DNA from: Paraburkholderia phenazinium | Lineage (GTDB): Bacteria > Pseudomonadota > Gammaproteobacteria > Burkholderiales > Burkholderiaceae | Assembly: GCF_900142845.1 (NCBI RefSeq) | Contig: NZ_FSRU01000001.1 | Coordinates: forward strand, 1,116,001 to 1,180,000 | Reading direction: 5' to 3' | DNA: 64,000 bases | Shown here: positions 1-64,000 of the stretch, piece by piece | Position numbering within the stretch: the first letter of the stretch is position 1 | Layout: each line of letters begins with the position of its first letter | Notes under the pieces: generated by a model | What the model was told of the DNA's origin: nothing | Databases searched by the model: none | The model's input: only the letters and a program-made list of their open reading frames with translations | Made by a program: the position numbers and the translations under genes

Positions 1-1
1 T

Positions 2-337
2 CCGATCGACTGCCTGCGCCACTACCCCGATACGTTTCGCAAGGCGCTTGAGAGCGGTAATCGCATATGCCTCTGCAGCTTCATGGCCGCGGAAACTGAT
101 GACCTGCCAGAAATGGTGACGAGAGAAGTCCAGACCTTTGCGGATGTGAATGTTGCGTGGCTGAGTAAGGTGCTATCCGCCGCGGGCGTCGTCAGCTCCG
201 AAGATAGCGAACGGCGTGCTCGCGCCATCTTCGCGGCCGTGGCAGGCGCTCAGCTTATTGCCAGGAGTCGCTCGGATATTTCTCTATATGACGGCTTAAT
301 TGAAAGCTATCGCGTTGCGGGTCTTCTGCCGGCTTAA
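2..337 (+). CDS. TetR/AcrR-family regulator, C-terminal part (cut by window start)
   Basis: The reading frame is open from the first complete codon, so only the ligand-binding C-terminal part of about 111 residues is visible; the DNA-binding helix-turn-helix lies before the window. The visible part is helical, with a Cys-Leu-Cys-Ser-Phe segment, then Met-Ala-Ala-Glu-Thr-Asp and a long amphipathic helix, matching the C-terminal domain of LmrA/YxaF-type TetR repressors. In that family this domain binds a small inducer and mediates dimerisation. Downstream, convergently, lies a broken hydrolase gene that might once have been a target. The regulated genes are not visible. Family assignment rests on overall pattern rather than a unique motif. 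Confidence 0.7.
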   Translation, partial: PIDCLRHYPDTFRKALESGNRICLCSFMAAETDDLPEMVTREVQTFADVNVAWLSKVLSAAGVVSSEDSERRARAIFAAVAGAQLIARSRSDISLYDGLIESYRVAGLLPA

Positions 338-452
338 CAGTGGCGAGAAAATCGGTCCATGTGGATTTTCGGATCCACGAAGTGCGGACGACCGCTTTTT
401 CCGCAGGAGCAGACCCACGAACGTCGGATCAGGCGTCAGCCTCAAGGTCGCC

Positions 453-806
453 TCATGCTGCGAAGCCGAGTTCGACAAATGTCCGAATCTGCGGCAACTC
501 GCGATAACGGCCGACCTTCGGGCGGTCTTGCGGATCGGGCGGACTACCGTGACTCAAAACGATCAACGGAAACGGTCCGGGGCCATCAGGCATATAGGTG
601 GTCGCGACTATGTCACGTTCGTGATCGCCAAAGAGTCCGTGCTCGGTCATCGGCACCTTGACGACCGTTTCGTGGAGGTCCGTTGCGATAGGTTGGGGCT
701 CGTCGGCAGCGCGCGCAAGACTGGAAACAGAAGTGATCAATGCGCCTGAGATCATTAATTTGATCAGACGGACGCGAATCTGATTTCGGCAAGCGATTGG
801 TCCCAT
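453..806 (-). pseudogene. truncated alpha/beta hydrolase (dienelactone-hydrolase-like), N-terminal fragment
   Basis: The frame gives a secretion signal (about residues 14-34, ending Leu-Ala-Arg-Ala-Ala) followed by the opening strands of a secreted dienelactone-hydrolase-like protein: ETVVKVPMTEHGLFG, then ATTYMPDGPGPFPLIVLSHG. The last motif is the oxyanion strand before the catalytic core. The frame stops after VELGFAA, where intact members continue for about 200 more residues carrying the nucleophile elbow and the Asp/His. Neither other minus-strand frame between 340 and 453 continues the fold without stops. All catalytic residues are therefore missing. The start is uncertain (806, or Met at 755). 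Confidence 0.6.
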
Positions 807-1025
807 GTGTTATTTCTGATTAACCTTGCGTCAAGATTTTTGTTGTCGCGGCGTAAGGCACGTGCGGATTCCAAGCCTTTTTGTACTATAAATCCCCTAG
901 GCAGGTTTCTCCGGTACTGGGCGCATTGGTGGCGCGCCTGCGCGCGAGACCGCGCTTCGGGTGCATTCCCCACGCCGGTTGATGTATGCGTTTTGGTTCA
1001 CGCGCCGAGAGCGAAGGGGGACAAA

Positions 1026-1766
1026 ATGGTAGCAAACGATGGTACGCGGGCGGTCGATCCCTCGCAATACGTCGCTCAACATCTGCAGCATTTCACCGCG
1101 TCCGGGCCGACCGCTTTTGCTACCGGAGATTACGCGCGAACCTTCATGTGGAGTGCCAACGGGCTCGTTGTGGCGAGCGTACTGCTTGTCGTCGTCACGG
1201 GCCTCACGTTGCTTACGGACCGATGGCCTCTGTTCAGGCTCAACCCGGTCATGGGCTTCGGCAAGCGCCTGTACCTATGGTGGTCCTGCGCCTGGCGTCA
1301 ATGGCTTGCGAGCACGCTGTTTGTCGTCATCGGCTTTTTCGCGTTCCACTCTCTGGTTGCGACGGCAACTCTGCCGCTCATGGCATTCGCGACGCATCTG
1401 ATGACGTCTGGCGCAACGAGGACGGCGTTCGCATGGCCGTTTACGCTCATGGAGGTGCCGGTCGTTCTGGCCATCCTGATCTACCTTCTGCTGAGCCTGC
1501 CGCTCGCGGGATACATGGTACGAAGTGGACTCGTTGCGCACGCCATTTCCGGCACTGAACCATTCGGCCTCTGGCGAGCAACGTTGCTAGGCGTGACCAC
1601 CTATGTGTGGTCCGTCCCAGGCAGTCTGCTGATCGCCGAACTGGCCATCTGGTTTCCCCATCATGTCGCCGAGATACTTCGCGGGCTAGGCCTCGTGGCG
1701 TGGGGCATGTACATCGTGTTGCCGCGCCAACTGCGCAGGATGACGCGCTCTATCCAACCCGGCTAG
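1026..1766 (+). CDS. multi-pass inner-membrane protein of unknown function
   Basis: A 246-residue protein with about five hydrophobic segments (roughly residues 41-57, 89-110, 132-157, 178-202 and 205-224) separated by short Arg/Trp-rich loops, so very probably an integral inner-membrane protein. The frame is open further upstream, but the ATG at 1026 is chosen because the purine-rich GAAGGGGG lies 5-12 bases before it and the upstream translation is Arg-rich, unlike a signal peptide. The soluble N-terminus (about 40 residues) has a Ser-Gln-Tyr-Val stretch without a known motif. I do not recognise the family. It stands alone, convergent with the lipoprotein gene on the other strand. Confidence 0.6.
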   Translation: MVANDGTRAVDPSQYVAQHLQHFTASGPTAFATGDYARTFMWSANGLVVASVLLVVVTGLTLLTDRWPLFRLNPVMGFGKRLYLWWSCAWRQWLASTLFVVIGFFAFHSLVATATLPLMAFATHLMTSGATRTAFAWPFTLMEVPVVLAILIYLLLSLPLAGYMVRSGLVAHAISGTEPFGLWRATLLGVTTYVWSVPGSLLIAELAIWFPHHVAEILRGLGLVAWGMYIVLPRQLRRMTRSIQPG

Positions 1767-1818
1767 CAGGGCCGGCCAGGAGCGGGGCGCCGTTCCACCG
1801 CCGCAAGTCGTTGAGAGA

Positions 1819-2079
1819 CTAGCGATAGTTCACGAGGTTGATGATGTCGTTGAGGAACCACGGCAGAATCAATTGAGTATTGGGATCGCTGACACCGACG
1901 GTGAGCCTCGGTGGCCTTGACGCGGAATCGCCGGATGTTGCGCCGTCGGGCGAATGCAGGATGTAGCTATCCGTTTCGGCTGAACCCGGCTGGTTGGTCT
2001 GGCTAGTCGCGGGCGACGATGTCGAGGCGCAGCCGGCGGTGAGCACGACGAGGGTCGCCGCGAGGTAAAACAACTTCAT
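1819..2079 (-). CDS. small lipoprotein, function unknown
   Basis: An 86-residue protein with a lipoprotein signal peptide: Lys near the N-terminus, a hydrophobic stretch, and the lipobox LTAGC, so processing would leave an acylated Cys at about residue 18. The mature part is Ser/Thr/Pro-rich and ends in a hydrophobic segment, LPWFLNDIINLVNYR. The start at 2079 is supported by GGAG about nine bases upstream; extending upstream would bury the signal peptide. No domain is recognised. Probably anchored in the inner or outer membrane. Confidence 0.65.
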   Translation of the reverse strand: MKLFYLAATLVVLTAGCASTSSPATSQTNQPGSAETDSYILHSPDGATSGDSASRPPRLTVGVSDPNTQLILPWFLNDIINLVNYR

Positions 2080-2508
2080 GATGGTCAACTCCAGCACGTC
2101 ACTTTGACAATATGACCGGTGACGAATGCGTCCACGGTACGTGGCTAGATTCTGCGGAACATTGGAGGCGCAGTCCGCCCCTGCAGCGAGCTTCGAAATT
2201 ACCACAAGCGCCGGTTCGAAACGCTGTCGGATGGTCGCTTATCGCGTGTTTTTGCTTTCGAATTCCAACAGCGTGACGCGCTTCCGGTTCTGCGTGGTCT
2301 GCGTGACTCCAGAAACTCGATCAAGACGGACGGTTTCAAGCGGCATGGTCAGTGTTGGGTCCGATCGTTAAGAAGAGGTTTTTCGTAGTTGACCCGCGGG
2401 CAGTAGCGGCACGCGCCACTACCCGCGGGTCAGTTGCAGAAGTATCTTGCACCGTCTCGTCAGGTCTCGCAGAACTCAGTGAGCCACGAGCCCGCTAGCC
2501 GATGCATT
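2080..2508. other. intergenic stretch with one long inverted repeat
   Basis: No convincing gene here; the open frames are short, Arg/Ser/Cys-rich and lack ribosome-binding sites. The one clear structure is the hairpin at 2391-2431, listed separately. Confidence 0.5.
2391..2431. repeat. long imperfect hairpin (10-bp perfect outer stem)
   Basis: GACCCGCGGG (2391-2400) is the exact reverse complement of CCCGCGGGTC (2422-2431), and the inner arms (CAGTAGCGG against CCACTA) pair imperfectly. No T-run follows on either strand, so it is not a standard intrinsic terminator. It lies just beyond the 3' end of the 110-residue gene at 2509-2841 and could be a transcript-end structure or a dispersed palindrome. 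Confidence 0.6.
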
Positions 2509-2841
2509 TCAAGGCCCGCGCGCCAGGTGGAACAAGCGCGTCGCACAATCGTGCAACCACGCGAGAACGATCACCGGCCGCGTGAAGCGCCTGCCCTGGA
2601 TTGCTCGGCCATGATGTGAGTCAGTCGGCACATCTTCCGCGGCATGTTGAGTTCCCGTCGATTCCCGCACCCAGTATTCGAATGGATGGAAAATCCGTGT
2701 CCGCGCCACCGGCATGGTTTGTCCGGTCGCATATCGATCGTGGATGTCCTCGTCGATTTTCGATTCGGTGGGATGCCGAGTCGGGTAGATCGTTTGGACG
2801 GGCTGGCCGTGCAGGGCGCGGGTCGATGCTTTCTTGTTCAT
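2509..2841 (-). CDS. hypothetical protein, 110 residues
   Basis: A short basic and Arg/His/Thr-rich protein with no recognisable domain. Its main support is the start site: CGGAG about eight bases before the ATG at 2841. The leader upstream contains a strong terminator-like hairpin with a competing pairing partner (2862-2919), so expression may be attenuated. Composition resembles a shadow frame in places (a run of Arg/His near the C-terminus), so it may not be a real protein. It stands alone on the minus strand between the lipoprotein gene and the GNAT gene. Confidence 0.35.
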   Translation of the reverse strand: MNKKASTRALHGQPVQTIYPTRHPTESKIDEDIHDRYATGQTMPVARTRIFHPFEYWVRESTGTQHAAEDVPTDSHHGRAIQGRRFTRPVIVLAWLHDCATRLFHLARGP

Positions 2842-2861
2842 AGTTATCTCCGTTAGTAAGA

Positions 2862-2919
2862 CCGGAAACGGAGACGCTAAAAACAAAACAGGCCTCATCC
2901 GTTTCCGGAGAGGCCTGTT
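2862..2919 (-). promoter_or_regulatory. terminator hairpin with competing downstream pairing arm (possible attenuator)
   Basis: Read on the minus strand, AACAGGCCTC (2919-2910) pairs perfectly with GAGGCCTGTT (2896-2887) around an inner TCCG-GAAA-CGGA hairpin with a GAAA loop, and is followed by TTGTTTTT: a good intrinsic terminator. The loop arm CCGGAAACGGA (2908-2898) is also perfectly complementary to TCCGTTTCCGG (2872-2862) downstream of the T-run. Forming that second helix would break the terminator. It lies 20-80 bases upstream of the start codon at 2841, and may alternatively just end the GNAT transcript. Confidence 0.55.
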
Positions 2920-3151
2920 GATTAACACTTCCTGAATCTAACGCGAACGGGCCCCCCGCAGTGCATCCTGATGGATGTACGTGCCGCCTTGCTCCGCGAA
3001 TGAGGGGAAGTGGTTCGTCAACATAGCGTGAAGTGTCTATGTGAACGCGTCGTCTGTCAATCGACGCCATGTTGTTCCTGCACGACATTTCATCAGATTG
3101 CGATAGATGCCGAGGGACAATTGCCCCGCATCGCACACACCGGTTTCTCAA

Positions 3152-3634
3152 CTAAAGGGCGGCCAATCGATACGTCACAAAGTGCTCATCTTTTGACACG
3201 ATAGAGAAGCCGAGCTTCTGATAGAAGCGCATCGCCCCTTGATTGCACAAGAAACATGACAGCGTCAGTGGCCGGCCGGATTCGGACGCACGTGCCATCA
3301 ACGTTTGCATCACCTGTCGACCGATCCCTCGACCGCGATAGTCTGGTTGCAGCAGCAAGAGCGACAAGTGAACTTCCTCGATCTCATCCTTGAGCGCGAC
3401 ATACCCCACCGTTACCGATCCGAAGGTTATCGAAATGAATTCCGGATCTCGATAGGAGGTGTTGAATCGCTCTTGCTGGAAGCTCTCGTCCCAACCGAAT
3501 GTCTGCTCGATATGTTCGTGCAGCGACAGTTTGTAAAGCGCAAATAGCGCTTGTCTATCCACAACGCCTTCGGACATCGGACGCAATCGAATTGCGCTCG
3601 CGTCAGAGGTATCCGGTCGTAGTGTGATACTCAT
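3152..3634 (-). CDS. GNAT-family N-acetyltransferase
   Basis: About 160 residues with the GNAT fold. Visible landmarks are the acetyl-CoA pyrophosphate-binding loop PDYRGRGIGRQVMQ (Q/RxxGxG/A type), the preceding beta strand VHLSLLLLQ, and the C-terminal Asn-Gln-Gly-Ala-x-Arg-Phe-Tyr-x-Lys-Leu-Gly-Phe motif typical of GNATs acting on small molecules or N-termini. The protein would transfer an acetyl group from acetyl-CoA to an amine; the substrate cannot be read from the sequence. Start at 3634 gives the usual family length; the ribosome-binding site is weak. It follows the yciH-like gene by 25 bases on the same strand, suggesting co-transcription. Confidence 0.85.
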   Translation of the reverse strand: MSITLRPDTSDASAIRLRPMSEGVVDRQALFALYKLSLHEHIEQTFGWDESFQQERFNTSYRDPEFISITFGSVTVGYVALKDEIEEVHLSLLLLQPDYRGRGIGRQVMQTLMARASESGRPLTLSCFLCNQGAMRFYQKLGFSIVSKDEHFVTYRLAAL

Positions 3635-3659
3635 CGTGCCGCCCGGCTGACTGATGCGC

Positions 3660-4022
3660 TCATCCTCCGGCTCGCTTCGCCCGGTGGCCGTATTTTTTGA
3701 GCGTTTCGATGACCTGCTCGCAGTGGTCGCCCTGTACTTCAATCATGCCATCCTTGACCGTGCCACCAGAACCGCAGGCCGTGCGTAGTTGCTTGCCTAG
3801 CAAGGTCAAGGCTGGAGGATCGAGCGCCAGTCCCTTGACGATCGTCACGCTCTTTCCACCTCGGCCTTTAGTCTCGCGAGTCACTCGCGCCACGCCATCG
3901 CCTACCGGTAGTTTCGCGCCAACCGCTTTGCAGACACATGCCGCGATCGCTTGCCTGCATTCGGGACACATCTGCCCGCCGTCGGTGGAATAAACTAGGC
4001 CGCCTTTTGAACTGCTCTTCAT
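3660..4022 (-). CDS. yciH: YciH/SUI1-family translation factor
   Basis: A 120-residue protein of the eIF1/SUI1 family. The N-terminus has a four-Cys cluster, CPECRQAIAACVC, likely a metal-binding knuckle often found in bacterial YciH proteins. The body carries the SUI1 signature: TRETKGRGGKSVTIVKG, then Leu-Gly-Lys-Gln-Leu-Arg-x-Ala-Cys-Gly-Ser-Gly-Gly-Thr-Val-Lys and IEVQGDHCEQV. In E. coli YciH acts on initiation complexes and affects start-site fidelity under stress. Start at 4022 (Met-Lys-Ser-Ser-Ser) fits the family; the open frame upstream does not. The GNAT gene follows by 25 bases. Confidence 0.9.
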   Translation of the reverse strand: MKSSSKGGLVYSTDGGQMCPECRQAIAACVCKAVGAKLPVGDGVARVTRETKGRGGKSVTIVKGLALDPPALTLLGKQLRTACGSGGTVKDGMIEVQGDHCEQVIETLKKYGHRAKRAGG

Positions 4023-4140
4023 GATTGGCTTACTCAAAGAAACTAAGGTCGGGGATGCAGACGAGTTTAGCAGGTACGCCTTGGCAGCCGCTTCTGGCGG
4101 CGCGCCGGCTCTCTCGATCGACATGAGCCCTTCTGGCAAC

Positions 4141-4788
4141 CTACAGGCTACAAAGGAGTTCCGGAAGGAACGACAGGCTGTCGATCGTATGCAGAGGGAT
4201 CGGGAAACGCCCCGATGCAGATTGCACGTGTGCCCATGGGCCGCGGCGGAGAAAAACCGGAGTCATTCCGGCACGCCGCGCCGGTTCGATATCGTTGTCG
4301 AGTCGATCGCCGACATATGCAATCTCGGCTGGGTCTAATCCATGGGTAGAGGCGATGATGCGCTCAAAAAATGCCGGCGCCGGTTTCTGCACGCCCCATG
4401 ACGCGGAGGACGCGACAAGGTCAGCCGGAGCGCCGAGAGCATGCAGTGCCCGTTCGATTTCAAGCGGCTGGTTTCCCGCGATCCCAACAAGGACTCCCTC
4501 ATTCCGCAAGCGGCTCAAACATGGGATGGCGTCGGGATAGAAGTCGTCTGCTGCGAGCGAAAAGGCGTCACCGGACAACTCGCGTTGGCGCTTCAATTCC
4601 GCAAAGTCGGCATCCGGCCGAAAGATCTTAAACACAGTTCGGTGATGTTGGCCGCGTTCGATGGTCGCGCCCAGCGCGGCAAAAAACGAGAGCCGCGATA
4701 CGCCCAAATAGTCGGCCCAGCCGCCCCAATCGCGACTCTCGTCGATCAAGGTCTCGCCGACATCGAAGAACACCGCTCTTATTCTCAT
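4141..4788 (-). CDS. HAD-superfamily hydrolase
   Basis: A 215-residue haloacid-dehalogenase-like protein. Motif I is FFDVGETL (Asp9; the usual second Asp at +2 is Gly, as seen in some HAD subgroups), motif II is GIAGNQP, motif III QKPAPAFF with the conserved Lys, and motif IV YVGDRLDND at about residues 158-166. A helical cap lies between motifs I and II. It would cleave a phosphate ester or a C-halide; the Asp-to-Gly change at +2 makes phosphatase action less certain. It is divergent from the APH(3') gene, with start codons 97 bases apart. Confidence 0.85.
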   Translation of the reverse strand: MRIRAVFFDVGETLIDESRDWGGWADYLGVSRLSFFAALGATIERGQHHRTVFKIFRPDADFAELKRQRELSGDAFSLAADDFYPDAIPCLSRLRNEGVLVGIAGNQPLEIERALHALGAPADLVASSASWGVQKPAPAFFERIIASTHGLDPAEIAYVGDRLDNDIEPARRAGMTPVFLRRGPWAHVQSASGRFPIPLHTIDSLSFLPELLCSL

Positions 4789-4851
4789 GACTGACGGAGG
4801 AGAATGGATGTCAAAACCCGATTGTCGTCCACAATCTTGCTGCTTCGCTAA

Positions 4852-4857
4852 TATAAT
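4852..4857 (+). promoter_or_regulatory. possible -10 element for the APH(3') gene
   Basis: A perfect TATAAT lies 29-34 bases upstream of the ATG at 4886, in an unusually AT-rich patch. No good -35 element stands at 16-18 bases, so the promoter is only suggested. Confidence 0.35.
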
Positions 4858-4885
4858 TTTCGCCGGACCACCGTGTGGAGACCCC

Positions 4886-5656
4886 ATGCATATCCCAACC
4901 AGATGGCGTAAGAAATTCGCAGGGGCGCGGGTCGAACGACAAGTGATTGGAGAATCGGGCGCGGAAGTATTGCGCATCCGCTGCCGCAGTGGAGAGTATT
5001 TGTTCCTGAAGTCCGAGCCTACCGGCTTGCCCAGTGAGCTTCCTGGGGAGGTTGAACGCCTTCGCTGGATGAAACGGCTAGACCTGCCGGCACCTACCGT
5101 GCTTGATGACGCGGTGGAAGACAACCGCCACTGGCTGCTCATGACGGCGGTCCCCGGGTTCGATCTGGCCAGTGCTAAAGACCTGTCTCCATCCCAGGTC
5201 GTCGGCATTCTGGCGATGGCATTACGTAGCCTGCACCAGGTACCGATTGCGGAATGTCCCTTCAATCATCGCATCGAAGAGCGTATAGCCGCCGCCAGCA
5301 ATCGTGTCGACGCTGGGCTCGTTGATGAGGCAGACTTCGACACTGAGCGGCGAGGGCGAACCGCCACGGATGCGCTCGCTGAGTTGCTGTCGACGCGCCC
5401 GGAGACGTATGACCTTGTCGTGACCCACGGGGACGCATGTCTGCCGAATTTCATGGCTGAAGGAAGTGGCTTCACCGGCTTCATCGACTGCGGTCGTCTC
5501 GGCGTCAGCGACCGCTATCAAGACCTTGCTCTGACCGCGCGAAGCATTGCGCGCAATCTCGGCCAGGCGTGGGTGGAGCCTTTCTTTCGCGACTATGGTG
5601 TAGAGCCGGATCACCGGCGCATGGCGTTCTACTGCTTGCTGGACGAGTTCTTCTGA
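4886..5656 (+). CDS. APH(3')-family aminoglycoside O-phosphotransferase
   Basis: A 256-residue protein close to the usual 260-270 of APH(3') enzymes. The Brenner motif VVTHGDACLPNF (His near residue 180, catalytic Asp, metal-binding Asn), the next motif IDCGRLGVSDRYQDLA, and the C-terminal LLDEFF are the hallmark set of APH(3') enzymes, which phosphorylate the 3'-OH of kanamycin/neomycin-type aminoglycosides with ATP. Start at 4886 is preceded by GGAG; the frame is open further upstream, but that extension overlaps the divergent HAD start. No mobile element or integron is visible around it, so it appears to be a resident chromosomal gene. Activity and spectrum are inferred from motifs. Confidence 0.9.
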   Translation: MHIPTRWRKKFAGARVERQVIGESGAEVLRIRCRSGEYLFLKSEPTGLPSELPGEVERLRWMKRLDLPAPTVLDDAVEDNRHWLLMTAVPGFDLASAKDLSPSQVVGILAMALRSLHQVPIAECPFNHRIEERIAAASNRVDAGLVDEADFDTERRGRTATDALAELLSTRPETYDLVVTHGDACLPNFMAEGSGFTGFIDCGRLGVSDRYQDLALTARSIARNLGQAWVEPFFRDYGVEPDHRRMAFYCLLDEFF

Positions 5657-5684
5657 TTGCCGCCATCAGGCATGAGCGAAGCGA

Positions 5685-6197
5685 CTAATTCCGCCCAACG
5701 TCGTTCGACACATGCCGGAGAATCCGCGTTGCGCACTGACCCGATGAAGCAAGCGGATCCCAAACGTACGCCACGCTCCCATTACGTACCTCAATGATTA
5801 TCGGGCGGTTTCGCGGGACTCGGCCTCGATATGTCGTTGGCAGTTGCAACTGCTGACACACAGTCCGCTGCGAGTCGCTCAACAATGGAAACGGCAGCGC
5901 CAGTATCTCGACGACCAGTTTCTGTACAAGTGGCGATTGAGTCGTAATGCCAAACAGCCGGATGTCTCGCGATTCGAACTGCTCATACAACCTCGCAAAG
6001 CCAATGAGCGCCTCGAGTCCCGCGATGGCGGACTCGTCTCCCTCCCAGGGGCACGCCATCGACTCGTCCTGCGGAAGGACGAAGGGCGCGAAAATCAGGA
6101 GCGCATGGGGTAATTCCGTGAGTTCACAGATACTCCCCGCCGTGGACGTCAAGTGCATGGCAGGCAGACGCAGGCCCGCCAGATGTGGGATGTTCAC
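5685..6197 (-). CDS. peroxiredoxin-fold protein lacking the peroxidatic Cys
   Basis: About 170 residues with the thioredoxin-like AhpC/TSA layout: LTSTAGSICEL near the N-terminus, then the strand LLIFAPFV, the IRLFGITTQS strand, and FPLLSDSQRTVCQQL, where the SD motif is the one seen in PrxQ-like proteins. Relatives have GCTPQSCGF-type peroxidatic and resolving cysteines before the FGxST strand; here that place reads GLEALIGF. A lone Cys in MACPW does not align with it. So the fold is present but the peroxidase chemistry is doubtful. The GTG start at 6197 is chosen because AGGA precedes it; a TTG at 6257 is an alternative. A small membrane protein gene ends 28 bases upstream. Confidence 0.6.
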   Translation of the reverse strand: MNIPHLAGLRLPAMHLTSTAGSICELTELPHALLIFAPFVLPQDESMACPWEGDESAIAGLEALIGFARLYEQFESRDIRLFGITTQSPLVQKLVVEILALPFPLLSDSQRTVCQQLQLPTTYRGRVPRNRPIIIEVRNGSVAYVWDPLASSGQCATRILRHVSNDVGRN

Positions 6198-6225
6198 GTT
6201 CTGATCCTGTTTGATCTGTGCGGAG

Positions 6226-6360
6226 TCATCGAAATCCGTGCGCCTGAAGCAGAGCAAACATGTACATGAACATTAGACCTCCGAAGAATCCAATCACCAT
6301 CCCAACGAGCAACATCGTCGTCTTCCTGTTCAGAGCCCGGTTGCCGACCGTGACGCGCAT
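6226..6360 (-). CDS. small single-span membrane protein, 44 residues
   Basis: An ATG-to-TGA frame just upstream of the peroxiredoxin-like gene, on the same strand. A basic N-terminus (Arg-Val-Thr-Val-Gly-Asn-Arg-Ala-Leu-Asn-Arg-Lys) is followed by one long hydrophobic helix rich in Met, Gly and Phe (about residues 16-38) and a short Arg-ended tail, the shape of an N-in single-pass membrane peptide. AAGG stands very close to the start, so initiation is not strongly supported. It could be co-transcribed with the downstream gene and tether it to the membrane, but that is conjecture. Confidence 0.35.
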   Translation of the reverse strand: MRVTVGNRALNRKTTMLLVGMVIGFFGGLMFMYMFALLQAHGFR

Positions 6361-6685
6361 CGCCTTAGAGAAAAACTACCCACGACCACTGTCCACTCGT
6401 ACGGGAACCAATCCCGGAAATTATGAGGGAGGAACATTGCCGGAACATTAACGCTCGCCAGGGGCGCCGCAAGCCCGCTCAAGAATGTTGCAGGGCGACA
6501 ACCGATCCGTTCCGATGATGCGGGCAGGCGCGGCGCGCAATGTTTGCACAATGTAGGGTCCATAGAATCCGGGTCGTCGTCGAACTCTTACCCTCAGAAG
6601 CCGACTGTCGATGCTTCGCGACGTGTCGTCGCGGACACGCCCATCAACGCGCGGTGAGTGGCTTTACCGTTTCCGGATCCCTCGA
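6361..6685. other. intergenic region before the mipA-like gene
   Basis: I see no supported gene. It must hold the promoter of the outer-membrane protein gene at 6686 and probably that of the minus-strand pair below 6360. No clear operator was recognised. Confidence 0.4.
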
Positions 6686-7465
6686 ATGAAGTCAAATTTT
6701 GCTTTCTACCTCGCTTCGGCGGTGGTTGGTTTTACTGTTTCGTCTGTTGCATTTGCCGACGGGTACGACGTCACTGTGGGCGCCGGCATTGACCTCGCTC
6801 CGCGATATCTCGGGAGTAACGAGTACTACTTCTTGCCGGTCCCGCTCCTCAATGTGACGACGCCGTCTGGCGTCTATATCGGCACGACAAGCGGTGTCGG
6901 ATACAAGCTGGATTTGCCGCACAACTTTTATATCGACAGCTCGCTGAACTACGCCGTCGGCCGCAAAGATACGAACGAGACCTTCGAAAGCGGGTCCGAC
7001 GCGCTGCGCGGCATGGGCGACGTGCCGAATGCGCTGGTCGCGACTGTGACGGCGGGATACCGCTTCGCGAGTGTCGGCTCGGTAAGCGTCGCCGCAGACG
7101 TGCCGTTGAGCAATCGCAGCATCGGCGACTCATGGCGCGTTGCTTTCGAGGTGCCGATGCTGGTAACCGCGTCGGATGTGCTGACGACGAAAACCGCGGT
7201 GCATCTCGGATCGGCGACTTACAACCAGACGCAGTGGGGCGTGAACGCGTCGCAGAGCGCAGCCTCCGGATTCCGGCAATACAGTCCCGGAGGCGGCATC
7301 AATGCAGTCGACCTGGGCCTGACCTGGGTGCACCTGTTGAATCGCAAATGGTCGGTTACAACGTCGGGTCAGGTGACACGCCTCGTCGGCGATGCGGGGG
7401 GAAGCCCGATCGTGCAGCGTCGTGTGTCATTGAACGTTGCGACGATCGTCGGCTATAAATTCTAG
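6686..7465 (+). CDS. MipA/OmpV-family outer-membrane protein
   Basis: A 259-residue protein with a cleavable signal peptide (LASAVVGFTVSSVAFA, cut before Asp-Gly-Tyr-Asp) and a beta-barrel of alternating residues ending in Phe (IVGYKF), the C-terminal signal for outer-membrane assembly. The YDVTVGAGIDLAPRYLGS start and the PVPLLNVT motif are typical of MipA/OmpV proteins, which were first described as scaffolds for murein enzymes (MltA-interacting protein) and as outer-membrane barrels. Start at 6686 puts the signal peptide at the N-terminus. It is convergent with a sensor/regulator pair; such pairs often control neighbouring mipA-like genes. Confidence 0.85.
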   Translation: MKSNFAFYLASAVVGFTVSSVAFADGYDVTVGAGIDLAPRYLGSNEYYFLPVPLLNVTTPSGVYIGTTSGVGYKLDLPHNFYIDSSLNYAVGRKDTNETFESGSDALRGMGDVPNALVATVTAGYRFASVGSVSVAADVPLSNRSIGDSWRVAFEVPMLVTASDVLTTKTAVHLGSATYNQTQWGVNASQSAASGFRQYSPGGGINAVDLGLTWVHLLNRKWSVTTSGQVTRLVGDAGGSPIVQRRVSLNVATIVGYKF

Positions 7466-7488
7466 ACGTAGTGGACGTCTGCACATCG

Positions 7489-8862
7489 CTACGCGTCTGC
7501 GGTGGCTCCAATGCGCGGCAGGCTTACGCGAATACCCGTGCCATGCGTCGGCGGTTCGAAATAACTCGCACGACCACCGTGCATCGTGGCGATCTCGCGC
7601 ACGATACTCAGGCCGAGACCGGCGCCGGCTCCATGGCGCGTGTAGCGCGAGAAGGACTCGAAGATCTGGTCTCGCCATGCAGGCGGTATGCCTGGACCGG
7701 TGTCGACGAACTCCATGAGAACGTAGGCGGCATCGGCTTTCACGGTGACGGTGAGCATCGTTGCATTGCCGCCGTGCTTGATTGCGTTCTGCACGAGATT
7801 GACGATGACTCGCTTCAGCGACGCGGCGTCGCCTGAGACGTCGAGTTGCTCGGTGTCGCAGACGAACTCGACATCGTGTCCCGCGGTCAGGACAACGGGC
7901 GCGAGATCGCCCAAGGTGTCGCGGACCAAGGCGACGAGATTCAGCACTTCCATTCGCAGCGTCGTGCTTTTGAGTGCCTGGAGGTCGAGTAGGGCGTCGC
8001 TCAGCTCACTGAGACGCTCTACGTCCTGCTCGAGTTTTGCCTTCAGCGGCCCGCTCTCCAACGCATCGAGACGTGCCCGGATGACGGCGACCGGTGTGCG
8101 CAGTTCGTGCGCCGCGTTCGCAATGAAGCGGTCCTGCTGGGTCCGTCCGGCGTCGAGGCGCTCGAGGGCCGCATTGAACGCGCGTACAAGCGGCGCAATC
8201 TCGCGTGGCAGGCCTTCCTCCGGTAAGCGCAGGCCGCGACGGTCGATGTCGACATAGCGCGCGAGTTGCACGACGTCCTTCAGTCTGCGCAACGCCAATG
8301 CCACGACAACCGGGATAGTTACGATATTGACGAGCAGAAGGGGCAGAAAAAACGGTGCTTCAAGATATTGAAGCACCGCGAGGCCGACACCTTTCCACGC
8401 CGGTATCAATGGGCCGCCGCCATACGCGATCTGTACTTCGCCGAGATCGGTACGCATCGTCTTGATTCTGCACGAGAGGTTGTCGTACTGATTGTTGTCT
8501 GTGATATCAGCGCTGTAAATACGAGGCAGCGAGGCGACCGCGGATGCACAAGGCGCGGAGACGCGACCGACGCTGACCTGTTCGCCCTCCTGGTCGCGCA
8601 CGATAAACCACAAGCCTGGCGCCACACGCTCGAGCGAGTCGAGCTGCGCGGAGTGTTGCAGGGCGAGATGGCCGTCGGATGTGCGCGCCGCCGCTGCGAC
8701 GATGACGTGATCGAGGCGAGTATCCATCACATAGCCGGTGACGTCCCAGTGCAGAAAATCGGTAACTAGCAGCAGTCCCGATGCAATGGCAACCGTTAGC
8801 AGGGTCCCGACCAGCGATAAGGAAATGCGCTGAGAGATGGACAGGTTCCGGAGATAGCTCAT
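7489..8862 (-). CDS. membrane sensor histidine kinase
   Basis: A 457-residue orthodox kinase: TM1 (about residues 13-33), a periplasmic domain of about 130 residues with two Cys that might form a disulfide, TM2 (about 170-190), a HAMP-like linker, the H-box AAHELRTPVAVI with the phospho-accepting His, the N-box NLVQNAIKHGG, the G1 box DTGPGIPP, and the G2 box GAGLGLSIV. It would autophosphorylate on a periplasmic cue and pass the phosphate to the regulator whose 3' end overlaps it by four bases. The stimulus is unknown; the nearby MipA-like protein is a plausible output. Confidence 0.92.
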   Translation of the reverse strand: MSYLRNLSISQRISLSLVGTLLTVAIASGLLLVTDFLHWDVTGYVMDTRLDHVIVAAAARTSDGHLALQHSAQLDSLERVAPGLWFIVRDQEGEQVSVGRVSAPCASAVASLPRIYSADITDNNQYDNLSCRIKTMRTDLGEVQIAYGGGPLIPAWKGVGLAVLQYLEAPFFLPLLLVNIVTIPVVVALALRRLKDVVQLARYVDIDRRGLRLPEEGLPREIAPLVRAFNAALERLDAGRTQQDRFIANAAHELRTPVAVIRARLDALESGPLKAKLEQDVERLSELSDALLDLQALKSTTLRMEVLNLVALVRDTLGDLAPVVLTAGHDVEFVCDTEQLDVSGDAASLKRVIVNLVQNAIKHGGNATMLTVTVKADAAYVLMEFVDTGPGIPPAWRDQIFESFSRYTRHGAGAGLGLSIVREIATMHGGRASYFEPPTHGTGIRVSLPRIGATADA

Positions 8863-9533
8863 TCAGTGGTGGAAAGCAGATAGCCAATGCCGCGGACGGG
8901 CCGAATCTCGATCCCTGCGTCATGCAGCGCAAGCTTGCTGCGCAGCCGGGAGATATGAGCGTCCAGCGCGTTCGATTGAATGTCCTCGCCCAGGCCATAG
9001 ACACGCGCGATCAACTGATCGCGCTGGACGGTTTTGCCCGCTCGCTCAACGAGGGCCTGCAGTGCCAGCAGTTCGCGCCGCCGCAAGCCGAGCGGCTCGC
9101 CACGAACGGTGGCCGTGAGCGAAACGAGGTCGATTTCGAGCGCGCCCACGCTGACTTTGTGTGTCTGCATGGTCGGCGCACGTCGCGCCAGAGCGCGCAG
9201 ACGCGCGGTAAGCTCGTCCATCGAAAATGGCTTGGCGAGGTAGTCGTCGGCGCCGGCATCGAGCCCTTCGACGCGCGCCGCAATTTCGCCTGCGGCGGTC
9301 AACACGATCACCGGAATGCCCGGCGCTGCCGCGCGCAGATCGGGGATGACGGTGAGTCCGTCGCCATCGGGCAAGAGCCGGTCTAGCAGCACCACCTTGT
9401 ATTGACACTCGCGGATTGCATAGCGCGCCTCGCTCAGGCTGGACACGCAATCGACAGCGATGTTGCGCTTGCCTAGCGCGCTCTCAATTGCCGAAGCCAG
9501 TTCCAGTTCGTCTTCGATCAGCAGGATGCGCAT
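8859..9533 (-). CDS. OmpR-family response regulator
   Basis: A 224-residue regulator with an intact receiver: the acidic pair ED near residue 8, phospho-acceptor in VLLDRLLPDGDG, the Thr in VIVLTAAGE, and the Lys in YLAKPF. The C-terminal winged helix shows RRRELLALQALVERAGKTV and the end motif VRGIGYLL. It would bind DNA when phosphorylated by the kinase encoded immediately downstream (ATGA overlap). CusR/IrlR/QseB-like in overall shape; no target operator could be recognised in the neighbouring gaps. Confidence 0.93.
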   Translation of the reverse strand: MRILLIEDELELASAIESALGKRNIAVDCVSSLSEARYAIRECQYKVVLLDRLLPDGDGLTVIPDLRAAAPGIPVIVLTAAGEIAARVEGLDAGADDYLAKPFSMDELTARLRALARRAPTMQTHKVSVGALEIDLVSLTATVRGEPLGLRRRELLALQALVERAGKTVQRDQLIARVYGLGEDIQSNALDAHISRLRSKLALHDAGIEIRPVRGIGYLLSTTE

Positions 9534-9637
9534 GATTTCATGGTGGTGACGCTTACGGGCAAGCGTTCAGTTCAGTATACCTTGGTCGATCCGGCCGGCG
9601 CGCCATGCAAAAGCAAGGTTGCTCCGTGCCTGATTCA

Positions 9638-11269
9638 TCACGGACGGTGTTGTTGAGGCTCGCCATGATGCGCCTCAGGACGGGGCGCAGACGGATGCGG
9701 CGCGGGTGCCGGGGGATGAGACTGCGTACGCAGCGGTTGTTGTTGTGATTGCGGCTGCGCGAAGTGTTGCCCATCCTGTCGCAGTCCGGCCGGATGCACC
9801 TGTGTCGCGTCTTCGTGAACTGCCTGCAGATGGGGTTCAGCGTTTTCCCGATGCTGCACGGCTTGCGGCTGTGGTGGGTGGTCAGGTGCTTCGGCCTGCC
9901 GCTCGCGTCCGAGGTGTTCCGTGTATTGCGACGTGGGGTGTGGCACCTGCTGATGTTCGACCTGCATTGAATCTTCAAGGTGTCCTTGAGATCGTGTTTG
10001 AGTCGTCACGGGGTTGCCGTGCATGACTGATGTCCGCGTGTGTTCCATTGCCACCGTGCTCGAATGGTTGGGGCCGAACTGCGGGGACGGATGTGTGCCG
10101 GGACGGGCGTCGTTCGGCCTGAAACGCGGGATCGTCATGGGTGTGGACGAACGTGCGCCGAAGCCGGGTTGCTGCGCGTGCATTTGCGCCATCGCAGGCG
10201 GCGGCGCGCCGTTGTGCACGAGTGAGCGACTTACCGCGCCATTGTAGTTGTCGCTGATGTGCGTGTTGTTGATCCGGTTGATCACCGTGGTCGACCGGGA
10301 GATGTAGGTATTGTTGTTATAGACCACCGCCGGACGCTGCCATCCATCCCGTGCACCGTGGGGCGAGCCACCCCAGTGCATGCCCCATGCGTGCCAACCC
10401 CATCCTACGTGCCCGAAGACTGCGCCGATCGCGACGCCGACGCCAAACGTGATCACGCCTGCGGTCACCACGGCGCCTGGCCCATAGACCGGCGGACGAT
10501 AGAGGTACCCAGGATAGGCCGCGACCGGTGCGCCATAAACGACCGCAGGGTTGTAGACGGGAACATAGACGACGTCCGGCTGTGCCGGCGCGATCACGAT
10601 GGTCTGGGGCGGCGGCGGGATGATAGCCGGCCCCTCGTACACGGGAGTGGCGGACGGCGCCGGCGTCTGGTCTGCCGGTGCCGAACTCCGTTTTGCGCGT
10701 GTGACCCGTATCTCGCCGGTCGTGCACAGGTTGCCGGAGGCCTGCGCACGCTGGCGCATGACCTGAATCGCGTTCAGCACATCAGTCGGATCGTTGTAGT
10801 ACGCCTGTCCGAGCGTCGTGGTCCATGCGATGTTCGTCGCCATCTGTGACAGCACGGCGGGAAATGCCGTCAGCGCTTTAACCGAGGGATCCCAGGACTG
10901 CTGGTCGGCGGACGTGACAAGCGCCTGCCCCTTGAGGTTTGGATTCTGCGCAAGCCACGTGTTTGCCGCGGCGATCTGGTCCGGATAAGTAGAACCTGCC
11001 AGCACCAGTGCGACGAGCTTGTCCGGAAAGAGGGCGATCGGCGCAACCATCTGGTAGAGCTGATCTGCGCCAGGCGGTGTGTAGGCGACAGGTGTGGCAG
11101 AGGCCGCCTGGGCGATGGACGCCGCGGTCGCCGCACCGGTTGCGGACGCGTCGGCGGGGGCCGGCTGCCCGGGTTCCTCACGGTTCTTCCCGCATGCACT
11201 TAGGCCCAACAGCGACAGCAGCAGCGACGAAGCGATGAGCCTTTGAGCGAGCCGGTAGTTTTCATTCAT
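9638..11269 (-). CDS. DUF3300-domain lipoprotein
   Basis: A 543-residue lipoprotein: signal peptide and lipobox LLGLSACG, then an Ala/Pro/Thr linker, then the DUF3300 domain (about residues 60-190: LYQMVAPIALFPDKLVALVLAGSTYPDQI in two halves, TWLAQNPNL, and VLSQMATNIAWTT). A glycine/tryptophan-rich hydrophobic segment follows (near 290-330), then a very long His/Gln/Pro-rich tail of about 200 residues that looks disordered and may bind metal. DUF3300 proteins are cell-envelope proteins of unknown function. Start at 11269 is set by the signal peptide and AGAAAG upstream. Confidence 0.8.
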   Translation of the reverse strand: MNENYRLAQRLIASSLLLSLLGLSACGKNREEPGQPAPADASATGAATAASIAQAASATPVAYTPPGADQLYQMVAPIALFPDKLVALVLAGSTYPDQIAAANTWLAQNPNLKGQALVTSADQQSWDPSVKALTAFPAVLSQMATNIAWTTTLGQAYYNDPTDVLNAIQVMRQRAQASGNLCTTGEIRVTRAKRSSAPADQTPAPSATPVYEGPAIIPPPPQTIVIAPAQPDVVYVPVYNPAVVYGAPVAAYPGYLYRPPVYGPGAVVTAGVITFGVGVAIGAVFGHVGWGWHAWGMHWGGSPHGARDGWQRPAVVYNNNTYISRSTTVINRINNTHISDNYNGAVSRSLVHNGAPPPAMAQMHAQQPGFGARSSTPMTIPRFRPNDARPGTHPSPQFGPNHSSTVAMEHTRTSVMHGNPVTTQTRSQGHLEDSMQVEHQQVPHPTSQYTEHLGRERQAEAPDHPPQPQAVQHRENAEPHLQAVHEDATQVHPAGLRQDGQHFAQPQSQQQPLRTQSHPPAPAPHPSAPRPEAHHGEPQQHRP

Positions 11270-11730
11270 GGTCTTTCTGCGTTGTCGGTATGCATTGTTG
11301 CCAGGTGCCCGGCCCATGCCGAACGTGCCGATAGCGTCGAGACGCGCCCGGACAGCACGGCGCGGCAACGATGCTCACGAGCGTTCGAGGTCGGATGCGA
11401 GTAAGGCCGCTTATCGCGCGTCGCCGGCGGTACCGGGAACGACAGGTCGCGAAGCGGAGAAAGGTGGGGTCTGAGGGTGGAGGTCCGACGCCGATCCGGA
11501 TTCTACGGACCGTAGATTGTGCGAACATTGTGTGCCATACCGGATCGTGGGTTCGGTATGGGGGGCGTCACTCATGCGCTCGTGCATGTTTCCAGCACGG
11601 AAACGCAGTGGCGTCTTCTAGTTGCCGTTTCACGACGAGCTACCCAGCCAGGCTCGTCGACGCTCGGAGGGATGGCGCCGGATGTTCGCGCGCTCCTGCA
11701 TTCGGGACGCAGGAGCATCCAGGCTTGCGA
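11270..11730. other. intergenic region, 461 bp
   Basis: No supported gene. A hairpin, GCTCCTGC (11692-11699) with GCAGGAGC (11709-11716), stands 15-39 bases downstream of the binding-protein stop and could end that transcript, but it lacks a T-run. The other end must contain the promoter of the DUF3300 gene. Confidence 0.4.
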
Positions 11731-12504
11731 TCAACTTCCGTGAATATCGATGTCGAAGTACTTCTGCTCGATGCGCTGGTACGTGCCGTCTTTCAGCATC
11801 GAATCAATGGCCTGATCGATTTTCTGGCGCAGGGTAACGTCGTCCTTGCGAAAGCCGATACCCGCTCCTTTGCCGAGTGTTGTCGGATCGCTAACATTTT
11901 GACCGGCAAAGCCGTAGCCGCTGCCCTGCGGTGTCTTTAGAAAGCCGTTGATGCCTGCAAGCACATCCGTGAACGTCGCATCGAGGCGACCGGAGCGCAG
12001 ATCCGGATATACCTGTTCCTGATTCGCGTACGACACGACGTTAATGCCCGCTGTCGCCCAGTTCGCCTTCGCGTACGCTTCCTGTGTCGAACCCTGAGCG
12101 ACGCCAACGGCCTTACCCCGCAACGACTGAACGGTAGGCTGCAAACCGGAGCCATCCTTGGCGATCAGACGGCTCGGCGTGTTAAAGAGCGGCTGGGAGA
12201 ATGCAACCTGCTCTTCGCGCTTCGGCGTAATCGACATCGCCGACAGGATTGCGTCGAATTTTCTGCCTTGCAGAGCAGGAATGATGCCGTCGAAGCCTGT
12301 TTCAACCCATACGCAATGCATCTGCAAGCGTCTACAGATTTCGTTGCCCAGGTCGATCTCAAAGCCGACGAGTTGCCCTGAAGGCGATTTCGACTCAAAC
12401 GGCGCATAGGTCGGGTCGACGCCGAAGCGTAACTCCGTCATATCCTTTGCCTGCGTGGCCAGCGCGGCGATTGCCAGCACGGCACCCACAATGATGCGTT
12501 TCAT
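11731..12504 (-). CDS. polar amino-acid ABC transporter, periplasmic binding protein
   Basis: A 257-residue family-3 solute-binding protein: signal peptide cut after Ala-Thr-Gln-Ala, then LRFGVDPTYAPFESKSPSG and LVGFEIDLGNEICRRL, the family signature. VFSQPLF-like and SMSITPKRE segments match lysine/arginine/ornithine or histidine binders (ArgT/HisJ type). No permease or ATPase is next to it, so it must work with components encoded elsewhere. It lies 87 bases below an M14-like hydrolase and the Rieske oxygenase and is probably in the same transcript, which suggests an amino-acid-like or opine/betaine-like substrate. Confidence 0.85.
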   Translation of the reverse strand: MKRIIVGAVLAIAALATQAKDMTELRFGVDPTYAPFESKSPSGQLVGFEIDLGNEICRRLQMHCVWVETGFDGIIPALQGRKFDAILSAMSITPKREEQVAFSQPLFNTPSRLIAKDGSGLQPTVQSLRGKAVGVAQGSTQEAYAKANWATAGINVVSYANQEQVYPDLRSGRLDATFTDVLAGINGFLKTPQGSGYGFAGQNVSDPTTLGKGAGIGFRKDDVTLRQKIDQAIDSMLKDGTYQRIEQKYFDIDIHGS

Positions 12505-12591
12505 ATGCGTTCCCGTTCGTGTGTTACGCCGCGGACGTGTGCCGCCGGTGCGTGGGGTGAAAGAACCGTGTCGTAAGAACGTCTTCGCCGA

Positions 12592-13695
12592 CTACCTCTT
12601 CGTCAGTGCGTCGAGTGCCCGCTGCCAGATCTGCCGCGTGCGCAGCGCGATCAAGGCGCGCCAGTCGGCATCGGCGGGATAGTAGTGTTCCAGCAGCGCG
12701 GCCTTGATCCGCCGCCCCGTCGCGTCGAAAGGATCGCCGTGCAGATGCAGCCAATGGTCGTCGCGCAGCAATGTGTGTCCGCGGGCGCCGTCGTAGGTGC
12801 CGCATTCGATCACAAGCGGCATCAGATCCACCTCGGGAAGCTGATCGATTAGTGCCTGCGAGGTATAACCGGTCGCCGTCGCTGCGACGCCGCTGTCGGA
12901 CGACGCGTCCGCCGCGGTGAGAATCCTGTACAGCCAGGGCCCATACAGCGATTGCGCGGCGTCGTGCGCGGACACCTTGCGCTCGGCAATGGCCATCAGC
13001 ATTGGATGTCCGTACGCGCCCGCGCCGGTGTGCAGATCGAAGGCGATGGCAGTGCGAGCACCTGAAACATGTGCCTGCATGATCTGACGCACCGTGCGGT
13101 TCGTCCATGTCTGCTGCGTGCCGCCAAAAAAGACGCCGTCCGGATGCCGGTACTGTCCCGCTTCGATGATATTGCGCACCCGTGCTTCCCCGAGATGGCG
13201 CATGTGCATGGCGAGTTGCTCGTCCGCACGCCGACGCGCCGGTCCGTCGAGATCGCGGCATAGATAGATTTCGTGCAGCGTTTCGTATGCCGAGTTCGCC
13301 GGTGGTGCGTGAGTAAAGTCGATGTAATTGCGGTTGACGTCAGCGTTGTCTTCATTCACCCGGCGCAGCCACGCCGTGCCCCACGGGTTGACGAGGTGCA
13401 CGAGCACGACACAGGTATCTTCCGGTAAGGCGTGGTCCCGCAGATTGTCGAGTAACGCGATCTGACTGTCGGAGCCGTAATAACCCTCGACGCCGTGGGT
13501 TCCCGACAGCAGCACGAGGCGCTTTTGCGCGCCGGCGGAGCCGACGATCGCGACGTCTGTGGACAGTGCCTCGCCGCGTGGTCCTTGCAGCGGGTGAGGA
13601 TAGACGACGTGCGTCGCCTTGACGCTCGCAGCGGCCTCGAGAAAGCGCTCGCGCTGATTGGCGAAACTCGGCGTGTCGAAAATAGTTGCGCTCAT
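12592..13695 (-). CDS. DUF2817 / M14-like zinc hydrolase
   Basis: A 367-residue protein. LLSGTHGVEGYYGS carries the His and Glu of the M14 metallocarboxypeptidase/aspartoacylase zinc site, and FDLHTGAGAYGH supplies the third ligand and the following loop; VNPWGTAWLRRVNEDNADVNRNY contains the Arg/Asn-Arg substrate-binding pair. This is the DUF2817 branch of M14, cytoplasmic, expected to hydrolyse an amide or peptide bond next to a carboxylate. Its start ATG shares one base with the stop of the Rieske gene (TAATG), so the two are translationally coupled. Confidence 0.8.
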   Translation of the reverse strand: MSATIFDTPSFANQRERFLEAAASVKATHVVYPHPLQGPRGEALSTDVAIVGSAGAQKRLVLLSGTHGVEGYYGSDSQIALLDNLRDHALPEDTCVVLVHLVNPWGTAWLRRVNEDNADVNRNYIDFTHAPPANSAYETLHEIYLCRDLDGPARRRADEQLAMHMRHLGEARVRNIIEAGQYRHPDGVFFGGTQQTWTNRTVRQIMQAHVSGARTAIAFDLHTGAGAYGHPMLMAIAERKVSAHDAAQSLYGPWLYRILTAADASSDSGVAATATGYTSQALIDQLPEVDLMPLVIECGTYDGARGHTLLRDDHWLHLHGDPFDATGRRIKAALLEHYYPADADWRALIALRTRQIWQRALDALTKR

Positions 13696-14774
13696 TATCG
13701 CTCCTGTGTCTTCGTTGCCGGGGGCGACACGCGCACAAGCGGCGCCTGTTCCAACGCGGCATATTCGGCATCGATTAGCCGCTGCACACCGCGCCGGAAC
13801 CTGAGTGGTCCAGCGTCGATTCCAAGGTCGAGATTCGGCGTGCGCCGGTTTGACATGCCTTCATGCACGGCTTCAAGGATGACGCGGTCCTCGTCGAATG
13901 CGTGGCGCACGTCCTCGTTGAACTGTTGCGACACGGCTTCGTTTTGCTGGTCGAAATTGCGCATCTGAAACCAGAAGTAGCGCGTATGCGATTCGTCGAT
14001 CGGCGTCATGAAATTGTATGAATTCATCAGGAACACGTGATCGTGCTGCGCGCCGTCGTCGGCGCCTGTACCCGCCGGCGTGAAGACTGCCTTGATGATC
14101 GCGTGTGAAGGAAACCGGACCTCGTAGTGCTGCTTGCGGTCGCAGCGTCCCGAGAATTTGACGAACTTCGCATAGAACGGTGCGACGTCGACATCTCGCA
14201 TCCAGCGCGAGACGGTCACGCCGACATCGCTTGCATCGGTTTTCAAGGGCTCGGCTTCACACGCGGCGTTGCCGAACGAACCCGGATGCACCCACGCGAC
14301 GTGCGACGGATCAAGCAGGTTGTCCGTCACGTAGAGATAGTTGCAGGCTACCGTCATCGCGTCGCCTTCGTTCAAGCCCCATGCCGGATCGCCCCACTCG
14401 GGAACATCGAAAATCTGGGCCGTATCGGCGGCTTTGGCCTCGCCCATCCAGATCCAGACGAGACCATAGCGCTCTTCGATGGGATAGCTGCGTACCTGCG
14501 CCGCCCGTGGAATGCGAGCCAGGGCCGGCGCGCGTACGCATGCACCGGCGCAGTCGAAGGTCAGGCCGTGATATCCGCATTCGATTCGATCGCCAAGCAA
14601 TCGACCCATCGACAACGGCAGCTTGCGATGCGGACACGCGTCTTCGAGCGCGGCCACGACCCCATCCGGCGTGCGAAATAGCACGACCTGTTCGCCGAGC
14701 AGTTTCAACGGCATGAGGTTCTGCTGGACTTCGGCGCTGCGCGCCGCGACGTACCACGCGTTTCTGACGAACAT
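13695..14774 (-). CDS. Rieske non-heme iron oxygenase, VanA-like
   Basis: A 359-residue oxygenase alpha subunit. The Rieske 2Fe-2S ligands are Cys47-x-His49 and Cys66-x2-His69 (CPHRKLPL ... CGYHG); the mononuclear iron site is DPSHVAWVH (His158, His163) with an upstream Asp in DNLLD. The N-terminus MFVRNAWYVAA is typical of vanillate demethylase/toluenesulfonate monooxygenase-type (group IA) enzymes, which dealkylate or hydroxylate small acids. No reductase gene is adjacent. GAGGAAG precedes the start at 14774. Divergent from a LysR regulator, whose probable operator lies between them. Substrate unknown. Confidence 0.88.
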   Translation of the reverse strand: MFVRNAWYVAARSAEVQQNLMPLKLLGEQVVLFRTPDGVVAALEDACPHRKLPLSMGRLLGDRIECGYHGLTFDCAGACVRAPALARIPRAAQVRSYPIEERYGLVWIWMGEAKAADTAQIFDVPEWGDPAWGLNEGDAMTVACNYLYVTDNLLDPSHVAWVHPGSFGNAACEAEPLKTDASDVGVTVSRWMRDVDVAPFYAKFVKFSGRCDRKQHYEVRFPSHAIIKAVFTPAGTGADDGAQHDHVFLMNSYNFMTPIDESHTRYFWFQMRNFDQQNEAVSQQFNEDVRHAFDEDRVILEAVHEGMSNRRTPNLDLGIDAGPLRFRRGVQRLIDAEYAALEQAPLVRVSPPATKTQER

Positions 14775-14887
14775 CGCTGCTTCCTCTGTTTGCATTGCCA
14801 GCGGGCCTGCGCGTGACCCCACGCAACCTTTGCATCGACTGTAGAAAGTCAAAATAGAAAAGAACAGCAGTTAGAAAGTACGATTTA

Positions 14888-14904
14888 GTTTAGAATTTCT
14901 AAAC
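14888..14904. promoter_or_regulatory. LysR-type operator palindrome
   Basis: GTTTAGA-ATT-TCTAAAC is a perfect 7-bp-arm palindrome lying between the divergent LysR gene (start 14928) and the Rieske operon (start 14774). It fits the T-N11-A architecture of LysR-regulator binding sites, so it is the likely autoregulatory/activation site. Confidence 0.6.
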
Positions 14905-14927
14905 CGTCTTTATCGATCAAACTCGAT

Positions 14928-15869
14928 ATGAACAGGCTTGCACCGCTTCGCGCGATCCAGATTTTCGAAACACTTGGCCGTTGCGACGGCCTTGTCGAGA
15001 GTGCGCGCCGACTCGATATCTCCGCAGGCGCGGTGAGTCAGCAAATCAAGCTGCTCGAAAATGCGCTCGGCGTGAAGCTCGTGACGAAAGAAGGGAAACG
15101 GATGCGCTTGACCGCGACGGGCCGCCGATATCATGAGAGTTGTCTCGCGGCGCTTGAAACTTTGCGGATCGCGCAGGACGACATCGAGCGCTCGAAAAAC
15201 GTGCGCAGCCTCAACATCAGCGCCTTGCCCTCGCTTCTATCGAAGTGGCTTGCGCCGCGCATCAATGCCTGGCAAAAGGAGCATCCGGACATCAGCGTCT
15301 ATCTGGACGGCTCGCATGCGGAGCCGTCGCCGGATGCCTATGAGATGGATTTTCGAATCAGCTACGGGGATCGTATCGACGACGCAGGCACCTCTATCGA
15401 ACTGTTCCGCGATAGCGTCGTGCCTGTATGCAGCCCGCGGATCCTGCCGCGCAAGGGCAAAGTTGCGCTTAAGCCGGCTGATCTCGCGGCGTTTGAGTTG
15501 ATCGCGGTTGACTGGCTGCCAAAGTTCGCTTCGCCGCCGTCGTGGCGTGACTGGTTCGCCGCGAACGGTGTCGAGACAGCGACGCTGCGCGAGCCGCATC
15601 AGGTGCATTCCCTGTCGAGTGTCGCGATTCAGGCCGCGATCGACGGCCATGGTTTCGTGCTCGCCCAGTGCTCAATGGTTGCAGACGATCTGGCCGCGGG
15701 AAGGCTCTCGATGCCCGTTGTTTCGACCATTCCGTTGCCGTCGCCGTACCTTCTTACCTGGAGCGAAAGTACGTTCGATCGCCCGCAGTGCCGCGCCTTT
15801 CAGCGCTGGTTGCTCGCGAGGGCAAGGGAACAGCAGCGCGATATCGATCTGTTGGCAGGTCGCGCGTGA
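14928..15869 (+). CDS. LysR-family transcriptional regulator (GcvA-like)
   Basis: A 313-residue LysR protein: winged HTH at residues 5-65 (LVESARRLDISAGAVSQQIKLLE), then an inducer-binding domain with WLAPRINAWQKEHPDISVYL and the GcvA-type DFRISYGD segment. Divergent to the Rieske-M14-binding protein operon with a palindrome between them, so it most likely controls that operon in response to the substrate or an intermediate. Start at 14928 follows a short leader; no strong ribosome-binding site is seen. Confidence 0.9.
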   Translation: MNRLAPLRAIQIFETLGRCDGLVESARRLDISAGAVSQQIKLLENALGVKLVTKEGKRMRLTATGRRYHESCLAALETLRIAQDDIERSKNVRSLNISALPSLLSKWLAPRINAWQKEHPDISVYLDGSHAEPSPDAYEMDFRISYGDRIDDAGTSIELFRDSVVPVCSPRILPRKGKVALKPADLAAFELIAVDWLPKFASPPSWRDWFAANGVETATLREPHQVHSLSSVAIQAAIDGHGFVLAQCSMVADDLAAGRLSMPVVSTIPLPSPYLLTWSESTFDRPQCRAFQRWLLARAREQQRDIDLLAGRA

Positions 15870-15875
15870 CAGGCG

Positions 15876-17648
15876 TTATGCAGCATCCGGCAACACCCCC
15901 AACAACTGCAACGCACCACCCGCCACCGCACCAAACACCGGCCCGGCCACCGTACCGCCATAAAACGCCCGTCCAGCCGGATCGTCGATCATGACGGCGA
16001 CGATCAAACGCGGATCGCTCATGGGCGCCATGCCCACAAACAGCGCGCGATAGCGGTTCTTTGCATACGACACACCGATCTGCTTGCGCGCGGTCCCGGT
16101 CTTGCCGCCAACCCGATACCCTTCGACCGCCGCCGCCCGCCCAGTGCCGCCCGGTCCCGTAGCCATTTCCAGCATCTCGCGGATCGCGCGCGCGGTAGCC
16201 GGCGTCGTCACCGCGCGCTCGGCACCGGCGACGAGCGGCGCATCGCCCCCGTCATTCAGGACACCTGCCTGAATTCCGCCCTGATGATCCACGCCGTCCG
16301 TCAACAGCAAGCGCGCCGGATGCAGCGTGCCGTCGCCGGCGTACGCGGTGTACACCTGTGCGAGTTGCAGCAGCGAGGCCGACAGCCCATAACCATAAGC
16401 CATCGTAGCCTGCTCGATCGGCCGCCAGCGCTTGAACGGCCGCACCTTGCCCGCCGCGGCGCCGGGGAACGTCAGCTCCGGACGGCGCCCCAGTCCGTAC
16501 TCCTGGTACTTGTTCCAGATCGTCTCGGCCGGCAGGTTCAGCGCGAGTTTCGCCAGCGCGATGTTGCTCGACTTCTGGACCGCTTCGGCCACGGTCATCA
16601 CGCCGTGATTCGAGGTGTCGTGAATCACAGCCGGTCCGATCTTGTACCAGCCTGGAGAGGTGTCGATGAGCGTTTGCGGCCCGGCCTTACCCTTGTCCAT
16701 CGACAAGGCCACCACCACGGGCTTGATCGTCGAGCCCGGCTCGAACGTATCGACCACCGCGCGGTTGCGCAACTGCCGGCCGCTTAGGCGCGTGCGGTCG
16801 TTCGGATCGAAGCTCGGGTAGTTGGCGAGCGCGAGGATCTCGCCGTTGCGCGCATCCAGCACGACCACGCTGCCGGCCTCCGCGCTGTGTTTCTCGATCG
16901 CGGTCTTCAATTGCGCGTAGGCGAGCTGCTGGATGCGACGGTCGATGGTCAGGTGGATCGTCGCGCCGTTCAGGGCCGGCACGAGCGGCCGCGTGTCCGA
17001 CACCGCGCGGCCCAGGCGATCGCGGATCACTTCGCGCTGGCCGGCTGCGCCGTTCAACTGCCGGTTGGCGGCGAGCTCGACGCCTTCCTGGCCCTGGTCC
17101 TCGATATCCGTGAAGCCGACCACGTGCGCCGCCGACTCGCCTTCCGGATAGAAGCGCTTCGAATCGGCGATCTGCGTGATACCCGCCAGCCCGAGTTTGT
17201 CGAGCTGGCTGGCCGTGTCCGCATCCACCTGGCGCTTGAGCAGCACGAACGCCTTGTCGCCCGCCAGACGCCGGCGCAACTCCGCGAGCGGCAACTCGAG
17301 CAGTTTGGCGAGCGGCGCGAAGCTGGACTCGTCGAGCAGCTTCGGTGTGGCCCAGATCTCGTACGTGGCGAGGCTGACCGCGAGCATCGAACCGTTGCGG
17401 TCGACAATACCGCCGCGGGTGGCGCCGAGCTCGATGGTGCGCTGGTAGCGCTTCTGCCCCTGCACGACATAGAAGTCCTGATTGACCACCTGGATCCAGA
17501 AGGCACGCGCCGCCAGCGTCCCAAAGGCCGCGAACACCAGCAGGATGACGAATCTCGAACGCCACATCGGCAGACGCGACGCGAGGGCAGGGTGTTGGGC
17601 GAGCGTCGCGTACGGGTCGTGCGGCTGCGATTTTTTCTGCTGGATCAT
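15876..17648 (-). CDS. FtsI/PBP3-like peptidoglycan transpeptidase (class B PBP)
   Basis: A 590-residue class B penicillin-binding protein. One N-terminal membrane anchor (VILLVFAAFGTLAARAFW, about residues 34-51), a pedestal dimerisation domain with RGGIVDRNGSMLA, and the transpeptidase domain with the three active-site motifs: EPGSTIKPV (SxxK, acylated Ser), SSN (SxN) and GGKTGTARK (KTG). It would cross-link septal peptidoglycan in the periplasm. It stands outside any division-gene cluster, so it is probably a second copy. The frame is open upstream of the Met at 17648, but that extension is Arg/Pro-rich shadow. Confidence 0.9.
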   Translation of the reverse strand: MIQQKKSQPHDPYATLAQHPALASRLPMWRSRFVILLVFAAFGTLAARAFWIQVVNQDFYVVQGQKRYQRTIELGATRGGIVDRNGSMLAVSLATYEIWATPKLLDESSFAPLAKLLELPLAELRRRLAGDKAFVLLKRQVDADTASQLDKLGLAGITQIADSKRFYPEGESAAHVVGFTDIEDQGQEGVELAANRQLNGAAGQREVIRDRLGRAVSDTRPLVPALNGATIHLTIDRRIQQLAYAQLKTAIEKHSAEAGSVVVLDARNGEILALANYPSFDPNDRTRLSGRQLRNRAVVDTFEPGSTIKPVVVALSMDKGKAGPQTLIDTSPGWYKIGPAVIHDTSNHGVMTVAEAVQKSSNIALAKLALNLPAETIWNKYQEYGLGRRPELTFPGAAAGKVRPFKRWRPIEQATMAYGYGLSASLLQLAQVYTAYAGDGTLHPARLLLTDGVDHQGGIQAGVLNDGGDAPLVAGAERAVTTPATARAIREMLEMATGPGGTGRAAAVEGYRVGGKTGTARKQIGVSYAKNRYRALFVGMAPMSDPRLIVAVMIDDPAGRAFYGGTVAGPVFGAVAGGALQLLGVLPDAA

Positions 17649-18089
17649 GAATACGGATACGGGCAGCGAACCCGGACGGCGCCATCGAGGCTCAACCGGC
17701 CAGGCGTTGCGACGCTGCTCGAGCGTGCTCCTTGTGCGGCGGCTCATGCGCTGGGCATGGGCCGGGTTAGTGTGCGCCGCCCGTATTGGCGGCGGTGAAG
17801 ACCTTGAGCTGCTGGTGCAACCGCGCGGCCGGCAAGCGGACAGCGAAGCCATGATTGTAATAAGAACGTAATATAGATGCGAGGCCTATGCAAGGCGCGC
17901 GTGACGTGTGTGCGGCACGCCAAAAGAAAAAGCCGCGCGGACTGAAAAATCCGTGCGGCTGCTTCGTTCGATTAATGCGTCTTCTCCGACGCGGCGTGTT
18001 TAGGGGCGCCCGACCAGCAAGCACTTCGCAATGACGTGCCTCCCGGGCGCCCTCTTTTCAAGGACGGTGCGCGTCCTGGAGCCAGGCGT
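17649..18089. other. intergenic region, 441 bp
   Basis: Holds the chemoreceptor terminator (17931-17960, listed separately) and must contain the promoter of the transpeptidase gene. No supported gene; open frames here are low-complexity extensions of neighbouring frames. Confidence 0.5.
17931..17960 (-). terminator. intrinsic terminator of the chemoreceptor gene
   Basis: On the minus strand AGCCGCACGGA pairs with TCCGCGCGGCT (one mismatch) around a TTTTTCAG loop and is followed by TTTTCTTTT, about 130 bases after the chemoreceptor stop codon. Confidence 0.75.
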
Positions 18090-19640
18090 TCAGGCCGGCA
18101 GCGCGAAACTCGAGATGGCTTCGCGCAACACACCCACCTGGTCTTTCAGCGAATGCGCGGCGGCGGCGGCCTGTTCGACGAGCGCGGCGTTTTGCTGCGT
18201 GACCTGATCCATCTCGCCCACCGCGCGGTTGACCTGTTCGATGCCCGCGCTCTGTTCACGCGAGGCGTGGCTGATTTCCTCGAGAATTTCGTTCACGCGA
18301 CGCACCGACTGCACGATCTCGCCCATCGTAGAACCAGCGTTGGCCACGAGCGACGCACCGGCTTCGACGGTGTGCGTCGAGGTTTCGATGAGCGCCTTGA
18401 TTTCCTTGGCGGCGGTGGCGGAGCGTTGCGCGAGGCTGCGCACTTCCGCGGCGACGACGGCGAAGCCGCGGCCCTGTTCGCCGGCGCGGGCGGCTTCGAC
18501 GGCTGCGTTGAGCGCGAGGATGTTGGTCTGGAAGGCGATGCCGTCGATCACGCCGATGATGTCGCCGATCTGGCGCGAGCTATGGGTGATTTCGCCCATG
18601 GTGCGGACCACGTCGTCGACGACGCGGCTGCCGCGCGTGGCGACGTCGGCGGCCTGACCGGCGAGCTGCGCGGCCTGGGTGGCGCTTTCGGCGTTCTGCT
18701 TCACGTTGACGGTCATCTGATCCATGCTCGACGCGGTTTGAACGAGCGCGGCGGCCTGTTCTTCGGTGCGTTGCGAGAGATCGGTGTTGCCGGCGGCGAT
18801 TTCGGTGGCGCCCACATTGATGTTTTCGGTGCCGGTGCGCACGCGCGAGACGGTTTCGACGAGGCCGGCCTGCATCGTATGGAGGGCGTGCAGCAGACTG
18901 CCGGTGTCGCGCTGATGGACTGGCACGCCGACGGCGAGGTTGCCGCTTGCCATGCGTTGGGCGGCGACGACGGCGACTTCGAGGTCGCCGCCGAGGCTGC
19001 GGCGCACGCTACGCAACACGAGGATCATGACGAGGGTGGCGATGCCGCCGAGGATGGCGGTGATGATGAGCCACAGGACCAGATTGGCATAGAAGGTTTG
19101 CTGGACGTCGTCCATGTACATGCCGCTGACGACGTACCAGTCCCAGGGGGCGAAGCGCAATGAGAAGCTGGTTTTGTCGACGGGCTGATCGTGGCCGGGT
19201 TTGGCCCACATGTACTGGACGAAGCCGCCGCCGTCGTGGTTACCGGCGTTGACGATGTTGACATACAGATGATTGCCGGCCGGGTCGGAGAACTGGGCCA
19301 TGTTTTTGCCGTCGAGTTCGGGCTTGATGGGGTGCATCAGCACGACTGGCTGGGAGTCGTTGACGGAGACGTAGCCGTCTTTGCCGTAGCGGACGGAGGC
19401 GAGGGCGGCGAGCGCCTGTTTCTGGGCGTCGGGTTCGCTGAGGGTGTGTTGCTGGGAGAGCGTGTAGTAGTGGTTGATGACGCTGACGGATTCCTGGACG
19501 ACGGCGGTGAGTTGATCACGGCGCTCGGCGATCATGGAGGCGCGGTTCTGCCACGCGCCGAAGCCGCCGATCAGGATCAGGCCGATCCATAACACGACGA
19601 TCATCGACCCGAGTTTTCTGTTCAAGGTCATGGTGTGCAT
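18090..19640 (-). CDS. methyl-accepting chemotaxis protein with Cache-type sensor
   Basis: A 516-residue chemoreceptor. TM1 (about residues 12-30), a periplasmic single-Cache domain with [11 protein letters not shown] and [19 protein letters not shown] motifs ([14 protein letters not shown]) and [14 protein letters not shown] before TM2 (about 187-210), a HAMP linker, and the highly conserved cytoplasmic hairpin tip [28 protein letters not shown] (split here to keep motifs short: [26 protein letters not shown]). It would sense small carboxylates in the periplasm and signal through CheW/CheA. No C-terminal NWETF pentapeptide is seen. Ends in a good terminator. Confidence 0.93.
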
Positions 19641-19847
19641 TGCGCGGGTTCCATCTGGGGTTGGGTTTGGTCGGTTTTCTGTGGCTGCTTTTTTTCGCCT
19701 GCGGCGCTGGGTTGCAGCAGGTGCCTGTGCTGTTTAACGGCTTCGGTGGGTTTGTTGCGTAGTAGGGGGGAACCCTAGTTTTTCGCCTTTTTTTCATTTG
19801 TCTGATTTATTGCTTTTTTTTGGTTTTCTTCTGGGGTGGGTTTGCTC

Positions 19848-20425
19848 TTTGGTTGTTTTACTAGAATTTTGGCCTTTCCTTGTGTTCTTAGTGGTCTATT
19901 GGCGTTGCCCCTGTGCGGGGCGGCACTTACTTTCTTTGCCGCCGCAAAGAAAGTAAGCAAAGAAAGCGGGCTGCAACCGCTAGCTCGTAGTGAGCCATCT
20001 AGGTCTGCTACTGGGAACGGCCCAAAACGAGACGCTCTCTCGCACCACACGTGCCGGTGACAAAGCAGTCATCCGTTCCAGCGTTGCGCTACGCGCCCCG
20101 CCGCCCGGCATAACGGGTTCGGCGAAGGCCGGAGATAATGCAACTCCACCGGTTTCCCATGCAAACCCATCCGCGACGCACGGAGTGCGGAGTGGGGTGG
20201 ATGAGCCCTTTGTCACTAATGCGGGTGGTGCGATAGACGGTCTTGTCTCGGACCACTTCGGGTTATTTTGAGTGGTGGACATCTAAAAGCTGGCGGGGTG
20301 AGCCCGCTTTCTTTGCTTACTTTCTTTGCGGCGGCAAAGAAAGTAAGTGCTGCCCCGCACAGGGGCGACGCAAATAGACCACTAAGAATACAAGGAAAGG
20401 CCAAAATTCTAGTAAAACAACCAAA
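19848..20425. repeat. element with long inverted terminal arms around a 328-bp core
   Basis: Two 122-bp arms (19851-19972 and 20301-20422) are inverted copies with 118 of 122 positions identical; three further bases match outward. Each arm holds a perfect 14-bp palindrome, CTTACTTTCTTTGC with GCAAAGAAAGTAAG, around a 4-base loop (19926-19957 and 20316-20347). The core has no transposase; its only long open frame (19980-20282, minus) looks spurious. I recall similar sequence occurring repeatedly in Burkholderia-group genomes, so this may be a dispersed non-autonomous element, but no target-site duplication is evident. Confidence 0.7.
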
Positions 20426-20600
20426 ACAAAAAAATAAAAAACCCAAAAGCAAAACAGAATAAAACCCATAAAATAATAAAAACCAGAAAAAGCAAAAAAG
20501 CCAGATAGTGAACAACAAAAAACCCCACATTTCACCAAAAATCGCCATAAAAAGAGAGCAAAAAAGCAAAAACCAACCGCATCCGTTATAGTCACTTTTT
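20423..20600. other. A-rich low-complexity tract
   Basis: On the plus strand this stretch is dominated by A and AAAAC/AAAAA runs, far below the surrounding GC content. It mirrors a T-rich tract at about 19740-19850 on the other side of the inverted element. No gene; perhaps an upstream promoter region of the phosphonate operon or insertion target. Confidence 0.5.
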
Positions 20601-20708
20601 TCGCCGGCAGGAGAGGTGCATAGGAGAGTGACACGCCCATGAAAAGTGTCCATCTCCCCAAACCGCCGAAGGCAATAAAAGAGCCCCAACCGGCAACCAA
20701 ACAGCAAA

Positions 20709-20765
20709 CAAGCAGCCAGCACCCCGACAAGCAGCCAGCACCCCGACAAGCAGCCAGCACCCCGA
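20709..20765 (+). repeat. three perfect 19-bp tandem repeats before the phosphonate operon
   Basis: The unit CAAGCAGCCAGCACCCCGA is repeated three times without error (20709, 20728, 20747), followed by a partial CAAGCAG that runs into the AGGAG ribosome-binding site. It lies in the 5' leader of the PEP mutase gene (ATG 20787). The unit is not a multiple of three. Confidence 0.9.
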
Positions 20766-20786
20766 CAAGCAGGAGAACCCACCCCT

Positions 20787-22490
20787 ATGAACGCCCGCGA
20801 ACCCGCCTTTATCGCCGCCTCCCGCAGCAGCCGTCTGCGCCAGATGCTCACCAGCACCCAGCTCGAATTCATGATGGAAGCCCATAACGGCCTCTCCGCT
20901 CGCATCGTCCGCGAAGCCGGCTTCAAGGCCATCTGGGGTTCCGGGCTCGCCATCTCCGCCCAGTTCGGCGTGCGCGACAACAACGAAGCAAGCTGGACCC
21001 AGGTCGTCGATAACCTCGAATTCATGGCCGATGCCAGCGATCTCCCCATCCTCCTGGATGGCGATACCGGCTACGGTAACTTCAATAACGTCCGCCGCCT
21101 CGTCCGCAAGCTAGAACAGCGCGGCATCGCCGGCGTCTGCATCGAAGACAAGCAGTTCCCCAAGACCAACAGCTTCATCAACGGCGAACGTCAGCCGCTC
21201 GCCGAAATGGACGAGTTCTGCGGCAAGATCAAAGCCGGTAAAGACTCCCAAAACGACGAAGACTTCTCCATCGTCGCACGCGTCGAAGCGCTCATCGCCG
21301 GCTGGGGGATGGACGAAGCCCTGCGTCGCGCCGAAGCCTATCGCCAGGCCGGCGCCGACGCGATCCTGATTCACAGCAAGCTGTCGCGTCCCGACGAAAT
21401 CCTCGAGTTCGCCCGCGAATGGGCCGGCCGCGGTCCGCTCGTCATCGTGCCGACCAAGTACTACAGCACCCCCACCGAAGTGTTCCGCGAAGCCGGCATC
21501 AGCACCGTCATCTGGGCAAACCATCTGATCCGCGCCTCAACTTCGGCCATGCAGGCCGTCGCCAAGGAAATTCACGCCAGCGAAACGCTCGTCGACGTCG
21601 AAGACCGCATCGCCTCCGTCAACGAAATCTTCCGTCTGCAAGACGCCGACGAGTACTCGGAAGCCGAAGACCGCTACCTGTCGGCTTCGCGCGCCTCGGC
21701 GTCCGCCGTCGTGCTCGCCGCCAGCCGCGGCGTCGGTCTCGAAGCCGTGACGGCGGATCGTCCCAAGGTCATGCTGCCGATCGCCGGCAAGCCGCTGCTG
21801 CGCTGGCTCGTCGACGCGTTCAAGAAGCAGGGCGTCAACGACATCACCGTGGTCGGCGGCTATCGCGCCGACGCCATCGAAACCGCCGGCATCAAGCTGG
21901 TCGTCAACGAACGCCACGCGGAAACCGGCGAACTGGCCTCGCTCGCCTGCGCCGTCGACGCCCTCAAGTCGGACACGGTCATCTCCTACGGCGACCTGCT
22001 GTTCCGCAGCTACATCGTGCGCGATCTGGTCGAAAGCGAAGCGCCGTTCAGCGTCGTGGTCGATTCGTCGCTGACCGAGCCGGTCAACAAGAGCGTGCGC
22101 GACTTCGCATGGTGCTCGTCGCCCGACGATCGCGGCCTGTTCGGCAACAAGGTGCTGCTCAAGCGCGTGTCGAGCGAACTGCAGGACGCGGATTCGAGCG
22201 AAGCCAAGCTGCCGGACGGCCGCTGGGTCGGTCTGCTGAACGTGCGCGGCGAAGGCCGTGAGCGTCTGCACGCCGTGCTGACCACGTTGCGCGCGCGCCC
22301 CGATTTCGACAAGCTCGATATGCCCGCGCTGCTCAACGCACTGATCGAAGCCGGTGAAGCGATCGAAGTGCAATACGTGCACGGCCACTGGCGCGGCGTC
22401 AACGATCTGGAAGACTTCCGTCGTGCCGGCGATTTCGCCCACGCCCAAGCGCCGCTCGCAACGGGCGCCGCCGGCGGAGAGGCGCAATGA
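20787..22490 (+). CDS. phosphoenolpyruvate mutase fused to a nucleotidyltransferase
   Basis: A 567-residue two-domain protein. Residues 15-300 are PEP mutase: [11 protein letters not shown] (Asp91, Asp93, Mg binding) and the diagnostic [10 protein letters not shown] (120-129). It isomerises PEP to phosphonopyruvate, the entry to C-P bond biosynthesis. Residues 307-567 are a nucleotidyltransferase of the type fused in PntC-like enzymes that make CDP-aminoethylphosphonate, with [14 protein letters not shown] and a metal-binding SYGD. The usual GxGTRL loop is altered to SRGVGLEA (313-320). AGGAG stands 11 bases before the ATG, after a tandem-repeat leader. The next gene overlaps by four bases. 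Confidence 0.92.
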
Positions 22491-23659
22491 TCGAAGCTGC
22501 ACAGTTTGTCGAAGCGGCGCGCGAGCGTGGCTTCGACTGGTATGCCGGGGTGCCCTGCTCGTACCTGACGCCGTTCATCAACTACGTGCTGCAGGATCCA
22601 TCGCTGCATTACGTTTCCGCAGCGAATGAGGGCGACGCAGTCGCGCTGATCGCCGGCGTCACGCTCGGCGCGCAGAACGGCCGTCGCGGCGTCACGATGA
22701 TGCAGAACTCCGGCCTCGGCAATGCGGTGAGTCCGCTCACGTCGCTGACGTGGACGTTCCGTCTGCCGCAACTGCTGATCGTCACGTGGCGCGGCCAGCC
22801 CGGCGTCGCCGACGAGCCGCAGCATGCGCTGATGGGCCCGGTTACGCCCGCGATGCTCGACACCATGGAAATTCCGTGGGAGACCTTCCCGACCGAAGCC
22901 GACGCCATCGGCCCGGCGCTCGACCGCGCAATCGCCCACATGAACGAGACCGGCCGTCCGTACGCGCTGGTGATGCAGAAGGGCAGCGTGGCGCCGTATG
23001 AGTTGAAGCAGGGCGCGAGCGGTGCGCGCCGCACGCCGTGCGTGCCGCAAACGCAGTGGCACGGGGTGGCGACGGATGCGCTGCCGACGCGTCAGGCCGC
23101 GTTGCAGCGCGTGATTGCGCACACGCCGCCGGAGTCGACGGTGGTGCTCGCATCCACCGGCTTTTGCGGCCGTGAACTGTATGCGCTCGACGACCGCTCG
23201 AACCAGTTGTACATGGTCGGCTCGATGGGTTGCCTCACGCCGTTCGCACTGGGTCTCGCGCTCACGCGTCCGGACCTGCATGTGGTCGCCATCGACGGTG
23301 ACGGCGCCGCGCTGATGCGCATGGGCGCGTTCGCGACGATCGGCGCGTACGGCCCGGCCAATCTGACGCACGTGCTGCTCGACAACGGCGCGCACGATTC
23401 GACCGGCGGCCAGGCCACGGTGTCCGCCCAGGTGTCGTTTGCCGGCGTCGCGGCGGCTTGCGGTTACGCGTCGGCAGTCGAAGGCGACGACCTCGCCACG
23501 CTCGACGAAGTGCTCACGTCGCCCAAGCTCGACGGCCCGCGTTTCGTGCGCCTCGCGATTCGCCGCGGCACGCCCGACGGTTTGCCGCGTCCCACCATTA
23601 CCCCGCCGGATGTGAAGACGCGTCTGATGCGCCACATCGGCACCGCTCAAGGAGCCTAA
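22487..23659 (+). CDS. phosphonopyruvate decarboxylase
   Basis: A 390-residue thiamine-diphosphate enzyme. The N-terminal [16 protein letters not shown] and [13 protein letters not shown] (the Glu that activates TPP) and QNSGLGN match phosphonopyruvate decarboxylase; the C-terminal half carries the TPP/Mg motif [13 protein letters not shown] followed by [13 protein letters not shown]. It drives the unfavourable mutase reaction by decarboxylating phosphonopyruvate to phosphonoacetaldehyde. Overlaps the mutase stop by four bases and shares the last base of its own stop codon with the next start. Confidence 0.93.
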
Positions 23660-24729
23660 TGATGCTGCTGCTCAATCCCGGTCCGGTGACGTTGACGGAG
23701 CGCGTGCGGCAGAGTCTGCTGCAACCTGACCTGTGCCATCGCGAAAGCGAGTTCTTCGATCTGCAGGAAGAAGCGCGCACGCGTCTGCTGGACATCTACA
23801 AGCTCGACCCCGCCGAATGGCAGGCCGTGCTGATGACCGGTTCGGGTACGGCCGCGGTCGAAAGCATGATTGCCGGCCTTGTGCCGGAGAACGGCAAGCT
23901 GCTGGTGATCGAGAACGGTGTGTACGGCGAGCGCATTACGCAGATTGCCAGCCAGTACCGCATCGCGCACGAAGCGCTGAAGCACGACTGGATGCAGGGC
24001 CCCGATCTCGAGCGGATCGCCGCACGACTCGATGCCGGCGAGGGCTTTACGCATGTGGCGGTGATTCATCATGAGACCACCACCGGCCGCCTGAACGATC
24101 TGCAGTCGCTTGCGGCGGTGTGCCGCGCGCGCGGCGTGCGTCTGCTGGTGGACGGCGTCAGCAGCTTTGCGGCCGAGGCGATCGACTTCGCCGACAGCAG
24201 TATTGCTGCCGTGGCGGCGACCGCCAACAAGTGTCTGCATGGCGTGCCGGGTGCATCGTTTGTGGTGGTGCGGCGCGAGGCGCTGAAGCAGGCGGCGAGC
24301 CGGACCTACTATCTGGACCTGGGCCGTCTCGCGAAGCTGCAGGATCAGCGCAATACGCCGTTCACACCCTCGGTGCATGCTTACTACGCGCTTGTCGAGG
24401 CGTTGCGCGAACTGGCCGACGAAGGCGGTTGGACCGCGCGTCACGCGCGCTATGCGGCGCTCGCGGAGCAGGCGCGCGCAGGTCTGGCCGAGCGTGGTAT
24501 CGAGAGCGCGTTGCCGCCGCAGCAGTCGTCGGTGGTATTGCGGGCTTATCGCTTGCCGGCGGGTATCAGCTATGTGCAACTGCACGATGCACTGAAGGCG
24601 CGCGGCTTCGTGATTTATGCGGGGCAGGGTGGGCTGTCGGCGGAGCTGTTCCGGATCTCGACGATGGGCAACATTCATCCGGCGGATGTGGAGCGGTTGC
24701 TGCAAGGGTTTAGCGAGTTGACGCGGTAA
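23659..24729 (+). CDS. phnW: 2-aminoethylphosphonate-pyruvate transaminase
   Basis: A 356-residue class V PLP aminotransferase. LLNPGPVTLTERVRQ, LMTGSGTAAVESM, LLVDGVSSFAAEAIDF and ATANKCLHGVPG (the PLP Lys) are typical of PhnW. In this context it probably works in the biosynthetic direction, making 2-aminoethylphosphonate from phosphonoacetaldehyde, because the mutase and decarboxylase precede it with overlaps. GGAG at 23651 favours ATG 23659 or the adjacent ATG at 23662. The operon ends in a 13-bp hairpin at 24748. Confidence 0.93.
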   Translation: MMLLLNPGPVTLTERVRQSLLQPDLCHRESEFFDLQEEARTRLLDIYKLDPAEWQAVLMTGSGTAAVESMIAGLVPENGKLLVIENGVYGERITQIASQYRIAHEALKHDWMQGPDLERIAARLDAGEGFTHVAVIHHETTTGRLNDLQSLAAVCRARGVRLLVDGVSSFAAEAIDFADSSIAAVAATANKCLHGVPGASFVVVRREALKQAASRTYYLDLGRLAKLQDQRNTPFTPSVHAYYALVEALRELADEGGWTARHARYAALAEQARAGLAERGIESALPPQQSSVVLRAYRLPAGISYVQLHDALKARGFVIYAGQGGLSAELFRISTMGNIHPADVERLLQGFSELTR

Positions 24730-24747
24730 ACCGGGCTGCGTTGCTGT

Positions 24748-24778
24748 GAGTTAGCGGCAGCCGCGCTGCCGCTAACTC
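24748..24778 (+). terminator. hairpin closing the phosphonate operon
   Basis: GAGTTAGCGGCAG and CTGCCGCTAACTC form a perfect 13-bp stem around CCGCG, 19 bases after the phnW stop. No T-run follows, so it may stabilise the 3' end rather than act as a standard intrinsic terminator. Confidence 0.55.
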
Positions 24779-24878
24779 CAAACGGATGTCCCGCGCAACG
24801 GAAGGCCTCCGATTGCGCGGGGTCTTGCCGTTCTTTCCTTTAGTTAGGAAAGCGAATGCTCGCTGACCTTGCTATAGG

Positions 24879-25034
24879 TCAAGCGACTAGGGCGAACGCG
24901 CATTCGAACAAGGGAAACGAGGAAACTGAAGCCCGTGCGGTCTCCACGCCGCACATATCGAAGTCCGTCAGCCAGATGCCGTCAAAGCCATCCCGCTCGA
25001 TGGCTTGCGCCAGTTCGACCACGGTCATACCCAC
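24879..25034 (-). pseudogene. fragment resembling a luciferase-like flavin monooxygenase
   Basis: A 51-codon minus-strand frame with VGMTVVELAQAIERDGFDGI and WLTDFD, the pattern of the N-terminal part of luciferase-like/F420-type oxidoreductases, followed by unrelated sequence and a stop. The fragment ends exactly where the deacetylase gene begins on the other strand. Only about 26 residues resemble the family, so this could be chance. Confidence 0.3.
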
Positions 25035-25655
25035 ATGCACCCATCAACGCGATTGAGTTTTGACGACGGTCCAGGACCGTCGACACCTGCACTGCTGGAC
25101 GTATTGCGCGCGAGCGCATGTCAGGCGCTGTTCTTCGTGCTGGGAAGCAACTTGGCGCAGGCGATGGACGTGGCAACCCGCGCGGTCCGCGAAGGACACG
25201 TGCTGGGTAATCACACGTATTCGCATGCCCGGCCGGGTGCGGTGTCGGATGCCGTGTTGAGCGATGAAATCGAGCGAACCGATGCGCTGATCCGCGAGGC
25301 CTATCGGCTCGCGGGCGTGCCGGAGCCGGCCTCGATTCCGTTACGGCTTCCTTATGGTCTGGAACCGCAGGATGTGCGCAGCGACGTGCTGACGCGCCTG
25401 AAGCGCAGCCACACGGGATGGACGGCGATCCTCGACGACTGGTGTCGGCCGCCGCCGTCGCCCCATGCGCTCGCGGAGAGCATGCGTCGGCATATCGCGG
25501 ACAGAATGGCGCTAGGGCTAGATGTGCTGTTTTGCCTGCACGACGGTTCACGCTTCGCGGAAGCGCGGCCCGCGACCGTCGAGGCAGTGCGGTTGCTGCT
25601 CAGCGATCCGGGCTGGCAGACCGGCCCGTTAGCGAACGGGCGAGGGGCTGGCTAG
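25035..25655 (+). CDS. NodB-like polysaccharide deacetylase
   Basis: A 206-residue NodB-fold protein, short but with all five motifs: SFDDGP (catalytic base and metal Asp), GNHTYSH (metal His pair), RLPYG, ILDDW, and LFCLHDG. It would remove an N- or O-acetyl group from an amino sugar or related acylated substrate. No signal peptide, so cytoplasmic. Start at 25035 is 10 codons below an in-frame TTG. It lies 305 bases after phnW on the same strand, and its 3' end overlaps the convergent kinase by 27 bases. Confidence 0.8.
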   Translation: MHPSTRLSFDDGPGPSTPALLDVLRASACQALFFVLGSNLAQAMDVATRAVREGHVLGNHTYSHARPGAVSDAVLSDEIERTDALIREAYRLAGVPEPASIPLRLPYGLEPQDVRSDVLTRLKRSHTGWTAILDDWCRPPPSPHALAESMRRHIADRMALGLDVLFCLHDGSRFAEARPATVEAVRLLLSDPGWQTGPLANGRGAG

Positions 25656-26600
25656 TAACTGTCGCCAGCAGGCCAGGAAGCCCATGCCGGGACCTGGCAT
25701 CCAGAGGCCGCGCTGGGCGGCTTCCAGATGGATCAACAACTGGTCCGCGCAGAACAGGTCCACGAGCGCGTCGCGTTTCAGGCGTATCAGCTCAGATGCC
25801 TCGTCGTCAGGCTGCAGTGCGGCGTAGGCACGCAGGCCCGTATCCCAATGCCGGACGTCGAAAGTGAAACGGTCTTCATCGGTCGCGTCGCGCGAGAGTG
25901 CGAATAGTGCAAAGGCGGCTTCCAGCCAGTGCGCGCCTTGCCCGACGTCGTCGAAATCGAGCACACCCGTCACCGTGTCATTGGCGAACAGCAGGTTGCC
26001 GGCGTGATAGTCGCCGTGCAGCCAGCGCGCCGGTCCGCGAATCCACGCAGCCGCCGCTGCCAGATGCATGCCGATCCGCCGCAGCACCCCATCGTAGTGC
26101 TCCAGAAGGATCGCGGGCAAAGGCGGCGCCGGTCGTGAAGAAACGCGTGCGTAGCGCTCGTTGAGCCACGCGAGCGGATCGGACGCGTTCGCGGAGATTG
26201 TCGCCATCGCCGCATGCAGATGGGCGAGCGTATGCATCGCGTCGGCGATGGCTGACTCCGCCCCGTCAGGCAGACCGGGCGTGCCGTCAATGTGCTCGAA
26301 CAGATGCAACCAGCTTCCGTCTTCGGCTTGCGCGTACGGCTGTGCGTTCAAGGTCGATTGAAACCGCGGCAGCGTGGGCAGTCGCGGCGACGAGCCGAGA
26401 CGATCCAGCATCGATGCTTCGCGCTGGACCTGATCCGCGGATTTGCCGGGCCATGAGACGCGCAGCACGGCAGCGCGCGAGCCGCAGTCGATGCGATAGG
26501 TTTTGTTAGTATGGCCCGTCGATAGCGCCTGAATCCGCGTCGGCCGGATGTCCCAGTGCTTCATCAGCAGCAGTTCGAGTCTTTCCACGTCATTCATCAT
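25629..26600 (-). CDS. APH-fold small-molecule kinase
   Basis: About 323 residues with the aminoglycoside/homoserine kinase (APH/ThrB2) fold: LSTGHTNKTYRI (nucleotide loop), VLRVSWPG (Lys replaced by Arg-containing strand), catalytic WLHGDYHAGNLLF and the DFG-equivalent VLDFDDVG. It would phosphorylate a hydroxyl of a sugar, amino alcohol or amino acid with ATP. Start could be 26600, 26648 or 26564; 26600 leaves 10 bases to the divergent CmcI-like gene. Convergent overlap with the deacetylase. Confidence 0.75.
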   Translation of the reverse strand: MMNDVERLELLLMKHWDIRPTRIQALSTGHTNKTYRIDCGSRAAVLRVSWPGKSADQVQREASMLDRLGSSPRLPTLPRFQSTLNAQPYAQAEDGSWLHLFEHIDGTPGLPDGAESAIADAMHTLAHLHAAMATISANASDPLAWLNERYARVSSRPAPPLPAILLEHYDGVLRRIGMHLAAAAAWIRGPARWLHGDYHAGNLLFANDTVTGVLDFDDVGQGAHWLEAAFALFALSRDATDEDRFTFDVRHWDTGLRAYAALQPDDEASELIRLKRDALVDLFCADQLLIHLEAAQRGLWMPGPGMGFLACWRQLLASPSPVR

Positions 26601-26610
26601 TGCATCGATC

Positions 26611-27246
26611 ATGTCCGAGCGAATTTCGTCCCGCATGCGGGACATCAATATCGAATGGCTTACGCGCGCAGCCGAGTTCGACCATCTGTTCCATACGCGC
26701 TGGCTGGGTGAGCGCTTCTTTCATCTGCCGGGCGACATGCTCGCGATCCAGGAACTGATCTGGCGCGAACGCCCCGACTGCATCGTGCAAACGGGCATCG
26801 CGGGCCGCGTCGTCGCCATCGAGCCGCGCCTGCGCGACGAGGTCAAGGCGCGTCTGCAATCGAACCGGCTGGCGCATCGCATGGTGCTGATCGAAGGCGA
26901 ATCGTGCTCGGCCGCGACATTGGCGTCGGTCCGCGAACAGATCGACGGCTGCGCCTCCGTGATGGTGATCCTCGACCTCACGCACACGCACGAGCACGTC
27001 CTGCGCGAGCTGGAATGCTACGCGGGACTCGCGACGCCTGGCAGCTACGTGATCGTCATGGACACCATCATGGAATACCTGCCGGAGCGGATGTTTCATG
27101 GCAAGCCTTACGGAAGGGGCAACAACCCCGCCACCGCCGCGCAGGCTTTCCTCGCTCGCGACACGCGCTTCGAAGTCGACGGCGATATCGAAGACCGCGT
27201 GCTCATGACGCTGTCGCCGGGCGGCTTCCTGAAGCGAGTTCGATGA
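26611..27246 (+). CDS. CmcI/cephalosporin-hydroxylase-family protein with shortened SAM site
   Basis: A 211-residue member of the CmcI family (SAM-dependent O-methyltransferase fold). Landmarks: TRWLGERFFHLPGDMLAIQE, RPDCIVQTGIA, LIEGESCS, VMVILDLTHTHEHVLREL, MDTIMEYLP and YGRGNNPATA. Relatives have about 17-19 more residues after TGIA, beginning HGGS; here TGIA runs straight into GRVVAIEP. That removes the glycine-rich SAM loop, so activity may be altered or lost. Most likely it once methylated a sugar or acyl intermediate. Its 3' end overlaps the glycosyltransferase gene by 44 bases. Confidence 0.75.
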   Translation: MSERISSRMRDINIEWLTRAAEFDHLFHTRWLGERFFHLPGDMLAIQELIWRERPDCIVQTGIAGRVVAIEPRLRDEVKARLQSNRLAHRMVLIEGESCSAATLASVREQIDGCASVMVILDLTHTHEHVLRELECYAGLATPGSYVIVMDTIMEYLPERMFHGKPYGRGNNPATAAQAFLARDTRFEVDGDIEDRVLMTLSPGGFLKRVR

Positions 27247-28408
27247 TCAGGCGCGCAGCCTGCGCCGAGCCGTCGCGCTGGTAGCTCGCGGCGATCTGCG
27301 CGGCTCGCTCGCGCAGCGGACCCGGGCGCAGCAGATCGCCGAGCGCGGTGGCGATATCCTGCACCGTTGCCTGCTCCAGATCCAGGCAACGTCCTGCGCC
27401 GGCCCGTTCGACGAACCACGCGGAATGGAACTGGTCGTTGCAGAACGGCGACAGCAGCATGGGGACGCCGCATGCCAGCGCTTCCATCACCGAGTTGGCG
27501 CCGCCGTGGTTGATGAACGCGTGCGAGCGCCGCAGCAGGGCCAGTTGCGGCGCGTAGCGTACGGCGATGACCCGCTCGTCCGCAGCCGGCAGCAGGTCGG
27601 TGTCGACCAGTTCGCCGACGGACAGCACGAGCTGCGCGGAGGTGGCGCGCGTCGCCTCGATGACTTTCGCAAACAGCTCCGGCTGGTAGTACAACTGGCT
27701 GCCCAGCGACATATAGACGAGTGGACGCGACGCGTCGATGCGTTCCCACGGAAAAGGCGGCTCGTCGCCGCGCGGGCCGGCCGGCAGCGCGGGACCGACC
27801 AGCTCGACGCCTTGCGGCGGCTCGCCGACGAGATCCTCGGTGGTGAAGGCGAGCGTCAGGTGCGGCGAGAGCACGTCGCAGCCGCGAAAGCGCGCTTCGA
27901 TTCCATAGCGTGCGAACAGGCGGTCGCGTTCCGGCGTGAGCCATCGCACCGTGCTGAGCAGTTCCGAGTCGAGCGAATCCGGCAGCACCGGATTCAGCGA
28001 GTTCGACATCGCGACCCACGGCAAGCCCTCCAGCTCCGCGGCGATAGCCGATGCGTAGAGCAGCGGATCGATCACCACCACGTCGGGTCGCCACTGCCGC
28101 AAGATCGCGCGCAGGCCGTCCACCTGCGCGGGCGTCTGTTCGATCAGCAGCGTGTGAATCCAGCGCCGCAACCAGGCGGCGTCGCGAATGTTCGCGGCGA
28201 AACTCGCACCGCGCGACAGATCGTGGCGCTCGGGTGTTTCGCGCGGTCCGAGAAAAGCGAAGGCGCCCGCAGCGTCGAGTTGTGCGCTGATGTCGGCGGG
28301 GGCGTAGAACGCGACTTCGCAGTCCGCCGCCTGCAGATGCTGGGCGGGGCCGATGCACGGGTTGACGTGTCCCTTTTCGGGCACCACGCAGAACAGGATA
28401 CGTTTCAT
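27203..28408 (-). CDS. GT1-family glycosyltransferase (UDP-sugar, MGT type)
   Basis: A 401-residue GT-B enzyme: N-terminal ILFCVVPEKGHVNPCIG (acceptor domain) and C-terminal donor motif INHGGANSVMEALACGVPML followed by PFCNDQF. This matches macrolide-type/flavonoid-type GT1 enzymes that move glucose, glucuronate or rhamnose from a nucleotide sugar to a small hydrophobic acceptor rather than building polysaccharide. It is eight bases downstream of the asparagine-synthetase-like gene, so part of the minus-strand operon. Confidence 0.88.
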   Translation of the reverse strand: MKRILFCVVPEKGHVNPCIGPAQHLQAADCEVAFYAPADISAQLDAAGAFAFLGPRETPERHDLSRGASFAANIRDAAWLRRWIHTLLIEQTPAQVDGLRAILRQWRPDVVVIDPLLYASAIAAELEGLPWVAMSNSLNPVLPDSLDSELLSTVRWLTPERDRLFARYGIEARFRGCDVLSPHLTLAFTTEDLVGEPPQGVELVGPALPAGPRGDEPPFPWERIDASRPLVYMSLGSQLYYQPELFAKVIEATRATSAQLVLSVGELVDTDLLPAADERVIAVRYAPQLALLRRSHAFINHGGANSVMEALACGVPMLLSPFCNDQFHSAWFVERAGAGRCLDLEQATVQDIATALGDLLRPGPLRERAAQIAASYQRDGSAQAARLIIELASGSRPATAS

Positions 28409-28415
28409 GGTCGTT

Positions 28416-29468
28416 TTATAGTGAGCGCGTGATCGCGCCCAGGTGGTCCAGAGTGAGTGTCAAGGTCGTCCACAGCACACGTTCCGTGTCGGCTTCGAGC
28501 GTGGGAGCGGGCAGCTCGAGCGAGTCGGCCAGGGCGCGGATGCGGTCGCGCTCGAGCCACTCGCCGAGGTCCATCGCAGGCGCCAGCCGGCCACGCTTCG
28601 GACCGTGCACCAGCCGCTCCGGCAGGTGCAAACGTCCGCCGAGTTCGCGCAGACACTGCTTGTTCGGATCGGGTGGAATGCTGGTCAGATGCGCGACGAC
28701 GTTCGGGTCCACAAACGGCGGACACAGGCTAACCGACGCCGCCCCGAACAACGCGTTGCATAGCGGCAGATAGTTGGCGGACTGATCGCGGCGCAGCACC
28801 TGGTCGGCGCCGTCGCCGGTAATGGCGAGTTCGATGCCGTCCTCGGCCATCGCTTCGGCCAATAGCAGCTTCGCGACCGGGTGCAGGTTGAACATCGGCT
28901 CTTCGACAATGTGCGTCGCCCTGGGCAGCGCGGCAACGAAGTCGGCTTCGCTCACCCGCACGATCTTCACGTTGGCCTGCATCTGCGTCGCCAGTTCGAG
29001 CGCGGCGTCCTCCTCGCAATAGTCGGGCATACCGGTTGCCAGAATGTACGAGGTCACGTGCCGCTGTGCGCCGAGTTCGCGCAGCAGTGCAAGCAGAAGC
29101 GCGGAGTCGAGACCTCCGCTCAAGGCGAGTGCGACGCGCTTGCCGCTTTCGAGCGCACGTTGCAGCGAATCGCGCAGCACGGTCTCCAGATCGCTGGAGA
29201 CCGGTTGGTTGAACGCGTCGCGTACTTCGAGGCCGAGCGGCGACTGGAGCAGCGCATGGCCGGGCGGAACGGCCAGCACGTCGCGCAACACCGTGCGTGC
29301 GACGGGGCGAGCGCCGCTTAGATAGCCGGCAATAGCGGCCACGTCGGGTTCGCCGGCGGCATGCCCCGATCCCAGGAGTACTTGCCGGATGCTGGGCGCC
29401 CACGTGCCGCTGCGCGGATGGTAGAGCAGGCGCTGGAAGCCGAAGAGATCTCGCGTGCCGACAATCAT
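28416..29468 (-). CDS. asparagine-synthetase-like ligase without an intact glutaminase domain
   Basis: A 350-residue protein. The synthetase domain has the ATP pyrophosphatase loop ALSGGLDSAL (117-122 SGGLDS), ITGDGADQVL and FNLHPVAKL. The N-terminal 70 residues resemble only the C-terminal half of the class II glutaminase domain (RDLFGFQRLLYH, SGARPVARTVLRDVLAVPPGH); the N-terminal nucleophile Cys1 and its half-domain are absent. It would therefore use free ammonia or an amine to make an amide from an adenylated acid. Start ATG overlaps the radical SAM stop by four bases. Confidence 0.82.
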   Translation of the reverse strand: MIVGTRDLFGFQRLLYHPRSGTWAPSIRQVLLGSGHAAGEPDVAAIAGYLSGARPVARTVLRDVLAVPPGHALLQSPLGLEVRDAFNQPVSSDLETVLRDSLQRALESGKRVALALSGGLDSALLLALLRELGAQRHVTSYILATGMPDYCEEDAALELATQMQANVKIVRVSEADFVAALPRATHIVEEPMFNLHPVAKLLLAEAMAEDGIELAITGDGADQVLRRDQSANYLPLCNALFGAASVSLCPPFVDPNVVAHLTSIPPDPNKQCLRELGGRLHLPERLVHGPKRGRLAPAMDLGEWLERDRIRALADSLELPAPTLEADTERVLWTTLTLTLDHLGAITRSL

Positions 29469-30337
29469 GGATAGCGCGCCTTCAAGGCGTCCACTTCAAT
29501 GCGCCGCATGATGCGGTGGGGCGCCTGTGGCGCACTGCCGCCGTAGCAATGCATGCAGGCTTCGAGCGGCGCTTCGCGCTGCAGATAGGCCAGCAGCGCA
29601 TCGAGCATGCCGGCGTCGTCGCGCAGCGGCAGACCGTCGGAGCGAAAGTCGCGCTCGCCCTGGTACAAGGTCTGAAAATGCGCCGGGCGCGTACAGGTAT
29701 AAAACATGCCGTCCCGGATCATGTGACATCGTTCGCGAATCCAGCAGTCGTGATAGATACGCTTTGCCTCGGCGATATCATCGGATGGCTGCGTGCGGGT
29801 CATGCTCGAGAACGCGTCCTGTATCTTCCAGTTCAGACGCACGTCGAAGCGTGCTGCCTGGGCTTCGATGTGCGCGATCAGAGCGGGCGCGAGCGACGGC
29901 TTCGGATAGCGCGAGATGGTCAGCGCATCGACCGCTTGCCAGAAATCGTCCGTCATGTCGCCGAGTTTCAGGCCGTTGGTCGTGATGGAGACGACCGGCG
30001 CGATACCTGTCGTGCGCACGCCCCGGATCACGTCGACGAGTTGCGGATGCAGCAGCGGTTCGCCGCCCACCAGCTTGAAGACGCGGGGATTCAGCACCTT
30101 GACGGCCTTGCGCAGGTCGTCGACAACCGACTCGGGCGTCGCATACCACGTGGGCAGCAACGGCGACAGCGAACAGCACTCGGCGCAGGTCAGATTGCAG
30201 TGATCGACGATGTGCGCCTCCAGCGAACGCGTCTCTACGCGTCCTGCGGACACGCGATAGTGACGGTCCATGGGCGGTGGAAAGACATGCGTTCGTCCAT
30301 CGGGCGACGTCGTGCTCACGGGAGCGTTCAGGTTCAT
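29465..30337 (-). CDS. radical SAM enzyme
   Basis: A 290-residue radical SAM protein: the CxxxCxxC cluster is Cys47, Cys51, Cys54 (HCNLTCAEC), followed by KLVGGEPLLHP (the GGE SAM motif) and VSITTNGL. The C-terminus has extra Cys in DCWIRERCHMI, FYTCTRP and CMHCYGG, fitting a SPASM-like auxiliary iron-sulfur cluster. Such enzymes perform radical dehydrogenation, epimerisation or C-C/C-S bond formation. The substrate is unknown. It is coupled to the kinase upstream and the ligase downstream by ATGA overlaps. Confidence 0.85.
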   Translation of the reverse strand: MNLNAPVSTTSPDGRTHVFPPPMDRHYRVSAGRVETRSLEAHIVDHCNLTCAECCSLSPLLPTWYATPESVVDDLRKAVKVLNPRVFKLVGGEPLLHPQLVDVIRGVRTTGIAPVVSITTNGLKLGDMTDDFWQAVDALTISRYPKPSLAPALIAHIEAQAARFDVRLNWKIQDAFSSMTRTQPSDDIAEAKRIYHDCWIRERCHMIRDGMFYTCTRPAHFQTLYQGERDFRSDGLPLRDDAGMLDALLAYLQREAPLEACMHCYGGSAPQAPHRIMRRIEVDALKARYP

Positions 30338-31332
30338 GGGCGTCCTGCGTCCAGACAACGGGAAAAGAAATCGATCAGGCGGCCGCGCGCGCCGAGCATC
30401 GTCGAGACCATGTTCATCGCGCCGTGCAGATGCGAGGCGAAGCGCGGTGGATCGTTCAGCCAGCCTTGCACGACCCAGCGCTTGAGGGCGTGCTGCAGAC
30501 AGGCGGCATCGACGGCCCACGCGATCCGTTCGGGCTGCAGCGGCCGGACTTGCAGATAGGCGCGTACGAACGCCGCGGCGAGCTCCGGCGCTTCCAGCGG
30601 CAGATGGTTAAGACAACGGACCACTTCGAATTCGCGCGGCGCACCGATTGCCGCTTCCCAGTCGAGGATGACCGGCGGCAGGGCGCCGTCGAACAGATAG
30701 TTGAACTGGTTATAGTCGTTGTGGATCGGATGCTGCGGATCGTCGGCGGGAAAGGTGTCGATGCTGCCGGGGTAGTGCGAGTCGAGCATGCGCAGGCACG
30801 CATCGACATACGTGCGTAACAGCGCCGCGTCGCCCTCGGGCGGCATGCGGTCGAGGGGGTCTAGCAGGCTGCGGCGGATGTCGTCGGCGTCGATGGCGGT
30901 GAGGCGCGCGCGAATCGTGTCGAGCGTCGGCAGCGTCAGCCGGTCGAGGCTCAGATGCAAGGCCGCGAGGCTCGCACCGAGCGCGCGCCACTCGGATGGC
31001 GTGAAGGTGTCGTAAGTGCGAAATTGCCCGGTTTCCCAGCGTGTGAGCATCGCCTGACCGTCGAAGCCGGTCCATGCCGGTTCGCCCGCTGCCGTACGTT
31101 GCAGCGCCTGGACGCGAAAGCGCGCGTCGCCATGCGTCGCCAGATGCGCGAGGACGGCGGCTTCCTTGTGCGCTCGCGTGTGCTGCTCGACGGTGTAGAG
31201 CTTGACGGCGAGGTCGCCGCTTCCGGTCGGCAGATGCCAGACGCGCTCGCTGATGCGGCGCGCGGGCCCGCTTTGCTTCAGCGCATAGGACTCGCAGATC
31301 GCGTCGAAGGTGGCGCGGGGTGGCTGGTCCAT
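30334..31332 (-). CDS. APH-fold kinase (second copy in the cluster)
   Basis: A 332-residue APH-fold protein distinct from the first. Nucleotide strand DLAVKLYTVEQ has the expected Lys; catalytic loop PIHNDYNQFNYLF keeps His/Asp/Asn with HND in place of HGD; the metal-binding motif is VILDWEAAIGAP. Similar to CotS/homoserine-kinase-like sugar or amino-acid kinases. Its start directly abuts the stop of the FkbM-like gene, so they are translated from one mRNA. Confidence 0.75.
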   Translation of the reverse strand: MDQPPRATFDAICESYALKQSGPARRISERVWHLPTGSGDLAVKLYTVEQHTRAHKEAAVLAHLATHGDARFRVQALQRTAAGEPAWTGFDGQAMLTRWETGQFRTYDTFTPSEWRALGASLAALHLSLDRLTLPTLDTIRARLTAIDADDIRRSLLDPLDRMPPEGDAALLRTYVDACLRMLDSHYPGSIDTFPADDPQHPIHNDYNQFNYLFDGALPPVILDWEAAIGAPREFEVVRCLNHLPLEAPELAAAFVRAYLQVRPLQPERIAWAVDAACLQHALKRWVVQGWLNDPPRFASHLHGAMNMVSTMLGARGRLIDFFSRCLDAGRP

Positions 31333-32148
31333 TCAGATCTGCTCGGCAGGGCCGTAGCGATACGGATGGCCGCTCAGGAACGTGTTGTGGCCGACATAGC
31401 GCAGCTTGTACATCGCCGGACGGAACAGCACTGAGGGATCGTTGCGGGCGATGCCGAGGAGCGGATACAGATCGCGGCGGACGAAGAAGGCGTTATTGCC
31501 CATGTCGTCGCAACACACCAGTTCGTAGCCTTTGCGTTTGGCGAGATGATGCAGCGATTCCAGGCTGGCTCCGTAATAGGTCGAGCCGTCCCATTCGTGC
31601 ACGGGGTTGAAGCACATGACCCAGCGCTCGGGTGGCGCGTAGTACGGGTTGTATTCGACGACCACGATGCGCGGCTGGAAGGCTTCGATGCCCTGCCAGA
31701 CCCAGTAATCGTTGCCGTCGATATCGATCGACAGCAGATCGAACGCTTCAGGCACGCCTGCATCGACGAGCAATCGGTCCACGCTGTCCGGCTGGACGCG
31801 TTCATGGCGAAGCTGGACACCATCGGCACTGCCGTAGTTCGCCTTGAGTTTGCCGTAACGGTAGTCGCTGCCTTCGACCAGCAGCCCTTGCCATCCGCCT
31901 TCACGCAGCAGTAACGCGGTGTTGCTGTTGCGCATGCCGTCGCTCGCGCCGATGTCCACGCAGAAGCGGTTGGTCGGCGCAATCCGCTCCATCAGGCGCG
32001 CGAGAATGGGTTCTTCGCTGCCCTGGGCGTACAGGCTTTGAGCGAGACCCGACAGGTCGAGTGGGACAGCAGAGTCCTGCATGGCTGGTTGCGCGGCAAA
32101 GAGAATTTTTGATCGAAGGGTAATGTACCCGAAATCCACTGCAGTCAC
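31333..32148 (-). CDS. FkbM-like methyltransferase
   Basis: Up to 271 residues; SAM motif RFCVDIGASDGMRNSNT, then GLLVEGSDYR, LLSIDIDGNDYWVW and VVVEYNPYY, the pattern of FkbM-type O-methyltransferases that act on glycan or polyketide hydroxyls. The start is uncertain: GTG 32148 has GAGG too close, ATG 32082 lacks a ribosome-binding site but gives a typical N-terminus. First gene of the minus-strand operon; its promoter must lie in the 232 bases shared with the divergent FkbH-like gene. Confidence 0.78.
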   Translation of the reverse strand: MTAVDFGYITLRSKILFAAQPAMQDSAVPLDLSGLAQSLYAQGSEEPILARLMERIAPTNRFCVDIGASDGMRNSNTALLLREGGWQGLLVEGSDYRYGKLKANYGSADGVQLRHERVQPDSVDRLLVDAGVPEAFDLLSIDIDGNDYWVWQGIEAFQPRIVVVEYNPYYAPPERWVMCFNPVHEWDGSTYYGASLESLHHLAKRKGYELVCCDDMGNNAFFVRRDLYPLLGIARNDPSVLFRPAMYKLRYVGHNTFLSGHPYRYGPAEQI

Positions 32149-32380
32149 GACCTCGGCCGCCGCCTGTATGCCGGTTGGATAGGGTCCATCGCCACTGCGT
32201 TACGTAACGCTCGCCTGCGCGTACCGGTTACGACGGCCGTCGCGTGGCCGGATGCCATCCATCCGGCTAGCGGTGAAAGCGTTTTCGTCGCTTGGATGAG
32301 GGCGGTTGACGTTGGCACGGAGTTCGCTTACTGGGAGCGCCACTTCCATTCGACCTTGCCTTGAGAAGAGACCGTCGCCG

Positions 32381-34102
32381 ATGCCCGACCATAGCTTCGC
32401 CAAACCGCTCCTTAAAAACGCTGTGAAGCTCGTCGTCTGGGATCTGGACGAGACCTTCTGGAACGGGACGCTATCCGAAGAGGGCATCACGCCCATCGCC
32501 GAGAATGTCGAGATGGTCAAGCAACTGGCCCGCCGCGGCATTATCTCGTCGGTCTGCTCGAAGAACGAACCCGACCGCGCGTTGGCGGCTTTGCGCGAGC
32601 TGGACGTGCTGGATTACTTCGTGTTGCCCAGCGTGAGCTTTCAGCCGAAGGGCAAGTCGATTGCCGGCATTGTCTCGGCACTCCAGCTCCGGCCGGACAA
32701 CGTCGTCTTCATCGACGACAATCCGTCTGTCCTCGCGGAAGCCGGCTACTGTTGCCCAGGCATGGTCTGCCTGGAGAGTCCACATCAGCTTGCTGCGTTG
32801 ATGGACAGTCCGTTCCTGCAAGGCGCGCACGACAGCGAGCTGACCCGGCTGCAGCAATACCGCCTGCTGGCCGAGAAGCAGAACCTCAAGCAAACAGAGG
32901 GAGGCAGCGACGAGCGCTTCCTGCGCGCGAGCGAGATCCGCATCGAGATCGACTTCGCGGTTGAGGAGAACATTGAGCGCATCGTCGAGCTCATCAATCG
33001 TTCAAATCAGCTCAACTACACGAAACGCCGCATCGAAACCGAAGAGGCGCGCCGCCGTCTGCTTGCGGACCTCCGGGCCTTCGGTTTCAATGCCGGCGTC
33101 GTGCGCGTCTGGGACAAGTTCGGCGACTATGGCATCGTTGGCTTCTTCATGACGCTGGCCACCTTGCGCGAGTATCGACTGGAGCACTTTGTCTTCTCGT
33201 GCCGCATCATGAATATGGGCGTGGAGCAGTACGTTTATGAATACCTGAACCGGCCCAGCATCGAGATTGTCGGTCCGGTCGCCAATGCCATTGAAACCTT
33301 TGCGAGCGTGGACTGGATCAAGGACGGTTCGCGCAGCGCAGTGATTTCCACGCTGCGCCGGTACAAGCTGGTTGTCGTCGGCGGCTGCGACATGCTTCAA
33401 CTGTCGACCTACTGCTCGGCCGACTCGAGTGAATTCACGAACCGGCAACAAAACGGCTTCATGAAGCGCCTCGACGATCCGTTCCTCATCCTCGACGATC
33501 CCGAGCGCGTCCGGAAGAGCGAACTGCGACCGTACATCCCTGCCTTCAACGCCGACGACATGCTGGCCCTGAAGCATGCCGCGCAGGAGGGCGACCTGAT
33601 TGTCCTGTCGCTCTACCGGATGATGGAAGTCAACTACTTTCGCGGGACGGACGGCTTGACGGTTCGGCTCGACGAGGACGCCGTACGCGACATCCTGAAG
33701 TCCGAGCTTGCCCTCTGGTTCGTGCGGAATTTCAACTTCGTCCCGTCGAGCAACGAGGAGCGCCACGAGATCATTCGCATGGTCCTTCACACACTCTCGT
33801 CCTGGATCAAGCCGGGTGCGAAGATCGTGGTGCTGCTCGAAAACACCCGCAAACTAGAGAGCAATCCGGACGAGAAGGCGCTTCGACAGCGCTACAACGC
33901 GTTCATCGTCGACATGTGCAAGGCACTTGATAATCTGACCTATATCGACGTCAACGCCGTCACGGGCATTGAGTGGCTTTTCGACGACGGCTTCCACATG
34001 CGTCGCGAGGGCTACTACGAACTGGCTCAGGCCGTGACCGGCGTCCTGGACGAGTCCCGGCAGGAATATCAGCCGGCCATGGCTCTAGCCAGCGTCGGTT
34101 GA
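32381..34102 (+). CDS. FkbH-like HAD-IIIC protein with C-terminal SGNH-like domain
   Basis: A 573-residue protein. Residues 15-160: HAD-IIIC domain with WDLDETFWNGTLSEEG (Asp21, Asp23) and FIDDNPSV. Residues about 190-330: the acyltransferase-like part, INRSNQLNYTKRRI and DKFGDYGIVGFF, both diagnostic of FkbH. Residues about 350-573: a hydrolase-like domain starting VVVGGCDMLQL and ending DGFHMRREGYYELA, like an SGNH esterase (DxxH) but with Cys where Ser is expected. FkbH loads a glyceryl group from 1,3-bisphosphoglycerate onto a carrier protein; no carrier is encoded nearby. Start set by Met-Pro-Asp-His. Confidence 0.85.
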   Translation: MPDHSFAKPLLKNAVKLVVWDLDETFWNGTLSEEGITPIAENVEMVKQLARRGIISSVCSKNEPDRALAALRELDVLDYFVLPSVSFQPKGKSIAGIVSALQLRPDNVVFIDDNPSVLAEAGYCCPGMVCLESPHQLAALMDSPFLQGAHDSELTRLQQYRLLAEKQNLKQTEGGSDERFLRASEIRIEIDFAVEENIERIVELINRSNQLNYTKRRIETEEARRRLLADLRAFGFNAGVVRVWDKFGDYGIVGFFMTLATLREYRLEHFVFSCRIMNMGVEQYVYEYLNRPSIEIVGPVANAIETFASVDWIKDGSRSAVISTLRRYKLVVVGGCDMLQLSTYCSADSSEFTNRQQNGFMKRLDDPFLILDDPERVRKSELRPYIPAFNADDMLALKHAAQEGDLIVLSLYRMMEVNYFRGTDGLTVRLDEDAVRDILKSELALWFVRNFNFVPSSNEERHEIIRMVLHTLSSWIKPGAKIVVLLENTRKLESNPDEKALRQRYNAFIVDMCKALDNLTYIDVNAVTGIEWLFDDGFHMRREGYYELAQAVTGVLDESRQEYQPAMALASVG

Positions 34103-34144
34103 AGTTGGGGCGAACGTCGTACCGGTCGCCCTCAACCCCCATCC

Positions 34145-34297
34145 TCAAACCGGATCTTTATCCGGCGGTCCCTCGGGCCGCTGCGGCTCGTCGTTGTGAT
34201 GGCCCGGCGAGGGCGGCGCGAGCGGATCGCCTTCCGGGTCGCGCGTCGGGTCCGCAATGGGGTCGGGGATCGGACTGGTATGCATGCGGTCATTCAT
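34145..34297 (-). CDS. small proline/aspartate-rich protein, 50 residues
   Basis: A 50-residue frame with a good ribosome-binding site (GAGGTGA five bases before the ATG) and a start four bases below the deacetylase stop, so co-transcribed with it. The protein is Pro/Asp/Gly-rich, acidic and probably disordered: SPIPDPIADPTRDPEGDPLA, then PPSPGHHNDEPQRP, ending in Lys-Asp-Pro-Val. No hydrophobic segment. Function unknown; the type of small conserved protein common in this group. Confidence 0.5.
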   Translation of the reverse strand: MNDRMHTSPIPDPIADPTRDPEGDPLAPPSPGHHNDEPQRPEGPPDKDPV

Positions 34298-34301
34298 GAC
34301 A

Positions 34302-35024
34302 TCACCTCGCGGGATGGGAGCGGCGCACGGGCGTGCGGGACACGCTCAGCTGCCAGTAGTGTTCGGCGTTAAACACATCGTCATAGCCCTGCGGCCCGAA
34401 CGCGCGCAACTGGCTGGCGTACGCCGCGACCGCCTCGCGCTTGAGCGACGCCTGGCGCCCGGCGTCGATTGTGTGATCCGCCGACGGATGGGCCGGCGTC
34501 GCCACGATGCCGCGTCGCTCCAGATCATCGAGGCGCGCCGCCACGACGCCCGGCTGGCGGCGGTGGATCGCATCCTCATACGCAAACCACGCGAGGTGCG
34601 ACAGCCGCGGCAGGATTTCGCAGCAGGCGTCGAACACCAGCACGTGATCCGCATGGTGCAGGCCGAGCGGCATCAGCAGCGTATTCGCGGTCGAACGGTA
34701 AATGGTTTCTTCGAGCGCCGCCGCCAGCCGGCTGATCGACGGCGAGTCGAGATACTGGCCGTCGCGAAACGGCATGCGTACCGGCACCGCATCGAACAGC
34801 TCGAGCGCACGATTGTCTTCAAGCGTACGCGCATTGACCGATTCTTGCGCGCCGGGAAAGCCGGCCTTGCTGTCCCAATCGGTCTGCATATTCTGCTCGG
34901 GCGCTGCGGCGAACACGGTGCAGACGACGGCGTCGGAATGGGTGGCGAGCAACGCGCCGCAACTGAAGACGGCGTCGTCGAAGTGGGGCGAGACGATAAA
35001 AAGACGCGGGCTGGTTTCGCTCAT
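34302..35024 (-). CDS. PIG-L/LmbE-family deacetylase
   Basis: A 240-residue protein with the PIG-L zinc site: SPHFDDAVFSCG (His-x-Asp-Asp) at the N-terminus and LHHADH for the third ligand. Family members remove N-acetyl groups from GlcNAc-type sugars, mycothiol precursors and antibiotic intermediates. Start at 35024 (Met-Ser-Glu-Thr) directly precedes the first strand; extension upstream is Arg-rich. Convergent with the FkbH-like gene and separated from it by the 50-residue gene. Confidence 0.87.
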   Translation of the reverse strand: MSETSPRLFIVSPHFDDAVFSCGALLATHSDAVVCTVFAAAPEQNMQTDWDSKAGFPGAQESVNARTLEDNRALELFDAVPVRMPFRDGQYLDSPSISRLAAALEETIYRSTANTLLMPLGLHHADHVLVFDACCEILPRLSHLAWFAYEDAIHRRQPGVVAARLDDLERRGIVATPAHPSADHTIDAGRQASLKREAVAAYASQLRAFGPQGYDDVFNAEHYWQLSVSRTPVRRSHPAR

Positions 35025-35227
35025 GGATCGAAATGGGTTCTCGGAGGCGCGCGGGCGGCTGCATCCGGTATGTCGACGGGACAGCGTCACATCAGCTTAG
35101 ACCGTATTGAAGCCGCTTGCGCAGAAGCTGGCCGTCGCAAGGCGTGTGCCTGACGGCGCCGCCTTAGCGTCTTGGCTGCGCCGGCGCTGATGCCGGCACA
35201 GGCGCTGACGCCGACGCGGCGCGCCGC

Positions 35228-35815
35228 TCACAGGCCGTGCAGATCCTCGGGCGTATCGACGTCGCGCAAAATGCCGGGATCGTCGACATCGAGCCGTGCG
35301 ACCTGATGCGTGGCCAGCAGGGCGCGCGCGCCGGTGTCGCCGTCGAGTCTCATCAGCGCGTCGCGATGCTCGGGGCCGAAGCCGACCGGATGACCGCGCT
35401 GACCCTGATAGAACGGCACGACGATCGAGGCGCCGCCGTCGAGCGTGCGCGCGACCGCTTCCACCGTGGCGACCGCAATGCGCGGCATATCGGCCAGCGC
35501 GACGATCCAGCCTTCCGAGTCGGCGCTGGCTTCGATGCCCGCCGCGAGGCTCGCGCCCATGCCGCGCTCGGCGTCGCTGGAGAACACCACGTCGCAGCCC
35601 GCGTCGTTCAGCATGCGGGCGAGCGCCTCGGAGCCGGGACGCACCACCGCGAGTACGTGCGACACGACCAGCAGGAGTCGATGAGCCGCCTCATGGGCCA
35701 CGATGCCGCCGTCCGGCATGCGGGCGAGCAGCTTGTTGTGCAGGCCGTCCGGGTCGAAGCGCGACCCGTAGCCGGCGGCAAGCAGCACGCCGGTGGCGAG
35801 CGAGGCGTAGGCCAT
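35228..35815 (-). CDS. MobA/MocA-like molybdenum-cofactor nucleotidyltransferase
   Basis: A 195-residue nucleotidyltransferase: LLAAGYGSRFDPDG (LAAGxGxR nucleotide loop), NKLLAR, and IVALADMPR (metal-binding Asp, DMP motif typical of MobA/MocA). It would attach CMP (MocA) or GMP (MobA) to molybdopterin. Sitting 90 bases below the aldehyde oxidoreductase large subunit, it most likely makes the cytosine dinucleotide form that xanthine-oxidase-family enzymes of the Pao type need. Confidence 0.85.
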   Translation of the reverse strand: MAYASLATGVLLAAGYGSRFDPDGLHNKLLARMPDGGIVAHEAAHRLLLVVSHVLAVVRPGSEALARMLNDAGCDVVFSSDAERGMGASLAAGIEASADSEGWIVALADMPRIAVATVEAVARTLDGGASIVVPFYQGQRGHPVGFGPEHRDALMRLDGDTGARALLATHQVARLDVDDPGILRDVDTPEDLHGL

Positions 35816-35905
35816 GGGGCGGCACCTGGAAAGGGAATGAGGTCGATTGTGCGGCGCAACCGGCGAGCAGGCAAGCACCAATATGTCGACCCCGTGCGTT
35901 CCCGC

Positions 35906-38146
35906 TCACACCTCCGTCGGCCTCATCACCTTGTCCAGCGTGATGGGCAGATCGCGCACCCGCACGCCGGTCGCGTGATAGACCGCATTCGCCAGCGCGG
36001 CCACCACGCCGGTCAGGCCAATCTCGCCAATCCCACGCACCCCGAGCGAGTTGATGTGCGGATCGGGCTCGTCGATAAAGCTGACGTCGAGCGTGCCGAT
36101 GTCTGCATTCACCGGCACGTGGTACTCGGCAAGATTCATATTGACGAAGCGGCCGTAGCGCGCGTCGAGCAACGTGTCCTCTTCGAACGCGGCGCCGATG
36201 CCCCAGACCATGCCGCCCATCATCTGGCTGCGCGCGGTTTTCTGATTCAGGACCCGGCCGACGTCATAGACGCCCACAATGCGCGGCACTCTGATCGTGC
36301 CGAGGTCCGCATCCACGTGGACCTCCGCGAACACCGCGCCGAACGAATGCAGTGAATAGTCACTGCGCTCCTGGCCGGGCTTCACGCTGACCACCGCCTC
36401 GATGGGCTTGCCGCCGGCGCGCGCGAGAATCGCCGCCGCGGGGTCGCGCAACGACGCGTTCGCCCGGCTGACCACCCAGCCGTTCGCCACGCTCACATCG
36501 GACGAATCCATGCCGTGCAGCGGCGAGGCGGCGTCGGCCAGCGCGAGCGAGATCAACTGGTTGCGCACCTGCAGGCAGGCGTCGCGCACCGCCGGCGACA
36601 CGCTCGCGGCCGACTGCGAACCGCCCGAGCCGGGTGCTTGCGGCAGGGTCGAATCGCCCAGCGCGAAATGGATTTTTTCGGGCGGAAAGCCGAGCGCGTC
36701 GGCGGACACCTGGGTCATCACCGTGTATGTGCCGGTGCCGAGATCCTGCGTGCCGGACGCGACCATCGCGGTCCCGTCCGGCAGGATGCGCGCAATCGCC
36801 GCGGCCGGGCTACGGTTGGCGGGATAGGTGGCGGTCGCCATGCCGAGGCCGATCAGCGTGTTGCCGGAGCGCATGGAACGTGGCGTCGAAGTGCGTCGCG
36901 ACCAGCCGAATTTCTCCGCGCCGATCTCGTAGCATTGCCGCAGCGCCTTGCTCGAAAACGGCTTGTTCTCCTGCGGATCGACCTCCGCATAGTTTTTCAG
37001 CCGCAGCGCGACGGGGTCCATCTTGAGTTTCCACGCGAGCTCGTCCATCGCGGATTCGAGTGCGAACGAGCCGGTGGTTTCGCCCGGCGCGCGCATGAAC
37101 GTCGGCGTCCCCAGGTTCAACTGCACGAGCCGGTGCGTCGTCAACTGATTCGGCACCGCGTAGAGCATGCGCGTGACCATGCAGCAGGTCTCGGTCCAGT
37201 CCTCGAACGTCGACGTGTTCGAGAAGCTGTCGTGCCGCATCGCGGTGAGCGTGCCGTCGTGGCGCGCGGCGAGCGTGAAATGCTGCTCGGTACGCGGACG
37301 AGCGCCGACCGAACCGAACATCTGCGGGCGCGTCAACGCGAGGCGCACCGGACGCCCGGTCTGCTTCGCGGCCATCGCGCAGAGCGCCACATGCGACCAG
37401 GACGAGCCCTTACCGCCGAACCCGCCGCCGATGAACGGCGAGATCACGCGCACGTCGTCGGGCGAGACGCCCAGCGTTTTCGCCACGGCGATGCGCGCCC
37501 CGCTCACGCCCTGGGTGGAGTCGTACAGCGTCAGTTGCGGGCCATCCCAATGCGCCATGGTGGCGTGCGGTTCCATGGGATTGTGATGTTCGACCGGGGT
37601 CGTATAAACGGCGTCGACGCGCACGCTGCCGCTCGCGAGGCCCGCTTCGAAGTTGCCGCGCTGCGTGTCGGTCTGGCGGCCCTGGGGCGTGATCGGCGCG
37701 TGCGCATTCGCCTTGGCGCTGGTGAAGTCGAGCGCGCCAGGCGTGCTTTGATAGACGATGCGCAGTTGCTGCGCGGCGTCGGTGGCGCGTTCGAGCGTGT
37801 CGGCTACCACTACGGCAACGGGCTCGTTGCTGTAGTTGATCTGATTGCTCTGCAACAGCGACAGATGACGGCCGGCCGGCGGCGTCAGCGGCGGACGCCC
37901 ACCGTTGGGCAGGCGCGGCGCGTTCTGATACGTCATCACCAGCAGCACGCCCGGCAGGGATTGCGCGCGGCTCGTGTCGATCGACGCAATGCTGCCGCTC
38001 GAGATGGTACTCGTCACCAGCACCGCGTGTGCCAGGCGCGCCTCGGGGAATTCCGCCGCATAGCGGGCCTCGCCGGTCACTTTCAGCAGCCCGTCGGTGC
38101 GGTCCATCGGTTGACCGACCAGTGGGGCATCCAGGTTCAGGTTCAT
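35906..38146 (-). CDS. paoC: PaoC-type molybdenum-binding subunit of aldehyde oxidoreductase
   Basis: A 746-residue xanthine-oxidase-family large subunit. IGGGFGGKGS (molybdopterin binding), RAPGETTG, GSGGSQSA and the active-site Glu in GVRGIGEIGLTG are visible. It binds the molybdenum cofactor and oxidises the substrate carbonyl carbon with water oxygen. In E. coli PaoABC is periplasmic and oxidises aromatic aldehydes. Its start overlaps the FAD subunit stop by four bases. Confidence 0.92.
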   Translation of the reverse strand: MNLNLDAPLVGQPMDRTDGLLKVTGEARYAAEFPEARLAHAVLVTSTISSGSIASIDTSRAQSLPGVLLVMTYQNAPRLPNGGRPPLTPPAGRHLSLLQSNQINYSNEPVAVVVADTLERATDAAQQLRIVYQSTPGALDFTSAKANAHAPITPQGRQTDTQRGNFEAGLASGSVRVDAVYTTPVEHHNPMEPHATMAHWDGPQLTLYDSTQGVSGARIAVAKTLGVSPDDVRVISPFIGGGFGGKGSSWSHVALCAMAAKQTGRPVRLALTRPQMFGSVGARPRTEQHFTLAARHDGTLTAMRHDSFSNTSTFEDWTETCCMVTRMLYAVPNQLTTHRLVQLNLGTPTFMRAPGETTGSFALESAMDELAWKLKMDPVALRLKNYAEVDPQENKPFSSKALRQCYEIGAEKFGWSRRTSTPRSMRSGNTLIGLGMATATYPANRSPAAAIARILPDGTAMVASGTQDLGTGTYTVMTQVSADALGFPPEKIHFALGDSTLPQAPGSGGSQSAASVSPAVRDACLQVRNQLISLALADAASPLHGMDSSDVSVANGWVVSRANASLRDPAAAILARAGGKPIEAVVSVKPGQERSDYSLHSFGAVFAEVHVDADLGTIRVPRIVGVYDVGRVLNQKTARSQMMGGMVWGIGAAFEEDTLLDARYGRFVNMNLAEYHVPVNADIGTLDVSFIDEPDPHINSLGVRGIGEIGLTGVVAALANAVYHATGVRVRDLPITLDKVMRPTEV

Positions 38147-39144
38147 GCGACACCTCCGGTCCGGCCCGCGGCCTGATTCACGGCGCGCACAATCGAGCGT
38201 TGCGCGAGTTGCACCTTGAAGCGGTTGCCGCTGAGCGGTTGCGCTTCGCCCATGGCGGCGGCTGCAGCGGCGCGCAGCGTCGTATCGGTGAGCGGCTTGC
38301 CGCTCAGCATCTGTTCCGCGACGCTCGCACGCCAGGGCTTATGCGCGACGCCGCCCAACGCGATGTGCGCAGTCCGCACCATATGGCCGTCCATCTGCAA
38401 GGCGGCAGCCACCGAGACGAGCGCAAACGCGTAACTCGCGCGGTCGCGCACTTTCAGGTAGTGGGAGTGGTCGCTAAACAGCGGCGGCGGCAGATCGACG
38501 GCGGTGATCAGTTCGCCGGGTTGCAGGGTGGTATCTACCTCCGGACGGTCGGCGGGCAGGCGGTGAAACTCTGCAATCGGAATCGTGCGCTCGCCGCGCA
38601 GACTGCTCACGCGCACCACGGCATCGAGCGCCACCAGCGCCACGCTCATATCCGACGGGTTCACGGCGACACATTGCGAGCTGGCGCCGAGAATCGCGTG
38701 CGTGCGGTTTTGTCCTTCTATGGAGGCGCAGCCGCTGCCCGGCTGGCGCTTGTTGCATTGCGTAAAGGCCGTGTCGTAGAAGTAGCCGCAACGGGTGCGC
38801 TGCATCAGATTGCCGCCCACGGTGGCCATATTGCGCAACTGCGGCGACGCCCCCGACAGAAACGCCTGCGAGAGCAGCGGATACTGTTCGCGCACCAGCG
38901 CATGATTGGCGGCGTCGCTGTTGCGCACCAGCGCGCCGATGCGCAGGCCGCCGTCAGGCAGCGTGCCGATCGTGTCGAGTCCGCGCAGGTGCGTGATATC
39001 GACGAGATGCACGGGCCGCTCCACGCCGCCCTTCATCAGATCCAGCAGATTGGTGCCGCCGCCGATAAACATCGTGCCGGGTTGCTGCGCCGCGCGCAGC
39101 GCGCTGCTGACGTCGCCAGCGCGTTCATAGGAAATCGCGTCCAT
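38143..39144 (-). CDS. paoB: PaoB-type FAD-binding subunit
   Basis: A 333-residue FAD subunit: MFIGGGTNLLDLMK (FAD-binding loop), NMATVGGNLMQRTRC (the second FAD motif), and several Cys (CGYF, QCNKRQPGSGC) that in E. coli PaoB bind an extra 4Fe-4S cluster. It passes electrons from the molybdenum site via iron-sulfur clusters to the acceptor. Middle gene of the operon; 12 bases below the 2Fe-2S subunit. Confidence 0.92.
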   Translation of the reverse strand: MDAISYERAGDVSSALRAAQQPGTMFIGGGTNLLDLMKGGVERPVHLVDITHLRGLDTIGTLPDGGLRIGALVRNSDAANHALVREQYPLLSQAFLSGASPQLRNMATVGGNLMQRTRCGYFYDTAFTQCNKRQPGSGCASIEGQNRTHAILGASSQCVAVNPSDMSVALVALDAVVRVSSLRGERTIPIAEFHRLPADRPEVDTTLQPGELITAVDLPPPLFSDHSHYLKVRDRASYAFALVSVAAALQMDGHMVRTAHIALGGVAHKPWRASVAEQMLSGKPLTDTTLRAAAAAAMGEAQPLSGNRFKVQLAQRSIVRAVNQAAGRTGGVA

Positions 39145-39156
39145 GGCCGTGCTCCG

Positions 39157-39873
39157 TCAGGCGTTGCCGGTGTTGCCGTCGTGCACGGTGCGCACGGCGG
39201 CGACGATGTTGGCGTACGCACCGCAGCGGCAGATATTGCCGCTCATGCGTTCGCGGATTTCGTCGTCGGAGAGTTGGGGCGGACGGGTACGGACGTCGGC
39301 AGTGACGGTGCTCGCGGTGCCGCTATTGAATTCGTTGAGCAGCGCCGTCGCGGAACAGAGCTGCCCGGGCGTACAGTAGCCGCACTGAAACGCGTCGTGT
39401 TCGATGAAGGCGCGCTGGATCGGACTCAGCACGCCCTGGCTCGCGAGGCCTTCGACAGTCGTGATGGTTTCGCCTTCATGCATCACCGCCAGCGTCAGGC
39501 ACGAGTTGATGCGCCGGCCTTCGACCAGCACGGTGCACGCGCCGCATTGCCCGCGGTCGCAGCCCTTCTTGGTGCCCATCAGGCCGGCGTATTCGCGCAG
39601 CGCGTCGAGCAGCGTGACGCGCGGCTCCAGTTGCAACGCGTAAGCGCGGCCGTTGATGTTGAGCGTGACCGGCTGCGGCGGCTCGGGCGCGCGCACTTCA
39701 GCGGGCGATGCAGGCGCCGGTGGAGCGGCCGGCTGGGTCTGTGCATGCAGATGCGGCGCCACGCCGACGGTCGCCGCCGCGGCGGCGGATTGCAGGAAGC
39801 GTCGGCGCGAGGGTTGATCGGCAGTGGGGGTGGGTTCTTCGTCCGAACCCGGAGGGACTCGATTCCTGGACAT
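39157..39873 (-). CDS. paoA: PaoA-type 2Fe-2S subunit with Tat signal
   Basis: A 238-residue electron-transfer subunit. Tat signal: SRRRFLQSAAAAATVGVAP. Plant-type 2Fe-2S site KKGCDRGQCGACTV with a downstream Cys in NSCLTLA, and the second 2Fe-2S domain with QCGYCTPGQLC and NICRCGAY. The Tat signal carries the folded complex to the periplasm, with PaoB and PaoC hitch-hiking. First gene of the operon; the region above to 40043 should hold its promoter. No PaoD/XdhC-like chaperone gene is in the window. Confidence 0.93.
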   Translation of the reverse strand: MSRNRVPPGSDEEPTPTADQPSRRRFLQSAAAAATVGVAPHLHAQTQPAAPPAPASPAEVRAPEPPQPVTLNINGRAYALQLEPRVTLLDALREYAGLMGTKKGCDRGQCGACTVLVEGRRINSCLTLAVMHEGETITTVEGLASQGVLSPIQRAFIEHDAFQCGYCTPGQLCSATALLNEFNSGTASTVTADVRTRPPQLSDDEIRERMSGNICRCGAYANIVAAVRTVHDGNTGNA

Positions 39874-40043
39874 AACGTTCTGTTTGCTCCATGAAAGGTC
39901 GATGCAAACCCGCGACGCCTCGGCAGTCCGATGCATGCGCGTACAACGAATCAGCCAGCAATTTCAGTGCCCCGTCCGCGCGTACCACGGCGCTGGCAGG
40001 TCGCGCTTCACTATAGTCAATGTAAAACACGATCAACCGCCGT

Positions 40044-40976
40044 TTACCGGGGCAAAAAGGAAACACAGTGTTGTGCGATACAGGTCAAGGTCTCGCGCAA
40101 CCACACCAGCGCCGGGTCGGCATGATTGCGCGGATGCCACGCGGCGAACGCCGTGAAGCCGCGCGCCTCGAACGGCAGATCGAAGACGTCGAGCCGGTCC
40201 CGATGGCGCGCTGCAAAGCGCGACGGCAGCGTCGAGACATAGTCCGTATGCGCCAGCAATTCGGGCACCAGCGTGAAATGCTGCACCGATAGCGCCACCC
40301 GCCGCGTGCGTCCGAGCGCTTCCAGATGCTCGTCCATGAAGCCGTGGAAACTGCCGCCGCTGGTGGACGCCAGCACATGGTCGAGCGCGCAGTACGTGTC
40401 GAGATCGAGCGGTGCGGTGCCGCGTGGATGCCCCTTGCGCTGGACCACGACGAAACGCTCGTCGAACAGTTTGCGGGCGCGCATGGTGGCCGGAACCATC
40501 CGCTCGGAGCCGATCAGCAGATCGATTTCGCCGCGTTCGAGGCGCTCTGTCGTCGACGGCTGGTCCGCCACGATAAAGGCGATCCGCACGCCCGGTCCTG
40601 CGAGTTCAGGCAGGCGCTCCATCAACGGCAGGCCGAGCACGGCGGTGCCGTTGTCGTTGGCGGCGATAACGAAGCGGCGCGTGTCCGTGTGCGGATCGAA
40701 GGCCGGCTGATGGCGTACCACCACTTCCAGATTTTTCAGCGCCGCATGCAAGGGCTCCATCAACGCCAGAGCCCGCGCGCTGCGCGTCATGCCGCGGCCG
40801 GTCTCAGCGGGGATCAGCAGCGGATCGCCGAAGATCTGCCGAAGCCGCGCGAGCTGCGTCGACACCGCGGGCTGCGTCAGGTGCAGGCGCTCGGCGGCGC
40901 GGGTGACGTTGGATTCGGCGAGCAAGGCGTCGAGCGACACCAGCAGGTTCAGATCGATACCGCGGAGATCAATCAT
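40044..40976 (-). CDS. LysR-family transcriptional regulator
   Basis: A 310-residue LysR protein with an HTH at residues 20-45 (SNVTRAAERLHLTQPAVSTQ) and a ligand domain of the NodD/PcpR-like kind (FVIAANDNGTAVLGLPLM, LLIGSERMVP). Divergent from the alcohol dehydrogenase gene, start codons 101 bases apart, so it most likely regulates that gene. No clear palindrome could be picked out in the gap, but ATTGAT occurs twice there. Confidence 0.9.
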   Translation of the reverse strand: MIDLRGIDLNLLVSLDALLAESNVTRAAERLHLTQPAVSTQLARLRQIFGDPLLIPAETGRGMTRSARALALMEPLHAALKNLEVVVRHQPAFDPHTDTRRFVIAANDNGTAVLGLPLMERLPELAGPGVRIAFIVADQPSTTERLERGEIDLLIGSERMVPATMRARKLFDERFVVVQRKGHPRGTAPLDLDTYCALDHVLASTSGGSFHGFMDEHLEALGRTRRVALSVQHFTLVPELLAHTDYVSTLPSRFAARHRDRLDVFDLPFEARGFTAFAAWHPRNHADPALVWLRETLTCIAQHCVSFLPR

Positions 40977-41077
40977 ATTGATGGGTCACATTCCAGTAAT
41001 TGATTTCAAGAATACGTAGCCGGGCCCTAGAGTTCAAGCGTGCCACCCACTTTGAGAACCTGACTGAGGAGTCAACC

Positions 41078-42172
41078 ATGAAAGCCTGGATGCTCGATGA
41101 ACCCGGCCAGCCGCTGGCCCTGCGCGAAGTCGCGCAACCGCAGCCGCGCCGTGGCGCCGTGCTGGTGCGGATGGAAGCCGTGCCGCTGTTGAGTTACACG
41201 CGCAGTTATCTGGAAGGGAAGCTGCCCTATGCCTATCCGCCGGGACCGTTCTCGCCGGGGACCAACGGCGTCGGCGTGGTGGCGGCGGTCGGCGAGGGTG
41301 TGGTGTCGTTGCGGGCCGGTCAACGCGTGGCCGTCAACCCGTACTGGATCGCCGACGAAACAGTACGCGAGCCGGCCCAGGCGCTGATCGGCCTGACGGC
41401 CATCAGCGCCGACAGCGGTGCGCTGATGGCCGATTTCCCGCACGGCACGCTGCGCGAGTTTGCCGAATTTCCGGCTTCGACGCTGATTGCGCTGGATGGA
41501 CTGGACGACCTCTCGTCCGAGCGGCTGGCCGTGCTCGGCAAGTTCGCGGTGCCGTTCGGCGGACTGCGGCGCGGCCGGCTGGCGGCGGGCGAGGTCGTGG
41601 TGGTGAACGGCACGACCGGCTACTTCGGCTCGGCGGCGGTGCTGGCCGCGCTCGCCATGGGCGCGAGCCGGGTGGTGGCGCTCAGCAGGCGCGCGCAGCC
41701 GCTGCAGCGCCTGATCGAACTCGGCAAGGGGCGCGTCGTACCGGTCCTGTTGACGGGCGACGCCGCGCAGGACGTGGCGGCGATCCGCGCCGCGTCGGGC
41801 GGCGGCGCCGATCTCGCGTTCGACATGGTCGGCCAGGCAACCGATCCGAACGCGACGCTCGCCGCGCTGCGCAGCTTGCGCCGGGGCGGCCGGCTGGTGC
41901 TGATGGGCAGCATGCAGGTGGACCTGCCGATTGCGTATCAGGAGATGCTGCTGAACAACTGGGAGTTGATCGGCAACTTCATGTACACGCGTGCCGACTA
42001 TCTGGCGTTGGTCGCGTTGGTGGCGTCCGGTCAGTTGCCGCTCGATGCGGTCGAGTTGCAGGCGTACCCGTTTGCCGGGCTTGAAGCGGCGATCGATGCG
42101 GCCGGGCAGATGGCGGGCCTGCAGTGCACGATGGTGGTCGCAGGGGCCGGGGAGGGCGCGTTGGCTATGTGA
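41078..42172 (+). CDS. zinc-less MDR-type alcohol dehydrogenase / quinone reductase-like
   Basis: A 364-residue medium-chain reductase. GTNGVGVVAAVGEGV and the NAD(P) site VVVNGTTGYFGSAAVLAAL, with FDMVGQA and GGRLVLMGSM, are clear. The structural-zinc Cys cluster and catalytic Cys/His of true alcohol dehydrogenases are missing, so it resembles the quinone oxidoreductase branch. GAGGAG precedes ATG 41078. Presumably induced by the divergent LysR. Ends in a bidirectional terminator-like hairpin. Confidence 0.85.
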   Translation: MKAWMLDEPGQPLALREVAQPQPRRGAVLVRMEAVPLLSYTRSYLEGKLPYAYPPGPFSPGTNGVGVVAAVGEGVVSLRAGQRVAVNPYWIADETVREPAQALIGLTAISADSGALMADFPHGTLREFAEFPASTLIALDGLDDLSSERLAVLGKFAVPFGGLRRGRLAAGEVVVVNGTTGYFGSAAVLAALAMGASRVVALSRRAQPLQRLIELGKGRVVPVLLTGDAAQDVAAIRAASGGGADLAFDMVGQATDPNATLAALRSLRRGGRLVLMGSMQVDLPIAYQEMLLNNWELIGNFMYTRADYLALVALVASGQLPLDAVELQAYPFAGLEAAIDAAGQMAGLQCTMVVAGAGEGALAM

Positions 42173-42186
42173 GCGTGAGCGTTGGC

Positions 42187-42214
42187 CCTGGCGTTGGCGG
42201 TTGCCAACGCCAGG
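42187..42214. terminator. 12-bp hairpin between convergent genes
   Basis: CCTGGCGTTGGC and GCCAACGCCAGG pair perfectly around GGTT, between the stops of the alcohol dehydrogenase (+) and the dehydratase (-). A stable symmetric stem serving both directions; T-runs are weak. Confidence 0.65.
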
Positions 42215-42223
42215 CTGTTGCGT

Positions 42224-43966
42224 TCAATGCGAGTGGCGCGGCACCTCCGCGCCGCGGCAGCCCACCAGGAAGTCGAAGTCGCAGCCCTGGTCGGCTTGCA
42301 GGACATGCTCGACATAGAGCTGGCGATAGCCGCTCGCATCCGCCGGTATCTTCTGCTGTGTTTCCGCCCAATCGGCCAGACGTGCCGTCAGCTCGTCCGC
42401 GCCGATGTCGAGATGCAACCGTCCAGCGAGGCAGTCCAGTTCGATCCAGTCGCCTTCGCGGACCACGGCGAGCGGACCGCCGGCGCGCGCTTCGGGCGAC
42501 ACGTGCAGCACGACCGTGCCGTACGCGGTGCCGCTCATGCGCGCATCCGACACCCGCACCATATCCGTCACGCCTTGTGCGAGCAGTTTCGGCGGCAAGC
42601 CCATGTTGCCCACCTCGGCCATGCCCGGATAACCCTTCGGTCCGCAGTTCTTCATCACGAGGATGGAGTCGGCCGTCACGTCGAGTTCGGGGTCGCCGAT
42701 GCGCGCCTTGTAGTCGTCGAAGTTCTCGAATACCACGGCGCGCCCACGGTGCTTGAGCAGGGCCGGCGTCGCGGCAGACGGCTTCACCACCGCACCGTTC
42801 GGCGCGAGATTGCCGCGTACGATGCACAGACCGCCGTCGGCGACGAGCGGTTTGTCGAGCGGACGAATCACTTCGTCGTTATAGATCGGCGCTTCCTTGT
42901 TGTTGTCCCACAGCGACTGGCCGTTCGCGGTCAAGGCATCCGGATGCGGCAGCAGGCCCGCTTCGCCGAGGCGCTTCAGCACGGCCGGCAAACCGCCCGC
43001 GTAATAGAACTCTTCCATCAGGAAGCGGCCCGACGGCTGCAGATCGACCAGCGTGGGCGTGCCGCGGCCTATGCGCGTCCAGTCGTCGAGTTCGAGGTTC
43101 ACGCCAATGCGTCCGGCGATCGCCTTGAGGTGGATTGCGGCATTCGTCGAGCCGCCGATTGCCGCGTTCACACGGATCGCGTTTTCGAAGGCCTCGCGCG
43201 TCAGCAGCTTCGACAGTCGCAGGTCTTCAAGCGCCATCTCGACGATGCGCATGCCCGACATATGCGCGAGGACGTAGCGGCGCGAGTCGACCGCGGGAAT
43301 CGCCGCGTTGTGCGGCAGCGTGACGCCGAGCGCTTCGGCCATGCACGCCATCGTCGAGGCGGTGCCCATGGTGTTACAAGTACCCGCGGAGCGCGACATG
43401 CCCGCTTCGGCGGACATGAATTCATGCAGCGAGATCTTGCCCGCCTTCACCTGCTCGCTGAGCTGCCAGACAACGGTGCCCGAGCCGATGTCGCGGCCCT
43501 CATGCTTGCCGTTGAGCATCGGGCCGCCGCTCACCATGATGGCGGGCACGTCGCAACTGGCCGCGCCCATCAGGAGTGCCGGGGTGGTCTTGTCGCAACC
43601 CGCGAGCAGGACCACCGCGTCGATCGGATTGCCGCGGATCGACTCCTCCACATCCATGCTCGCGAGGTTGCGCGTGAACATGGCGGTGGGGCGCAGGTTC
43701 GACTCGCCGTTCGAGAAGACCGGGAATTCGACCGGGAAGCCGCCCGCTTCGAACACCCCGCGCTTGACGTGCTCCGCGATCTTGCGGAAGTGCGCATTGC
43801 ACGGCGTTAGCTCCGACCAGGTATTGCAGATGCCGATGATCGGCTTGCCCTGGAACTCGTGATCAGGAATGCCCTGATTCTTCATCCAGCTGCGGTACAT
43901 GAAGCCGTTCTTGTCGGCGGTGCCGAACCACTGCGCCGAGCGCAGCGCTCGTTTTTTGTCTGGCAT
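42224..43966 (-). CDS. IlvD/Edd-family sugar-acid dehydratase (L-arabinonate dehydratase-like)
   Basis: A 580-residue dehydratase. Fe-S Cys are in GICNTWSELTPCN, LLAGCDKTTPALLMG and SAGTCNTMGTAST. It removes water from an aldonic acid to give a 2-keto-3-deoxy acid. With the Gfo/Idh sugar dehydrogenase and AraFGH importer across the divergent promoter, an L-arabinonate (or D-galactonate-like) substrate is likely, as in the oxidative arabinose pathway of Azospirillum. AGGAGGG precedes ATG 43966. Lactonase and later enzymes are not in the window. Confidence 0.9.
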   Translation of the reverse strand: MPDKKRALRSAQWFGTADKNGFMYRSWMKNQGIPDHEFQGKPIIGICNTWSELTPCNAHFRKIAEHVKRGVFEAGGFPVEFPVFSNGESNLRPTAMFTRNLASMDVEESIRGNPIDAVVLLAGCDKTTPALLMGAASCDVPAIMVSGGPMLNGKHEGRDIGSGTVVWQLSEQVKAGKISLHEFMSAEAGMSRSAGTCNTMGTASTMACMAEALGVTLPHNAAIPAVDSRRYVLAHMSGMRIVEMALEDLRLSKLLTREAFENAIRVNAAIGGSTNAAIHLKAIAGRIGVNLELDDWTRIGRGTPTLVDLQPSGRFLMEEFYYAGGLPAVLKRLGEAGLLPHPDALTANGQSLWDNNKEAPIYNDEVIRPLDKPLVADGGLCIVRGNLAPNGAVVKPSAATPALLKHRGRAVVFENFDDYKARIGDPELDVTADSILVMKNCGPKGYPGMAEVGNMGLPPKLLAQGVTDMVRVSDARMSGTAYGTVVLHVSPEARAGGPLAVVREGDWIELDCLAGRLHLDIGADELTARLADWAETQQKIPADASGYRQLYVEHVLQADQGCDFDFLVGCRGAEVPRHSH

Positions 43967-43988
43967 AGTGCCCTCCTGATCCCACATT

Positions 43989-45018
<1,030 letters not shown>

Positions 45019-45087
45019 GCGGCGCGGCTGAAACGCCGCACAGCCCATACGCAGTCAAACTCAAGTTGTTAATTTTAGGAGACCTAC

Positions 45088-46092
45088 ATGAACCAGAAGC
45101 TTCGCCGTTTGACCTTGTCCGCCATGGCGGCCGCCGTCCTCGCGGTACCGTTCGCGACCCAGATGTCGGTACGCGCAGACGAACCGCTCAAGATCGGTTT
45201 TCTGGTGAAGATGCCGGAACAGGCATGGTTCATCAACGAACAGAAGGCCGCTAGCGCGCTCGGTCAGAAGGATGGCTTCTCGGTGGTGAACATCGGCACG
45301 CCGGACGGCGAAAAAGTGCTGGCTGCAATCGATAACCTCGGCGCACAAGGCGCAAAGGGCTTTGTGATCTGCGCGCCAGACGTGCGGCTCGGACCGGCAA
45401 TCGAGGCACGCGCCAAGCGCTACAACATGAAGTTCGTCACCGTCGACGATCAACTGGTCGACTCCACCGGCAAGCCGCTTGCCGATGTGCCGCACCTCGG
45501 GATGTCGGCCATCAAGATCGGCAATCAGGTGGGCCAGGCGATCTCCGATGAAATGAAACGGCGCGGCTGGAAGCCGGAAGAGGTCGGCGCGCTGCGCATC
45601 ACCGACTACGAACTGCCGACCGCCAAGCAACGCACCGACGGCGCCACGCAGTCGCTGCTCGCCAACGGCTTCAAGAAGGACAACATCTTCGACGCGCCGC
45701 AGAAGACCACCGATGACGAAGGCGGCTTCAACGCCGTCTCGCCGGTGCTGGCGCAGCATCCGAACATCAAGAAGTGGGTGATCTTCGCGCTCAACGAAGA
45801 GACCGTGCTGGGTGGCGTGCGCGCGACCGAGCAACTGCACATTCCCGCTTCCGATGTGATCGGCGTCGGCATCAACGGCGCCGGCGAAGCGTTCGCCGAA
45901 TTCCAGAAGAAGGAGCCGACCGGCTTCTACGGCACGATCGCCGTCAGCTCGACGAATCACGGCAAGGAGAGCACGGAGAACCTCGTCGACTGGATCAAGA
46001 CGGGCAAGCAGCCGCCTGCCGACACGCAGACCACGGGCAAGCTGATGGTGCGCAGCAACTGGGAGGACGTGCGCAAGGAACTCGGTATTTAA
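45088..46092 (+). CDS. araF: L-arabinose ABC transporter, periplasmic binding protein
   Basis: A 334-residue periplasmic binding protein. Signal peptide ends near FATQMSVRA; the mature protein has IGFLVKMPEQAWFINEQ, FVICAPDVRLGPAIEA, ITDYELPTAKQRTDGA and VGINGAGEAFAEFQ, the AraF pattern. It delivers arabinose (and often galactose) to AraGH. TAGGAGACC precedes the ATG. An intercistronic hairpin after it likely keeps its transcript level above those of araG and araH. Confidence 0.93.
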   Translation: MNQKLRRLTLSAMAAAVLAVPFATQMSVRADEPLKIGFLVKMPEQAWFINEQKAASALGQKDGFSVVNIGTPDGEKVLAAIDNLGAQGAKGFVICAPDVRLGPAIEARAKRYNMKFVTVDDQLVDSTGKPLADVPHLGMSAIKIGNQVGQAISDEMKRRGWKPEEVGALRITDYELPTAKQRTDGATQSLLANGFKKDNIFDAPQKTTDDEGGFNAVSPVLAQHPNIKKWVIFALNEETVLGGVRATEQLHIPASDVIGVGINGAGEAFAEFQKKEPTGFYGTIAVSSTNHGKESTENLVDWIKTGKQPPADTQTTGKLMVRSNWEDVRKELGI

Positions 46093-46168
46093 GTGTGCAA
46101 ATGAGTGTGCAAATGAACGTGCAATGAGCGTTCGCGTGAGCGTGCCGGCACGATTGGCAACGCTCACG
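46093..46168 (+). repeat. tandem 12-mers followed by a stem-loop between araF and araG
   Basis: GTGTGCAAATGA occurs twice in a row (46093, 46105) with a degenerate third copy, then CGTGAGCGTGCC (46135-46146) pairs with GGCAACGCTCACG (46156-46168) with one bulge. Stem-loops after binding-protein genes commonly protect that mRNA or limit read-through to the ATPase gene. Confidence 0.65.
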
Positions 46169-46244
46169 GCGCGGGCGGGCGGTACACCGCCGAAGGATTG
46201 AACGGTCCGGCCCGCGCGTTGTGTTCACCAGCAAGAGGCATTCG

Positions 46245-47786
46245 ATGACGGTTTCCCAACCCGACGCAGCGCATCTGGACTCCAGCGCCGGTTCCAGTGA
46301 TACAGAGGCGTATCTCCAGCTTGCCGGCATCACCGTGCAGTTTCCCGGTGTACTCGCGCTCGACCAGGTCTCGCTCGACGTGCGGCGCGGAGAAGTGCAC
46401 GGCCTGATGGGCGAAAACGGCGCCGGCAAATCGACGCTGCTGAAGGTGCTGTCCGGTGTGAATCAGCCCGCTGCGGGCACGCTCTCGCTGAACGGCGTGG
46501 TGCAGCAGTTCACCACCACCAAGGCCGCGATCGAGGCCGGCGTCGCGATCATCTATCAGGAACTGCATCTGGTGCCTGAGCTGACCGTAGCGGAAAACCT
46601 GATGTTGGGCGCGTTGCCCAACCGCTTCGGTGTGCTGGACGAAAAAGCGCTGCTCGCGCGCGCCATGCGCGAACTCGAGCGGCTGGGCGAGAAGATCGAT
46701 CCGGCGCAGCAGGTGAAGTATCTGTCCATCGGCCAGCGCCAGATGATCGAGATCGGCAAGGCGTTGATGCGCGATGCGCGCGTAATTGCGTTCGACGAGC
46801 CGACCAGTTCGCTGTCGTCGCGCGAGACGACGCAACTGTTCCGCATCATCCGCGCGCTGAAGGCAGAAGGGCGCGCAATCATCTACGTCACGCATCGCAT
46901 GGAGGAAGTCTATGAACTCTGCGACCGCGTGACGGTGTTTCGCGACGGACGCCATATCGACACCTTCGAAGCCGGTGAGGGACTCGATCGCGACCGCCTG
47001 ATCAGTTGCATGGTGGGCCGCTCGATTGCCGACGTCTACGGCTACCGGCCGCGCGCGGCAGGCGACGTGCAGCTCGAAGTAAAGGGGCTGCTGGGGCCGG
47101 GTCTCAAGGAGCCCGCGTCGTTTTCCGCGCGGGCGGGCGAGATTGTCGGCTTCTTCGGTCTGGTGGGCGCGGGCCGGTCCGAATTGATGAAGCTGATTTA
47201 CGGTGCGGTGAAGCCGGCTGCCGGCGAGATCGTGCTGAAGGGCCGGCGCGTGCGTTTTGCGACGCCGCGCGACGCGGTGCGAGCGGGCGTCGCACTGTGC
47301 CCGGAAGACCGCAAGCAGGAGGGCATCGTCTCGATCGCGTCGGTCTCGGACAACCTGAATATCAGTTGCCGCCGGCACTTTAGCCGCTTCAACGTGCTCA
47401 ACAGCCGCAAGGAAGCGCAGACCGCGAAGGAGTTCATCGCGAAGCTGGCGATCAAGACGCGCAACGGCGAGACACCCATCGGCACGCTCTCGGGCGGCAA
47501 TCAGCAGAAGGTGATCTTGTCGCGCTGGCTCGCCGAAGAGATCGACGTGTTCCTGATGGACGAGCCGACCCGCGGCATCGACGTGGGCGCACGCAGCGAA
47601 ATTTACGGCCTGCTCTATGGACTGGCCGAAGCGGGCCGCACCGTGATAGTCGTCTCGAGCGATCTGGCGGAAGTGATCGGGATCGCGGATCGGGTGCTGG
47701 TGATGAAAGAAGGCCGCATCGTCGGCGATTTGCCGAAAGCCCAGGCGACGCCCGACGCGCTGATCAAGCTCGCACTCCCGCGCTGA
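46245..47786 (+). CDS. araG: arabinose ABC transporter ATPase
   Basis: A 513-residue tandem ATPase. First half: Walker [13 protein letters not shown], signature [12 protein letters not shown], Walker [11 protein letters not shown]. Second half: degenerate Walker [11 protein letters not shown], signature [12 protein letters not shown], Walker [11 protein letters not shown]. The two-domain layout is the sugar importer (CUT2) type. ATG 46245 with AGAGG before it is preferred over a GTG at 46221. Confidence 0.95.
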
Positions 47787-47801
47787 GGCCGGATTCACCG
47801 A

Positions 47802-48830
47802 ATGGAAACAGACACAATGCAAACTCAAGACCAACCTACCCACACGGCTGCCACGAATCCGGCGGCGAACGTCGCGGCCCGTCCGCGCGCCATGCAGGCC
47901 TGGGACTTCATCAACAAGTCCGGCATTGTGATGGTCTTCATCATCCTGTTCGGCGTGCTTTCGCTGACGGTGCCGGACTTCATCAGCGCACGCAATATTC
48001 AGGGGCTGTTGCTTTCGGTCACGCTGATCGGTTCGATCTCCGTCACGATGATGTTCGTGCTGGCGCTCGGCGAAGTGGACCTGTCGGTGGCGTCGATCGT
48101 CGCGTTCTCGGGCGTGGTGGCCTCCACCCTGATCACCGCGACGCACAGCGTGCTGTTCGGCATCGCCGGCGGCGTGCTGGCGGGAGGCGCGGTTGGCCTC
48201 GTCAACGGGGTGCTCGTTGCGCGCTACAAGATCAACTCGCTGATCGTGACGCTGGCCATGATGGAGGTAGTGCGGGGCCTGGCGTACATCACTTCGAACG
48301 GCGATGCGGTAATGATCTCCGAAGAACGCTTTTTCGATCTCGGCGGCGGCTCGTTCCTCGGCATCTCGTATCCGATCTGGAGCAATATCGTCGGCTTCGT
48401 CTTGTTCGGATTCCTGCTTAAAAAGACCGTGTTCGGCAAGAACGTACTGGCGGTTGGCGGCAATAGCGAAGCCGCGCTGCTCGCGGGGTTGCCCGTCACG
48501 CGCATCAAGATCGTGGTGTTCGTGCTGCAAGGCCTCGTCACCGGTTTCGCCGGTGTGATGCTCGCGTCGCGCATGAGCCTCGGCGATCCGAAGACCTCGG
48601 TCGGGCTCGAGCTCGGCGTGATTTCGGCATGTGTGCTCGGTGGCGTCTCGTTGACGGGTGGGGTGGCAACCATCTCCGGTGTGCTCGTCGGCGTGCTGAT
48701 CATGGGTTCGGTGCAGGACGCCATGAGCCTGCTGAACGTGCCGACCTTCTATCAATACCTGATTCGCGGCGGCATCTTGTTGCTCGCGGTGCTGTTCGAC
48801 CACCACCGGCGCAGCAAGCGGGTAGCGTGA
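47802..48830 (+). CDS. araH: arabinose ABC transporter permease
   Basis: A 342-residue CUT2 permease with eight or more membrane segments: IVMVFIILFGVLSLTV, GLLLSVTLIGSISVTMMFV, GEVDLSVASIVAFSGVVAS (the conserved cytoplasmic EVDLS), and the last segment YQYLIRGGILLLAVLF. Sixteen bases after araG. Forms the channel of the importer. The region after it holds a strong hairpin at 49089-49117. Confidence 0.94.
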   Translation: METDTMQTQDQPTHTAATNPAANVAARPRAMQAWDFINKSGIVMVFIILFGVLSLTVPDFISARNIQGLLLSVTLIGSISVTMMFVLALGEVDLSVASIVAFSGVVASTLITATHSVLFGIAGGVLAGGAVGLVNGVLVARYKINSLIVTLAMMEVVRGLAYITSNGDAVMISEERFFDLGGGSFLGISYPIWSNIVGFVLFGFLLKKTVFGKNVLAVGGNSEAALLAGLPVTRIKIVVFVLQGLVTGFAGVMLASRMSLGDPKTSVGLELGVISACVLGGVSLTGGVATISGVLVGVLIMGSVQDAMSLLNVPTFYQYLIRGGILLLAVLFDHHRRSKRVA

Positions 48831-49283
48831 GGGCGCTTTCCTCGTCCGCTCGCTTACCGACGTAATGCCGGGTAATTCCGCTTAATCAACGTTAATCATA
48901 ATTCGCGTATTCTTTTGAGTGGAATAGAGCGACCTGGATTTTCAGGTGATCGAATAGCGATTCGAGGGAATGATTTAAAGGAAAGTTGGCGAAATATTAG
49001 GAGGTGTTACCGGGGACCCTGCTGGCCGATATTCATGTCACGCTAGACCGGTCTGATTTCTCCGGGAAAGGCTTCCATTCAGGCACTTGGGGTGCGCTCG
49101 CGAGAGGAGCGCACCCCATTTCATTTGGGCTGCCGCAATGGTGCGTCTCATGCGCAATGTTACAAATAAAATAAATCCGGCGGCATAAATGTGAAGCGTA
49201 AGGGATTCTGAAATACAGTATTGAGAAAATTGCGATATTCTCCGCCACTCGATAACGACCGATACAAGGTTCACGGAGAAGCA
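48831..49283. other. intergenic region, 453 bp: araH end, hairpin, porin leader
   Basis: AT-rich at about 48870-49000. A perfect 11-bp stem, GGGGTGCGCTC (49089-49099) with GAGCGCACCCC (49107-49117), followed by ATTTCATTT, fits a terminator for the sugar operon. The last 120 bases (AT-rich, CGTTAAAC-like and TACAGTATT) probably hold the porin promoter. No gene. Confidence 0.5.
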
Positions 49284-50426
49284 ATGAAGAAATTCGTACT
49301 GTCCGGCCTCTCGCTGGCGATGCTTGGCGTTGCAGGCGCAGCTCACGCGCAGAGCAGCGTCACGCTTTACGGCCTGATCGACGCGGGCATCACCTACACG
49401 AGCAATCAGGGCGGCTCGCACAACATCCAGGAAACCAGCGGCACGGTGAACGGTAGCCGTTGGGGCCTGCGCGGTTCGGAAGACCTGGGTGGCGGCCTGA
49501 AGGCGATCTTCACGTTGGAAAACGGTTTCAGCATTACGAGCGGCAAGCTCGGCCAGAACAGCCTCGAGTTCGGCCGCCAGGCGTTCGTCGGCCTGTCGAG
49601 CGACCAGTACGGCGCCGTCACGCTGGGTCGTCAGTATGACTCCGTCGTCGACTACCTGGCGCCGCTTTCGCTGACCGGCACGTCGTCGGGCGGCACCGAG
49701 GCGGCTCACCCGTTCGACAACGACAACCTCGACAACTCGTTCCGTATCAACAACTCGATCAAGTACTCGAGCGTGAACTACGGCGGCTTCAAGTTCGGCG
49801 CCCTGTACGGCTTCTCGAACGATTCGGGCGGCTTCTCCACGAACCGCGCCTACAGCCTGGGTACCTCGTATAACTACGGCCCGTTGAACCTGGCAGCCGG
49901 CTACATGGAGTTGAACAACGCAGGCGTATCGCTCAATTCGAGCGGCGCAGTGACGAACGACGCCACCTTCGCGGCAGGCACGCAACGCACTTACGGTGCG
50001 GGCCTGAACTATGCCTTGGGCCAGGCGACGCTGGGCTTCGTGTTCACGCAGACCCACCTCGACAACGCAACCGGTATCGGTGCGTCGGCCTCGGGTACGT
50101 CGTCGGGCCTGACCTTGATCGGCGGCAGCGCAAGCTTTACCAACTATGAAGTGAACGCGCGCTACAGCTTCACGCCGGCCTTGTCGCTGTCGGGCGCTTA
50201 CACGTTCACCGATGCGCGTATCGACGGCGTGAGCCCGAAATACAACCAGTTCAGCCTGCAAGCGGCGTATGCGTTGTCCAAGCGTACCGACGTCTACCTG
50301 ATGGGCGTGTATCAGCACGTCAGCGACACGGGCGATTCGGGTCTGACCGCCGACATCAACGGCCTGAGCGCATCGTCGACCAACAGCCAGTTGGCGGCGA
50401 CGATCGGTTTGCGTCACCGCTTCTAA
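49284..50426 (+). CDS. Gram-negative porin (Burkholderia OpcP/Omp38 type)
   Basis: A 380-residue outer-membrane porin. Signal peptide MKKFVLSGLSLAMLGVAGAA, cut after AHA, then SSVTLYGLIDAGITY, the hallmark of this porin group; loop 3 region LGRQYDSVVDYL, and the barrel ends with C-terminal Phe (IGLRHRF). It is a trimer of 16-strand barrels for passive entry of small solutes. ATG 49284 follows GGAGAAGCA. A good terminator follows. Confidence 0.95.
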   Translation: MKKFVLSGLSLAMLGVAGAAHAQSSVTLYGLIDAGITYTSNQGGSHNIQETSGTVNGSRWGLRGSEDLGGGLKAIFTLENGFSITSGKLGQNSLEFGRQAFVGLSSDQYGAVTLGRQYDSVVDYLAPLSLTGTSSGGTEAAHPFDNDNLDNSFRINNSIKYSSVNYGGFKFGALYGFSNDSGGFSTNRAYSLGTSYNYGPLNLAAGYMELNNAGVSLNSSGAVTNDATFAAGTQRTYGAGLNYALGQATLGFVFTQTHLDNATGIGASASGTSSGLTLIGGSASFTNYEVNARYSFTPALSLSGAYTFTDARIDGVSPKYNQFSLQAAYALSKRTDVYLMGVYQHVSDTGDSGLTADINGLSASSTNSQLAATIGLRHRF

Positions 50427-50451
50427 CGCGACGTTTCGCCTCGCGCAATGC

Positions 50452-50480
50452 AAAGACCCGGTACGTGCCGGGTCTTTTTT
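50452..50480 (+). terminator. intrinsic terminator of the porin gene
   Basis: AAAGACCCGG and CCGGGTCTTT pair perfectly (10 bp) around TACGTG, followed by six T, 25 bases after the stop. Confidence 0.92.
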
Positions 50481-50507
50481 CATTGGAGCATGCTGTGACG
50501 CGGTGCT

Positions 50508-51230
50508 TCAGCCGTCCTGGTCTTCGAGATCCGGGTCGAGCCGATAGCCGACGCCATAGATCGAGCGGATCATGTCCTGCCCCGGGCGGACGACTTGCAG
50601 CTTGCGGCGCAGATTCTTGACATGGGTATCGACGGTGCGGTCCGTCACGACACGGTGATCGTCGTAGAGCTGGCGCAACAGATGATCGCGCCGGTAGATC
50701 CGGCCCGGCGTGGACTGCAGCAGCGCGAGCAGTCGCAGTTCGATCGGCGTGAGCTGCAGGTCCTTGTCGTCGAGCCGCGCGACGTGCCGTTCGACATCGA
50801 CCACGAGCGGTGGCTGCGGCGCGATTTCCGGCTGCGGCGTCGCGGCCGGTTTGCCGGCGCGCCGCAGGATGGCCTTCACGCGCGCGACCACTTCGCGCGG
50901 GCTGAAGGGCTTGCAGACGTAGTCGTCCGCGCCGAGTTCGAGGCCCAACAGACGATCGATCTCGTCGACACGCGCGGTCAGGATGACCACCGGTATCGTC
51001 GAAAACGTGCGCAATTCGCGGCATATTTCGAATCCACCGCGTCCCGGCAGCATCAGGTCGAGCAGAATCAGCGCGGGCGGATGGGCGTGCACGAAGGGAA
51101 TCACCTGCAGGCCGTCGGCGAGCGTGGTGGTTTGATAACCCTCCGCCCGCAGATAGTCCGCAAGCAGCGCGGCGAGCTTCGGTTCATCCTCGACGATCAG
51201 GATCGGAATGGTAGGGAGCGTGTCAGTCAT
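50508..51230 (-). CDS. OmpR-family response regulator (BaeR-like)
   Basis: A 240-residue regulator: receiver with VEDEP, LILLDLMLPGRGG (phospho-acceptor), VILTARVDE and YVCKPF; winged helix with LTPIELRLLALLQSTPGRI and YGVGYRLD. Partner of the kinase whose start overlaps by eight bases. Start 51230 (Met-Thr-Asp-Thr) is set by the first strand IPILIVED. BaeR-like by its linker and by its sensor partner; targets unknown, the convergent porin is a candidate. Confidence 0.92.
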   Translation of the reverse strand: MTDTLPTIPILIVEDEPKLAALLADYLRAEGYQTTTLADGLQVIPFVHAHPPALILLDLMLPGRGGFEICRELRTFSTIPVVILTARVDEIDRLLGLELGADDYVCKPFSPREVVARVKAILRRAGKPAATPQPEIAPQPPLVVDVERHVARLDDKDLQLTPIELRLLALLQSTPGRIYRRDHLLRQLYDDHRVVTDRTVDTHVKNLRRKLQVVRPGQDMIRSIYGVGYRLDPDLEDQDG

Positions 51231-52737
51231 GGTGAGAGGATTGAAGCGGAAAGCGCAGCTTGATCCAAAGACCGCCGAGCGGCGAACGCGCGGCCTCGAT
51301 GGTCCCGTCGTGGGCTTCGACGATATGGCGGCATAACGCGAGTCCCAGACCCGCACCGCCGCTTTGCCGGCTGCGCGAGATGTCGACGCGGAACAGGCGC
51401 TCGAACAGATGCGGCAACAAGGGTTCGGGCACGCCTGGGTAAGAGTCCTGAACGTCGATATGCAATCGTTGCGCGTGCATCGATACGCTGACGCATACCT
51501 TGCCGCCGGGATCGGTGTAGCGCAGGGCGTTTTCCAGCAGATTCTTCAGCAGTTGCGTGAGGCGGTAGGGGTCGGCCACGATCACCGCCGGCCGCTCGGC
51601 GATGGCGGTTTCAAGCGCGATATGCCGCGTATTGAGCCGTTCCTCGAAGGCGTCGGCGGCGGCTTCGACGATGCCCGCCGCGTCCACCGGCACCTTTTCG
51701 AACGACAACGCGCCGATATCGGCAAGGGACAGCTCGTACAGGTCGTCGATCAACTGGCTCAGCATCGTCACCTCCGTCTGCAACGACGTCAGCGAGGCGC
51801 GATCGAGATGGCGCACGCCGTCCTCGATCGCTTCGAGTTCGCCCCGTAGCACGGCCAACGGTGTGCGCAATTCGTGCGAGATATCGGCGATGAAGTTGCG
51901 GCGCGAGCGTTCCGCTTGTTCCAGCGATACGGCTAGCTGGTTGAAGTCCTTCGCCAACTGGTTGAATTCGTCGCGGCTGCCTTCCGGAACGCGGGTCGCG
52001 TAGTCGCCGCTGGCGAGGCGGTGGGTGGCGTCTGCGAGGCGGCGGATCGGCGCGAGGAAGATTCTTGCCAGCACCATGGCCACCACGGCGGCCAGCACCG
52101 CGGCCAATGCGACGATGATCCAGGTGGCGCGCAATTGCCGGACCTGGAAGCGGCGGTCGGCCGTATAAAACATGTTCTCGGGCGAGGCAACCGACAGCCA
52201 GCCCACCACCTGTCCTGCCACCTTCAACGGCTCGAGCGATGTCTCGGGCGGGGGCAATGGCCCGTTACTCACGACGGCATGCTTGTGCACGTCATAGAGC
52301 GCGCAGGGCGGAAGCGGTCCGAAGCCGCCGTGGCCCGCCTGATCCGGCGAATCGGGCGGCGGACCGTCGGGTGGCGGCATGTCCGAGCCGGGACCGCCGG
52401 GCCCTCCCGGACCACCAGGACCACCCGGACCACCCGGACCGTCAGGACGGTTCTCCGCTCCCCACGGGCCACGCTGCGACGAGCCGATGTGCGCATTTTC
52501 GACGAATGTCCGCCATGCATTGCGGTCGTTACGCAGGAAGTTCCAACTGCCGTGCTGTGCGTAGGCGCCTTCGAGAGCCTTCTCCAACTGGATCGCACTG
52601 CTGGTGTTGCGCTCGCCGAGGTAGTCGAAAAAGCCGTTTTCGAAGCTCACGCGCATGGCCGCACCCATCGTCACCGCAATCGCGACGCACGAGGTGGAGA
52701 TAGCCAGAAACAGCTTGGACGTGATGCCTAATTTCAT
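51223..52737 (-). CDS. sensor histidine kinase with collagen-like periplasmic tract (BaeS-like)
   Basis: A 504-residue kinase. TM1 (about residues 8-28), a periplasmic domain of about 165 residues with a GGPGGPGGPGGPGGPGG-type tract (near 100-120) and a Pro-rich stretch (PPPDGPPPDSPDQ), TM2 (about 204-224), HAMP, H-box DISHELRTPLAV, N-box NLLENALRYTD, G1 box DSYPGVPE (one residue unlike the usual DSGPG) and G2 GAGLGLALC. It phosphorylates the BaeR-like regulator. The nearby DNA repeat is 9-bp based (ggaccaccc) and might change length. Confidence 0.92.
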   Translation of the reverse strand: MKLGITSKLFLAISTSCVAIAVTMGAAMRVSFENGFFDYLGERNTSSAIQLEKALEGAYAQHGSWNFLRNDRNAWRTFVENAHIGSSQRGPWGAENRPDGPGGPGGPGGPGGPGGPGSDMPPPDGPPPDSPDQAGHGGFGPLPPCALYDVHKHAVVSNGPLPPPETSLEPLKVAGQVVGWLSVASPENMFYTADRRFQVRQLRATWIIVALAAVLAAVVAMVLARIFLAPIRRLADATHRLASGDYATRVPEGSRDEFNQLAKDFNQLAVSLEQAERSRRNFIADISHELRTPLAVLRGELEAIEDGVRHLDRASLTSLQTEVTMLSQLIDDLYELSLADIGALSFEKVPVDAAGIVEAAADAFEERLNTRHIALETAIAERPAVIVADPYRLTQLLKNLLENALRYTDPGGKVCVSVSMHAQRLHIDVQDSYPGVPEPLLPHLFERLFRVDISRSRQSGGAGLGLALCRHIVEAHDGTIEAARSPLGGLWIKLRFPLQSSHHD

Positions 52738-53057
52738 GTGGATTCCCTGCGGCCACTTCTTCGAATGACCGCCTGCCCAGGGTCAGTGCCCGCCAATGCC
52801 GCGACGCTGCCGCAGCGGATGCACCCATCGGAAGCGGCGTATGGTGCCTGATTTTCGCACCCGCGTGCACCCGCCAATTCGTGTGGCGAGCGTTCTTCAC
52901 AGTTTCTCCTTGGTTTCCCCATTATGGATGCGCATTTCCTCCCTACTATCGGCCCTGATGGTCCCGGTGGCCGTTTTGACTGCAACGCCCAACTGCAAGG
53001 TTGAAGCAGGGTCGAACCGGGTTAATTTTCACGGCAGTGTAGAGGGTTTCGAACGTG
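52738..53057. other. intergenic region, 320 bp, divergent promoters
   Basis: No supported gene. It lies between the kinase gene (minus) and the orphan regulator (plus), so it should hold both promoters; no clear operator palindrome was found. Confidence 0.4.
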
Positions 53058-53852
53058 ATGAACATGCGGCTTCTTGTGGTCGAGCCAGATCAGGCGGTAC
53101 GTGATGAACTGCGTGCCCATTTTCACAGTGAGCACGTCGAAATGTCCGTGCTGTACAGCGCGAGCTTCCTGGTTCGGCGGGTCGAGCAGGAAATGCCCTC
53201 TGCGATCGTGATGCGGGCCGACTTGCCGCCCTCCGAGGCGCACAAGGCGATCCGGAATCTGCGCGCCGCCGGCCATGATCTGCCCGTCATCATGATCAGC
53301 AAGTCTGCCGACGTGATCGACAAGATCATTGCCCTCGAACTAGGGGCGGACGATTACCTGGTGGAACCCTTCGATCCCCGCGAACTGTCGGCGCGGCTCC
53401 GTTGCGTGATGCGGCGCCGCACCTCGGTGGTGTATGCGGCGCCGGAAATCCGCGATCGCTATTCGTTCGGCGACTGGCAGATCGACTTTGCGACCCGGCG
53501 CCTGATCAGGGACGACGAAGACGTCGGCCTGCGTTCGAGCGAATTCGCCTTGCTTAAAATCTTCGCGGTCAATCCGTTGAAGATCATGTCGCGCTCGAGC
53601 ATCATCGCCTTGCTTGGGATGCGCGATACCGGTCAGACGGAGCGCGGTCTGGATGTATTGGTGTTTCGTCTGCGCGCGGTGATCGAGCCGGACGTTGGGA
53701 GTCCGCAATATATTCAGACCGTGCGTGGCCGCGGTTATATTTTTGTGCCCTGCGGCGAGGTGAGTGAAGCAGCCGACGCGCGCGAAACGCGCTCGCGCCG
53801 CGCCAAGCTCCAGCGCGTGCAGGCCGGCGCGGACCATGTGCAGATGAGTTAG
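53058..53852 (+). CDS. atypical orphan response regulator (no phospho-acceptor Asp, no Lys)
   Basis: A 264-residue OmpR-like protein. The receiver fold is clear (LLVVEPDQAV, ELGADDYLVEPFDPRE), but the phospho-acceptor position in AIVMRADLPP is Arg53, with Asp55 out of register, and the conserved Lys of the KPF motif is Glu102 (VEPF). The effector winged helix is intact (LRSSEFALLKIFAVNP, VRGRGYIF). It thus probably works without phosphorylation, by dimerisation or ligand. No kinase partner is on its strand. Start at 53058 or 53064. Confidence 0.88.
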   Translation: MNMRLLVVEPDQAVRDELRAHFHSEHVEMSVLYSASFLVRRVEQEMPSAIVMRADLPPSEAHKAIRNLRAAGHDLPVIMISKSADVIDKIIALELGADDYLVEPFDPRELSARLRCVMRRRTSVVYAAPEIRDRYSFGDWQIDFATRRLIRDDEDVGLRSSEFALLKIFAVNPLKIMSRSSIIALLGMRDTGQTERGLDVLVFRLRAVIEPDVGSPQYIQTVRGRGYIFVPCGEVSEAADARETRSRRAKLQRVQAGADHVQMS

Positions 53853-53947
53853 TCGCGGGGAACACGCTCGTGGGATGGCAGGGCTGCCATGCGCGGAGGG
53901 GCATTCCCCGCGCGGGCAGCCCCGCTAGCCGTTATCCTTCGGCGTGT

Positions 53948-55240
53948 TCAATCGATACCGTGAAACACCGCGTCGTCCGGGCCGAGGTAAGCCGGCGGAC
54001 GCCATGCCGCATCGCGCATGGAATGCTGCACCAGTTTCTCGACGCCGAGCAGCACCGCGAAAATCGCCATCCGCACCGGGATGCCGTTGTCGGTCTGACG
54101 GAAGATGGCGAGACGCGAATCGTGATTCAGGTCGACGCTCAGGTCGTTGGCGCCCGGGCGGCTGTCGCGCGGCAGCGGGTGCATGATCAGCGTATCGAGT
54201 CCGCAGACGCTGTCGACCAGCGCCTGGTTGATCTGGAAGTCCGGCGTGTAGCCTTCGAACGACTCGTCGGCAAAACGCTCTTTCTGGATGCGGGTGGCGT
54301 ACACCACGTCGGCGCCGCGCAAGCCCGCGTTCAGGTCGTGGGTCTGTTCGACTACGTGATCGTTGCGCGAGATCTGTTCGACGATGTAGCTGGGCATTTC
54401 CAGCGAAGGCGGCGAGATCAGCGTGAACTTGATGCCGCGATACAGCGCCAGCAGCTTGACAAGCGAGTGCACCGTGCGCCCGTATTTGAGGTCGCCGACC
54501 AGCGCGATATGCGCACCGTCGACAATCTTGCCGAGGCGCGAGAATTCGCGCTGGATCGTGTACAGATCCAGCAGCGCCTGGCTCGGATGCTCGCCGGGGC
54601 CGTCGCCGCCGTTGATCACCGGCACGTTGGTGGCGCGCGCGAATTCAGCCACCGAACCTTGCTCCGGGTGGCGGATCACCAGCGCGTCGACGTAACCGCT
54701 CATCACGCGGCTGGTGTCGTAGATCGACTCGCCCTTCGCCATCGAGGAAAACGTGAAACCCGTGGTGTCGCACACGGAACCGCCGAGCCGGCAGAACGCC
54801 GCGCCGAAACTCACGCGCGTGCGGGTGCTGGCTTCGAAGAACAGGTTGCCGAGCACCGCGCCTTCGAGCACCCGGGAGATTTTGCGGCGCCGCGCGATGG
54901 GCTGCATGATGTCGGCGACGCGGAAGAGGGCTTCGACGGAGTCGCGCGAGAACTGATCCACGGAGAGCAGTTGCGGCTTGCCCTCGAACAGCATCTGGCT
55001 GGCGAGCGATTGTGAGTCTACGCTTTGCGTATATTTTTCGCCAGGCTTGCCGTGTACGACGATTTCCGACACGAAACGCTCGACAATCTCCGGCATGGCC
55101 CGCGATTCGGCCGAATCGTCCGGCAGCAGCCAGGTGTCCAACGCCCGGCGCGATACGCCGATGCGGCTCGCGAAGGTATCGCGGGTCATATTCAGGCGGC
55201 GCATGGCGTCGCGGAGGAAGGCTTGTTGCGGGACGCTCAT
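53948..55240 (-). CDS. aspartate carbamoyltransferase with N-terminal HTH-like extension
   Basis: A 430-residue ATCase. The catalytic part (about residues 91-430) has FFEASTRTRVSF (STRTR at 138-142, carbamoyl phosphate site), GDGPGEHPSQALLDLYT, VGDLKYGRTVHSL and HPLPR. It joins carbamoyl phosphate and aspartate, the first committed pyrimidine step. The N-terminal 80 residues (LRDAMRRLNMTRDTFASRIG, VSRRALDTWLLP) look like a Cro/XRE-type helix-turn-helix. Start 55240 is set by Met-Ser-Val-Pro-Gln-Gln. It stands alone, not with other pyr genes. Confidence 0.9.
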   Translation of the reverse strand: MSVPQQAFLRDAMRRLNMTRDTFASRIGVSRRALDTWLLPDDSAESRAMPEIVERFVSEIVVHGKPGEKYTQSVDSQSLASQMLFEGKPQLLSVDQFSRDSVEALFRVADIMQPIARRRKISRVLEGAVLGNLFFEASTRTRVSFGAAFCRLGGSVCDTTGFTFSSMAKGESIYDTSRVMSGYVDALVIRHPEQGSVAEFARATNVPVINGGDGPGEHPSQALLDLYTIQREFSRLGKIVDGAHIALVGDLKYGRTVHSLVKLLALYRGIKFTLISPPSLEMPSYIVEQISRNDHVVEQTHDLNAGLRGADVVYATRIQKERFADESFEGYTPDFQINQALVDSVCGLDTLIMHPLPRDSRPGANDLSVDLNHDSRLAIFRQTDNGIPVRMAIFAVLLGVEKLVQHSMRDAAWRPPAYLGPDDAVFHGID

Positions 55241-55585
55241 GCAGGTCACCTCGGTCAGGTTAATGTACGCGGTGCGTATATTAGTTCGGCGGTGGAAGAA
55301 GTCAAGCAATTTTGGCAAATCCCGCCAAGGCCGGTTACACTGCCGGGCATGGAAACCGGCCACCTGCTCCGCTCAACCGCATCCCGCCTCGCGCTCGCGA
55401 GCGTGGTGTGTGCCTGCGCGGCCGCCAGCGCCAAAGCCAAAAAACAGCTGCTCATCTGACCGGAGCCTGCTGTTCCGTCAGATGTGCGACGGAACAGTCA
55501 CCCAGGGCCCGCGTTTTCTTCCCGCTTTTGACCTCTCCCTCGCAACGCTGAACGGAATCGATACGGTCGCGTTCGAGGTTTAGTC
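55241..55585. other. intergenic region with a 10-bp hairpin
   Basis: CTGTTCCGTC (55470-55479) and GACGGAACAG (55488-55497) form a perfect stem 89 bases before the DapA-like gene. No T-run. A 36-residue frame near 55350 is not supported by a ribosome-binding site. The region must hold both promoters. Confidence 0.45.
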
Positions 55586-56443
55586 ATGTCTATCTTTTCG
55601 GGTATCTGGGTTCCTGTTGTCACGCCGTTCGCCGACGGCGCCGTCGATCACGTCGCGCTGCGCCGGCTGGTGCGTTTCTATGCCGATGCGGGCGTCGCGG
55701 GTCTGGTCGCGCTCGGCACCACCGGCGAGCCGGCGGCGCTCGAGGCCGCCGAGCAGGACGCGGTGCTGGCGACCGTCCTGGCCGAAGCCGGCGCGTTGCC
55801 GGTGTTGGCGGGTGTGGCGGGCAACCAGACCGCGCATCTGCGCGAGCGTATGGCGCAGTTGAACGAGTTGCCGGTGGCCGGTGTGCTGATCTCGGCGCCG
55901 TATTACATCCGGCCTTCGCAGGCGGGACTGATCGAGCACTTCACCGCGCTGGCCGATCTCAGCGTCAAGCCGGTCGTGCTGTACGACATTCCGTATCGCA
56001 CCGGCGTGCGTCTCGAACTCGCAACGCTGCTGACGCTGGCGGCGCATCCGCGAATTCAGGCGGTCAAGGACTGCGCCGGTTCGCTCGACACCACGCTGGC
56101 GCTGATCCTCGACGGCCGCCTGCAGGTGCTGGCCGGCGACGACATCCATCTGTTCAATACGCTGTGCCTGGGCGGCAGCGGTGCGATTGCGGCGTCGGCG
56201 CACGTGCATCCGGAGCGCTTCGTGGCGCTGTACCGTGCGCTGACGGAAGGCCGCCTCGAAGAAGGCCGGGGGATTTTTCATGGGCTTGCGCCGTTGATCG
56301 GGGCATTGTGTTCGGAACCCAATCCCGGCCCGGTGAAGGCGGCGCTCGCAAGCCAGGGGTTGATCCGCGACGAACTGCGTGCGCCGATGACGCGGGCGAC
56401 GGACGCGCTGCGCGAGCGTCTGCGCGAACTGGTGGCGGCTTGA
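55586..56443 (+). CDS. DapA-family (dihydrodipicolinate synthase/N-acetylneuraminate lyase) enzyme
   Basis: A 285-residue class I aldolase-type protein: GTTGEPAAL (pyruvate-binding TTGE), YDIPYRTGV (catalytic Tyr and substrate loop) and AVKDCAGS (Schiff-base Lys). The Lys makes an imine with pyruvate or a keto acid. The exact reaction cannot be fixed: the usual YNxPxRTG is YDIPYRTG, as in many non-DapA members. It stands after a 345-bp gap, not in a lysine operon. Confidence 0.85.
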   Translation: MSIFSGIWVPVVTPFADGAVDHVALRRLVRFYADAGVAGLVALGTTGEPAALEAAEQDAVLATVLAEAGALPVLAGVAGNQTAHLRERMAQLNELPVAGVLISAPYYIRPSQAGLIEHFTALADLSVKPVVLYDIPYRTGVRLELATLLTLAAHPRIQAVKDCAGSLDTTLALILDGRLQVLAGDDIHLFNTLCLGGSGAIAASAHVHPERFVALYRALTEGRLEEGRGIFHGLAPLIGALCSEPNPGPVKAALASQGLIRDELRAPMTRATDALRERLRELVAA

Positions 56444-56655
56444 GGGCAAGCGCGTGGATGGGTTGGGTAATTGATTCGGTATCCTGTGAAATGCGGAGGC
56501 CTCTCGCTCATTAGGCTTCCGAATTTGAGATGATCTCCGGCGGGACAGAGGGATAATTTGCGCCCTTCTTTCCTCTCACGTCGGCGCTTGTCCGACTCAC
56601 GTTGCATGCCGGCTAGCACCTTCTTCGCTGCTGATGTCTTCCCTCCTTCGTCTGT

Positions 56656-57678
56656 GTGCCGGACTCGCCCGCGCCGTTGCGGGTCCGTCAAGCGCTGCGC
56701 GCCGCGGACGGGGAGCCGCTGATGGCTTCCATCCTCGGCGCCGGCAGCCGGCTCAGCAGCGGCGAGATCCGCTTCGTCACCCGGCGCACGGCGTTGAGCA
56801 TCGCCATCGCGGCGGCGGTGGGCGCGGCGGCGCTGTCGCTCGCAGCGGGCGTCGCTATCGGCCTCTATCTGCCCACGCATCGTGCGGCGGGTCTGGGCAG
56901 CGAGGCCGTGAGCCGTGTCGCGCACAACTATGCGATCGATCAGCTCGGCAAGCTCGATGCGTCAGTGGCGCAGATCGAGCCGCGGATCGAGCGCTTGACG
57001 AACGAAGTCGGCGCCTTGCGCGATTTCGAAGCCCGCTTGAACACGCCGAAAGCGCCGCCACGCGCGCCTGCCAACCCGGCGGATCAGGACACTTCCGACG
57101 CCGACGGCGAAGGCGGCCCGTCGCTGCCGCCGCGGCGCTGTGTCGAAGTGGCGACGCAGTCCTCGCGCGACGATGCCGCTACCACTCGCCAGCAACTCGA
57201 GTGCATGAGCGCGACACTCGCCGCGCTCGAACATGCAACCGACCTCCACCAGGTCGCGTTCAACGCGTTTCCGGGGCGCATGCCGGCCGACGGCGCGCGC
57301 TTCGGCTCGCCGTTCGGCAACCGCGTCGATCCGTTCACGGGCAGGCTCAGTTTCCATCCGGGCGTCGATCTGGTCGCGCAAAGCGGTACGCCGATTCTCG
57401 CCGCAGCCGGTGGCCGCGTGATCTTCGCGGGGCCGAAGGGCGGCTACGGCAACGCGGTCGAGATCGATCATGGCAACGGCCTTATCACGCGCTACGGTCA
57501 CGCCTCGCGCATCCTCGTGCATGAAGGCGATCTGGTGCTGCCGCGCCAGCATGTCGCCGATATCGGCACCACCGGCCGCTCGACCGGACCGCATCTGCAC
57601 TTCGAAGTGCTGGTGAACGGCGCCCCGGTCGATCCGACCGGCTACCTTGCGCTGTTCGGCGCCCATCCTCATGGTTGA
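56656..57678 (+). CDS. LytM/M23-family peptidoglycan endopeptidase, membrane anchored
   Basis: A 340-residue protein: N-terminal membrane anchor (about residues 45-70, LSIAIAAAVGAAALSLAAG), a coiled segment (about 83-125), and a C-terminal M23 domain with PFGNRVDPFTGRLSFHPGVDL (HxxxD zinc ligands), YGHAS, and GRSTGPHLHFEV (HxH). It would cut peptide cross-links. Start may be the GTG at 56656 or the ATG at 56722. The next gene overlaps by eight bases, and a bactofilin gene follows. Confidence 0.88.
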   Translation: MPDSPAPLRVRQALRAADGEPLMASILGAGSRLSSGEIRFVTRRTALSIAIAAAVGAAALSLAAGVAIGLYLPTHRAAGLGSEAVSRVAHNYAIDQLGKLDASVAQIEPRIERLTNEVGALRDFEARLNTPKAPPRAPANPADQDTSDADGEGGPSLPPRRCVEVATQSSRDDAATTRQQLECMSATLAALEHATDLHQVAFNAFPGRMPADGARFGSPFGNRVDPFTGRLSFHPGVDLVAQSGTPILAAAGGRVIFAGPKGGYGNAVEIDHGNGLITRYGHASRILVHEGDLVLPRQHVADIGTTGRSTGPHLHFEVLVNGAPVDPTGYLALFGAHPHG

Positions 57679-58039
57679 TCTTCGTTCGACCCGCGCGGCG
57701 GGCAGTCTGACGCAGCGCGTCTACGCGTTGCAGCCGGTGCGTCCGCGTGCCGTGCGCGTCGCGCTCTGGGTTGTCGTCTGCGCATGCAGCGTGGCCGTGG
57801 GCGCCGCGGCGATGAGCGGCTACGCGACCCGGCGCGCTGCGTTGCCGGCCGCATGCGCGAGCACGCCGGTCTCGCCGGACGGCGTGCAAGCCGAACTCGA
57901 GCGCACCCGGCTTGCGCTCGCGCAGGAGTCGACGGCGCGCGCGGCCGTCCAGAAGGCCGCCGACGCCTCAGCCGCCGAAGCGGCGCGTCTGAATACCGAA
58001 TTGCTGTTTCTGCGCGGCCAGAGCCAGAAGCACCGTTGA
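57671..58039 (+). CDS. small membrane protein with coiled coil, between LytM and bactofilin
   Basis: A 122-residue protein: Arg-rich N-terminus, one membrane helix (VALWVVVCACSVAVGAAA, about residues 30-47), then an Ala/Glu-rich coiled coil to the end (VQAELERTRLALAQEST and beyond). Eight-base overlap with the endopeptidase suggests coupling; it may link that enzyme to the bactofilin. No domain name recognised. Confidence 0.7.
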   Translation: MVDLRSTRAAGSLTQRVYALQPVRPRAVRVALWVVVCACSVAVGAAAMSGYATRRAALPAACASTPVSPDGVQAELERTRLALAQESTARAAVQKAADASAAEAARLNTELLFLRGQSQKHR

Positions 58040-58136
58040 CCGTGCCATTTGACGCACGGTTGAACCGGCAAGCCGGCGCGTCGCCCGGTCACGCATGCCG
58101 CGACGAATCGTTCCACTCATCAGTTAGAGACCCGTT

Positions 58137-58562
58137 ATGTTTAGCAAGAAGAAAGCCACGAGCATCCAGCACACCAAGCTCGCCACCCTGATCGCCCACG
58201 ACGTGCGCATTACCGGCGACCTCGAATTCAGCGAAGGCCTGCGCATGGACGGCCACGTGCATGGCAATGTCAGCGGCAAGGCGGGCACGCAGACATTGCT
58301 CGTGCTGAGCGACCGCGGCTCGATCGAGGGCAACGTGCATGGCTACGACGTGGTGGTGAACGGCAAGATCGTCGGCGACGTGATTGCCGATCATTTCGTC
58401 GAGCTGCAGCCCAACGCGCATGTGACCGGCAACATCCAGTACCAGCAACTGCGCATGGATTGCGGCGCGTCGGTGGACGGCAAGCTGACGCGGCGCGACC
58501 CGGCGCTTGCGCCTGTTATGGTCGGCGGTGCGGCGGTCGATTCCGAACCGCAGCCGGTTTGA
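58137..58562 (+). CDS. bactofilin (polymer-forming cytoskeletal protein)
   Basis: A 141-residue bactofilin: IAHDVRITGDLEFSEGLRMD and GHVHGNV begin the right-handed beta-helix repeats, with LVLSDRGSIEGNV, VNGKIVGDV and NAHVTGNI as the next turns. Bactofilins assemble into membrane-associated filaments that localise cell-wall enzymes; in several bacteria (Helicobacter, Caulobacter relatives) they act with a neighbouring M23 peptidase, as arranged here. Confidence 0.93.
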   Translation: MFSKKKATSIQHTKLATLIAHDVRITGDLEFSEGLRMDGHVHGNVSGKAGTQTLLVLSDRGSIEGNVHGYDVVVNGKIVGDVIADHFVELQPNAHVTGNIQYQQLRMDCGASVDGKLTRRDPALAPVMVGGAAVDSEPQPV

Positions 58563-58581
58563 GCGCCCGAGTCCCTTCGCT

Positions 58582-59397
58582 TTAGCTCGCCCGCTGCATG
58601 GGAACGCTCCGCTCGTGCAAGTCGGCCAGATCGGGTAAATCAGGCAACTCGCGCGACTCGCGCGGCGGATCGGAACGCAGCGCCGGATTGAGCGGATTGG
58701 GCCGCTGTGCGGCGCCCTTGTCGAGATTCGCGAGCATGCCTTGCTCGGCGATCAGATGCTGCAAGGCGAGCACGATCAGGCCGATGACCAGCAGCAGATC
58801 GCCCGCAAACACAACGGCATATACCGCCGACGTGGTCTGCGGGTTGCCGAGCAGGAGCGAGGCGTTGCCGCGATGCAGCAGCACCAGCGTCAACGGCACC
58901 GCGGCATTGAGGCTGGCAATCACACTGGCGATCGCCACCAGCATGCGCGCCGGTCCGAGATCGGGGCGGCGTCTGCGGCACACCTCGTAGAGCGTCAGCG
59001 CGCGGCACGGCAGGAAGAACAGGGTGAGGAGCGCGGCGCGATAGACCGGCGGCGCCTTCAACGCATGCGCAAGCGAAAACAACGCACAGAACAGCGCGGT
59101 GACGGCGAAGCCTTTGCGCAGCGAGGCGGATTCGCCGAACAGGACGCGCGTGCCGGTCCACACCAGAATCCGCGCCTGCAGGGCAAGGGTGGCCGTTGCG
59201 ATCAGCAGCAGCGTGGACGGCCACACCGAATGCAGTCCGAAACACGCGGCCGCCGCGCTCATCATGAAGAATGACGCCGACCACAAGCGAAACGCCGCGA
59301 CTCGCGCAAGGATGCGCGAGAGTGCCGCCGTCACGATGCCGCTACAGAGGAACGTCATCAGGCAAAGCGAATTGAACGTCGCTACATCGAATTTCAT
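58582..59397 (-). CDS. multi-pass membrane protein, sensor-like, lacking output domain
   Basis: A 271-residue protein with about seven membrane segments, from FNSLCLMTFLCSGIVTAA to GDLLLVIGLIVLALQHLI. Its layout and the closing VLALQHLIAEQGMLANLD resemble the membrane sensors that precede GGDEF domains in this group, but the protein ends about 45 residues later in a Pro/Asp/Arg-rich tail with no GGDEF. It lies next to an MHYT-GGDEF-EAL gene on the same strand, 118 bases downstream of it. Function unknown. Confidence 0.7.
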   Translation of the reverse strand: MKFDVATFNSLCLMTFLCSGIVTAALSRILARVAAFRLWSASFFMMSAAAACFGLHSVWPSTLLLIATATLALQARILVWTGTRVLFGESASLRKGFAVTALFCALFSLAHALKAPPVYRAALLTLFFLPCRALTLYEVCRRRRPDLGPARMLVAIASVIASLNAAVPLTLVLLHRGNASLLLGNPQTTSAVYAVVFAGDLLLVIGLIVLALQHLIAEQGMLANLDKGAAQRPNPLNPALRSDPPRESRELPDLPDLADLHERSVPMQRAS

Positions 59398-59515
59398 GAA
59401 TTCTCCAGCGGGCGAAACCTGTGTGCTGCAACGCGTCGTTCGAAAGCGGTTTGCGCCGGACTCCGGCGGCCCGATCGAATCGGCGCTCCGCCTGCCGACC
59501 TGCTGCCCATACCGT

Positions 59516-61585
59516 CTACACCACGGCCATCCGTGCCTTCAGTAAAGCGCTGAAGGCATCCGCCGCCAGCGGTTTGCCGAGCAGAAAGCCCTGCATCTCG
59601 TCGCACATCATGGCTTTGAGCTTGCCCAGCTGCGAGGCGGTCTCGACGCCCTCGGCCACCACGTCCATGTCGAGCGAATGCGCAAGCGCGATGATCGCCG
59701 ACACGATTGCCGTGCCTTCCGGACCTTGGTCGTCGAGACCGCTGGTAAAGAAGCGATCGATCTTCAACTGCTTGACGCGGAAGCGCTGCAGATAGGCGAG
59801 GCTCGAATAGCCGGTGCCGAAGTCGTCGATGGCGATCTCAAAGCCGCTCGTCTGAAATTCGCGGATCATCTCGATCGTGCGGGGCGCGTCCTGCATGGCG
59901 ACGGTTTCGGTGATCTCGAACATGATCCGGTCGCAGTCCACCTGTTCGGCCTGCACGATCTCGAGCACGTTGGCGACGAGATTCGGCTGCGATAGCTGGC
60001 GCGGCGACAGGTTGATGGCGATCTTCATCGACGGTAGCCCGGCGTCGACCCAGCGGCGGATCTGCCGGCACGTCTCGCGGACCACCCAGTAGCCGATCTG
60101 CACGATCTGGCCGGAGCGTTCGGCAATCGGAATGAACTCCATCGGCGCCAGCACGCCGAGCAGCGGATGGTTCAGGCGGATCAACGCCTCGGCGCCCGCC
60201 AGTTCATTGCTGTCGCCGCGGAATTTAGGCTGGAAGTGCAGGGTGAAATGGCCCGCGGCGAGCGCTTCGTGCAGCGCGTGCTGAATTTGCAGCGTGCGTG
60301 TGGCCGCTTCGTTCATGCTCGCCTCGAAGAAGCGATAGGTGCTGCGTCCCGCGCGCTTGGCTTCGTACATGGCGGCATCCGCGTGCTTGAGCAGGGTGTC
60401 GACCGTGTCGCCGTCCTGTGGAAACAGCGCAATGCCGATGCTCGGCATGACCTGCAACGGCTCGCTGTCGCTCCATACCCCTTCGCGCATCCGTTCGAGC
60501 ACGCCTTCGGCGATCATCCCGGCGTCTTGCTGCGCGAGCAGATTTTCCGACAGCACCACGAATTCGTCGCCGCCGAGCCGCGCCACCGTGTCGGTAGCGC
60601 GAACGCAGGCCTGCAGGCGTTGTCCGAAGGCGGCGAGCACCTGGTCGCCGGCCGAATGACCGAGCGAGTCGTTGATAGTCTTGAAGCCGTCCAGATCCAT
60701 GAACAGGATCGCGAATATGTTGTGACGGCGGCGCGCCAGTTCGATGGCGGTTTCGATCCGCTCAGTGAGCGTCGCGCGGTTCGGCAGGCCGGTCAGCGTG
60801 TCGAGTGTGGCGAGGCGCACGATCTGGCCGTTCAGGTTCGAGACGGCGCTCACCAGAAAGGTTGTGCGCGCATCGAAGCGCGACAGCATCAGCGTGACGA
60901 TCAGGATCGAGAAGGTGAAGAGGGTCACCGCCGTGGCGAGCCACTCGGTGTTGACACCCTTGGCGGCGCCGCAAATAGCGCCGACGGGAAAATCCGCCGC
61001 CATCATGCCGGCATAGTGCATGCCGCTGATCGCCACGGCCATGACCAGCGCTGCGCCGAAGCGCGTCCACTTGACGTTGCGCTCGGCGTCGTCGCGCAGC
61101 CTGCGGGCAATCAGCAGCGCGGCCATCGAGGCGGCGACCGCAATCGCAAGCGACGCGGCAAACCACGCCGGCCGGTACTGGATACCGGGTTGCATGCGCA
61201 TGGCCGCCATCCCGGTGTAGTGCATCCCCGCAATGCCGATTCCCATCAGCACGCTGCCGCTCACCAGGTGAACCGGCGTGAGCCGCGCACGTGTGGTGAC
61301 GAGCAACGCAAAATACGACACCACCACCGCGATGGCGAGCGAGTCGCCCGTCAGCGCGAAGTCGTAGCCGAGTGGAATGGGCAGCGACAGCGCCAGCATC
61401 GCGATGAAATGCATCGACCAGATGCCGACACCCATCGCGGCTGCGCCGCCGGCCAGCCACGCGTGCCGCAGTCGTGACGACGCCAGCAACGCGATGCGTC
61501 CGGTCAGGTCGAGGGCGGTGTACGACGCAAGCGCCGCGACGATGAACGACACCGCCACCAGCCAGAAGTTGTATGTGCCAAGCAT
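59516..61585 (-). CDS. MHYT-GGDEF-EAL cyclic-di-GMP regulator
   Basis: A 689-residue protein. N-terminal MHYT membrane domain (about residues 1-240) with SMHFIAML, GMHYTGMAA and GMHYAGMMA (three MHYT-type motifs, thought to bind copper/oxygen-type ligands). GGDEF domain with LTGLPNR and RLGGDEFVVL, then EAL domain with GAEALIRLNHP and AIDDFGTGYSSLAYL. Both catalytic motifs look intact, so it could make or break c-di-GMP. Start at 61585. Confidence 0.93.
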   Translation of the reverse strand: MLGTYNFWLVAVSFIVAALASYTALDLTGRIALLASSRLRHAWLAGGAAAMGVGIWSMHFIAMLALSLPIPLGYDFALTGDSLAIAVVVSYFALLVTTRARLTPVHLVSGSVLMGIGIAGMHYTGMAAMRMQPGIQYRPAWFAASLAIAVAASMAALLIARRLRDDAERNVKWTRFGAALVMAVAISGMHYAGMMAADFPVGAICGAAKGVNTEWLATAVTLFTFSILIVTLMLSRFDARTTFLVSAVSNLNGQIVRLATLDTLTGLPNRATLTERIETAIELARRRHNIFAILFMDLDGFKTINDSLGHSAGDQVLAAFGQRLQACVRATDTVARLGGDEFVVLSENLLAQQDAGMIAEGVLERMREGVWSDSEPLQVMPSIGIALFPQDGDTVDTLLKHADAAMYEAKRAGRSTYRFFEASMNEAATRTLQIQHALHEALAAGHFTLHFQPKFRGDSNELAGAEALIRLNHPLLGVLAPMEFIPIAERSGQIVQIGYWVVRETCRQIRRWVDAGLPSMKIAINLSPRQLSQPNLVANVLEIVQAEQVDCDRIMFEITETVAMQDAPRTIEMIREFQTSGFEIAIDDFGTGYSSLAYLQRFRVKQLKIDRFFTSGLDDQGPEGTAIVSAIIALAHSLDMDVVAEGVETASQLGKLKAMMCDEMQGFLLGKPLAADAFSALLKARMAVV

Positions 61586-61809
61586 GTTTAGTCCAGCCGT
61601 GTAAGGAGAGACGGCTCAACTGGTTATCGACCGATGGCAGGTTTTGTTTAATTAATTTGCGTGAAGCGGTGCTCGGTTTTGCGAGGAGGCCACGTGGCCG
61701 CTGCGATTTAACAATTCAACCCGTTTTTGACCGGTACCTTGCATAAACAAATAGACGCTGCTACTGTCTGGCCCAGACCAAATAGGCGTTCTAGCTCCAT
61801 CTATCTATT

Positions 61810-61837
61810 GTGCATAGCAAGGTTCCTTGCTATGCAC
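61810..61837. promoter_or_regulatory. operator palindrome of the PadR regulator
   Basis: GTGCATAGCAAGG-TT-CCTTGCTATGCAC is a perfect 13-bp inverted repeat, 21-48 bases before the PadR start. Position and symmetry fit autorepression of the padR-efflux transcript. Confidence 0.8.
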
Positions 61838-61857
61838 GGCACGTCCTGCGGACAACG

Positions 61858-62178
61858 ATGAAGACGCAGTTGAAGAAAGGGGCGCTCGATATGTGCGTGT
61901 TGGCCGTTCTGGCGCGCAGGGACAGTTACGCCTATGAACTGGCGTCGACGCTTGCGACCGCGATGGACATGGGCGAAGGCACGATCTATCCGTTGATGCG
62001 CCGTCTGCAGGCCGAGTCGTGCGTGTCGACCTATGTCGTCGAATCGACTTCGGGGCCGCCGCGTAAGTACTACTCATTGACCGGCATCGGCCGTCGCCGA
62101 TTGCTGGAAATGCAGGCGGAGTGGCGCAGTTTTGTCGACGAGGTCAACGGCGTGTTGCAGCATCAAATTGAGCAGTAG
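61858..62178 (+). CDS. PadR-family transcriptional repressor
   Basis: A 106-residue PadR regulator: KKGALDMCVLAVLARRDSYA and the HTH YELASTLATAM, then GEGTIYPLMRRLQAE and PPRKYYSLTGIGRRRL, the diagnostic wing and dimer helix. PadR proteins usually repress a neighbouring efflux or detoxification gene until a drug or phenolic binds. Here it precedes the RND adaptor by 80 bases on the same strand. Start 61858 lies just after the operator. Confidence 0.9.
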   Translation: MKTQLKKGALDMCVLAVLARRDSYAYELASTLATAMDMGEGTIYPLMRRLQAESCVSTYVVESTSGPPRKYYSLTGIGRRRLLEMQAEWRSFVDEVNGVLQHQIEQ

Positions 62179-62258
62179 GCGGCGATCGGTGGAAGGCCCC
62201 GGGGGCATCGGGGTTCGGTCGTTTTCATTCAGTCAAAAAGTAAAAGCAAGCAGGCGAT

Positions 62259-63473
62259 ATGGCTCTCTTCCAGTGTCTTGATGTGCACGGGCGATGTGCG
62301 ACGCGCCCAGGTTTCTGCCTCGGCTCGATGCTCCTTCTGTTGACGCTTGCCGGATGCGCAAAACATCAGGCCGGCGGTGCGGGCGATGCGGCATCGGCAA
62401 CCGAAGTCGGTGTGCTGGTCATGGCGCCGCAAAAGATCGTCGAGCGCACCGAGTTGTCCGGACGCCTGTCCGCACTCAATGTCGCCGACGTGCGTCCGCA
62501 GATTTCGGGCATCGTGCAAAAGCGGCTGTTTACCGAAGGTGCCGACGTCGCGGCCGGGCAGCCGCTTTACCAGATCGATCCGGCGGTCTACCAGGCCACC
62601 TACGATCAGGCCCGCGGCGTGCTGGCGAAGGCTGAAGCGGTGTTGTCGGACGCGAAGGCGAAGTCGAGCCGCTATGCGGAGCTGGTCAAGATCAACGCGG
62701 TGAGCAAGCAGGACTACGACGACGCCGTGGCCGCCGTGAACGAAGATCAGGCCGACGTGCTGGCCGATCATGCCTCGCTCGAGTCGGCGCGTATCAATCT
62801 GGGCTATACGCGCATCACGAGTCCGATCTCCGGGCAGATCGGCGTGTCGAGCGTGACGGCCGGCGCGCTCGTCACGGCGGAACAAACCACCGCGCTTGCG
62901 ACGGTCCAGTCGATTGACCGCATGTATCTCGACGTGACCCGTCCCAGCATCGATTGGTTAAGACTCCGAAAGGCATTCAATGCGGGTCATCTGAAGCGGG
63001 TGGGCGCGCAGGGCGCGGCCGTGCATATCGTGATGGAAGACGGCTCCGATTACGCGCAGCCGGGCACGCTGGCCTTCTCGGACATCACCGTCGATCAGAC
63101 CACCGGATCGGTCACGCTGCGCGTGGTGGTGCCCAATCCCGAGCACGAGCTGCTGCCTGGGATGTTCGTGCGGGCCGATCTGGAAGAGGGGGCCGACGAC
63201 CAGGCCATGCTGGTTCCGCAACTGGCCGTCACCCGTACGCCGGACGGTCAGGCAACGGTCTGGCTGGCCGGCGCCGACGGTAAGGCGCACGCGGCGACCG
63301 TCAAGGCCGAGACGGCCTACGGCGACCGCTGGATCGTTTCGCAGGGCCTGAAGATCGGCGATCGCGTGGTGATCAGCGGCGCCAGCCAGCTTCAGGATGG
63401 AGCACCGGTCACGGTGACCGACACGCATGCCTCCAACGCGCCCGCGGCTAGCGGTGCAGCAGTACACGGTTAA
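62259..63473 (+). CDS. RND efflux periplasmic adaptor (AcrA/MexA-like) lipoprotein
   Basis: A 404-residue membrane-fusion protein. A lipoprotein signal with LTLAGCAKH (acylated Cys), then the lipoyl half-motif VRPQISGIVQKRLFTEGADVAAGQPL, coiled hairpin, the second lipoyl half YTRITSPISGQIGVSSV, and beta-barrel. It bridges the inner-membrane pump to an outer-membrane channel. Co-directional with padR and the pump. Confidence 0.92.
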   Translation: MALFQCLDVHGRCATRPGFCLGSMLLLLTLAGCAKHQAGGAGDAASATEVGVLVMAPQKIVERTELSGRLSALNVADVRPQISGIVQKRLFTEGADVAAGQPLYQIDPAVYQATYDQARGVLAKAEAVLSDAKAKSSRYAELVKINAVSKQDYDDAVAAVNEDQADVLADHASLESARINLGYTRITSPISGQIGVSSVTAGALVTAEQTTALATVQSIDRMYLDVTRPSIDWLRLRKAFNAGHLKRVGAQGAAVHIVMEDGSDYAQPGTLAFSDITVDQTTGSVTLRVVVPNPEHELLPGMFVRADLEEGADDQAMLVPQLAVTRTPDGQATVWLAGADGKAHAATVKAETAYGDRWIVSQGLKIGDRVVISGASQLQDGAPVTVTDTHASNAPAASGAAVHG

Positions 63474-63484
63474 CCGGGGAAGAA

Positions 63485-64000
63485 ATGGCACGTTTTTTCA
63501 TCGATAGGCCGGTACTGGCCTGGGTCATCGCGTTCGTCATCATGATCGCCGGCGTGCTGGCCGTGCGTTCGATGCCGATCGAGCAATACCCGTCGGTCGC
63601 GCCGCCCGTCATCCAGATTGTCGCGACCTACCCGGGGGCTTCGGCCGACACCGTGGCCGCCAACGTCACGCAGGTGATCGAGCAGAGCCTCAGCGGCATC
63701 GATCATCTGCTCTATATGTCGTCGACCAGCAGCAATGCCGGCCAGGCCACCATCACGCTGACGCTCGAACCAGGGGCCAACGCCGACATCGCGCAGATGC
63801 AGGTGCAAAACAAGGTGAGCCAGGTGTCCGCCTTGCTGCCGCTGGTGGTCGAGCAACAGGGCATCAACGTTTCGAAAGCGAGCAGCAGCTTTCTGATGGT
63901 GGTGTCGCTGTCGTCGCGTAGCGGGCGGCTGAACTCGATCGAACTCGGCAATCTGCTGGCGAGCCAGCTTCAGGACCCCATCACCGAAATCAACGGCGTC
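63485..64000 (+). CDS. RND efflux pump, N-terminal part (cut by window end)
   Basis: The first 172 residues of an AcrB-type (HAE1) pump: MARFFIDRPVLAWVIAFVIM (first membrane helix and the conserved start), IEQYPSVAPPVIQIVATYPG and SSTSSNAGQATITLTLEPG. Eleven bases after the adaptor gene. The other about 870 residues lie beyond the window. Confidence 0.93.
   Translation, partial: MARFFIDRPVLAWVIAFVIMIAGVLAVRSMPIEQYPSVAPPVIQIVATYPGASADTVAANVTQVIEQSLSGIDHLLYMSSTSSNAGQATITLTLEPGANADIAQMQVQNKVSQVSALLPLVVEQQGINVSKASSSFLMVVSLSSRSGRLNSIELGNLLASQLQDPITEINGV

Follow-up and report, generated by a model that had tools for sequence, protein, structure and literature searches.

Do the phosphonate genes and the radical SAM gene set that adjoin each other in this genome of Paraburkholderia phenazinium (8.5 Mb in 3 contigs) form one pathway or two? 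The interval was analyzed within a stretch of 64,000 nucleotides (the window; contig 1, positions 1,116,001–1,180,000). An earlier note on this DNA had listed a 2-aminoethylphosphonate (AEP) module followed by a series of tailoring genes, and had proposed that together they make a phosphonate-containing product, with two neighboring systems as a fallback. Families were placed with Pfam and NCBIfam profiles, scores were compared with model cutoffs, and every gene named in the note was present with the family given to it. A scan of the window against Rfam at gathering scores gave no match, and the VIA-align lists held no family closer than those named, a result that excludes nothing. The fallback held: the interval is almost certainly two independent systems, an AEP operon and a cassette of eight genes.

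The resident AEP operon and the inserted block

The first system consists of a phosphoenolpyruvate (PEP) mutase fused to a MobA-like nucleotidyltransferase (20,787–22,490, + strand; PEP_mutase and NTP_transf_3), a phosphonopyruvate decarboxylase (Ppd; 22,487–23,659, +) and a 2-aminoethylphosphonate aminotransferase (23,656–24,729, +), the reading frame of which opens at 23,458 while the conserved protein starts at about 23,656. The mutase scored 403.2 bits with TIGR02320 (cutoff 319.55) and has the EDKXXXXXNS motif at residue 120, and the fused PF12804 domain scored 54.4 bits (cutoff 27). The decarboxylase and the aminotransferase were likewise above cutoff (TIGR03297, 468.5 against 312.5; TIGR03301, 404.9 against 360.8). 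Of 117 genomes of the genus, this one included, 103 have the mutase–nucleotidyltransferase fusion. This is a standard, ordinary AEP operon that is resident in the genome. It would supply 2-aminoethylphosphonate, which the fused nucleotidyltransferase, judged by its family, would probably convert to CMP-activated AEP for the decoration of a surface glycan or lipid. A published study puts at about 60% the share of phosphoenolpyruvate mutase (Ppm) enzymes that carry a fused nucleotidyltransferase domain, PF12804 being the commonest, and proposes that activation of this kind serves surface tailoring (Nat Commun 2019, PMC6697681).

In five close relatives (L085, L087, L089, L091 and L092) the alignment with the window stopped at 24,729–24,739 and resumed at 34,136–34,149, and only 11–84 bases lay between the transaminase and PIG-L sides. 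About 9.4 kb has therefore been inserted here between the transaminase and the PIG-L deacetylase (34,302–35,090, −; PF02585), which is resident. The inserted block (24,730–34,136, no strand assigned), delimited by this alignment break, holds the eight-gene cassette and fkbH. AEP loci were compared in 10 genomes; the cassette stood at none of them and the site was empty in all. In 7 of the 10 the PIG-L gene lay at most about 450 bases from the transaminase, followed in 6 of those 7 by mobA and xanthine-dehydrogenase-type genes, as in the window. It came after another 2.5–2.9 kb in G048 and G079, and none was found at the AEP locus of G015. PIG-L thus belongs to the AEP locus, and its assignment to the radical SAM module in this genome was rejected.

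Radical SAM orthologues (at least 72% identity) were present in 6 of 146 genomes, this one included, and 44 others had weak matches only. The cassette stood beside the AEP genes in none of the five other carriers of the genus: radical SAM and mutase genes were on different contigs in G059 (C46 and C434) and G015 (C97 and C72), and far apart on one contig in G030 (3.44 and 0.04 Mb), G048 (0.99 and 2.03 Mb) and G079 (2.26 and 2.35 Mb). The linkage in relatives on which the earlier note had staked its proposal was thus absent for the genes from nodB to fkbM and present for PIG-L. The mutase was also sought in 26 genomes with the cassette or a distant core (26 of 29 named loci; L056, L057 and L064 left out), and the full-length fusion was present in 17 and absent in 9. 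Seven of these 9 are metagenome-assembled genomes (MAGs) and may be incomplete, and only three (L072, L073 and L076) have all eight cassette genes, namely Bordetella sp. LUAb4, Achromobacter sp. HZ34, which has a 43% mutase-domain match, and the MAG of L076. The cassette can therefore exist without the AEP operon, mainly on the strength of the two isolates.

A single pathway, in which AEP is built into the product of the neighboring genes, would fit their adjacency in this genome and the mutase fusion in 17 of the 26 other carriers. However, nearly all genomes of the genus have the fusion in any case, the site was empty at 10 of 10 AEP loci, linkage was seen in 0 of 5 carriers of the genus, and the genomes without the fusion include the eight-gene Bordetella and Achromobacter isolates. 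A joint phosphonate product is hardly credible on these grounds, and the joint pathway was rejected on synteny and empty sites, which corrects a tempting but wrong cluster boundary.

Content, distribution and transfer of the cassette

The cassette runs, in order, through a NodB-type polysaccharide deacetylase (25,035–25,655, +; PF01522), an APH-fold kinase (aph1; 25,629–26,612, −; PF01636), a CmcI/RMNT-type methyltransferase (cmcI; 26,611–27,246, +; PF04989, RMNT_CmcI), a GT1 glycosyltransferase (27,203–28,408, −; UDPGT/EryCIII-like), an AsnB-type ATP-pyrophosphatase ligase without a glutaminase domain (28,416–29,468, −; Asn_synthase), a twitch radical SAM enzyme of the SpeY/HygY family, a predicted epimerase (29,465–30,337, −), a second APH-fold kinase (aph2; 30,334–31,332, −; PF01636) and an FkbM-type methyltransferase (31,333–32,082, −; PF05050). 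The starts of aph1 (26,612), cmcI (26,611), fkbM (32,082) and nodB (about 25,035) were set by alignment with relatives; that of the radical SAM gene is the ATG at 30,337, which overlaps the aph2 stop, and not 30,520. The Radical_SAM Pfam match of this protein was 25 bits, below the cutoff of 29.5. The five-gene coupling described before was borne out: fkbM and aph2 are adjacent, aph2 and the radical SAM gene, and the latter and asnB, share 4-bp ATGA overlaps, and about 7 bp separate asnB from the GT1 gene.

Order and orientation of all eight genes were kept in 28 of 34 loci, so the gene set is more than chance. Two pairs of loci (L022/L056 and L028/L057) come from the same genomes, and the 28 loci thus represent about 26 genomes, of Burkholderia cepacia complex species, Paraburkholderia, Trinickia, Achromobacter, Bordetella and Chitinasiproducens and one proteobacterial MAG. 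Among the other loci, L075 (four genes) and L077 (two genes) are on short contigs, L077 departing from the cassette order in that cmcI directly adjoins the radical SAM gene, and the distant loci L079–L082 each have two or three of the cassette genes. Homology at the nucleotide level was confined to about 25,022–32,150 in 7 of 8 cassette loci compared, and the eighth has an internal break. The FkbH-SGNH protein (32,306–34,102, +; TIGR01686, 161 bits, cutoff 146.65; GDSL/SGNH match sub-threshold) lies inside the inserted block and outside the conserved cassette. It was rejected as a conserved-cassette gene, for it was not seen at any of the 34 loci with the cassette or its core; in G059 a full-length fkbH is on contig C248 and the cassette on C46.

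The radical SAM protein was found in 18 of 249 genomes of the family (4 of 25 genera) and in 1 of 398 in the phylum sample, which was this genome itself. With a broader profile it was found in 3 of 188 genomes in the phylum of a Myxococcales MAG and in 7 of 246 in that of a Planctomycetota MAG, the starting genome included in each case.

Silent and replacement divergence were estimated for single pairs by the Nei-Gojobori method (nodB of B. lata was left out for a bad automatic ORF call). Against Trinickia soli, the mean dS of the cassette was 0.236 (2364 codons) and that of the mutase 1.072; against G059 and G030, of the same genus, the cassette gave 0.419 and 0.418 and the mutase 0.324 and 0.293. 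The cassette thus resembles its counterpart in another genus more than those in more closely related hosts, which indicates its lateral transfer, with the mutase as the one core gene compared. dN/dS was 0.08–0.34 in 39 gene pairs, so the genes are kept under purifying selection. The cmcI gene of the window has an in-frame gap of 18 residues, among them the glycine-rich SAM motif, that are retained in 8 of 8 aligned relatives; this copy is probably dead, and its step probably lost in this genome. A literature search on the cassette, or on the mutase in Burkholderia, returned nothing useful. The cassette is conserved and mobile and, within the few literature searches made, undescribed. A conserved unit of about 7 kb has thus been isolated, with no description of its product found.

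Proposed chemistry of the cassette

The cassette radical SAM enzyme is, by sequence, a relative of SpeY and HygY. It matches the SpeY fold at 32% identity, and CxxxCxxC and the four auxiliary-cluster cysteines were common to 9 of 9 aligned rows, SpeY and a HygY-like protein included. The cysteine at HygY position 183 (Cys204 of the cassette enzyme) was present in 33 of 34 cassette-family sequences, that of L082 ending before the site, while SpeY has serine there. HygY Cys183 is presumed to be catalytic and to decide between epimerase and dehydrogenase activity. As the HygY cysteine is kept and is absent in SpeY, the cassette enzyme is predicted to be a sugar-carbon epimerase.

The catalytic motifs of the other enzymes were well kept. 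Those of NodB and aph1 were invariant in 8 of 8 sequences each and those of aph2 in 9 of 9, and the SGG-DS of the ligase (the SGGLDS-type ATP-pyrophosphatase motif) in 12 of 12. No GATase match was found in the ligase with Pfam, and the model aligns from AsnB residue 132. The GT1 is nearest to small-molecule glycosyltransferases (YjiC, Kcn28, OleI/OleD-type, CalG). Both APH-fold proteins stand well apart from known resistance enzymes, and the profiles of such kinases matched them weakly or not at all. By family, the cassette has the combination of glycosyltransferase, deacetylase and APH-fold kinase expected of an aminoglycoside cluster. Among its eight genes there were no aminocyclitol genes (inosose synthase or inositol dehydrogenase plus aminotransferase), and no aminotransferase or NDP-sugar gene. 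The product is best read as aminoglycoside-like in logic, made without aminocyclitol genes.

Taken as a whole, a resident AEP operon joined by a mobile cassette that makes a small glycosylated amino-sugar metabolite is the best explanation, and was given somewhat better than an even chance. The cassette would have moved horizontally and inserted together with fkbH between the transaminase and PIG-L. The GT1 would glycosylate a small acceptor with a hexosamine, probably an N-acetylated one, and NodB would take the acetyl group off. The radical SAM enzyme would then abstract a hydrogen from one hydroxyl-bearing carbon of the glycoside and give one back from Cys204, in the manner of HygY, and so invert this carbon. 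The ligase would convert a carboxylate via an acyl-AMP to an amide; for lack of a glutaminase of its own, it would take the nitrogen from free ammonia or an amine. The two kinases may phosphorylate hydroxyls, for biosynthesis or self-protection, and FkbM and CmcI would methylate. Substrates, step order and product are inferred from enzyme families, and this chemistry is held with even confidence. Points that speak against it are the lack of aminocyclitol, aminotransferase and NDP-sugar genes among the eight, how little beyond the radical SAM gene is shared with the hygromycin-type cluster, the distance of the APH-fold proteins from resistance enzymes, the radical SAM relatives of L126 and L130 that come without the partner genes, and the probably dead cmcI of the window. 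Further genes of both pathways are likely to lie elsewhere.

Three other functions were weighed for the cassette. Its radical SAM enzyme could be a SpeY-like dehydrogenase that oxidizes a sugar hydroxyl to the ketone, for a keto-sugar product, as the fold, the 32% identity and the common auxiliary-cluster cysteines would allow; the serine of SpeY, set against the cysteine of HygY and of 33 of 34 cassette-family sequences and its presumed role, makes this unlikely. Decoration of a surface glycan or lipid (O-antigen, capsule or glycolipid), with no free small molecule, would suit the FkbM, NodB, PIG-L and FkbH families, which also occur in surface-glycan loci, and the eight genes include no transporter, carrier protein, NRPS or PKS. 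Yet there is no flippase, polymerase, ligase or sugar-nucleotide gene either, the GT1 resembles small-molecule enzymes, and SpeY and HygY act on soluble glycosides, so that this reading is rather doubtful. Detoxification or modification of an external aminoglycoside-like compound through the kinases, glycosyltransferase and methyltransferases was judged quite improbable: a radical SAM enzyme, NodB and an amide ligase would be unusual for inactivation and the profiles of known resistance kinases match poorly, even though two APH-fold kinases and an MGT-type GT1 in a compact mobile unit recall inactivating enzymes.

Distant loci bear on the amino-sugar reading. A radical SAM gene lies near a GT1 gene in L079, L080, L081, L082, L125 and L128, and an AsnB-type gene near the radical SAM gene in the first five of these; in L127 a GT1, a full AsnB and a PIG-L gene stand beside the radical SAM match. 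PIG-L was recognized with Pfam in L081 and L128, with BLAST in L127 and L128 and by clustering in L082; in L080 and L125 the support is reading of the sequence only. No NodB was recognized in the distant loci, and no PIG-L in L079. In distant phyla, then, the same radical SAM enzyme, AsnB-type ligase and GT1 are paired with a PIG-L deacetylase instead of NodB. In aminoglycoside assembly, a transferred GlcNAc is deacetylated. That two unrelated deacetylase families replace each other in the same gene company, across phyla, points to core chemistry and suggests by analogy that N-deacetylation belongs to it; a counterexample is given by L126 and L130, more distant radical SAM relatives without the partner genes. 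A partner protein of L079–L082, L125 and L128 has DIGQT-, NDAELAA- and LTLGFG-like stretches, which presumably resemble those of ROK/ASKHA sugar kinases. Pfam gave no match to it in L081, L082, L125 and L128 (with the limit raised to E = 0.1 for three of these), and a possible exchange of kinase families is only a lead. L129, L131 and L123, which are short, without called ORFs or weak, were left out of the interpretation.

Tentatively, the cassette may represent a class of compact mobile pathways that has not been described before, for an aminoglycoside-like amino-sugar metabolite of Gram-negatives. Such a pathway would do without aminocyclitol genes and center on a HygY-type epimerase, a glutaminase-less AsnB ligase and a GT1. 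Its logic would be reused from Planctomycetota and Myxococcota to Burkholderiales, with an exchange of deacetylase families and perhaps of kinase families as well.

Comparison with known systems

The AEP operon is like the operons with a Ppm–nucleotidyltransferase fusion described in PMC6697681 in its Ppm motif, PF12804 fusion, Ppd and transaminase. It is unlike the fusion-type operons described there in that no phosphonyl-transferase gene was recognized adjoining it, its neighbors being a chemoreceptor gene and PIG-L. The cassette ligase differs from AsnB, beta-lactam synthetase (BLS) and carbapenam synthetase (CarA) in that it starts at AsnB residue 132, and so comes without a glutaminase domain.

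Two further comparisons concern the radical SAM enzyme. SpeY, the twitch radical SAM dehydrogenase of spectinomycin biosynthesis (PDB 7wzv/7wzx/7x0b), has serine where the cassette enzyme has Cys204 and is found in different gene company. A presumed orthologue of HygY, the twitch epimerase of hygromycin B biosynthesis, is encoded on a plasmid of Streptomyces sp. SAT1, where the cluster has aminotransferases, dehydrogenases, other glycosyltransferases and ABC transporters. For the other seven cassette genes no convincing match was found in this cluster, the best being 55 residues of an APH protein (E = 4.8e-4), and a hygromycin-like cluster was therefore rejected except for the radical SAM gene. 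In this protein the SAT1 sequence is 36% identical to that of the cassette and has all the shared cysteines, including that at position 183/204; this HygY-type residue pattern gives a direct, testable prediction, the epimerization of a sugar carbon, for a radical SAM family outside actinomycetes.

Genes of the inserted block

The cmcI-type gene (26611-27246) lacks, in frame, 18 residues at the SAM-binding motif that are present in all eight aligned relatives (8/8), and the gene is probably decaying in the strain sequenced here. If their starts are placed as in relatives, aph1 and cmcI are arranged head to head, the first bases of the two genes overlapping by 2 (26611-26612); therefore, no upstream region is common to both. 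The FkbH-SGNH gene (32306-34102, forward strand), which lies outside the conserved eight-gene cassette, has a lower G+C content (59.6% vs. 65%). Among 117 genomes of the genus searched, G059 alone yielded a further full-length copy; this genome also carries the cassette, on a different contig from its FkbH-SGNH gene.

Surroundings of the AEP locus

Of the 19 other loci from the genus search, 14 likewise have a Cache-domain chemoreceptor gene (18090-19640 in the window) in the vicinity of the mutase fusion; the remainder include some short contigs. On the other side, a MobA-like cytidylyltransferase and three xanthine-dehydrogenase-type genes (35228-39936) keep their synteny with the AEP locus in relatives. 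Called ORFs at 300-15869 have a third-position G+C of ~0.63-0.76, below most of the window past 15.9 kb, and from this composition the segment is possibly an older island.

Partner protein of the distant loci

In distant loci with a radical SAM gene near GT1 (L079-L082, L125 and L128), a partner protein without a match in Pfam adjoins GT1 and PIG-L (no PIG-L was recognised in L079). It contains stretches reminiscent of ROK/ASKHA kinases.
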